Below are positions 1 through 33,778 of a stretch of DNA of 33,778 nt, in pieces. The stretch is taken from assembly GCA_020720045.1 (NCBI GenBank), contig DYPH01000066.1, positions 1 to 33,778 on the forward strand, in the 5' to 3' direction. A model generated the notes under the pieces. That model did no database searches, was not told the origin of the DNA, and worked only from the letters and a program-made list of their open reading frames with translations. The position numbers and the translations under genes are program-made. Each line of letters begins with the position of its first letter. The stretch's first letter is position 1. Source of the DNA: Sorangium cellulosum. GTDB taxonomy: Bacteria; Myxococcota_A; Polyangia; Polyangiales; Polyangiaceae.

Positions 1-120
1 TTTCGCGAGGACGTGTCGCACTCCGAAAAGGAGATTCCGAGCAGCTACCTAGGAATCTGCAGCCGGCTCCTGCAAAAATACCGCGCCCTTCGGTGGTGGC
101 GGCGCCTACATGGCGTCGGC

Positions 121-570
121 ATGGGCATCGATCCGGAACTCCTTCGCGAAGTCATGCAGAACGCCGTTCCCTTCAATCGCTTCCTCGGGATGCAGTTTGA
201 AGTGGCGGAGCGCGGCTACTGCCGCATCCGTGTCCCCTTTCGCGAAGATTTCATTGGTGATCCGACGAGGCCCGCCCTCCACGGCGGACTCGCCGCCACG
301 CTCGCGGACGTCGCGGGCGGCCTTGCCGTATGGACGTACGCCGATGACCCGCGCAGCCGCGTCTCGACGATCGACATGCGCATCGATTACCTGCGCCCCG
401 GCCGCCTGATTGATCTGTATGCAGAAGCGCGAGTGGTTCGCGTAGGAAGTCGCGTCGGCGTAGCCGATATGTTCGTCTTCCACGCCGACGCACCGACCGA
501 ATACGTCGCGACGGGGAAGGGGGTCTACAACATCGTACTCCCCCGCGAAAAGTCGGTAGATAACCTTTGA
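121..570 (+). CDS. PaaI-family hotdog thioesterase
   Basis: Probable acyl-CoA thioesterase of the PaaI/YdiI hotdog-fold family, which hydrolyses acyl-CoA thioesters in the cytoplasm. The segment HGGLAATLADVAGG (H54 onward) is the hallmark of the long hotdog helix, and it is followed by STIDMRIDYLRPG, the usual second strand region. The ATG at 121 gives 149 aa, which fits the family. The frame stays open to a GTG at 13, adding 36 residues (basic, low complexity, with codons such as cta, gga and aaa that are rare in this window), so I prefer 121, although neither start has a convincing Shine-Dalgarno. It converges on the FGE lipoprotein with a 10-bp gap. The true substrate cannot be read from the sequence. 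The window edge hides its promoter. Confidence 0.85.
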   Translation: MGIDPELLREVMQNAVPFNRFLGMQFEVAERGYCRIRVPFREDFIGDPTRPALHGGLAATLADVAGGLAVWTYADDPRSRVSTIDMRIDYLRPGRLIDLYAEARVVRVGSRVGVADMFVFHADAPTEYVATGKGVYNIVLPREKSVDNL

Positions 571-580
571 GTACGGGCGT

Positions 581-2233
581 TTAGCGGGCGCAGCGACCGC
601 CAATAGCCCAGTATTTTCGTGCGGGGGTTACCGCGTAGTCGGCCATCGAAATGGCGTGGCCTTCAAAGGACCCTTGCCACAAGGCAACGGTGAGTCCTGC
701 CGAATATTCAAAGACGAGGCCGGCCAAATCTGCGTGCCCAAACGGCCCATAGCCGAGCGGGCGGCGCCCCGGTGCGGCGATCAGCGCCGATCGGTCGAGG
801 TCGGCGTTCTGGGGGTAGGTCGGCCAGGCGTAGAGCTTGTTGAAGATTGCAAGATCGGGGTTCCACGCCGTGTTCCCCCAGGGATAGCTCCGCCCACCGA
901 GGGCGGCGCGAAGCTCGCCCATCGTCGGTAGTCGCCCCCCATCCCAGGCGCAAAACGCTGCGAGGATGGGGCCAGTAAAGCAATTTTGTGCCTTTGTATC
1001 GAGCACGTCCTTGGAGAATGCGTGGTCGATATCTCCATTGTCTACGGTATTTGCTTTCGTCGGAAGCCAGAACGTTCGCCCGCCGTTGCCGCGGAGGTAG
1101 CAGCCGGCGGCTTCTCCGGCCCCCGTCGTTCCGGCCCCCAGCAACTGCGCGACGTCGTTCCAGCCTGCCGGGACATAGCTGTTCCAAGCGGGGTTCCAGC
1201 CCGCGGGCGGATTCGCCTGCACATACCCGCGTACATTTCCATCAACGCGAGCAATGAACTGCTGGATACGGCCGGAAGTAACCAGGTACTTGTCAAGGGT
1301 CCCCGCGACTCCAGGGACCGGCAGCGATGTACAGCAACTCTCGTGTTTCATCGCCGGGTCGGGAATCTGATTTCCGGCGGCATCAAGGAGCCAGGGCTCG
1401 CCGGCTCCGCACGTATCGCCGCCGTAGTGGGCCGCGCAACTACGCGCAGCAATACACGTTCCTTTGTAGTCACAGCCGTCGCTCGCACAGTCGATATGGG
1501 CGTTGCAACGCTTGCCCACCACGCACTTCACGCCAGAGATTCCGCCGCAGTCGACGTCACTTTCAGTCCCATTCTTCACGCCATCGGTTGCCGTGGGAGC
1601 TGAACACAGTGCGGATGTACAAACGCCACTTTCGCAGTCGGTGGCCGCTGAACAAATACGTCCAGAATAACATTTGGGGGCCTTCGTTCCGCCGCAATCA
1701 ATATCTGTTTCGTCGCCATCGGCGACACCGTTGTCCGGGAGGCCCTCCGCGCAGCGCCCGCTGCTGCATCGTCGACTCACACAGTCATTGTTGGCGTTGC
1801 AGGCGAGCCCCGTCGTACATTTCGATGCGTTTGGACCGCCGCAATCGAGGTCGGTTTCTTGGCCGTTCTTTCGTCCGTCGGTCCCGGTCGGGAGTGCACA
1901 TTTTCCGCCGGTACAGACGCGGTCGAGGCAGTCGTTATCGACCGCGCAGCCGAGCCCCGTTGCACACGGCGGCGCTGAGGTCCCTCCGCAGTCGACGTCG
2001 GTCTCGCCGTTGTTCCGGACTTTGTCGGTCGCCGAGCCCGGCCGGCAGACCCCCTCCAGGCAGACGCCGCCTCCGCACGTCGATGCGTCGACGCAGGCGG
2101 TCCCGTTTGCTTGGGAGCCTGCGGGGGCGGCATCTTCGCTACTGCAGGCGGAGAGGGCTGCGAGGAGCGAAACGGCAAGGCCGACTGCGAGGCCGAAGGG
2201 GCGCGTGCCGTGGGGTGAGAATACCGTCGCCAT
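581..2233 (-). CDS. Cysteine-repeat lipoprotein with FGE/SUMF-like domain
   Basis: Predicted outer-membrane or surface lipoprotein, 550 aa. The signal sequence ends in the lipobox LSAC (C30). Residues about 70-260 hold four cysteine-rich repeats, each with ETD(V/L/I)DCGG or a close variant. The anchoring cysteines are C82, C131, C180 and C229, an exact 49-residue period. Residues about 265-550 look like a formylglycine-generating-enzyme/sulfatase-modifying fold (FGE-sulfatase family): GRLPTMGELRAALGG, then YPWGNTAWNPD, then a terminal GGRCAR. In exported proteins of this kind the fold usually serves as a binding module rather than an oxidase, so I do not claim catalysis. It is transcribed divergently from the pseudokinase across an AT-rich spacer. 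Confidence 0.85.
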   Translation of the reverse strand: MATVFSPHGTRPFGLAVGLAVSLLAALSACSSEDAAPAGSQANGTACVDASTCGGGVCLEGVCRPGSATDKVRNNGETDVDCGGTSAPPCATGLGCAVDNDCLDRVCTGGKCALPTGTDGRKNGQETDLDCGGPNASKCTTGLACNANNDCVSRRCSSGRCAEGLPDNGVADGDETDIDCGGTKAPKCYSGRICSAATDCESGVCTSALCSAPTATDGVKNGTESDVDCGGISGVKCVVGKRCNAHIDCASDGCDYKGTCIAARSCAAHYGGDTCGAGEPWLLDAAGNQIPDPAMKHESCCTSLPVPGVAGTLDKYLVTSGRIQQFIARVDGNVRGYVQANPPAGWNPAWNSYVPAGWNDVAQLLGAGTTGAGEAAGCYLRGNGGRTFWLPTKANTVDNGDIDHAFSKDVLDTKAQNCFTGPILAAFCAWDGGRLPTMGELRAALGGRSYPWGNTAWNPDLAIFNKLYAWPTYPQNADLDRSALIAAPGRRPLGYGPFGHADLAGLVFEYSAGLTVALWQGSFEGHAISMADYAVTPARKYWAIGGRCAR

Positions 2234-2280
2234 ACGGCGAAACGTAGCATGGCCCGTCGCGATGGGCGTCGCGAACGGTC

Positions 2281-2301
2281 ACAAATTAATTTAAAGATAA
2301 T
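2281..2301. promoter_or_regulatory. AT-rich divergent promoter region with palindrome
   Basis: This 21-bp AT-rich island lies in the 135-bp divergent gap between the FGE lipoprotein and the pseudokinase, in otherwise GC-rich DNA. It contains the perfect palindrome AAATTAATTT (2283-2292) and a possible -10 box GATAAT (2296-2301) facing the pseudokinase. No good -35 box is visible. Promoter or operator function is inferred from composition and position. Confidence 0.4.
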
Positions 2302-2368
2302 GAGAGTTTCCACCCCCACCACGCTGGCCACGACAATGCGTGCCTCCTCGTGGTAGTCCCCTCTGGGC

Positions 2369-4000
2369 ATGGCGTCGACCGGCGAAAGAGGCGGCGATCG
2401 CAGCGGGACCTGCTGCGGGCGGTGGACCCTGGAAGAACGCGCTTCATCGACGCTGATCGCCGACACCTACGTGGCGATCGGCCGCAAGAATGCACGCGCG
2501 CTGATTGAGGTCGTCCGCGCCGCCTTCTCCGCCGATGCTTCGCTCACGGCTGCGTTTCGACGGGAGAGCCTTGCCACGTCGCGGGTTCGTCATCCCGCGC
2601 TCCCTCCGATCCTCGACGACGGCGCGACCGACGACGGCGTCCCCTGGGTCGCCCGGTTGCTGCCAGCCGGCCTGCCTCTTTCCTTGGAATTGTGGAGAGA
2701 TCGGCCGTCGAACAGCCTTGCGGCGGACGGGCACAGCGCATCACCCGCGTCGCGGCACGCGCGGATGATGGCGGTGGCCGATCCGCTTGGCGACGCTCTC
2801 GTTCACGCCCACCGGCTCGGCGTGATTCACGGCGATCTCCGCCCCGAGAACCTCTTTTGGGAACCGGCGACGGTCCTCGGGTTCGTCGGCGCCGAGCTCG
2901 TCGCGCGGATCCCGTCGGAGCAACGGCCGATTTCCCACTTTGCGTACGCCGCGCCGGAGACGGCTGCCGGAGAGCTGCCCGATGCGCGCTCCGATCAGTT
3001 TGCATTTGCCGCGGTACTCTCTGCCATTTTGTTTGGTGGATCTCTTCGTCGGCCAACGACACATAAGGGCGCTCTTCAATGCGCAAAAGACGAGCCGTAC
3101 GACACTCTCCTTCTTGCCCGCCGCGACGACGCTGGTGACGGAACTGGTGGAGTGCTCGAAGTTCTCGCGGTCGCACTGGCGACCCGTCCTGAAGACCGGT
3201 TCTCAGATGTTTCCGAATTTTTATTGGCACTTGCTAGGACCGCGCGGAGTTCTCCACGAACGCATCCGTCCGCGAAGCGGGAGACGGCGCGGAGTTCTTG
3301 CCGAACGCGTTCAACGCCGGCCGCACCGCTGTCAGCGCCGCCCGAGCCGGCGCGCGTGAGTTCCGCTCCGGTCTCTGCGAGTGTTGCTGGAAAAGGTGGC
3401 AGAAAGAGTCAAAGTGCTGAGCTGTTGCTCTCTTTGAATCTTCCGGAAAATCTCCCGAATTTTGGTTTCGCGCCGATGCCCTCGCGCGAAGTCGCCTCCG
3501 CCGACATTGCGGGCGAACGGAGGGGCGTGCTTCCGCCGTTCGAGCCGGTGGCGCGACGCCCGGTCCCATCGCTCTTGCCACCGGGGACGGTTCGGCCGGT
3601 TCCGTCGGTTCTTCCGCAGGTTCCGTCGTCTTTACCGTCGCCACCGTCGGCGTCGCGGATCGAAGTTCCGGTGCCGGTCCTCGAACTCCCCGCCCCGTCC
3701 GCGCGAGCTGCGACCGATTCAAAGCCGGTTTCCAGCCAGGACGCCGAGCTGAAGGCGGCACGCCAGAATGGCCCGCGGAGCGAGCCGCCGGGACCTCCCC
3801 AATCCTCGGAGCCTTCACGCGTTCTCCGATCCAGCGTCTCGCCGGGCGGAGACAATCGTGTAAGTCCCTCGCTCCCGCGCATTTCCGCCGTTCAAATCTC
3901 TCTCGCACCGCCGCCGCCACGCGCCCCGATCCTTCCGTGGGTGATCGCTGCGATCGCCGTTGTTGTGGCGCTAGTGGCTGTATTCTTTCGTGTTAAATAG
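2369..4000 (+). CDS. Membrane-anchored Ser/Thr pseudokinase
   Basis: Hanks-type kinase fold, 543 aa, that has lost key catalytic residues. The beta-3 lysine position (VAVK in active relatives) reads LIEV, so E47 replaces Lys. There is no glycine-rich loop. The catalytic loop is HGDLRPENL (D156 and N161 kept, HRD changed to HGD). The DFG position reads GFV (G171), so the metal-binding Asp is missing. The YAAPE (APE) motif and SDQFAF helix-F region remain, so the fold is likely intact. Residues about 300-515 are a Pro/Ser-rich linker, and the protein ends in one hydrophobic helix (WVIAAIAVVVALVAVFF), a C-terminal membrane anchor. The intact kinase at 4796 has the same layout. A scaffold or allosteric role is inferred; residual ATP binding cannot be ruled out. 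Confidence 0.85.
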   Translation: MASTGERGGDRSGTCCGRWTLEERASSTLIADTYVAIGRKNARALIEVVRAAFSADASLTAAFRRESLATSRVRHPALPPILDDGATDDGVPWVARLLPAGLPLSLELWRDRPSNSLAADGHSASPASRHARMMAVADPLGDALVHAHRLGVIHGDLRPENLFWEPATVLGFVGAELVARIPSEQRPISHFAYAAPETAAGELPDARSDQFAFAAVLSAILFGGSLRRPTTHKGALQCAKDEPYDTLLLARRDDAGDGTGGVLEVLAVALATRPEDRFSDVSEFLLALARTARSSPRTHPSAKRETARSSCRTRSTPAAPLSAPPEPARVSSAPVSASVAGKGGRKSQSAELLLSLNLPENLPNFGFAPMPSREVASADIAGERRGVLPPFEPVARRPVPSLLPPGTVRPVPSVLPQVPSSLPSPPSASRIEVPVPVLELPAPSARAATDSKPVSSQDAELKAARQNGPRSEPPGPPQSSEPSRVLRSSVSPGGDNRVSPSLPRISAVQISLAPPPPRAPILPWVIAAIAVVVALVAVFFRVK

Positions 4001-4009
4001 ATGAATTCG

Positions 4010-4726
4010 TTAAGAATTTGGAGCGATGGCCGCAAGCATCCTTCCTGAGGCGGCGCCATCCCTCCGGAAGGAATGGTACTCGTCATCGCAGTAGGTGCAG
4101 CCGCCTACGAGCGCGATTGCTTCCTTTGAAAGTCCACTTTTTTCCAATTGAAATGCGACGCACGCCCGAAGATCGACGAGCGGCTTCCCGGCGCGCGATC
4201 GTCCGTTTGCGAAGCGACGATCTTCCGGCATCGCCCCGCCGTCGACGAGAGCATCGACGACCTCCGGGCCGACCTCGAAGCAGCAGGGCCCGATGGCGGG
4301 GCCGATCGCCGCCAAGATGGTGCCCGGCCGGCTACCGAGTCGAGCGACCGCCGCGGGAGCGATCCCAGCGACGACGCCACGCCAGCCGGCGTGAACGGCA
4401 GCGACGGCCCCGGAAACGCGATCGGCGAGGAGGATCGGCACGCAGTCGGCGGTGCGGACACCGACGGCGGGACCACCAGGAAACGAAAGAAGTCCATCCG
4501 CTTCCGTCTGCTCGGAGCTTACCGAGCCTTCGACGAGGGTCGCCCCGTGGACCTGCTTGGTCTGCCGGACTTCGCCAAGGCCGGTTGCGACCGCAAAGGC
4601 GGCGAGAGCCGCCCCGCGCCCGGGCGCCTCGAAGGCGTGGTCGCTCGCCTCCTGCGCGCTCCGAAGGCTGAAGCCGTGGCGGAAGGGGCCGAGGAGTGGA
4701 GTGCGAAGGGGCACGGGGGCAGGCAT
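4010..4726 (-). CDS. pgeF: PgeF/YfiH-family multicopper-like protein (peptidoglycan editing factor)
   Basis: YfiH/DUF152 (laccase-domain) family, 238 aa. Members were called polyphenol oxidases; E. coli PgeF removes misincorporated L-Ser from UDP-MurNAc peptide precursors, and related proteins act on purine nucleosides. Metal ligands are visible: H60 in QVHG, C95 in TADC and H112 in HAGWRG, plus GPAIGPCCFEVG and the C-terminal CTYCDDEYHSFRRDG. The frame is open upstream to 5266, but that extension lies opposite the kinase gene and is spurious. The ATG at 4726 (MPAPVPL) gives the normal family length. It is convergent with the pseudokinase (9-bp gap) and divergent from the active kinase. A peptidoglycan role would suit the nearby PBP, but that link is inference. 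Confidence 0.92.
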   Translation of the reverse strand: MPAPVPLRTPLLGPFRHGFSLRSAQEASDHAFEAPGRGAALAAFAVATGLGEVRQTKQVHGATLVEGSVSSEQTEADGLLSFPGGPAVGVRTADCVPILLADRVSGAVAAVHAGWRGVVAGIAPAAVARLGSRPGTILAAIGPAIGPCCFEVGPEVVDALVDGGAMPEDRRFANGRSRAGKPLVDLRACVAFQLEKSGLSKEAIALVGGCTYCDDEYHSFRRDGAASGRMLAAIAPNS

Positions 4727-4755
4727 AGCGCCGACGATAGCTTGAGATTCTGGGT

Positions 4756-4784
4756 TTGACAGCGCACCGCTCTGTGGCTGTAGT
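4756..4784 (+). promoter_or_regulatory. Sigma-70-type promoter for the Ser/Thr kinase
   Basis: A perfect -35 TTGACA (4756-4761) is followed after 17 bp by TGTAGT (4779-4784), which matches TATAAT at four of six positions. The predicted start of transcription near 4791 is only about 5 nt before the kinase ATG, so the mRNA would be almost leaderless. No Shine-Dalgarno is visible there. Confidence 0.5.
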
Positions 4785-4795
4785 AGGCAGACCGC

Positions 4796-6037
4796 ATGGC
4801 GACCGCCGACCCTTCCCCGACGACGAGTGCAGGCGCAACGGGCGCGTCGTCTGGGCGTGCCGATCCATTTATCGGCAAGACGATTTTCGACGCTCAATAC
4901 GAGATTCAGGAGCGCATCGGCGCGGGGGGAATGGGCGCTGTCTACAAGGCCTTCCAGCCGGAGATGAACCGCTTCGTCGCCGTGAAGGTGCTTCACGCCC
5001 GCCTTACCGGTCGTCAAGACCTCGCCGCACGCTTCCGCCGCGAGGCGCGAGCGATGAGTCACCTGTCCCACCCAAATACCGTCCGAGTCCTGCACTTTGG
5101 CGAAATTGAAGAAGGTGTACTCTGCATCGTGATGGAGCTCTTGGAGGGGAAGAACCTGCACGGCGTTGTCCGAAGCAGCGGCCCCTTGGCTCCGGCGCGT
5201 GCCCTCCGGATCGTCGCGCAGGCCGCCTTCGCCCTCGATGAAGCGCACCTGTCTGGGATCATTCATCGGGATTTGAAGCCGGAGAACCTATTCGTCTGCG
5301 CGAAGGGGCCGACGAGCGACTTCGTGAAGGTTCTCGACTTCGGTCTCGCGAAGGTCTCACCGAGGGAGGTCGGCCCCGAGTCGATCCAGCTCACGAAGGA
5401 GGGGATGGTCTTCGGAACGCCCGAGTTCATGAGCCCCGAACAGGCGCAGGCGCTCCCGCTCAGTCCGGCCAGCGACGTCTATGCGCTCGCCGTGATTCTC
5501 TACGAAGCCTTGACGGGGAAGTTGCCCTTCGACGCTCGTTCTCCCAACGATTTCTTGAAGATGCACGCTTCGGCCCCGCCGATCCCCCTCGACGAGCGCG
5601 TCGACGGACTCAAGTTCCCGAAGGCGCTCGTTCAACTCGTTGACCGCGCACTCGCGAAGCGGCCCGAAGATCGCTTCCCGTCGGCGGCCGCGTTCGGCGA
5701 TGCCCTCCTCGCGCTCGCCAACGAAATCTCCCTTCCAAGCTCCATTAGCCTCCTCCCTGCGTCGGCGTCGGCACCGCCCGTGGCGACCGCGGCGACCTCG
5801 GAGGGGGCGGCCGCGAAGCTGCCCGATCTCCGCGGCTCCTCGGAGACCGACTCCGAGCCGATTTCTCGCGGGCAGAGCGGCATTCGCCAACGCTCGGTCC
5901 CGGCGCCCGAGCTGGCGGCGCCTCCTCCGGCCCCCGTGCCGGTGACGGCCCCTCGTTCGGCGATCCCTTCGTACGTGCTCTTCTTTGCCGGTCTCGCCAT
6001 CGGCATCGGCGCTGCGGCGCTCCTGTTCCGCCACTGA
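4796..6037 (+). CDS. Tail-anchored Hanks-type Ser/Thr protein kinase
   Basis: PknB-like Ser/Thr protein kinase, 413 aa, with a complete catalytic set: glycine loop IGAGGMGAVYKA, VAVK (K64), HRDLKPEN (D159), DFG (D181), GTPEFMSPEQ activation segment, and SDVYALAVILYEALTG. Residues about 300-385 are a low-complexity Pro/Ala/Ser linker. The C-terminus is a single membrane helix (YVLFFAGLAIGIGAAALLF) with no extracellular sensor such as PASTA or FGE, so the kinase faces the cytoplasm as a tail-anchored protein and its input signal is unknown. It starts just downstream of a TTGACA promoter. The penicillin-binding protein follows after 61 bp on the same strand, which may mean co-transcription. Confidence 0.93.
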   Translation: MATADPSPTTSAGATGASSGRADPFIGKTIFDAQYEIQERIGAGGMGAVYKAFQPEMNRFVAVKVLHARLTGRQDLAARFRREARAMSHLSHPNTVRVLHFGEIEEGVLCIVMELLEGKNLHGVVRSSGPLAPARALRIVAQAAFALDEAHLSGIIHRDLKPENLFVCAKGPTSDFVKVLDFGLAKVSPREVGPESIQLTKEGMVFGTPEFMSPEQAQALPLSPASDVYALAVILYEALTGKLPFDARSPNDFLKMHASAPPIPLDERVDGLKFPKALVQLVDRALAKRPEDRFPSAAAFGDALLALANEISLPSSISLLPASASAPPVATAATSEGAAAKLPDLRGSSETDSEPISRGQSGIRQRSVPAPELAAPPPAPVPVTAPRSAIPSYVLFFAGLAIGIGAAALLFRH

Positions 6038-6038
6038 C

Positions 6039-6057
6039 CGCGGGCAAAATCCCCGCG
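6039..6057 (+). other. Intercistronic hairpin between kinase and PBP genes
   Basis: CGCGGG (6039-6044) pairs with CCCGCG (6052-6057) around a 7-nt loop. No T-tract follows, so it is not a clear intrinsic terminator. It could be an mRNA-processing or partial attenuation element, or chance in GC-rich DNA. Confidence 0.25.
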
Positions 6058-6098
6058 ATTCTGGCGTAAATTGTTCAGATAGGACTACGTTCTGCGCC

Positions 6099-8816
6099 GT
6101 GAAGCGCCCGGAAGATCCTTCGAATTCGCCGCCATCGGAGGATGCCTTCGCGCCGACGGAGAGGGATCCTGCAAAATCGCCGGCCGAGGCCCCGGTCGTT
6201 GTGGGCCCGCCTTCTCTCGCGCCGCGGTTGCCGCGCCCTTCGGAACCACGCCGCGATCGGGAGGTTTCGGCGCGGAATCGGGTGAACGTCCGCGACGTTT
6301 CCGAGGATGCCGAGGCACCCCGCAAACCATCGACTCTTCGACGGGCGGATCGAACGGCCAAACCGAGCATGTTCCGTCGCGCCCTTTACGTCCTTCGAAC
6401 GGCCGCCCTCTTTGGGCTTGCGCTTGCGGTCGGCGCCGGGATCGCCCTCGCCCTCTACGTGCGAAAGCTCGAAGGAGAGCTGCCTGAAGTTAAGGAACTC
6501 AAAGGCAATTACAAGCCACCGCAGGTGACGCGGATCCTCGGTCGGGACAAGACCATTTTGGCCGAAGTCTTCACGGAGCGCCGTACCGTCGTCCCGATCG
6601 GGGACCTTCCTCCCCACGTAAAGCTCGCTGCTCTCGCCGCAGAGGATGCCAATTTTTATGAGCACGAAGGGCTCAATTATATTGGTATTTTTCGTGCGAT
6701 GCTCGTGAATCTTCGCCACGGAAAGTGGAAGCAGGGGGGCTCGACGATCACCCAGCAGGTGGTCAAGAACGTCCTTCTCGACCCGGAAAAATCCTTCCGT
6801 CGCAAAGTTCGTGAGGCGCTTCTTGCCCGCCGGCTTGAGCAGACTTTGTCGAAAGACGAAATCCTCGAACTGTATTTGAACCACATCTACTTCGGGCGTG
6901 GTCGCTACGGCATCGAGGAGGCGGCTCGCGATAGCTTCGGCAAGAGTGCCAAGGATCTCTCCATTGCGGAGGCGGCTCTTCTTGCCGGAACGATCGCGTG
7001 TCCGGAGAGCTGTTCCCCCCGGAAGGACCCCAAGCGCGCCCTCGAGCGGCGCGCTTTCGTCCTCGACCAGATGAACGCGAAGGGGTTCTTTCGCGGCGCC
7101 GAGGCCGACTTCGAAGCGGCCCGCGTCGAGACGGTGCATCTTGCAGCTATTGCGGAAACCCACGACGAACTTGCGCCGGAAGTCGTGAGCTACGTTCGCA
7201 GACTTCTTCATGATTTGGAGCCAGAACGGGCAACGCGTGGCGGCTTCACCGTCGAGACGACGATCGACCCAAAGCTTCAGCGGCTCGCGCGCGACTCTGT
7301 CGTCACGAACCTTGCCGCCTTCGACAAGCGTCGAGGCCTCACCGGCCCACTTAAGGTTCCGCAACTCCTTGATAAACGGGGAAAGGCGAAGCCGCTCGGT
7401 CGCTGGGAAAAGCCCTGGGAAGGGGCTCCGCAAGCCTACCGGACCTACGTCGGCATCGTGGGGGCCGCCGATGACGCTGCGGGGACGTTTGACGTTCAGG
7501 TGGGTAACGTCACCGGCGTCGTAAAATTGTCCGACTACCCCCGCTACAATCCACAAAAATTGGCACCAAGTGGGTTTGCCCCCCCGGGGGCATTTGTGCG
7601 CGTGTCCTTGCTTGCGCCGCCAGCAAGCAAAGATGGAAAAGACGGAAAAGACGCAAAGAACGACACCACCCCGCCCGATGGAAAACCGGGCTATAAAGTC
7701 CCACTTCGTCTCGAAATTGGCCCCGAAGCGGCATTTGTTGCTCTCGACGCACGGACCCGCGATGTGCTTGCCCTCGTCGGGAACTACGAAGGGGCCCCGT
7801 CCGGGCTCGACCGCGTCAACCAGGCGGAACGCCAGCCGGGGTCGACCTTCAAGCCAATTCTCTACGGGTACGCCCTGAAGAGCCGCCGATGGACGCCGGC
7901 GAGCATGGTCGACATCAATCCGCAGTCGTTTGGAAATTACAAACCTTCAAACTACGAAGGCTGGACGGCGAAAGATCCTTTGCGGCTTCGCGAGGTGTTG
8001 GCGAACTCGGTGAATGTTGGCGCCGTGCGGGTCATGGAAGACGTCGGACCAGCAAACATTGTCTCGTTCGCCCAAGCGCTGGGAATCAAATCGAAGCTCG
8101 CCCCCGATCTCTCCCTCGCGCTTGGCAGCTACGAGGTCAAACCGATCGAACTGGCCGGCGCCTATGCCACATTCGCTACGCTTGGAACCTACGTAGAGCC
8201 TCGATTTGTAACGCGAATCGTCGGCCCGGAGGGCAAGGAAGTGCCGCTGCCCGAGAGGGCCGCACCGAAGCGGGTGATGGACGACGCCGAGGCTTGGCTG
8301 CTCGTCGACATGATGAAGAGCGTCGTCGACCACGGAACGGCGATCCGCGCGAAGAGCCTTAGCCGCCCGGTCGCAGGGAAGACGGGCACGAGCAACGATT
8401 CGAAAGATACGTGGTTTGCCGGCTTTTCCCCCGACTTCGTCGCCGTGAGCTGGGTCGGCTTTGACGACGGGCGCCCCCTCGGGGCGGGGGAAGCGGGGGG
8501 CGTCACCGCTCTCCCGCCATGGATCGCCTTCATGAAGGGGGCCGAGGAAGGCAAGCCGGCCGTCGACTTTCCGAAACCTGCTGGCATTGTGACCGTAGCC
8601 GTCGACAAGAAAACGGGATTGCTCCCCTTCGCCGACGACCCGGAAACCATGGATGAAAATTTCCTCGCAGGGACCGAGCCAAAGGATGTCGCCGAGCCGG
8701 TAGCACCGGATGGTGGCGTCCCAGAAGAGGGCGGTTTACCGACACTTCCGCCTCCGGGCACCGTCGAAGAGTCGACGGACGCCTCGGTCTCCGCGCGCCC
8801 TGACGCAGCCCGATGA
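6099..8816 (+). CDS. Class A penicillin-binding protein (PBP1A-type)
   Basis: Bifunctional peptidoglycan glycosyltransferase/DD-transpeptidase, 905 aa from the GTG at 6099. An approximately 90-residue Pro/Arg-rich cytoplasmic tail precedes one membrane helix (after M91). GT51 domain: catalytic E182 in EDANFYEHEG, GGSTITQQVVKN, and LYLNHIYFGRGRYGIEEAA. A large OB-like insert (about 420-545) separates it from the transpeptidase, which has STFK (S582), SVN (S637) and KTGTS (K761). An in-frame ATG at 6369 would start at the membrane helix. An upstream in-frame ATG at 5985 lies inside the kinase gene and is unlikely. It overlaps the histidine kinase by ATGA. The kinase 61 bp upstream could regulate it; that is inference. 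Confidence 0.95.
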   Translation: MKRPEDPSNSPPSEDAFAPTERDPAKSPAEAPVVVGPPSLAPRLPRPSEPRRDREVSARNRVNVRDVSEDAEAPRKPSTLRRADRTAKPSMFRRALYVLRTAALFGLALAVGAGIALALYVRKLEGELPEVKELKGNYKPPQVTRILGRDKTILAEVFTERRTVVPIGDLPPHVKLAALAAEDANFYEHEGLNYIGIFRAMLVNLRHGKWKQGGSTITQQVVKNVLLDPEKSFRRKVREALLARRLEQTLSKDEILELYLNHIYFGRGRYGIEEAARDSFGKSAKDLSIAEAALLAGTIACPESCSPRKDPKRALERRAFVLDQMNAKGFFRGAEADFEAARVETVHLAAIAETHDELAPEVVSYVRRLLHDLEPERATRGGFTVETTIDPKLQRLARDSVVTNLAAFDKRRGLTGPLKVPQLLDKRGKAKPLGRWEKPWEGAPQAYRTYVGIVGAADDAAGTFDVQVGNVTGVVKLSDYPRYNPQKLAPSGFAPPGAFVRVSLLAPPASKDGKDGKDAKNDTTPPDGKPGYKVPLRLEIGPEAAFVALDARTRDVLALVGNYEGAPSGLDRVNQAERQPGSTFKPILYGYALKSRRWTPASMVDINPQSFGNYKPSNYEGWTAKDPLRLREVLANSVNVGAVRVMEDVGPANIVSFAQALGIKSKLAPDLSLALGSYEVKPIELAGAYATFATLGTYVEPRFVTRIVGPEGKEVPLPERAAPKRVMDDAEAWLLVDMMKSVVDHGTAIRAKSLSRPVAGKTGTSNDSKDTWFAGFSPDFVAVSWVGFDDGRPLGAGEAGGVTALPPWIAFMKGAEEGKPAVDFPKPAGIVTVAVDKKTGLLPFADDPETMDENFLAGTEPKDVAEPVAPDGGVPEEGGLPTLPPPGTVEESTDASVSARPDAAR

Positions 8817-10699
8817 GGCTCGCGCTTCGACTTTTTCTCGCCTTCGGACTTCTCGGCGCGGCGACGCCGTTGCTACTCGGTCATCGGCTCCGCGAAGAGC
8901 GAAGAAACGACGAAGTCGGGCGCTTTCACAAAGACCTTTCCGGCGCCTGCGATGCCATCGCGGGCGAGCTGGGGCGCGAGGCGGAGCGCGACGCAAGACT
9001 CTTGCAGAATGCATGCGCTTCGCCGGACCTCGCCGAGAAGCTTCGGGAAGAGCCCCCCACGGGACGTGCCCCCTCAAGTGCGGGCGCCGCTGCCCGACGC
9101 GCGGCGGCGGAGGGGATCGTCGCCCGGCTCGGCCCCTACGTGAGCGGAACGCGGAACGCCTTCGACCTCGACGAACTTGTGCTCCTTCGCAGCGACGGGG
9201 ACCCGATCGCTGCCGATCCACGTGTACTCCACACGCACTCGCCAGCGACGTTTGCCAAAGAAATTCTTGGGGCTCCGCGCGCGAGCCTTGCACCGCGCAC
9301 GCCGAGCGATCTCCGTGCCGGCCTCGCCTTTCGCGGGGAACCTTCCGATCCGACCGAGCTGGTGCGCTGCCGCCTTGCCGGTCGTCCGGACGTCACCCTC
9401 CTTGGGGCCCGCAATTTGGTTCCGGCCGCCGAGCGGCTCGCGAAGCCCTTCGGGGTCGCCCCGAGCTTTGCCACGTCGGCCCCACGGGACCCGCCGGGGA
9501 CGGTACGCGCCGTATGCGCGTTGCCGTTGGGGGATACGACCGTCTCCCTCGCCGTCACGAAGAGCGAAGCTGCTCTCCTCGCTGCGCTCGCGAGTGGCGA
9601 CAGAACCGTGTATGGTACATCTGGTTTTGCAGCGGCGGCGGCGGTCCTTCTCGCCCTCCTCTTTGCGCGAAATCTTGGAAAGCCGCTGGCGCAGCTCGCC
9701 GAGGAAGCCTCGAAAGTTGCCGAAGAAAAGGCGCGTCCGCTCGGCGTGCGCGGCTCCGGAGAAATTGCCGAATTGGCCCAAGCTTTCGATCGAATGATCG
9801 AAGATCTCGCGGCCACTCGTCGGAAGCTCGCCGCCGCCTCTCGCGTCGCCGCGTGGCGCGAAGTCGCCCGCCGGGTGGCGCACGAGATAAAAAATCCGCT
9901 CATGCCGATCCGCGCCGCCGTCGAGACGTTGCGCCGCCTACGCGCGCGGGAAGATCCACGTTTCGACGAATATTTCGACGAAGCTACGCGGACGGTCCTC
10001 GATGAAGTCCAGCGCATCACGACGATCGTCGGCGAATTTACCCGCTTCGCGCGCCTCCCGCCGCCAAAGCCGACGACCGTCGATCCGCGCGAAGTGCTCA
10101 ATCACGTCGTCACCCTCCACGACGGTAAGGAAGGAATCTCGATTCTTGCGCACATCGACGGCGACCCGCCAACGATTTTCGCCGACCGGGATCAGGTTGT
10201 TCAGGTCTTGGTGAATTTGGTGCAAAATGCACAAGATGCCGTCGCTGAAGCCAACGCTAGCGAAGTTCCGTCAGGAAATTCCTTGGCGCGTGCGGACGGG
10301 CGCCCGCGGAAAGTCCTTGTGCGGATCTCCGGTCGAACGGCGGCCCCGAAGAGCCGTGTCGCCCCTTCGTCGCGTTCGTCCGGTGCCGGAACGAGCGCTG
10401 CAGCAGCCGGCTTTGATGGCGTCGTCTTTGATGTGGAAGACGACGGAAATGGGGTCCCCGAGGCCTTCGTCGACCGTTTGTTTGAGCCCTACGCAACGAC
10501 AAAACAGACCGGAACCGGCCTTGGGCTTGCGATCGCTGCGCGAATTGCCGTCGAGCATGATGGCGATTTGTCGTATCGACGTGCAGCCAGCGGTGGCGCC
10601 TGCTTCCGCCTCGTGCTCCCGTGCACCGGCCCGCCGGGGGACGAAGCCCCCGTCTCCTCGCTCCCCAACATGGCCGCTTCGCGCCGGATTTCCTCGTGA
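8813..10699 (+). CDS. NtrY-like membrane sensor histidine kinase
   Basis: Two-component sensor, 628 aa. It has an N-terminal membrane helix, a periplasmic sensor segment (about 25-260) of no recognised family, a second helix (about 265-285), a HAMP-like linker, and a HisKA domain with phospho-acceptor H357 in RRVAHEIKNPLMPI. The HATPase region shows N472 in NLVQNAQDA, DVEDDGNGV, and TTKQTGTGLGLAIA. The EIKNPLMPI form of the H-box is typical of the NtrY/NtrB branch, whose partners are often sigma-54 activators, but no response regulator lies next to it, so the partner is unknown. The start codon overlaps the PBP stop (ATGA), which suggests translational coupling and a possible cell-wall stress input. 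Confidence 0.9.
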   Translation: MRLALRLFLAFGLLGAATPLLLGHRLREERRNDEVGRFHKDLSGACDAIAGELGREAERDARLLQNACASPDLAEKLREEPPTGRAPSSAGAAARRAAAEGIVARLGPYVSGTRNAFDLDELVLLRSDGDPIAADPRVLHTHSPATFAKEILGAPRASLAPRTPSDLRAGLAFRGEPSDPTELVRCRLAGRPDVTLLGARNLVPAAERLAKPFGVAPSFATSAPRDPPGTVRAVCALPLGDTTVSLAVTKSEAALLAALASGDRTVYGTSGFAAAAAVLLALLFARNLGKPLAQLAEEASKVAEEKARPLGVRGSGEIAELAQAFDRMIEDLAATRRKLAAASRVAAWREVARRVAHEIKNPLMPIRAAVETLRRLRAREDPRFDEYFDEATRTVLDEVQRITTIVGEFTRFARLPPPKPTTVDPREVLNHVVTLHDGKEGISILAHIDGDPPTIFADRDQVVQVLVNLVQNAQDAVAEANASEVPSGNSLARADGRPRKVLVRISGRTAAPKSRVAPSSRSSGAGTSAAAAGFDGVVFDVEDDGNGVPEAFVDRLFEPYATTKQTGTGLGLAIAARIAVEHDGDLSYRRAASGGACFRLVLPCTGPPGDEAPVSSLPNMAASRRISS

Positions 10700-10741
10700 A
10701 CAAGGACCCCAGAGGCGGTTGACCGTCATCGTGAGTGCCGT

Positions 10742-11527
10742 ATGACCGCCCCCACCCGCGCCGCCGACCCCGCCCCCTCGAACTCCGTCCCAGCGTCGGA
10801 CGTTCCCGCGTTTGATCGGATCGATGTTTCGACGAAGCTCTTCATTTGGCTGGCGTCGATCTTCGTCCTCTGTCTCGTCCTCGGCGACGTGATCGGCGGC
10901 AAGTTGCTCCGCACACCGCTTGGCGAAATTTCTGTGGGAATTCTGCCATTTCCAGTCACCTTCCTCCTCACAGACGTCGTGAACGACTTCTACGGGAAGC
11001 GGGGGGCACGCTTCCTCACGCTGCTCGGATTCGCGATGGCGGTCCTCGCCTGGGTCATCCTCCAGGCGTCGACGGCGCTCCCGATCTCCTCTCGGAGTTA
11101 TTTTACGCAGGCGGAATTCGCCAAAATCTTTGGTGGAAGTGCCCAGCTCTTTGTTGCGAGCATGATCGCATTTTTGGTTGGTCAATTCCTTGATATTCAG
11201 GTTTTTCAATTCTGGAAAGCCCTTACGAATTCGAAGCACCTCTGGCTCCGCGCCACCGGGTCGACGCTTCTGAGTCAAATCGTCGATACCGTCGCAATTA
11301 ATGTGATTTTCTGGACGTGGGCGGCGGCGAGCGACCCCGGCTCCGAGCTTGGACAGATGTCTTCCAGCCAGCGATGGGGATGGATTTTTGCCAAAATTGG
11401 GCGTGAATATGGGATTAAGCTCGTGGTTGCCGTCGCATTGACACCCGCCGTTTATGCCATTCACACGGTCGTCGTGAAACGCCTCGGAATCGCGCCAGAA
11501 CCGGTCGTTGCTACGGGGCGTGCATGA
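10742..11527 (+). CDS. YhhQ/VUT-family queuosine-precursor transporter
   Basis: Integral membrane protein, 261 aa, of the VUT/ECF-like family (YhhQ in E. coli), which imports preQ0/preQ1 for queuosine modification of tRNA. About six hydrophobic helices are visible. The family signature segments are LGDVIGGKLL, PFPVTFLLTDVVNDFYGK and VGQFLDIQVFQFWK, then a late SQIVDTVAINVIF. The ATG at 10742 lies 42 bp after the histidine kinase stop; no clear Shine-Dalgarno precedes it. It ends in an ATGA overlap with the zinc-ribbon/zincin gene. No other queuosine genes are in the window, so salvage of an external precursor is inferred from the family. Confidence 0.9.
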   Translation: MTAPTRAADPAPSNSVPASDVPAFDRIDVSTKLFIWLASIFVLCLVLGDVIGGKLLRTPLGEISVGILPFPVTFLLTDVVNDFYGKRGARFLTLLGFAMAVLAWVILQASTALPISSRSYFTQAEFAKIFGGSAQLFVASMIAFLVGQFLDIQVFQFWKALTNSKHLWLRATGSTLLSQIVDTVAINVIFWTWAAASDPGSELGQMSSSQRWGWIFAKIGREYGIKLVVAVALTPAVYAIHTVVVKRLGIAPEPVVATGRA

Positions 11528-12777
11528 GCTCCGAGCGTCGCATCCGCGGCACCCTGTTCTCCGGGGGCCGCTTCGAGTTTGCCCTTGCCGACGATGCGCC
11601 GTCCGACCGCGCGGGACATGGGCCGGCTGCCGATTGGGAACGCCTCGCGCGTGGGGCGCTCACCGTCGATGGGCGTTCAAGGAGCGTAGATTCGCTTCTC
11701 GCGCGCGACTTTCATGCGCTTCGAGCGCTCGCGACGGCCCGCGGTCTGCTCCCCGATCCTGCGGTTTCGATCCCCTGTTCCAATTGCGAAAAGCGCTTCG
11801 TCGTACGTCCCGGTGCCGCGTTTCCCACCGGCCCCTTCGATGACGCCGAGCTCCATGACGACGAACTCGATGCCCCTTTTCTTTACGACGTCCCGCACCT
11901 GCTCGCCGGCCAGTCGGGCGAGGTCTATGTGCGAATCGCGGAGCGGACGGTCGCCGAATTGCTCCCCGCATGGCGCGCCGTCGCCGACGGGCGCACCGCT
12001 TTTTCGCGCGCGTTTGTCGATGCTTGGGGACTTCGCGCTGTTGGCGATGCAAGTGAGCCGGGGCCGATCGCGCAGGCCCTTCGCAGCGACGAGATCCTGG
12101 CGCTCTCGGTAGAGGAACTCCTTCAAGCGGCCCACTACCCGGCCCGTCTGACCGCAGAAGTTCGTTGCCCGTCGTGCGACGCGGCGAACCTTGTCGAAGT
12201 CCCGTTCTATCGGGAATTCCTCGACGATGAGGTCACCGAAATGCCGCAGGCCCCTTTCGGCCCAAGCCGAACCGGCTTCCCCGACGATGCGACGTTTGCG
12301 CGCGTCGCGGAGGGGATAGCTGCCCCCTTTTTGGCCGCCGATGCCGAGCACGCAGAGGGGGCAATCGTACCCCGTCCGCCGGTTGCCTTTCGTGTCGACG
12401 CTGGAATTCCGGCTGTCGATGCTGCTGGCGTTCCACTTCTCGGTTCCTATCGTCCAAGCGTCGACGGCCTCCCGCCGATCGTGACTCTCTACACGCGCTC
12501 TTTTCGTGCGCTTGACGCCGAGGCCGCCGAAGAGGGCGCCGACTGGCACGAGGAACTTGAAGAAACCGTTCGTCACGAGTTCGCTCATCATGCCGCGGCG
12601 CTTGCCGGGTTTGACGAGGTGGATGACGACGAACAGGCGGAGATCGACGAAGAAGATGCCCGCCGTCGCGGACGTCGCGTCGTCGGCCGTGAACGTTCAC
12701 CGCTTCGCCACCCGTTCTTTTGGGCGATCGTGCTCGCTCTTGTTGCGATGGTCGTCCTCGCGATCCGCGGCCGCTAG
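11524..12777 (+). CDS. Two-zinc-ribbon protein with zincin-like domain and C-terminal membrane anchor
   Basis: Unrecognised composite protein, 417 aa. It has two CxxC knuckles (C85/C88 in CSNCEKRF and C215/C218 in CPSCDAAN), each in a similar context, suggesting an internal duplication over about 260 residues. Near the C-terminus VTLYTRSF, then VRHEFAHHAA (H351, E352, H355) and a Glu/Asp-rich stretch resemble the minimal zincin family (PF06262-like, HExxH). The last 22 residues form one hydrophobic helix ending RGR, a tail anchor. The layout of the N-terminal half faintly recalls phage T4 gp28-like or contractile-injection-system accessory proteins, but I cannot support this. Peptidase activity is plausible, not shown. 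ATGA overlap with the transporter suggests coupled translation. Confidence 0.75.
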   Translation: MSSERRIRGTLFSGGRFEFALADDAPSDRAGHGPAADWERLARGALTVDGRSRSVDSLLARDFHALRALATARGLLPDPAVSIPCSNCEKRFVVRPGAAFPTGPFDDAELHDDELDAPFLYDVPHLLAGQSGEVYVRIAERTVAELLPAWRAVADGRTAFSRAFVDAWGLRAVGDASEPGPIAQALRSDEILALSVEELLQAAHYPARLTAEVRCPSCDAANLVEVPFYREFLDDEVTEMPQAPFGPSRTGFPDDATFARVAEGIAAPFLAADAEHAEGAIVPRPPVAFRVDAGIPAVDAAGVPLLGSYRPSVDGLPPIVTLYTRSFRALDAEAAEEGADWHEELEETVRHEFAHHAAALAGFDEVDDDEQAEIDEEDARRRGRRVVGRERSPLRHPFFWAIVLALVAMVVLAIRGR

Positions 12778-13034
12778 CGGCAATCGTCGATTGGAGTTTC
12801 TCGTCGCGTGTTGAGAGCCGCTCGCTGGAGCCGGCGTCCCTCGCGGAGAACGCCGCGCACTTCTTGCGTCCGCCTGCGGCGACTCAGCGGCGGTTCTTCT
12901 CCGCCTGTATCGAGTAAGCGATCGACTGCGCGTCGGCCTACCATCGGCGAAGCCTCCGCGGTCGGCGGTCGATTTCAGGCCCCATCGAGGTTCACTTCTG
13001 ATGCTGCGAGGGCCACCCACTTCGCCGAACTGTA

Positions 13035-13066
13035 TTGAGGTCGTGCTCGTGAAAAAGCTGTATAAT
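13035..13066 (+). promoter_or_regulatory. Putative promoter with perfect TATAAT
   Basis: A perfect -10 hexamer TATAAT (13061-13066) stands in GC-rich DNA. The best -35 is TTGAGG (13035-13040), but the spacing of 20 bp is long. A transcript would begin near 13073, about 380 nt before the next start codon, either as a long leader or a separate small RNA. Confidence 0.4.
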
Positions 13067-13072
13067 GAATAA

Positions 13073-13214
13073 GTTGTGGCGGGTATGCGCCGGCGAAGTT
13101 GCGTCCGTGGGATCGCCAGAAGATGGCGCGGAGACCGATGCAAACCCGCCCTTCCCCGGGAAGGAGGAAGGGCGAGTTCCTTGGAGCGGGCAACGTAGCG
13201 GGCGGGCGAACTCC
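13073..13214 (+). ncRNA. Candidate structured RNA or leader with alternative helices
   Basis: Downstream of the TATAAT box the + strand folds well on paper. GGCGGGT (13078-13084) pairs with ACCCGCC (13144-13150). Inside it TTGC/GCAA (13099-13102/13140-13143), GTC/GAC, and a hairpin CGCC/GGCG (13114-13117/13125-13128) nest. The 3' arm of the outer helix overlaps the 5' arm of a second 9-bp hairpin, CGCCCTTCC (13147-13155) with GGAAGGGCG (13166-13174), so the two helices exclude each other. It matches no RNA class I know by motif (not RNase P, tmRNA, SRP or common riboswitches). 6S-like RNA was considered but the long rod shape is not evident. The ends are guesses. Confidence 0.25.
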
Positions 13215-13404
13215 GATTGACGCCTCCCCGTCTGCGACGCTCGAGCGGTGTTAGGCGGGGTGAGAATCAGGACTGTTGTCCCGAGTGCCGCCACGGAGCG
13301 TTGCGCAGAAGGAGCACTGCTTGCCGCCGACTCCTCCATCGCCCGCCTGCCGAAACCGGGACTGCCTGTGGAAAAAAAAATGTCATCGCGGACGACAACA
13401 CCGA

Positions 13405-13433
13405 TTGACGGATTCGAACTCGTTGTGCAAGAT
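13405..13433 (+). promoter_or_regulatory. Putative promoter of the AT-hook gene
   Basis: TTGACG (13405-13410), 17 bp, then CAAGAT (13428-13433): a strong -35 with a weak -10. Transcription would start near 13440, just ahead of the Shine-Dalgarno of the gene starting at 13456. Confidence 0.4.
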
Positions 13434-13455
13434 GGCGCGCCAAGAGGTGAAAACA

Positions 13456-13959
13456 GTGGCTAAGAATACCAGCAAGGCTCAGAATCGTCGTGGCTCCCCG
13501 GAAGCGATTGCCAAGCGTCGCGCCGGCCGTTTGTTCAATGACGTCCTCGGCGGTCGCGGCTCCTCCGCGGTCCAGCTCGATGGGCGTACCGAAAAGCGCC
13601 GTCAGCGTCTTCTTCAGGAACTCGAAGCCGGCTCCGCCGGTGGGAACAAGGAGCTCAAGCCGCTCGACGTTCTCGTTCGCGTCGAAGAATTGATGGAACT
13701 CGGCGAGACCCTCGGCGCGCTCAAGAAGCTCGTCAAGGTTCGCAAGCCGGGCGTCACCGGCGAAGCGCTCATCGAAGTCGTCAAGCAGCTTCACCAGGCC
13801 TACAACTTCCGCCCGGAGACCTACCGCTTTGTCGGTATCTCCGCCGACTCCCTCGAGGCGGCCGGTGTTGAAGGCGCGCAGCCCCGCCGTGGTCGTCCCG
13901 CCAAGAAGGTCGCCGCCGGCGCAGCGCCGAAGGCACCGAAGGCCAAGAAGGGCGCTTGA
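13456..13959 (+). CDS. Small basic helical protein with AT-hook tail
   Basis: Unrecognised conserved-looking protein, 167 aa. I chose the GTG at 13456 because a very good Shine-Dalgarno (AGAGGTGA, 13443-13450) sits 5 nt ahead; an in-frame ATG at 13432 lacks this. The body (about 15-125) is charged and probably helical: AIAKRRAGRLFNDVLGGRG, RTEKRRQRLLQEL, LKPLDVLVRVEELMELGETL. The tail has PRRGRPAKK (143-151), a classic AT-hook core (RGRP) that binds the minor groove of AT-rich DNA, then an Ala/Lys/Pro segment like a histone H1 tail. A nucleoid or regulatory role is inferred. Its stop codon sits 11 bp before a UUCG hairpin that may be its terminator. Confidence 0.8.
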   Translation: MAKNTSKAQNRRGSPEAIAKRRAGRLFNDVLGGRGSSAVQLDGRTEKRRQRLLQELEAGSAGGNKELKPLDVLVRVEELMELGETLGALKKLVKVRKPGVTGEALIEVVKQLHQAYNFRPETYRFVGISADSLEAAGVEGAQPRRGRPAKKVAAGAAPKAPKAKKGA

Positions 13960-13970
13960 CCCTTTCATCG

Positions 13971-14015
13971 ACGGAGCGGTACAGCCTTCGGGCTATGCCG
14001 CTCCGTCGTTTTCAT
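13971..14015 (+). terminator. UUCG-capped hairpin with T-rich tail, overlapping the next start codon
   Basis: The 16-nt arms 13971-13986 and 13991-14006 pair almost completely (one C-A mismatch, one G-T), capped by a C(TTCG)G tetraloop and followed by CGTTTTCATTTT. This looks like an intrinsic terminator for the AT-hook gene. The ATG at 13995 of the parvulin-like gene lies inside the 3' arm, so the hairpin could instead, or also, control its translation. Confidence 0.65.
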
Positions 14016-15014
14016 TTTGTGGCCTCTGTTTTTGCGGCCGCTTCTCTCGTCGGCGCTGCAGGGATCGCGATGGCTACGCCCGCCCCGTTGCCTACAGGAA
14101 GCGCATCGGGAAGTGCCAAAGCGGAAGCCGATTCTCGCATCGTGGCGAAGGGGACTGGAATCGCGATTGACGTCGAGACGCTTCGCGCTCGCTTCGCGGA
14201 AGTCCCTCGCTACCAGTATGAACTGTTCGGGAAGGATCCCGCCGAGGCGCTGCGAACCTTCCTCAAGGACGTCGTGATTGGCGATGCGCTCCTTGAGCGG
14301 GCAGCCGTCGATGAGAAACTCGACGCCCCCCTCCGGATCCGCTTTGATTTGGCGCGCGCCAAGGCGAACGCGCTCCTCCGGGCCCTCCATGACACCGGAA
14401 AGACCGCATTAACCGACGCCGAAGTTGCCGCCTGGTACGAAAGCCACCGCAGCGACTTTGATGCGCCGCTCCGAATTTCCGTCCAGCGCATTCTTGTCGC
14501 CACCAAACAAGAGGCGGTGGCGCTCGCAAAGAGCCTTCAAGACGGTGGCGGAAAGCTCGCGACGTGGAATGACGTAGCCCGCGAAAAAAGCCTCGATAAG
14601 GGGTCGAATCTTCGTGGCGGTTCGCTCGGGTTCCTGTTTCCCGATGGCAAATCGACGGAGGCGGGGGTTTCCGTCGATGCGGCGATCTATGCGGCCGCCG
14701 CCAAATTGGCCGATGGCGAAATTGGCAAAGAGCCGGTCGCCGAGGGGGACAAGTTCGCGATTGTCTGGCGTCGTGGCTCGATTCCGGCAACGAAACGGCC
14801 CCTCGACGAGGCGAAAACGCAGATTCGAACCGTGCTCGGGCGTGAGACCGATGCGAAGGCGAAATCGGATTTGATCGCGGACCTTCGGAAACGCTATCTC
14901 ACCGATTTCCATCCAGAAAAGGTTGAGGTGATCGATATCGTCGCTCCGCCAACGGTCTCGGATTCGAAGCGTTCTGCGCCGGGGGCAATCCCACTTCCGA
15001 CCCAGAAACCGTGA
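13995..15014 (+). CDS. Parvulin-like periplasmic foldase (SurA/PpiC-type)
   Basis: Exported 339-aa protein with an ideal signal peptide (PLRR, hydrophobic core, cleavage after AMA at 27). A SurA-N-like helical region (about 55-140) precedes a rotamase-type domain (about 155-265): ISVQRILVATKQEA, an FA-like WNDVAREKSLDKGSNLRGG, LGFLFPDG, and LADGEIGKEPV. The usual catalytic His of the ARHILV motif is R165, and the late GYH motif reads KFAIVW, so isomerase activity is doubtful and a chaperone role more likely. The ATG at 13995 gives the clean signal peptide, but it sits in a hairpin arm. A TTG at 13956 overlapping the upstream stop (TTGA) would add 13 residues and allow coupled translation. Confidence 0.8.
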   Translation: MPLRRFHFVASVFAAASLVGAAGIAMATPAPLPTGSASGSAKAEADSRIVAKGTGIAIDVETLRARFAEVPRYQYELFGKDPAEALRTFLKDVVIGDALLERAAVDEKLDAPLRIRFDLARAKANALLRALHDTGKTALTDAEVAAWYESHRSDFDAPLRISVQRILVATKQEAVALAKSLQDGGGKLATWNDVAREKSLDKGSNLRGGSLGFLFPDGKSTEAGVSVDAAIYAAAAKLADGEIGKEPVAEGDKFAIVWRRGSIPATKRPLDEAKTQIRTVLGRETDAKAKSDLIADLRKRYLTDFHPEKVEVIDIVAPPTVSDSKRSAPGAIPLPTQKP

Positions 15015-15026
15015 CCGTGTGCCCGT

Positions 15027-15794
15027 TTAGGTGGCGGGCGGGCGCTCGGAGAGACCGGTCCGCGGCACGCGCTCAAGGGCGATCGTGGCCGCCGCTCGCT
15101 CGGCTCGTTGTTTCGTTGCCCCTTCGCCGTTCCCTAGCGCTTCTCCCGCAAGGGAAACGGTGGCTCGGTAGCCGCGAACTCGCGTTTCTGTAGGATTTCC
15201 TGCCTCATCGATGGCGACGACCAGGTATTCGGGGAGCCCTTTTTTGGCCCGTTGGCTCCATTCTTGGAGAGCCTCTTTCGGGTCCCGCTCGCCGACGGCG
15301 CTGCCATCGGCAAATGCCGTTGCCGCAACGGCGTCCGTGTAGCGGCGCGCTGCCTCAAGGCCCCCGGCGAGATAGATCGCTGCAAGGACCGACTCGGCTA
15401 CGTTCGCGAGAATCTTCTCGTTCACGCCCTCCTGGCGTTTCCCGCGGCCGAGGGCGACCGCCTCACCAAAGCGATGGACCGCAGCGAAACGCGCAAGCGC
15501 GCCGGCACTGACCATGTCGCGTCGGATGCGTGTGAGCGCCCCTTCGTCGGCCTCGGGATGGCGTGCGAAGAGCAGCTCGCTCGCACAGAGTTGCAGTACT
15601 GCATCGCCAAGGAATTCAAGGCGTTGGTAGTCGCCTCCGCCCCCGTGCTCGTGGGCATAACTCGCGTGAGTCAGCGCCTCTGCAAGCGCCGGCACGTCCG
15701 AGATTCCCAGTTCGTCGGCAATCCACTTCGCGAGCTCCTTACGCGCGGCGAGGAGCGTTTCGTCGGTGGCGTGGTCCTTCTTTTTTCCAGGCAC
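15027..15794 (-). CDS. rnc: Ribonuclease III
   Basis: Double-strand-specific endoribonuclease for rRNA and mRNA processing, 255 aa. The signature is DYQRLEFLGDAVL with E60 and D64 matching E. coli E41 and D45. The second metal site reads ILANVAESVLAAIYLAGG: E134 matches E117, but N131 stands where E. coli has D114. A C-terminal dsRNA-binding domain starts at DPKEALQEWSQ. Start is GTG at 15794, 10 bp after the stop of the pterin dehydratase gene, so the two are probably co-transcribed. It converges on the parvulin-like gene with a 12-bp gap. Confidence 0.95.
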   Translation of the reverse strand: MPGKKKDHATDETLLAARKELAKWIADELGISDVPALAEALTHASYAHEHGGGGDYQRLEFLGDAVLQLCASELLFARHPEADEGALTRIRRDMVSAGALARFAAVHRFGEAVALGRGKRQEGVNEKILANVAESVLAAIYLAGGLEAARRYTDAVAATAFADGSAVGERDPKEALQEWSQRAKKGLPEYLVVAIDEAGNPTETRVRGYRATVSLAGEALGNGEGATKQRAERAAATIALERVPRTGLSERPPAT

Positions 15795-15804
15795 GCGCGG
15801 TCGC

Positions 15805-16110
15805 TCAGAGCTTGTCGCAGGCGTCGGCGGCCGCGAGGTCTTTGTCGGAAATGCCGGCGACGTCGTGGGTCGACCAGACGACGCGAACTTTGCCCCAGCT
15901 CACCGTCAAATCGGGGTGGTGGTCGTGGCGTTCTGCATAGAGACCGACGCGAACCGCGAAGCCCATCGCCGCGGAAAAGTCGGCGAAGACATAGTCTTTT
16001 CCGATCGCAGGGGCCCCGTTTGCCGTCGTCGCGGCCCACCCCGGGTAGCCGGCAAAAAACGCCGCTAGGGCCTCTTCGGTGGCGAGTAGCGGCGTCGTAT
16101 GCAGCGTCAT
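15805..16110 (-). CDS. phhB: Pterin-4a-carbinolamine dehydratase
   Basis: Dehydrates 4a-hydroxytetrahydrobiopterin, recycling the cofactor of aromatic amino acid hydroxylases; related proteins act with molybdopterin enzymes. The 101-aa protein has the family motif ERHDHHPDLTVSWGKVRV followed by VWSTHDVAGISDKD, with the catalytic His pair and WST/D. The ATG at 16110 (MTLHTTP) matches family starts; a longer start at 16146 adds 12 residues of poor character. No phenylalanine hydroxylase is in this window, so the partner enzyme is unknown. It lies directly upstream of rnc. Confidence 0.93.
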   Translation of the reverse strand: MTLHTTPLLATEEALAAFFAGYPGWAATTANGAPAIGKDYVFADFSAAMGFAVRVGLYAERHDHHPDLTVSWGKVRVVWSTHDVAGISDKDLAAADACDKL

Positions 16111-16152
16111 GGCGTTGCGCCTACTTGCGTTCGCCGCGAAATACAACGGCGC

Positions 16153-16890
16153 TCAGTGGAGCGTTTGCCCCTTCGAAGAGATGGACGATTCCTTGGATGC
16201 TTGAAGGATGTCGATGCGCCCGCCGAAGCGGAAAGCGGCAATGATCGCCGCGACGCTCGTCGCCACGCTTGCCCAAAAGGGCCATTCAAAGGTCACGTGA
16301 ATCGGCAGGTAGCCGGCCTTCGGTGGGAAGTAACGGAGCAGTCCCATCGTGACCGCCGGGATCGCGGCGAGGAAGGCGGCGGGGACGCGTGCCCGGACCA
16401 TTTGCACAATGGAACGGCGGGAAAGCGTCGTCGGTACCAGCACAAGCCAGGCTGCGAGCGCCGCCCAGGGCCAGCCCATCCGCTTCGCGAAGTCCATGCC
16501 GCTGAAGGTCGCATCAAAGGGCATGGTGAGCGTCGCCCAATTGGCGAAGAAGAGGCCAAGTCCGAGGAGCCCAAGTCCGAGGAGAACGCCGCGGCCGCGA
16601 CCGAGGTAGAGGACGTCGAGGGTCTCGTGCTCGGGAAGGGTGTAGGTTCCACCTTCTTGGCGTGCGTCTTCGGAGAGGGGGAGCGACTCAAAGGGGCGCA
16701 GCGCGATGTCGCAGTGGGGGCAGCGTTTTTCCTCGCCGCGCGCGAAGACGTCACGGCAAAAGGGGCATGCGAGGAGGGACACAGCGCCGAGAGGGTACCC
16801 GAGGAGCATGAGGGGCGCGACAGAGATGGTGGAAAGAAGTTCCCAGGCGTCGGAAATTACCCGAAAAGTGCCCAGGCGCTCGCCGCGCAA
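16153..16890 (-). CDS. Zinc-ribbon multi-pass membrane protein
   Basis: Function not recognised; 245 aa. A four-cysteine zinc ribbon (C42, C45, C57, C60: CPFC...CPHC) is followed by a short linker with PEHETLDVLYLGRGRG and about four hydrophobic helices. The segment GWPWAALAAWLVLVPTTLSRRS looks like the best conserved part. A TTG start at 16890 is used here because it keeps a hydrophobic stretch before the ribbon; an ATG at 16809 is the alternative. The start overlaps the end of the next zinc-ribbon gene by 34 bp, so translation is probably coupled. Its upstream partner is also a zinc-binding membrane protein. Confidence 0.7.
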   Translation of the reverse strand: MRGERLGTFRVISDAWELLSTISVAPLMLLGYPLGAVSLLACPFCRDVFARGEEKRCPHCDIALRPFESLPLSEDARQEGGTYTLPEHETLDVLYLGRGRGVLLGLGLLGLGLFFANWATLTMPFDATFSGMDFAKRMGWPWAALAAWLVLVPTTLSRRSIVQMVRARVPAAFLAAIPAVTMGLLRYFPPKAGYLPIHVTFEWPFWASVATSVAAIIAAFRFGGRIDILQASKESSISSKGQTLH

Positions 16891-17666
16891 ATGGTGAGCG
16901 CGGAGACGACCGTCACGAGCGCGGCGACCACGTAGCTCGTTCGCAGGGCCGGCTTTGCAGCATCGCCGGTAAGTCCAGACGCTGCCTCAAGAAATGCGAG
17001 GGTGGCGCGCGTCGGCAAGCCGCGCCCCAAGAGGACCGCCTCGGCAGCGCCGCGGGGCCCGTTCTTGGCGCCAAAGACGAGCACCCCGAGGAGGCCGACG
17101 ACGAGGTCCCAGCCACACGCGTAAAAACCAAAGCGGAGCGCGCGCGTCCACGAACCGCGGACGCCACTCCGGCGAGCGCCAAGTTCGAGGGCGGCGCCGT
17201 GGCCAGCGTGGGCGGTCACCAGGAGTACCGTAAGGCCCGAAATTGCAAGAAAAGCGCCGCGAAGGACCCACCCGCGGAAGCCGGCATCTTCGAGGAACCG
17301 CGGCGCGACGCCGGGGAGGAGGAAGAAGAACGCGACGAACGGCGCGACGGCAAACGTGGCGGCGATCGTCTCTGCGGCGAGGGCGAAACGGAGGGCGGGG
17401 CCGAGGGGCCCATCGGGGAGGACGGAAAAGAAGCCGGCCGCTTCCACGCTCGAGAGGCGCGCAGTGCCCCACAGGCGCTCCAGGAAGCCGCCGGGGCGCT
17501 CCCAGGGGACGACGGTGACGATCCCCGAGCGGGTAAGCTCGCTGGGCGCGCAGCCGGCACATTCGGGGTCTCCGCAGCGCGCGCAGACGACCGCCGCCGG
17601 GACGTCGGCGATGTCGCCAAGGTCCGGCGCGCTTTCTCCCTGGGGGACTGCGCGCTTCGCCTGCAT
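16857..17666 (-). CDS. Zinc-knuckle, Yip1-like membrane protein
   Basis: Function not recognised; 269 aa from the ATG at 17666 (MQAKRAVPQGE). Cysteines C28, C31, C36 and C39 (CARCGDPECAGC) make a short knuckle. After a linker with VPWERPGGFLERLWGT there are five or so membrane helices, in an arrangement like Yip1-domain proteins, which often carry an N-terminal zinc ribbon. The frame stays open to 17813, but that segment reads as non-coding and would crowd the divergent lipoprotein promoter. GGAGC just before the ATG could be a weak ribosome site. First gene of a likely operon with the other zinc-ribbon protein, phhB and rnc. Confidence 0.7.
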   Translation of the reverse strand: MQAKRAVPQGESAPDLGDIADVPAAVVCARCGDPECAGCAPSELTRSGIVTVVPWERPGGFLERLWGTARLSSVEAAGFFSVLPDGPLGPALRFALAAETIAATFAVAPFVAFFFLLPGVAPRFLEDAGFRGWVLRGAFLAISGLTVLLVTAHAGHGAALELGARRSGVRGSWTRALRFGFYACGWDLVVGLLGVLVFGAKNGPRGAAEAVLLGRGLPTRATLAFLEAASGLTGDAAKPALRTSYVVAALVTVVSALTICAASAWALFG

Positions 17667-17815
17667 GCTCCGGTTATGGCAGCCTGGGGGGGCGCCGTCG
17701 ACTGAGCCGAGCGGATCGGGCACAAATTCCGCGAGAAGTTGCCGCCAAGCAGCTGATTTCCCGTAGACTTCTGGCTGGCAACCGGACCGCGTCGTTTCCC
17801 CTAAGAGGCCCATCC

Positions 17816-19441
17816 ATGCAGAAGACTTCCTCGCGACTGCCGCTCGTCGGCCTCCTGTTTCTCGGCATTTTTCCTGGGGTCACTTACGGCGTCGGCTGCG
17901 GCTCGGCCTCAACGACGACCGACAGTCCCGACGCCACCGCATCGGACAACGACGGCGGCCTCAACCTGGGGGACAGTTCGACCGGCTCCAACACCGACGG
18001 CAGCGGCTCGCTCTGCGGAAATGCGCGCCTCGAAAAAGGGGAGGGGTGCGACGACGGGAACGCGAAAGACGGCGACGGCTGTTCGGCGGGCTGCCAAGTC
18101 GCGCCCGGCTATCTATGCACAACCGTTGGACTTGCTTGCCTCGCGAAGGAGTGTGGCGACCGCATCATTGCTGGCTCCGAGCAGTGCGACGACGGCAATC
18201 CGGCCGGCGGCGACGGCTGTTCGGCGACCTGCCAGGTCGAGGCCGGCTACGCCTGCGACGCCGCCGGCTGCCGAAAAACGACCTGCGGTGACGGGAAAAA
18301 GGAAGGCTCCGAGCAATGCGACGACTCGAACGTCGCCCCTTACGACGGCTGCTCGCCGACCTGCACCCTCGATCCGGTGTGCGTCAACGGCACCTGTCAG
18401 CCGGTCTGCGGCGACGGCCAGAAGCTCCCGAACGAAGCCTGCGACGACGGCAACGTCCGCGATGGCGATGGCTGCTCCTCGACGTGCGCCATTGAGGCCG
18501 GCTTCACCTGCACCGAGCAGATCGCGGCACTTGCGAGCTTGCTTGAAGTCCCTATTATTTATCGCGATTTTAAGTACAACGGGACGGCGGGCGGCCATCC
18601 CGATTTTGAGAACGTGAACGGCGCGCTCTCGGGGATGGTCCAGAACCAGCTCGACGTCGACCGAAAGCCGCTCCTTCTGGGGACGCCGAGCAAAATTACC
18701 TCGGCGGCGACATTTTCCCAATGGTATCGGGATACTCCGGCGTTCAACAAGACCGTCTACGACGTCTTGAAGCTCCGGAAGAGCGGCGCGAACGCCTACG
18801 TGTTTGACAGCCAGAGCGACGGGCCGACCGACTACGGCCCGTTTGCCACGGTCGATGGCGGCTTCTTCCCCCTCGACCGCCGTGACGGGGAGACGTTCGG
18901 CAAGCAGGGATCGTCGCACAACTATGCATTTACAAGCGAATTTCGGTACTGGTTCACCTACAAGGGGGGCGAAGTCCTGACGTTCCGTGGCGATGACGAC
19001 GTCTGGGTCTTCATCAACAACCGGCTTGCGGTCGACATCGGCGGCGTCCACTCGGCGCAAGATGGTTCGGTCACGCTTTCCGGCCAGAAGGCGACCGACC
19101 TCGGTCTCGTTGTCGATAAAATCTATGAAGTCGCGCTCTTCCAGGCGGAGCGCCACACGAGCGAGTCGAACTACAAAGTCACCCTTGGCGGCTTCGAGAA
19201 GGCGAAGTCGGCCTGCGTGTCGAAGTGTGGGGACGGCATCCGCACCCCCGACGAAATCTGCGACGACGGCACCACCAACAACACTGGCGCCTACGGAAAA
19301 TGTGCCGCCGACTGCAAGTCGCGGGGGCCGTTTTGCGGCGATGGGATCCTCGACACGGCGGCCGGTGAGGCGTGCGACGACGGGAACTCGATCCTTGGCG
19401 ACGGCTGCGACAGCCAGTGCAAGTCGGAAGGGGGCCGCTGA
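17816..19441 (+). CDS. DUF4215/fibro-slime surface lipoprotein
   Basis: Exported 541-aa cysteine-rich protein. The signal sequence ends near GVGC (C28), a weak lipobox; ordinary cleavage is possible. Four DUF4215/Myxo-Cys repeats (pattern CDDGN-x(3-6)-DGC-x(3)-C) fill residues about 65-235. A fibro-slime/PA14-like domain (about 245-460) follows: IIYRDFKY, HNYAFTSEFRYWFTYKGG, FRGDDDVWVFINNRLAVD, and LFQAERHTSESNYKVTL. Two more repeats close the protein. In characterised relatives the fibro-slime domain is a surface carbohydrate-binding module. AAGAGG seven nt before the ATG is a good ribosome site. Adhesion or matrix binding is inferred. Confidence 0.88.
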   Translation: MQKTSSRLPLVGLLFLGIFPGVTYGVGCGSASTTTDSPDATASDNDGGLNLGDSSTGSNTDGSGSLCGNARLEKGEGCDDGNAKDGDGCSAGCQVAPGYLCTTVGLACLAKECGDRIIAGSEQCDDGNPAGGDGCSATCQVEAGYACDAAGCRKTTCGDGKKEGSEQCDDSNVAPYDGCSPTCTLDPVCVNGTCQPVCGDGQKLPNEACDDGNVRDGDGCSSTCAIEAGFTCTEQIAALASLLEVPIIYRDFKYNGTAGGHPDFENVNGALSGMVQNQLDVDRKPLLLGTPSKITSAATFSQWYRDTPAFNKTVYDVLKLRKSGANAYVFDSQSDGPTDYGPFATVDGGFFPLDRRDGETFGKQGSSHNYAFTSEFRYWFTYKGGEVLTFRGDDDVWVFINNRLAVDIGGVHSAQDGSVTLSGQKATDLGLVVDKIYEVALFQAERHTSESNYKVTLGGFEKAKSACVSKCGDGIRTPDEICDDGTTNNTGAYGKCAADCKSRGPFCGDGILDTAAGEACDDGNSILGDGCDSQCKSEGGR

Positions 19442-19519
19442 CGGTCTTCCAGGGCCGAAGGGCGTGAACGTCGCGCACCGTTTGCGCGCCAGGGAAAATC
19501 CCGAGTAAGAGCCGCCGCC

Positions 19520-22450
19520 ATGACGACTCTTGCGCGCGCCCCGCACCCCTACGCGACCTTCGTCCACAAGGTCGACAAGCCGGCGCGTTACCTTGGTGGC
19601 GAGTACGGCTCGGCGCTGCGCGATTGGGACCTCGGCCCGGACGGCCATCCGCCGGCGCGCGTCTGCCTCGCCTTTCCCGATATCTATGACATCGGGATGA
19701 GCCATCTCGGCTTTAAGATCCTCTACAAAATCCTCAATGACGACCCGCGGACGCTCGCCGAAAGAGCGTTTGTTCCCTGGGTCGACATGGACCGCGAACT
19801 CCGCGCGCGCGGGCTGCCGCTGCTTTCGTTGGAGAGTGCGCGCCCGCTCAAGGATTTCGACGTCGTCGGCGTCTCGCTCCAGTTTGAGCTGACCTACACC
19901 AATATCCTCACGCTTCTCGAACTCGGCGGCATCCCGCTGACGACCGCCGAGCGCGCCGACGGCGACCCGCTCGTCCTCGCCGGTGGACCTTCGGCGACGC
20001 ACTCGGAGCCGATCGCGACGATCCTGGATGCGATCGTCATCGGCGACGGCGAGGAGCGCATGACCGAGGTCGCGCTCCTTTGGACGCGGCTGAAACACGA
20101 AGGAAAACCTCGAAGTGAGCGCCTTCGGGCCCTCGCCGGGCTTCGCGGCGTCTACGTGCCAAGCCTCTACGAAACCGAGGTCGAACCGCAGACCGGCTTC
20201 CACGTTGTCAAGCGCCCGAGCGACCCGGCACTGCCGTTCCCGATCGTGCGGACCCTCGTCGACGACCTCAACAAGTTCCCGTTCCCGGCGACCGGACCCG
20301 TCGGCGGACCGGAGGCGATTTTCGAGCGGATGAGCATCGAAATCGCCCGCGGCTGCACGGAAGGGTGCCGCTTTTGCCAGGCGGGAATGATCTATCGCCC
20401 GGTTCGTGAGCGCGACCCCGATCAAATCGTCGAAACGGTCCTCGAAGCAGTCAAGAAGAGCGGTTACGACGAGGTCTCTCTCACGTCGCTTTCGACGGCC
20501 GACTATTCCTGCATTGCGCCGCTCGTCAAAAAGGTCGTCGACAAGCTCGCACCGGAGAAAGTCTCCCTCGGCGTCAGCAGTCTCCGCGCCTACGGGCTCG
20601 AGGAGAACGTCCTCGACGACATGCAGCGGGTCCGCGCGAGCGGGGTGACCTTCGCCCCCGAGGCCGGCAGCCAGCGGATGCGCGACGTGGTGAACAAGAA
20701 CGTCACCGAGGAGCAGCTCCACGAGACGGCAGACCGAGTCTTTTCGCGTGGTTGGAACGACATGAAGCTCTATTTCATGATCGGCCTGCCGACCGAGGAG
20801 GAGAGTGACGTCCGCGAGATCGTCCGCGTCGGCAAACGGACGCGCGAGATCGGCCGTGCAGCAAAGGCGCGAATCAATCATCCGGGGACGCCTACGGTGA
20901 CCGTGAGCGTATCGACCCACGTACCGAAGCCTCATACGCCCTTTCAGTGGGCGGCGATGGACACCTATGAGACGGTCGTTGAGAAGCAGAAGTGGCTCCG
21001 GGAGGAGGCGCGCCTCGCCCGCGGCGTCGAACTCAAGACCCACGACTCGCGGACGAGCTGGCTGGAAGCGGTCTATGCGCGCGGCGATCGGCGCCTGTCG
21101 GACGTCCTGGTGACCGCCTACAAGAACGGCGCACGCTTCGACTCCTGGGACGACCATCTCAAGCTTTCGATCTGGGAAGAAGCCTTTCAAATCCATGGGA
21201 TCGACCCGCAGGTTTGGCTCGGCACCCTCCCGGTGACCGCGCGCCTCTCCTGGGACCACATCGACGTCGGCCTGGAGGAGGGCTTCCTCCTTTCCGAGTA
21301 CCGGAAGGCGCTGAAGAGCCGCTTGTCGCCGCCGTGCGGCAAGGTCGCCGGCATGTTCGTCCAGCACACGAACCTTCAAGATGCCGAAGCCGACACGCGA
21401 CGACTCGTTTGTTACGATTGCGGCGTCGCCTGCGACTTGTCGGCGATGAAAAATGAGCGTCTTGTTTATTTGAAAAAGCTCGGCGCAGAGGCCCCCCGCG
21501 CGCCGGCTCCGCTCCCGGTCGTCCAGCCGAAGCGTCAGCACAAGGCGCCCGCCTCGTTCGTGCAAGGCGAGGCGCGCCGCTACCGGTTCCTCTACGAAAA
21601 GAGCGGCCCTTCCGCCTTCTTGGGGCACCTGGACGTCATCCGCGCCCTCCCGCGGACCTTCCGTCGCATCGACGTTCCTATGTATTATACACAGGGCTTC
21701 CACCCCAAACCGGACATGGTCTTCGGCCCCGCGCTCTCGCTTGGCGTCGCGAGCCTTTGTGAGGCGGTCGACCTCAAGCTGACCGCCGACGTCGACCCGG
21801 ACGCCATCGCCGCCGAGCTCACCGCCACCTCCGCCGAGGGGATCCGGTTCTTCGCGGCCGCGAAGCTCGACGCGGAAGATCCTCCTTTGTCGAAGGTCGT
21901 CGATAGCGCTGAATACCTATTTGCGATTCCGCGCAGTTTCCTCAATGATGCCGTGGTTGATGCGGCCCTTGCCCACTTTGCTGCCCGCGAACATGCCTAT
22001 TTGATTCGCGGCGGTGACGAAGCTGGTGGGAGTGGAAAGCGGGGGAAGTTCGCAGGTATTGGGAAGAAGCTCGACGTGAAGCGCTACGTCGAACGCCTCG
22101 AACGGATGCCCGAAGATTCCGCACGTGCCATCTTCTCAAAGGCCGGTCTTGTGGGCGACTTCCACGCGATCCATCTCGCGATCGGCACCGATCAGAACGG
22201 CTCTGCGAAGCTCACCGAGGTGCTCAGCGTCCTCTTTGAACGACCGGAAGCCGAGATTCCCTGGCAGGCGGTGCGGACCGCCCTTGGCGCCCGCCTGGAG
22301 GACGGAACCCTCGCCCCGCTGACCGACCTTTCGACGATGCGTGCCTGTGCGGCCGCCAAAAAAGCCCAGGCGGAGCGCGATGCCGCGGCGGCGAAGGTCG
22401 CCCACGACGCCGCCCTCGTCGCCGGCGAACTCGCTGCACTTACGTCGTGA
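19520..22450 (+). CDS. B12-binding/radical SAM protein fused to DUF2344
   Basis: Fusion of a TIGR03960-type radical SAM protein with a TIGR03936/DUF2344 domain, 976 aa. Residues about 40-250 form a B12-binding-like region (PDIYDIGMSHLGFKILY, VVGVSLQFELTYTN). The radical SAM core binds its cluster with C279, C283 and C286 (CTEGCRFC). A cysteine pair follows at CYDCGVAC. From about 687, RYRFLYEKSGPSAFLGHLD and YYTQGFHPKPDM mark DUF2344. In many bacteria this gene lies beside ribonuclease G/E and ribosomal protein genes, suggesting an RNA-related modification, but the substrate is unknown and that context is absent here. Downstream gene overlaps by GTGA. Confidence 0.92.
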   Translation: MTTLARAPHPYATFVHKVDKPARYLGGEYGSALRDWDLGPDGHPPARVCLAFPDIYDIGMSHLGFKILYKILNDDPRTLAERAFVPWVDMDRELRARGLPLLSLESARPLKDFDVVGVSLQFELTYTNILTLLELGGIPLTTAERADGDPLVLAGGPSATHSEPIATILDAIVIGDGEERMTEVALLWTRLKHEGKPRSERLRALAGLRGVYVPSLYETEVEPQTGFHVVKRPSDPALPFPIVRTLVDDLNKFPFPATGPVGGPEAIFERMSIEIARGCTEGCRFCQAGMIYRPVRERDPDQIVETVLEAVKKSGYDEVSLTSLSTADYSCIAPLVKKVVDKLAPEKVSLGVSSLRAYGLEENVLDDMQRVRASGVTFAPEAGSQRMRDVVNKNVTEEQLHETADRVFSRGWNDMKLYFMIGLPTEEESDVREIVRVGKRTREIGRAAKARINHPGTPTVTVSVSTHVPKPHTPFQWAAMDTYETVVEKQKWLREEARLARGVELKTHDSRTSWLEAVYARGDRRLSDVLVTAYKNGARFDSWDDHLKLSIWEEAFQIHGIDPQVWLGTLPVTARLSWDHIDVGLEEGFLLSEYRKALKSRLSPPCGKVAGMFVQHTNLQDAEADTRRLVCYDCGVACDLSAMKNERLVYLKKLGAEAPRAPAPLPVVQPKRQHKAPASFVQGEARRYRFLYEKSGPSAFLGHLDVIRALPRTFRRIDVPMYYTQGFHPKPDMVFGPALSLGVASLCEAVDLKLTADVDPDAIAAELTATSAEGIRFFAAAKLDAEDPPLSKVVDSAEYLFAIPRSFLNDAVVDAALAHFAAREHAYLIRGGDEAGGSGKRGKFAGIGKKLDVKRYVERLERMPEDSARAIFSKAGLVGDFHAIHLAIGTDQNGSAKLTEVLSVLFERPEAEIPWQAVRTALGARLEDGTLAPLTDLSTMRACAAAKKAQAERDAAAAKVAHDAALVAGELAALTS

Positions 22451-23262
22451 TTGCGGCCCTCCTCGCCCCTTCGCCGACGCTCATCGCCGAGCTCGCCGTA
22501 GGGGCCTTCGTCGCCGGCTTCATCAACTCGATCGCTGGCGGTGGGGGCCTCATCACTGTGCCGTTGCTGATGGCGACGGGACTGCCGACGCCGCTCGCCC
22601 TCGGGACGAACAAGGGGCAGGCGGTCTTCGGCGCGGCGAGCTCGGTATATGGGTTTGCTGCGCGCGGAGAAGTCGACCGACCACGCGCACTTCCCGCGTT
22701 TGTTGCGGCGGGCGTTGGTGGATTGTTTGGGGCTTTTCTTCAAAGCCTCCTCGATAAGAAGACCCTCGAGCCGCTCTGTCTGGTGCTTCTCGTCGCCGCG
22801 CTGGGGACGCTCTTCCTTCCGAAGCGCGCGCCGTCTGCGACCGAAACCGAAGTTGCTAAGGTAAATCAGCCAGTTCGTCCGCGAGCGCGGATCGAGGAAC
22901 AAAACGCTCTTCTGCTCGCCGGCTTTGCCTGCCTCCTCGGGACCTACGACGGATTCTTCGGTCCCGGGACGGGGACGCTGCTGGCGATCGGCTACGAGCG
23001 CTTTTTTGGTGACGGCGTCGTTCGTGCTTCAGGAAACGCAAAAGTTGGCAATTTTGCATCGAACTTGGCGGCATTTTCGCTCGCACTCTTTCAGGGAAAT
23101 GTGCGCTTTTCCATCGCCTTGCCGATGGCGGCTGCGAGCATCATTGGCTCGCTGGTCGGCGCGCGAGTGGCTGTGAAGGGGGGCGCCGTCGTCGTCCGAT
23201 ATGCGATCGTCGCCGCCGTGCTCGCGCTTGTCGCCAAGATTGGCCACAGCCTGCTCCCGTGA
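22447..23262 (+). CDS. TauE/SafE (TSUP) family permease
   Basis: Membrane permease of the TSUP family, 271 aa, with about eight hydrophobic helices. The duplicated signature is visible: FINSIAGGGGLITVPLLM with GLPTPLALGTNKGQ in the first half, and LLGTYDGFFGPGTGTLL with ASGNAKVGNFASNL in the second. Members export or import sulfite, sulfoacetate, sulfonates or other organic anions; the substrate cannot be told here. The GTG start overlaps the radical SAM stop (GTGA), so translation is likely coupled. Confidence 0.93.
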   Translation: MIAALLAPSPTLIAELAVGAFVAGFINSIAGGGGLITVPLLMATGLPTPLALGTNKGQAVFGAASSVYGFAARGEVDRPRALPAFVAAGVGGLFGAFLQSLLDKKTLEPLCLVLLVAALGTLFLPKRAPSATETEVAKVNQPVRPRARIEEQNALLLAGFACLLGTYDGFFGPGTGTLLAIGYERFFGDGVVRASGNAKVGNFASNLAAFSLALFQGNVRFSIALPMAAASIIGSLVGARVAVKGGAVVVRYAIVAAVLALVAKIGHSLLP

Positions 23263-23263
23263 G

Positions 23264-23295
23264 GCGAAAAGGCCCGTGCGCTAGCGTCTTTTCGC
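23264..23295. terminator. Possible bidirectional terminator between convergent genes
   Basis: GCGAAAAG (23264-23271) pairs with CTTTTCGC (23288-23295), giving A-rich and T-rich edges on both strands between the TSUP permease and the S41 protease. The loop is long (16 nt), and the inverted repeat includes the protease stop codon. Plausible but weak. Confidence 0.35.
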
Positions 23296-25128
23296 GGGGC
23301 GCGGGGCGAGGAGGGCCAGGGCTTTGCAGGTCGCGTCGTCGACCTTGCGAGTGCTCGCATCCGGGAGCGCGGCGAGGCACTTTTCGAGGAAGCTCGCGCC
23401 GGGGTTCGGAAAGGGGACCGCGTGTCCGATCGCTGTCTTTTCGCGAACATCGGGGCCGATGAAGCTGGGCGGCGCTGCCAGGGTGTCGGCCTCGGTTTCG
23501 ATGGCCCCCTCGACGAGGAACGGGAAGGGGATCGTCGGCACGAGGCCGCGCCGTTGGACCGGGCGCCCGTCGGGGAGCGCGTAAAGGTAGGTCGTGAGCC
23601 GGAAGGCGCCGACCGAATGCGGTGGGCGTGCGCCGTCGTCTTCGAAGGACTGGACGCACCCTTTTCCAAAGGTCGTCGTCCCGATCACCGGCCCGCGGCG
23701 GTAGGCGTCGAGGGCGCCGGCCAGCATTTCGGCGGCGCTTGCGGTGTCGTGATCGACGAGGGCGGCGACGGGGCCGGCCCACTGTTCGGCGGCGGGCGGC
23801 GTCTCGGTGCGATCGACGGAGACCGCCTCTTCGTGGCGGCTCTTCAAGGGAAAGAGCGGGACGTCGGGGAGGAAGGCGGCGAGCGCCTCAATGGCGCCAT
23901 CCATGGAGCCGCCGCCGTTGCCGCGCAGGTCGAGGATGATGCCGGCGAGCGCGGGGCTCTTTAGGCGCTCCTCGCGGATAAGTACTCGTAGATCCTTACC
24001 AAATTCGTCATGCACGTCATGCACGGTGACCAGAAGCAGGCGCTGATCGCCCCAGGGGAGGTCCCGATGGGGGAGCGTGTAGGGTGCATCTTTTCCGTCG
24101 GGGCCCGGCTTCGGTCGCGGAATCACGCCGCGGACGAGCTTGCCGTCGTGGATCCAAAGGGCGGGGACGGCGGCGACGGTGCGATCGGCGAAGGCGGCGA
24201 CGGCGACTTCATCGAGGGACTCCGGCGAGAGCCCCGCGAGGAAAATCGCTGGGGATGGTGCGACGGTCCCCGGCTCGACGGCCACGAGCACGTCGCCATC
24301 GACGAGCGGGGCTCGCGCGCCGCTCTCGAGCCGCGCGCCGCCGAGGGTTCCAGTGGCGCGCTCAAAGAGGCGCGGCGTGGCGTCGTCGGTGAGGTCGGTG
24401 TCGTAGATGCTCGTCGACTCGCTCGTCGGAGCCCAGTTTCCATGGCCGTCGACGAGCGGAACCCACCCCCGAAGGAGCGAGGCGCGCAAGAGCCCGGCGG
24501 CGGTGCTCGGCGTCGCTGCCGGAAAAAGATGCGCTTCGAGCGTCTGTCGGTAGCGCTCGCCGCGCTTGCCGAGGGCGGCGGTCATCGTTGCGATGGCGGC
24601 TCGAAAGCGTGCATCTTCCACCGGATCGGCGTTCTCGGTCGTCGGATTGAGCGCCATCGCCGCCGCTTCGCCCAGGGCCATTGGCCCGCTTTGACTGGGG
24701 CCCAAAAAGCGCGTTTTCGCGGCGCTATTCGCCGCGTCGAGGGTCACTCCGAGGCGCTCGCTGGTGCGGCAGTCCCCCCCTTTTCCGGAAAGCTCGCGGA
24801 GGAGCCCTTTCCGCTCGGCGTCCAAGGCGCGCTCGACCGTCCCATCGACGGGGGCCCAAAGGCCGTAGGGATCGAGCCAGTCGGCGGTCGCCGCCGCAAT
24901 TTTTGCTGGGTCTGCCGCCGGCGGATCGAACGCGAGGTGGGCGTCGAAGGTGGCGACGGCGCGATGGAGTTCTTCGCAAGAGAGCGTCGCACGCGTCCCG
25001 CTCGGGAAGGGGAAGAGGTTCTCATCCGCCTTCGCGTCGTCAGATTCGGTTGGTGTTTCCTGGGCATACGCCGGCGTAAGCCCCAGGAGGAGCGCCGCGA
25101 GCCAGGGGAAAAACGGGGGGGGACGCAC
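23281..25128 (-). CDS. Prc/Tsp-like S41 C-terminal processing protease
   Basis: Periplasmic serine protease of family S41, 615 aa, with a signal peptide (cleavage near AYA-QE). An N-terminal helical region like that of Tsp contains WLDPYGLW. A degenerate PDZ region (about 240-330) precedes the peptidase core: LDLRGNGGG near 400, nucleophile S464 in DTASAAEML, and general-base K489 in TFGKG. The 25-residue Ser-Lys spacing equals that of E. coli Tsp. Such proteases degrade tagged or misfolded envelope proteins and trim cell-wall hydrolases. The RpoH-like sigma gene lies 68 bp upstream on the same strand, so they may be co-transcribed. Confidence 0.88.
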   Translation of the reverse strand: MRPPPFFPWLAALLLGLTPAYAQETPTESDDAKADENLFPFPSGTRATLSCEELHRAVATFDAHLAFDPPAADPAKIAAATADWLDPYGLWAPVDGTVERALDAERKGLLRELSGKGGDCRTSERLGVTLDAANSAAKTRFLGPSQSGPMALGEAAAMALNPTTENADPVEDARFRAAIATMTAALGKRGERYRQTLEAHLFPAATPSTAAGLLRASLLRGWVPLVDGHGNWAPTSESTSIYDTDLTDDATPRLFERATGTLGGARLESGARAPLVDGDVLVAVEPGTVAPSPAIFLAGLSPESLDEVAVAAFADRTVAAVPALWIHDGKLVRGVIPRPKPGPDGKDAPYTLPHRDLPWGDQRLLLVTVHDVHDEFGKDLRVLIREERLKSPALAGIILDLRGNGGGSMDGAIEALAAFLPDVPLFPLKSRHEEAVSVDRTETPPAAEQWAGPVAALVDHDTASAAEMLAGALDAYRRGPVIGTTTFGKGCVQSFEDDGARPPHSVGAFRLTTYLYALPDGRPVQRRGLVPTIPFPFLVEGAIETEADTLAAPPSFIGPDVREKTAIGHAVPFPNPGASFLEKCLAALPDASTRKVDDATCKALALLAPRPAKRR

Positions 25129-25196
25129 GCAGGATTCGAGGGGCGGTCGGTTCGCGAACGCCAGCGCCGGAACCTCACAATCCCTAGCAAACCTCG

Positions 25197-26018
25197 TCAG
25201 GAAGCGCGCAACAATGCCGGCTTTCCATACACGGCGAGCTTCGTCCGCAGCTTCCCGCAGGCGCGTTCTTCCAGCTGGCGGACGCGTTCTTTGCTGACGC
25301 CGAGGAGATCGCCCAGCTGTTGCAGGGTGAGCGGCTCGTCATTCATCAATCGCTCCTTGACGATGAGGCGCTCGCGGTCGCTCAGCGATTTCAGTGCGGC
25401 GGCGACGGCGTCTTCGGCGTGGTGCTGGCGCTCGTTGTCGTCGGCCTCTTCTTCGGGGCTCGGGCCGGTGGCGCGCAGCATTTCAATCGGGGGGGCGAGG
25501 TCGCCGGGGGCGTGATCGAGGCTCTGTTCGCGGCCGGCGATCACCGGTAGGAGCTGGCGGACGCGCTCCGGGGAGAGGCCCGACATTTCCGCGAGCTTCT
25601 CGGGATCGGCTTCGCGGGTCGTCCGGTAGGCGCGGAGGGCGCGCCGCTCGCCTTTGGTCGTCCCGAGGCGGACGACGCGGTAGCTTCGTACGACGTATTC
25701 GCGAATTTCGGCGCGAATCCAATAGGCTGCGTAGGTTGCGAGCCGGCAGTCCTTCGTCAAGTCGAACTTCCGGGCGGCGCGAAGGAGGCCGAGGTTCCCC
25801 TGCTGGACGACGTCCTCCATCGGAACTCCCCAGCGCCGATACTCCATCGCGATCGCCATCACGAAGGGGAGGCACGCTTCGACGAGGCGCTCGCCGGAGC
25901 GGTTGTCGCCGGCGGCGAATTTTCGCGCGAGTTCACGCTCCGCCTCTCGCTCAAGGGGCGAGAAGGTGGAGAGATTCGTTCGCCAAGCTTGCAGCGCAGA
26001 ACTGTCGGAAAAACCCAT
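25197..26018 (-). CDS. RpoH-like alternative sigma factor
   Basis: Sigma-70 family, group 3 (sigma-32-like), 273 aa, lacking region 1.1. Region 2 spans about 43-112 with EDVVQQGNLGLLRAA and FDLTKDCRLATYAAYWIRAE. The segment after region 2.4 (LGTTKGERRALRAYR) sits where RpoH proteins carry their RpoH box. Region 4 (about 210-265) has LTLQQLGDLLGVSKERVRQLE, the -35-binding helix-turn-helix. ATG at 26018 is preceded by AAAGGGG, a good ribosome site; frames further upstream are non-coding. A near-perfect sigma-54 promoter lies about 200 bp upstream. Heat-shock or envelope-stress control is inferred from family and from the protease downstream. Confidence 0.92.
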   Translation of the reverse strand: MGFSDSSALQAWRTNLSTFSPLEREAERELARKFAAGDNRSGERLVEACLPFVMAIAMEYRRWGVPMEDVVQQGNLGLLRAARKFDLTKDCRLATYAAYWIRAEIREYVVRSYRVVRLGTTKGERRALRAYRTTREADPEKLAEMSGLSPERVRQLLPVIAGREQSLDHAPGDLAPPIEMLRATGPSPEEEADDNERQHHAEDAVAAALKSLSDRERLIVKERLMNDEPLTLQQLGDLLGVSKERVRQLEERACGKLRTKLAVYGKPALLRAS

Positions 26019-26214
26019 GGCTCGGAACCCCTTTTCGCGAATTGAATGCCGCGAGACCTCGACGCGAATGCGCATCGTCGCTCCACGGAACCGTCGGTGT
26101 CGTGCATGGCGTCGATGCGTGAAGAGCCGCGATCCTCGCGGGGGTGCACGTTTCGACCACGGGCGTGCGCTGCGCAGTGCAGCTTCTCCGTGGATGCGAC
26201 GACGACCGACCCGT

Positions 26215-26230
26215 TGCGAACGACGTGCCA
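26215..26230 (-). promoter_or_regulatory. Sigma-54 (RpoN) -24/-12 promoter
   Basis: On the minus strand the sequence reads TGGCACGTCGTTCGCA. Against the RpoN consensus TGGCACR-N4-TTGCW only one defined base differs (C for T), and the invariant GG and GC are exactly 10 bp apart. A pyrimidine precedes it, as in the consensus. Transcription would start near 26203 and read into the RpoH-like sigma gene. Confidence 0.7.
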
Positions 26231-26268
26231 AGTGCGAAACACGCGCATTCCGCAGCGCAGCCTGCGCG

Positions 26269-26280
26269 CTTTGCGCAAAG
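26269..26280. promoter_or_regulatory. Palindrome, candidate enhancer-binding site
   Basis: CTTTGCGCAAAG is a perfect 12-bp palindrome centred about 45-50 bp upstream of the -24 element. It could bind a dimeric sigma-54 activator. On the + strand it is followed by a T7 run, but no + gene ends there, so a terminator role is unlikely. Confidence 0.35.
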
Positions 26281-26324
26281 AGCGATTTTTTTCGGCGATC
26301 CGGATGCAAACCCTGCGCGAATTG

Positions 26325-26356
26325 GAAAAGCCGGCCCCCACACGTGGGACCGGCTT
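26325..26356 (-). terminator. Intrinsic terminator of the metallo-hydrolase gene
   Basis: Read on the minus strand, AAGCCGG (26356-26350) and CCGGCTT (26334-26328) pair, with an inner CCCAC/GTGGG, followed by TTTTCC. It lies 22 bp after the stop codon of the metallo-hydrolase. Confidence 0.75.
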
Positions 26357-26377
26357 CGCGGATGGAGCCTGTTTCCG

Positions 26378-27220
26378 TCAGACCTCGATCGTGAGCCCCT
26401 CGTAGGCTGCACAGCTCGCCGGGAACAGCGCTTGAGCGCGTTTTTCTTTCACGCGGACGGCGGCGTCGTTCTGGGCCGGGTCGTGGTGGAAGAGGACGAG
26501 CTTCTTCACCGCTGCCTTCTCGGCGAGTTTGACCGCCTCGTCGAAGGTGCTGTGCCCCCAGCCGGTCTTCGGACCGCCGCCGACTTCCCCCGCGTACTCT
26601 TCGGGGGTGTACATCGCGTCGTAGACGAGGACGTCGACCCCCTTCGAGATGCGCGCAAGCTTCGGATCGACAATGCTGTAGTGCTCGGTGTCGGTCGCGT
26701 AGACCATCGATTTCCCATCGTGGTCGACCCGGTAGACCCACACGCCGTTCGGGTGGTTTCCGCGCGTATTTGAGATGCGGACGACGCCGGTCCCGTCTTT
26801 GGCGGGGAGTTCGATGACTTGACCTTCGTAGAGGTCATAAAAGTTCATCTTTGCTCCCATTTCCGTTAGGTGGACCGGGAAGCTCGGGTGGTCCATTTGG
26901 CCGGCAAGCGTCTCTTCGAGGGTACGGGAGACGTTGTTCCCGCCGTAGAGATGGATGTGGTTCCCGGGAATGAACGCCGGCGCGAAGAAGGGGAAACCCT
27001 GAATGTGATCCCAGTGGACGTGGGAAAAGAAAATCCGTGCCTCGATGGGAAGTTCTTTGACGAGCTTCTGGCCGAGGAGGCGAATCCCGGTGCCGCCGTC
27101 GAACACGAGCAGGTGACCACCCGCGCGGACCTCCACGCAGCTCGTGTTGCCGCCGATTTCCACGGTGTCAGGGCCCGGCGTCGGGATGCTGCCACGCACG
27201 CCCCAAAAGGTGATCCGCAT
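26378..27220 (-). CDS. Metallo-beta-lactamase-fold hydrolase
   Basis: Cytoplasmic MBL-fold metallo-hydrolase, 280 aa, no signal peptide. Metal motifs: HVHWDH (H67, H69, D71, H72), a His near NHPNG, ATDTEH, and GWGHSTFDEAV with the late LFHHDP. The start MRITFWGVRGSIPTPG and the ATDTEH region are typical of a phosphodiesterase-like subgroup (RNase Z and PqsE relatives), so a phosphodiester substrate such as a cyclic nucleotide is possible but not proven. It has its own terminator and is divergent from the HEAT-repeat lipoprotein. Confidence 0.88.
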   Translation of the reverse strand: MRITFWGVRGSIPTPGPDTVEIGGNTSCVEVRAGGHLLVFDGGTGIRLLGQKLVKELPIEARIFFSHVHWDHIQGFPFFAPAFIPGNHIHLYGGNNVSRTLEETLAGQMDHPSFPVHLTEMGAKMNFYDLYEGQVIELPAKDGTGVVRISNTRGNHPNGVWVYRVDHDGKSMVYATDTEHYSIVDPKLARISKGVDVLVYDAMYTPEEYAGEVGGGPKTGWGHSTFDEAVKLAEKAAVKKLVLFHHDPAQNDAAVRVKEKRAQALFPASCAAYEGLTIEV

Positions 27221-27313
27221 CGTGACGAAGGAGATACGCGCCCCCAGCGGTCAGCGTCAACCTGGCAAATCGGGCGCGAGGATCGATGGCGTTCGGCTAA
27301 GAGTGGGCCGCTG

Positions 27314-29632
27314 ATGGTGAACCCTGCGTCGCTTCTGAAGATCGTCCCCACCGGCAGTCGGCGGGCGTCCTCGCGCGCGCCGTCCCAGCGGTGGATGCTC
27401 CCGCTCCTCCCCACGCTCGTGCTCGCCTTTGTCGGAGTCTCCGCCTGTCGCCCGAAGGCGCCCGGAACCGACGATGCGGCTGCGCCGGCGACGAGTGCCG
27501 CTTCCGGAAATGCGGGGGCCGGCGGCGCGGCCAGCGGCAAACCGTTTGGGTTCGTCGCCGCGGAAGCTGCTCGATTTTCTGCCGCAATTCCGACCGAGGC
27601 GGTTCACGGGGACGACCTCGATCGTCGCCGAGCGGCCGCCCGGGCCCACGCGCGTATTCAAGGCGACGCCGCCCTCGTCCCGCTGCGGGAACTCCTCGCC
27701 GACGATGACGACGAGGTCCTCGCCTGGGCCGCCTACGGCCTCGGCTTCGGCTGCGCGGGGCGCGAGGAGACGACCGTCCCCGTGCTCGCTGCCCGGCTTG
27801 CGACGCGCCTCCGCGACGAACCGCCCGCCGCCGCCGATGCCCCGTTCCGCGGCAGCGATGCTCTCTTTCGTGCGCTCGGGAGCTGCGGGACGAAAGTCGC
27901 CGAGGGGCTCGTCGCCGCCCGCCTGAGCCATCCCGATCGCCACGCCGAGGCGGCCGCTACCGCGCTCGGGGTGATTGCAAGTAAACGAAAACACTTAGAA
28001 GATGAGTCGGTCGCCGCCCTCCTTGGCATCGCCGAGAACGCCGCCGACGACGAAGCGCGAAGCGCCGCTCTCTGGGCGCTCGGACGGGTCGACCTTGGCC
28101 CGTTTACCGACCGCACGAAAAAGGCGGCGGCCGCGGCCGTCGACCACGCTGGTTCGACGGGCCTTTTTGCGCTCCGCCTTGCCGCAAAGACCGGCGCCGT
28201 GAGTGAGGACGCCTTCCTCACGATCGCCGCCGACGGCGAAGCCGACGCCAGCCGTCGCAATGAGGCGGTCCGCGGACTCCTCGAAGCGAGGCCGCCGGAA
28301 AAGCCAGAAGGTACCGAAAAAGTAACCAAAAATCCGAGCTCCGCTCCGGCGTCTCGCCGCGCGGAGCTCGTTGCGGTCGCCAAGCTCGTCGATGCGCTCC
28401 TCCCGCGTCTCGCCGATCCTGCCCAACTCTCGCGGGACTATGCGGTCGCTGCTCGCGCCGTCGGGGGGCTCGGGACGGCGACGTCGCGGCCGGGGCCGAT
28501 CGCCGGGGCTGCTCTCGACAAGGTCGCCAAGCTCGCCATTCCTAAGGACAATCCCGGCGCCGCCCGCCGCGCCATCGCGCTCCGCTGTGCGGCCGCCGTG
28601 CCGCTTGCCCAAGGAAATGCCGATGCGCCGATCGTCGCTGCCTGCGATCCGACCGGCAAAGACCCGGCGGGACGGCGCGCCAAGAGCGAGATCCTCCTTG
28701 CGCGGCCGCTGGATGGTGGCCGGCTCACGGCCTATGCAGCTCTTGCCAAAGGGGCGACGGCCGCCGAACGGGAGCGACTTCTAAGCGCCCTCGGGACGCA
28801 CGCAGAAGCAGCCGATCTTGCTGCGAAATGGGTGACGGAAGGCCTCTCTGGTGACGAGCCGGGCGTGGTGGCGACGGCGGCGACCTTCGTCCACGAACAC
28901 CGTGAAATCCTTGCGTTTGCGCGACCGACGAAAGAGGCTCGTGACGCCCGGGATAAGGGGCCGGCCTGGCTCGCCGCGCTCGATCTTGGCGTGAAGCGTA
29001 CCTGGAGCCCCGATCTCCTCGAAACGCGGATCGCCCTCTTGGAGGCGCTCGCCACGGCGCGCGCGGAGGCGGCCAATCCGGTCCTTGAGGCCTCCGCCTG
29101 CGATCCGAACGTCACCGTGAGGACGCGGGTTCGCGCCCTCCTCGGCACGCGGGCGCCGGCCTGTGACCCTGCAAAATGGGTGGTGGAGCCCCGCGATGCC
29201 GTCGGCGACAGCGGCCGCGTGAACCTCGCGCTCCGCCTCGACACCGGGGTCTCTCTGCAGCTCCACCTCGACGGCCGTCGCGCGCCGCTTACCGTCGCCC
29301 GCATCGCGAACCTCGCTCGCGATCATTTTTATGACGGCATCGTCGTTCATCGCGTCGTCCCGGGGTTTGTGGTGCAGTTCGGAGACAAGCTCGGCGACGG
29401 CTTCGGCGGCTCCGGGCTGCCGCTCCCCTGCGAAACTTCGCCTTTGCCTTTCACGCGCGGCTCCATCGGGATGGCGCTCGCCGGCCGGGATACAGGATCC
29501 AGTCAACTCTTCGTGACGCTCGCCCCGACGCCCCATCTCGATGGTTTGTACACGCTCTTCGGGAACGCCGACGGACCGTGGGATCGCGTGGCAGAAGGCG
29601 ATTTGATTTCGGCGATGGACGTCCTCCCATGA
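27314..29632 (+). CDS. HEAT-repeat lipoprotein with C-terminal cyclophilin domain
   Basis: Predicted lipoprotein, 772 aa. An Arg-containing N-region and hydrophobic core end in lipobox VSAC (C45). An open frame runs upstream to 26870, but that part is antisense to the hydrolase; ATG 27314 follows a partial ribosome site (AAGAG). ATG 27395 would drop the basic N-region. Residues about 90-600 are Ala/Leu-rich helical repeats of HEAT type (for example LRELLADDDDEVLAWAAYGL). Residues about 635-770 are a cyclophilin-type prolyl isomerase: VVHRVVPGFVVQFGD, GSIGMALAGRDTGSSQLFVT, PHLDGLYTLFG. The key Arg and Gln of the active site are present. Likely a periplasmic or surface folding factor. ATGA overlap with the matrixin gene. 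Confidence 0.85.
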   Translation: MVNPASLLKIVPTGSRRASSRAPSQRWMLPLLPTLVLAFVGVSACRPKAPGTDDAAAPATSAASGNAGAGGAASGKPFGFVAAEAARFSAAIPTEAVHGDDLDRRRAAARAHARIQGDAALVPLRELLADDDDEVLAWAAYGLGFGCAGREETTVPVLAARLATRLRDEPPAAADAPFRGSDALFRALGSCGTKVAEGLVAARLSHPDRHAEAAATALGVIASKRKHLEDESVAALLGIAENAADDEARSAALWALGRVDLGPFTDRTKKAAAAAVDHAGSTGLFALRLAAKTGAVSEDAFLTIAADGEADASRRNEAVRGLLEARPPEKPEGTEKVTKNPSSAPASRRAELVAVAKLVDALLPRLADPAQLSRDYAVAARAVGGLGTATSRPGPIAGAALDKVAKLAIPKDNPGAARRAIALRCAAAVPLAQGNADAPIVAACDPTGKDPAGRRAKSEILLARPLDGGRLTAYAALAKGATAAERERLLSALGTHAEAADLAAKWVTEGLSGDEPGVVATAATFVHEHREILAFARPTKEARDARDKGPAWLAALDLGVKRTWSPDLLETRIALLEALATARAEAANPVLEASACDPNVTVRTRVRALLGTRAPACDPAKWVVEPRDAVGDSGRVNLALRLDTGVSLQLHLDGRRAPLTVARIANLARDHFYDGIVVHRVVPGFVVQFGDKLGDGFGGSGLPLPCETSPLPFTRGSIGMALAGRDTGSSQLFVTLAPTPHLDGLYTLFGNADGPWDRVAEGDLISAMDVLP

Positions 29633-30615
29633 TCGCGGGGGCGTTTCGCCGATCGCTCCCGATGGCGGCCGTCGCGCTGCTCGTCGCGCTCGCCCCCGCC
29701 GCCGCCGATGCCTTCTGTCGCCGGGTGGCGATCCCGAAGACCGACGGCCGGGACGCGATCGCACAGACCCCAAAACAGGTGGGAATGTGCGAGTTTGCGA
29801 AGGAAGATGCGAACCCAGCTTACGAGTATTGGCCCGGCCGCTGCGTCGGCTTCGCCGTGAGCCTCGACGGGGCCGCGCGCGTCGCCGAGGATGAGGCGGT
29901 CGGCACGGTCACCCGCGGGCTCCTCCGCTGGTCGCGCTCGAAGTGCGCCGGTGGTGCCCCGACGTTGGAGGGGCGCTACCTGGGGCGGTCGACCTGCTTC
30001 AAGTCGGAGTTCTTGGAAAAAGGGCCCAACCAGAACGTCATCGTCTTTCATGGTACCTGGCCCTACAAGTCCCAAGACGGCGCCGACGACGATCTGAAAC
30101 TTGGTGTCACGACGACGACATCAAACACGCTTACCGGCGAGGTGCTCGACGCCGACATTGAGATCAACATCGGCGCGCCTACGGTCGCATTCGCGCCCGA
30201 CGGGGTCCCCAATCCCGGCGACTACGACCTCGACGCGATTGTCACCCATGAGCTCGGCCATGCCCTCGGGCTCGCCCACTCGCTGAACCAGGAGGCGACG
30301 ATGTGGCGTTCGATCGCCCCAGGGAGCATCGCCTCTCGGGACCTCGCCCCGGACGACGAGGCCGGCTTCTGCTTTCTCTACCCGCCCGACGGCACGCGCC
30401 CGCGGAAATCCCGAGGGACGCCGCCGGAAGAGCCGCCGGTCCCGGTGCCGGCGACCGATTGCGACGTCCGCCCCGTCGGCGGTTACTCCCGAAGCTGCGA
30501 AGAGCCGTCGCTGACCGGGTGCAGTCTGCAGGGATCTGCCGCGGGGGCCGGCCTCCTCGGTGGGCCGTTCGCTGCCTTCGCTGCAATTTTGCTGCTCCGT
30601 CGCCGTCGTCGCTGA
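29629..30615 (+). CDS. Matrixin metalloprotease with MYXO-CTERM-like tail
   Basis: Secreted zinc protease, 328 aa from the ATG at 29629, with a signal peptide (cleavage near ADA-FC). The zincin motif HELGHALGLAH gives ligands H207, H211 and H217 with catalytic E208, and ATMW supplies the Met-turn, as in matrixins (M10). The C-terminus has GCSLQG, one hydrophobic helix and RRRRR, the layout of the MYXO-CTERM sorting tail, in which the Cys is the processing site for surface attachment. It overlaps the HEAT/cyclophilin gene by ATGA, so the foldase may help its export or folding (inference). Confidence 0.87.
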   Translation: MIAGAFRRSLPMAAVALLVALAPAAADAFCRRVAIPKTDGRDAIAQTPKQVGMCEFAKEDANPAYEYWPGRCVGFAVSLDGAARVAEDEAVGTVTRGLLRWSRSKCAGGAPTLEGRYLGRSTCFKSEFLEKGPNQNVIVFHGTWPYKSQDGADDDLKLGVTTTTSNTLTGEVLDADIEINIGAPTVAFAPDGVPNPGDYDLDAIVTHELGHALGLAHSLNQEATMWRSIAPGSIASRDLAPDDEAGFCFLYPPDGTRPRKSRGTPPEEPPVPVPATDCDVRPVGGYSRSCEEPSLTGCSLQGSAAGAGLLGGPFAAFAAILLLRRRRR

Positions 30616-30632
30616 TCGCCCGTACCGGCCAT

Positions 30633-30645
30633 CCCGGAATCCGGG
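30633..30645 (+). other. Small hairpin at the coaX ribosome-binding region
   Basis: CCCGG (30633-30637) and CCGGG (30641-30645) form a 5-bp stem with a 3-nt loop, ending one base before the ATG at 30647. It could hinder initiation there and favour the internal ATG at 30659, where CoaX proteins usually begin. Confidence 0.25.
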
Positions 30646-30646
30646 T

Positions 30647-31441
30647 ATGGCGGAGGCCATGCTGCTCGTCATCGACGTGGGGAATACCAACATCGTGTAC
30701 GGCCTCTTTCAGGGGACGAAGCTCGTCCATCAGTTCCGCGTTGAGAGCGGACGTGGGCGCACCGCCGACGAGTATGCGGTCGTCCTTCGCCAATTGTTGG
30801 CGATGGAAGATATCCCCAAGGAAGCGGTTGATGGCGCCATTGTTGCGAGCGTCGTCCCCGCATTGACGGAGCCGATGGTCGCCCTCGTTCGACGCGCCTT
30901 CGGCATCGAGGCGCTCGTCGTCGGCCCGGGGATCCGCACCGGCATCCCGATCCTCTACGAGAACGCCCGCGAAGTCGGCGCAGATCGCATTGTGAATGCG
31001 GTCGCCGCGTTTGAGAAGGTCCGCGGGACGGCGCATACCGGCGGCGTCATCGTCGTCGATTTCGGGACAGCGACGACCTTCGACTGCATCACGCCGAAGG
31101 GGGAGTACCTCGGCGGTGTGATCGCCCCCGGCATTCAGATCAGTGCCGATGCTTTGTTCGCCCGTGCAGCGCGGCTGCCGCGCGTTGAAATCGCAAAACC
31201 TGCGAAAGTCGTCGGTCGGAACACCCTCGGATCGATGCAGTCGGGGATCGTCTACGGTTACGTCGGTCTCGTCGATGGCCTCGTCGAGCGCCTCGTCGAC
31301 GAGCTCGGCTATCCGTGCCGGGTCTTCGCGACCGGCGGCCTCGCACCGCTCATCGCGCCGCTCTCGAAGAGCATCGAAGAGGTCGACGACATCCTTACGC
31401 TTGAGGGGCTTCGGCTGATCTTCGAGCGGAACGCTGCCTGA
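30647..31441 (+). CDS. coaX: Type III pantothenate kinase
   Basis: First enzyme of coenzyme A synthesis, phosphorylating pantothenate; 264 aa. Motifs: VIDVGNTNIVYGLF (phosphate-binding), GADRIVNAVAAFEK, VVDFGTATTFDCI, and GGVIAPGIQISADALF. The ATG at 30647 is used; the ATG at 30659 (MLLVIDVGNTN) matches typical family starts better but has GGAGG only 2 nt away. It follows the matrixin gene by 31 bp and precedes the FecCD permease by 17 bp, so these are likely one transcript. CoaX replaces the usual CoaA in many bacteria; no biotin ligase gene lies beside it here. Confidence 0.94.
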   Translation: MAEAMLLVIDVGNTNIVYGLFQGTKLVHQFRVESGRGRTADEYAVVLRQLLAMEDIPKEAVDGAIVASVVPALTEPMVALVRRAFGIEALVVGPGIRTGIPILYENAREVGADRIVNAVAAFEKVRGTAHTGGVIVVDFGTATTFDCITPKGEYLGGVIAPGIQISADALFARAARLPRVEIAKPAKVVGRNTLGSMQSGIVYGYVGLVDGLVERLVDELGYPCRVFATGGLAPLIAPLSKSIEEVDDILTLEGLRLIFERNAA

Positions 31442-31458
31442 CGTAACGCTCCGCATTT

Positions 31459-32508
31459 GTGGAAAAATTTGCCCCGTCCGCGCTCGCTTCTTCACCGCCC
31501 ACGGCTGCTCGTGAGCCCCGCCTTGCGACCGCGACGGCGATCGCCGCCGTCGGCGCCCTCGCGGCGATCGTGCTCGCGATCCTTTTTGGGAGCGAGACGA
31601 CGTCGGTGCATCGTGCATGGATCGATCCGGCCGGCCTCGATGGGACGATCCTGTTGCGCCTCCGCGCCCCCCGCGTCGCGGTCGCAGCGCTCGCGGGCGG
31701 CGGCCTTGCGGCGGCGGGGGCGGCCTTGCAAGCGCTCCTTCGGAACCCCCTTGCGGAGCCGTACGTGCTCGGTGTTTCCGGTGGCGCGGCGCTCGGGGCG
31801 ACGGCGGCCTTGCTTGCCGGGCTCGGGGGCGTCGCCTGGTTTGGGGCCGGCCTCGTGCCGCTGGCGGCGTTCCTTGGTGGCGTCGCTGCGACGGCGCTCG
31901 TCGCGCGATTTGTCCGGCGGGGGACGCTCCGCGGCGAAGGGATCCTCCTCGCCGGCTTTGTCGTCAACGCGCTCGCTTCGGCGGCGATCACCCTCGCAAA
32001 GACGATTGTTGACGCCAACCGCGCGCAAGAACTTCTCTTTTGGCTGACCGGCTTCGTCGACGTCCCGACGTCGGGCGAGCTCGTCGCCCTCGCTGTCGGG
32101 GTCCTCATCGGGGTCGCCGGCCTCGTCCGCCTCGCGCCGGCCCTCGGGCATCTTGCGTTTGGCGATGACGTAGCCGAGAGCCTTGGCATCGACGTCCCCC
32201 GCGTCGAGCGGCAGACGCTGCTCCTCGCGTCGCTCGTGACTGGCTCCATCGTCGCGGTGACCGGCCTCGTCGCCTTCGTCGGGCTTGTGGTGCCGCAGGT
32301 CCTCCGGCGCCTCGTCGGCAGCGACCCACGGAAGCTCGTTCCGCTCAGCTTTTTTGCAGGCGCCGGCCTCCTCCCCCTCTGCGATCTCGCTTCTCGCCTC
32401 GCGGTACGGCTCTTCCATACGGGGCCGCCCGTCGGGGCGATCACCGCGCTCCTCGGCGGGCCGGTCTTTCTCGTGTTGCTGCTCCGCGAGAAGCGGGAGC
32501 GCAGCTAG
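31459..32508 (+). CDS. FecCD/BtuC-family ABC transporter permease
   Basis: Membrane permease for iron-siderophore, haem or cobalamin uptake, 349 aa, about ten helices. Family segments: LRAPRVAVAALAGGGLAAAG, LRNPLAEPYVLGVSGGAALG, GDDVAESLGIDV (the ATPase-coupling loop) and VAFVGLVVPQVLRRLVG. Start is GTG at 31459; no ribosome site is clear. No ATPase or binding-protein gene follows, and the next gene is a pirin, so its partners are elsewhere. Its substrate cannot be told from sequence; cobalamin is attractive only because the window has a B12-type radical SAM protein. Confidence 0.93.
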   Translation: MEKFAPSALASSPPTAAREPRLATATAIAAVGALAAIVLAILFGSETTSVHRAWIDPAGLDGTILLRLRAPRVAVAALAGGGLAAAGAALQALLRNPLAEPYVLGVSGGAALGATAALLAGLGGVAWFGAGLVPLAAFLGGVAATALVARFVRRGTLRGEGILLAGFVVNALASAAITLAKTIVDANRAQELLFWLTGFVDVPTSGELVALAVGVLIGVAGLVRLAPALGHLAFGDDVAESLGIDVPRVERQTLLLASLVTGSIVAVTGLVAFVGLVVPQVLRRLVGSDPRKLVPLSFFAGAGLLPLCDLASRLAVRLFHTGPPVGAITALLGGPVFLVLLLREKRERS

Positions 32509-32525
32509 TGCGTTTGCTTCCGGGA

Positions 32526-32560
32526 GGGACGTTGCGTTTTATGCAACCGGCGTCCCTTTT
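32526..32560 (+). terminator. Intrinsic terminator after the FecCD permease
   Basis: GGGACG (32526-32531) pairs with CGTCCC (32551-32556), continued by TTGC/GCAA (32532-32535/32543-32546) across a 4-nt bulge, then TTTT. It begins 18 bp after the permease stop and separates it from the pirin gene. Confidence 0.5.
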
Positions 32561-32630
32561 GGGGGCGGTGGCGGCGGCCGGAGAAGGTGCGTACGAAAAG
32601 CGGCGTTGCTCGGAAAGAAAGGGAACGATC

Positions 32631-33722
32631 ATGGATCAGCAGGAACAGACAAACACCGCCGGCGGCGAGGAAACGGCACAGGCATCGGGGGCGCCCGCCG
32701 TGCTCGGGACCGTCCCGCTCGGCTTCCAATGGCCGACGATCGACCCCTTCCTCTTTTGCGTCCACCACCTCGATGCCTACCCGAAGGGCAATGCCCAATT
32801 CGGCCCCGATGCTTCGCTCGCCGGGCGGAATATCGGTCAAGATTTCGCGGGGAAAGACGGCTGGCGCATGTACCACGGCGCCGTCGTCCCCGGGTTTCCC
32901 GGGCATCCTCATCGCGGCTTCGAGACCGTTACCATCGCCCGCCGCGGCTACATCGATCACTCCGATTCCCTCGGCGCCGCCGCCCGCTTTGGGCGTGGAG
33001 ACGTCCAGTGGCTCACTGCCGGGAAGGGGATCGTTCATTCCGAGATGTTCCCGCTGCTCAATCCGGACAGCGACAACACCGTCGAGCTCTTTCAGATCTG
33101 GATGAACCTCCCGGCGGCCGACAAGATGGTCGACCCCCACTTCAAGATGTTCTGGGCGGAGTCGATCCCGGTCGTCGTCGAGCGGGATGCCGCCGGAAAG
33201 ACGACAGAAATCACCGTGATCGCCGGCGCCTACCGGGACGCTACCCCGCTCGCGCCGCCGCCGAAGTCCTGGGCGGCGCGCCCCGACTCCGACGTCGCCA
33301 TCTGGAGCCTCGTCCTCGCGCCGGGGGCCCGCTTTGAAATGCCGGCGGCGGCAAGCAGCGAGACGCTCCGCCTCCTCTACGTCTTTGGCGGATCGGTGCA
33401 GGTTGCAGCGACCGGAAAGACGACCTCCTCCGTCGCCGAGAAGCACGCCGCCCAGGTCGACGGCGGCGACGCTCTCACCCTGATCGCCGGCGAAAAACCG
33501 GTGGAAATCCTGATGCTTCAGGGGCGCCCTATCGACGAGCCGGTCGCCCAACAGGGGCCCTTCGTGATGAACACCGCTGCCGAACTCCAGCAGGCCTTCG
33601 CCGACTACCGGCGCACCCAGTTCGGCGGGTGGCCCTGGAGCCGGGAAGACCCCGTCCACGCCGATGAGCCGGGGCGCTTTGCCCGGCACGCCGACGGAAA
33701 CATCGAACGCTTCCCGCGCTGA
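32631..33722 (+). CDS. Pirin-family cupin protein
   Basis: Two-cupin pirin, 363 aa. Metal ligands lie in PGHPHRGFETVTI and GKGIVHSEM, with the usual LFQIWMNLP between cupins and LRLLYVFGGSVQV in the second. Bacterial pirins act as quercetin dioxygenases or regulate metabolic enzymes; the true role here is unknown. The start is ATG 32631, with AAAGGGA about 8 nt ahead; the frame is open to 32508 but that covers the terminator region. N-terminal ~25 residues are polar and likely disordered. Single-gene unit between two terminators, with its promoter somewhere in 32561-32620 (no clear boxes). Confidence 0.93.
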   Translation: MDQQEQTNTAGGEETAQASGAPAVLGTVPLGFQWPTIDPFLFCVHHLDAYPKGNAQFGPDASLAGRNIGQDFAGKDGWRMYHGAVVPGFPGHPHRGFETVTIARRGYIDHSDSLGAAARFGRGDVQWLTAGKGIVHSEMFPLLNPDSDNTVELFQIWMNLPAADKMVDPHFKMFWAESIPVVVERDAAGKTTEITVIAGAYRDATPLAPPPKSWAARPDSDVAIWSLVLAPGARFEMPAAASSETLRLLYVFGGSVQVAATGKTTSSVAEKHAAQVDGGDALTLIAGEKPVEILMLQGRPIDEPVAQQGPFVMNTAAELQQAFADYRRTQFGGWPWSREDPVHADEPGRFARHADGNIERFPR

Positions 33723-33731
33723 AGCGAAGAG

Positions 33732-33769
33732 AAAGCCCTCGATGCTCCCAGGAGCGCCGAGGGCTTTTC
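33732..33769 (+). terminator. Strong intrinsic terminator after pirin
   Basis: AAAGCCCTCG (33732-33741) pairs with CGAGGGCTTT (33758-33767), with an inner GCTCC/GGAGC stem, followed by further T/C. It starts 9 bp after the pirin stop and could act in both directions. Confidence 0.85.
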
Positions 33770-33778
33770 TCACTTATC

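Follow-up and report, generated by a model that had tools for sequence, protein, structure and literature searches.

In Myxococcus xanthus, the NtrC-type regulator NmpR is activated at low oxygen via the protoglobin kinase NmpU and the hybrid kinase NmpS (PMC6211767, PMC11841059). It binds GCGCA-N5-TGCGC, requires a sigma-54 site and is active in hypoxia (PMC11841059), and its targets comprise CBS-domain, universal stress protein, cbb3 oxidase, hemN and hemerythrin genes (PMC6211767, PMC11841059). The use of sigma-54 to control a further sigma factor is also on record. In Borrelia, the NtrC-type response regulator Rrp2 and sigma-54 (RpoN) turn on the sigma-70-family sigma gene for RpoS (PMC2940757), and in Escherichia coli, RpoN holoenzyme binding places a sigma-54 site before rpoH, the sigma-32 type gene (PMC8743547). 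Here, we compare with these systems a locus in a 33.8-kb window (the whole stretch of DNA that was analyzed) from a Polyangiaceae genome, in which a first-pass annotation had placed a sigma-54 promoter before an RpoH-like sigma gene.

The RpoH-like sigma gene and its neighbors

The sigma gene and its surroundings comprise the following features:
25197..26018, minus strand: RpoH-like sigma factor gene, 273 aa from the ATG favored by homology
ATG 26075, minus strand: alternative start of the sigma gene, in frame, giving 292 aa, with a better Shine-Dalgarno sequence
26378..27220, minus strand: MBL-fold hydrolase gene, syntenic neighbor upstream of the sigma gene
23281..25128, minus strand: S41 family peptidase gene, syntenic neighbor 68 bp downstream of the sigma gene
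26327..26357, minus strand: 12-bp GC-rich hairpin followed by TTTT (z -2.3)

Orthologues start at the position equivalent to ATG 26018, and the gene stops at 25197. The hairpin is likely to be the terminator of the upstream MBL-fold gene; it was not reported by the terminator consensus scan, which requires five T residues. Given this likely terminator, transcription of the sigma gene probably depends on a separate promoter.

In the encoded protein, sigma-70 family regions 2 and 4 were detected. The label RpoH-like, already used in the first-pass annotation, stands insofar as sigma-32 models are the best NCBIfam matches, whereas the scores fall below the cut-offs, with 193.8 bits against a curated cut-off of 323.1 for TIGR02392 (RpoH, sigma-32) and 198 against 241 for NF005143. 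The RpoH box has a QRKLFFNLR-like sequence. No such box is present between regions 2 and 3, where the orthologues read ERRALRAYR-like, and a closer RpoH homologue, scoring 276.7 bits to the RpoH model, is encoded in the same genome at C322. For these reasons, we name the protein RpoH-like and not RpoH, and its earlier designation as a stress sigma factor would draw on RpoH similarity only.

Orthologues share about 47 to 69% identity (99% in the same genus) and are spread over the order, in Polyangiaceae and sister families, with Sorangium cellulosum, Minicystis rosea and Labilithrix MAGs as named holders; among 377 sampled genomes of the phylum, none beyond the order was found at E below 1e-48. 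In most Polyangiaceae, the sigma gene is flanked by the MBL-fold gene and the S41 peptidase gene. In Sorangium and Minicystis (L061-L067), it is inverted with respect to both neighbors (compare 23281-27220 of the window), and a box of the kind discussed below is kept. Several sigma paralogues, mostly of Minicystis rosea (G039, a 16-Mb genome) (L113, L116-L122), were also seen, the majority of them without a recognizable box.

The sigma-54 type box in the window and across the order

Upstream of the sigma gene lies the element on which the proposed promoter is based:
26230..26215, minus strand: sigma-54 type -24/-12 box TGGCACGTCGTTCGCA, predicted transcription start at about 26204

This box agrees with TGGCACG-N4-TTGCW at 11 of 12 defined positions, with GG-N10-GC kept and a single mismatch that turns TTGCA into TCGCA. 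Upon re-reading of the window, the sequence, strand, coordinates, single mismatch and GG-N10-GC spacing given for it by the first-pass annotation were all borne out. The same holds for its placement about 200 bp upstream and in the same direction, as the box points at the sigma gene and starts 212 bp from ATG 26018 (155 bp from ATG 26075), with a predicted +1 at 26204, close to the 26203 proposed earlier. Nowhere else in the window does a sequence match the sigma-54 consensus with one mismatch or fewer; when two mismatches are allowed, there are 4 matches, against 3.8 expected from shuffles. By itself, the consensus scan of the window is not decisive, and the box alone is only modestly above chance.

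On a family matrix built without the window, TGGCACGTCGTTCGCA scores 10.5, at the low end of a family with a median near 17.7. Only two further places on both strands of the window reach about this score, and arithmetic from the matrix scan gives a chance of about 1% for such a score in a given 250-bp one-strand stretch. The box carries C at -14, where nearly all relatives have T; the same base is seen in one orthologue, CGGCACGGCCTTCGCA (L106). Judged by its score, the window's box is a weaker variant than the boxes of most relatives, and this weaker copy is likely to be active. In the same-genus genome the box is identical, and from the box to ATG 26018 the two species differ by one substitution. 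The leader (26018-26230) varies less between these two species than the coding DNA beside it. The leader RNA has no Rfam match and folds no better than shuffles (z -0.4), and the promoter scan revealed no sigma-70-like promoter in this stretch.

Across 84 distinct orthologue upstream regions, a box that keeps GG-N10-GC and matches in 9 or more of the 12 positions lies on the sense strand of 58 and on the antisense strand of 6, and the family consensus of the boxes reads (T/C)GGCAY-N6-TGCA. In a set of 63 dissimilar regions from across the order, defined as orthologue upstream regions with few 8-mers in common, GGCAY-N6-TGCA occurs in the sense orientation in 45 and is absent from both the antisense and the reversed controls; among spacers of 0 to 13, none besides 6 gives more than one match in these regions. 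Some sigma genes, for example, several Minicystis paralogues, are without a box. The first-pass annotation had proposed conservation of GG/GC in relatives as a check on the promoter, and both the identical box within the genus and its recurrence over the order speak in its favor. In these comparisons, conservation puts the box far beyond chance, and it is this conservation of orientation and spacing, not the window scan, that leads us to accept it as a real sigma-54 type element.

The base 5' of GCAY-N6-TGCA is G in 66 of 67 cases, and the base 3' of TGCA is free, which is the signature of a -24/-12 promoter and not of a symmetric operator. A symmetric repressor site was considered as well and was ruled out by this asymmetry.

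Enhancer dyads and candidate activators

Counting of words in the 200-bp stretches that precede the boxes revealed strong enrichment of words of the CGCGAAA/CGCGCAAC type, which resolve into the dyad GCGMAA-N3-TTKCGC. A dyad matrix, trained on the same 74 sequences that were scored, gave 122 matches above 9 in these sequences as opposed to 2 in shuffles and 7 in the coding control. At least two such matches are present in 41 of the 74 upstream regions, which amounts to tandem NmpR-like sites family-wide. Likewise, the plain motif GMAA-N3-TTKC is found 44 times in 11.1 kb upstream of the boxes, not at all when reversed and once in 55.5 kb of coding DNA, and its enrichment is specific to a spacer of 3. 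Distances from dyad to box cluster at 70-74, 83-86, 94-97 and 103-105, with a period of about 10.5 bp (Rayleigh p of about 1e-4), as expected if contact with the polymerase requires the activators to lie on one face of the helix. The family dyad was derived before it was compared with the NmpR paper, and it agrees with the published M. xanthus site in sequence and spacing (PMC11841059). These conserved dyads thereby support an NtrC-type activator and, with it, the two-component gating that the first-pass annotation had suggested.

In the window, the candidate sites between the hairpin and the box are as follows:
26318..26304, minus strand: candidate enhancer site 1, GCGCAGGGTTTGCAT, NmpR consensus with two deviations, GCA-N5-TGC intact
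26269..26255, minus strand: candidate enhancer site 2, GCGCGCAGGCTGCGC, one deviation from the NmpR consensus, weak alone
26269..26280, minus strand: perfect palindrome CTTTGCGCAAAG, included in a lower-scoring match to the family enhancer (26258-26280)

Site 1 is the best in the window and alone has a p of about 0.05; matches to the NmpR consensus as good as these candidate sites number 53 in the window, against 62 expected. Elsewhere in the window, a perfect NmpR-type site, GCGCACCGTTTGCGC, is located at 19473-19487; a radical SAM/DUF2344 gene (19520-22450) begins 33 bp further on.

In whole genomes, dyad matches alone show no clear excess over the reversed control, so the regulon is not readable from dyads alone; in the window's own genome, none of six dyad matches has a box in reach. 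The combined box and dyad pattern was found at 53 places in 97 related genomes, compared with 12 for the reversed pattern. Eighteen of the 53 stand before the RpoH-like sigma gene, and others precede UspA, CBS-domain, NiFe-hydrogenase-like and NmpR-like genes. A version of the combined pattern with a wrong spacer (N7), in effect a negative control, yielded 13 matches, similar to the corresponding reversed control, and none was at the sigma gene. One of the NmpR-like genes behind a box and dyad belongs to a locus with protoglobin, receiver and receiver-kinase genes, which is the NmpUTSR arrangement.

The window's genome has one rpoN and 38 sigma-54 activator-domain matches, and hence both sigma-54 and the AAA+ type of activator that such promoters require. 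No enhancer-binding gene adjoins the sigma gene in the window or in flanks of up to 3 kb of the orthologues. Two regulators of this genome, at C166 and C194, are NmpR-like, orthology to M. xanthus NmpR itself being judged from gene neighborhood and site only. The C166 regulator (G000:C166:3771-5210) has no adjoining kinase and no dyad upstream, and the C194 gene directly follows a protoglobin-PAS histidine kinase gene, ahead of a CcoI/cbb3 oxidase operon. In this C194 row (L251, G000:C194:52001-70000, 538-12070), the genes for the protoglobin-PAS histidine kinase, the NmpR-like regulator, a CcoI-type P-ATPase, a fused CcoNO cbb3 oxidase, CcoP and a CcoG-like protein follow one another, all on one strand.

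Within the family, the sigma gene and the C166-type regulator are both present in 26 genomes, one without the other in 3 and 2, and both absent in 29, as raw genome counts that ignore kinship. Outside this family, three genomes carry a paralogous RpoH-like sigma gene that has a box in front and an NmpR-like gene directly behind it (L292, L293, L294), a further link between sigma factors and activators of these kinds. In L293, universal stress protein genes are found on both sides of this pair.

Proposed mechanism, alternatives and described systems

At the level of sequence, the comparisons show that a conserved sigma-54 type box and phased enhancer dyads belong to this sigma gene family across the order. 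In the mechanism that we propose, the sigma gene would be transcribed from a sigma-54-dependent promoter at the box (26230..26215), with a start at about 26204. An NmpR-family response regulator of the NtrC type would bind the tandem dyads about 25 to 90 bp upstream of the box, loop to sigma-54 RNA polymerase and open the promoter by ATP hydrolysis, after which the RpoH-like sigma factor would direct a second gene set. The activator is probably either the C166 regulator, from a subfamily that tends to occur together with the sigma gene, or the C194 regulator, which lies beside the protoglobin kinase and the cbb3 oxidase operon, and the likely trigger is oxygen limitation. We consider this mechanism as a whole, from promoter and activator to second gene set and oxygen trigger, to be reasonably probable. 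As to its parts, the predicted sigma-54-to-sigma cascade is well supported, binding of the dyads by an NmpR-like protein is likely, and oxygen limitation as the signal is plausible by homology. A circuit common to the Polyangiales, in which an oxygen-sensing NmpR-type system acts through sigma-54 to induce the RpoH-like sigma factor and a fall in oxygen would thereby set off an entire second sigma regulon, not just a handful of genes, is put forward more tentatively, as a possibility that we would not yet favor.

Conceivably, the promoter is enhancer driven and sigma-54 dependent, but a different one of the 38 activator-domain proteins acts on it, one that has a similar Fis-type recognition helix and responds to a signal other than oxygen, be it nutrient, cell-surface or developmental. 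Dyads of the TTGC/GCAA type are common among NtrC-like activators, the number of activator-domain matches in the genome points the same way, and the C166-type regulator is an orphan without a kinase neighbor. This reading is nevertheless rather unlikely in view of the fit of the dyad to the NmpR site in both sequence and spacing (PMC11841059), the retrieval by the box and dyad pattern of UspA, CBS and NmpR-like genes, which are the kinds that NmpR controls, and the co-occurrence of the NmpR-like subfamily with the sigma gene.

We give less weight to the idea that the promoter works in the orthologues and has decayed in the window's genus, where another promoter in the conserved leader would drive the gene. 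The box is unchanged in both species of the genus, GG and GC are intact, the C at -14 recurs in the orthologue mentioned above, and the stretch lacks a sigma-70-like promoter by scan. These points argue against decay, which might otherwise explain the low score of the box (C at -14), its distance from the gene, the largest of any high-scoring box, the imperfect enhancer sites and the single substitution between box and ATG, by which the leader may be constrained otherwise. Finally, the conserved element might be no promoter at all, but either a site bound by some other regulator or a GC-rich match that arose by chance. Such an explanation could appeal to the partial symmetry of the GCA..TGC core and to a single window scan that is no better than chance, but it is highly improbable given the strict orientation to the gene, the fixed 10-base GG-GC spacing and the asymmetry in dozens of dissimilar sequences, together with helically phased dyads upstream.

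The preferred reading, a sigma-54 promoter under an NmpR-family activator, predicts the regulator, its binding sites and the transcription start for an as yet undescribed sigma factor from myxobacteria that have large genomes and many natural products, such as Sorangium and Minicystis. If it is true, the NmpR oxygen response of Myxococcus would extend to a second-layer master regulator. It would also add a conserved, testable sigma-54-to-sigma-70-family cascade. The principle of such a cascade is already known from RpoN-RpoS of Borrelia, and the present instance appears to be undescribed: no report on this sigma gene was found in the open-access literature searched.

The NmpRSTU system and NmpR regulon of M. 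xanthus (PMC6211767, PMC11841059) have in common with this locus the NtrC-type regulators, the tandem GCGCA-N5-TGCGC-like dyads before a sigma-54 box and the links to protoglobin kinases, cbb3 oxidase, UspA and CBS-domain genes. In contrast, the published regulon does not name a sigma factor as a target, whereas the present target is an RpoH-like sigma gene, which is confined to a different order. Two paralogous forms of the regulator occur here, and at the locus in the window's genome a protoglobin kinase gene lies directly beside the regulator gene. Compared with Rrp2-RpoN-RpoS of Borrelia, where an NtrC-type response regulator likewise acts with sigma-54 on a sigma gene, the second sigma factor and the organisms are different, and here phased enhancer dyads are conserved. 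With regard to enhancer DNA, the requirements of Borrelia Rrp2 are atypical. The sigma-54 site of E. coli is one of several rpoH promoters. Both there and here, such a site precedes a gene of the sigma-32 type, but the present gene belongs to an RpoH-like group of its own, and a closer RpoH homologue is encoded elsewhere in its genome.
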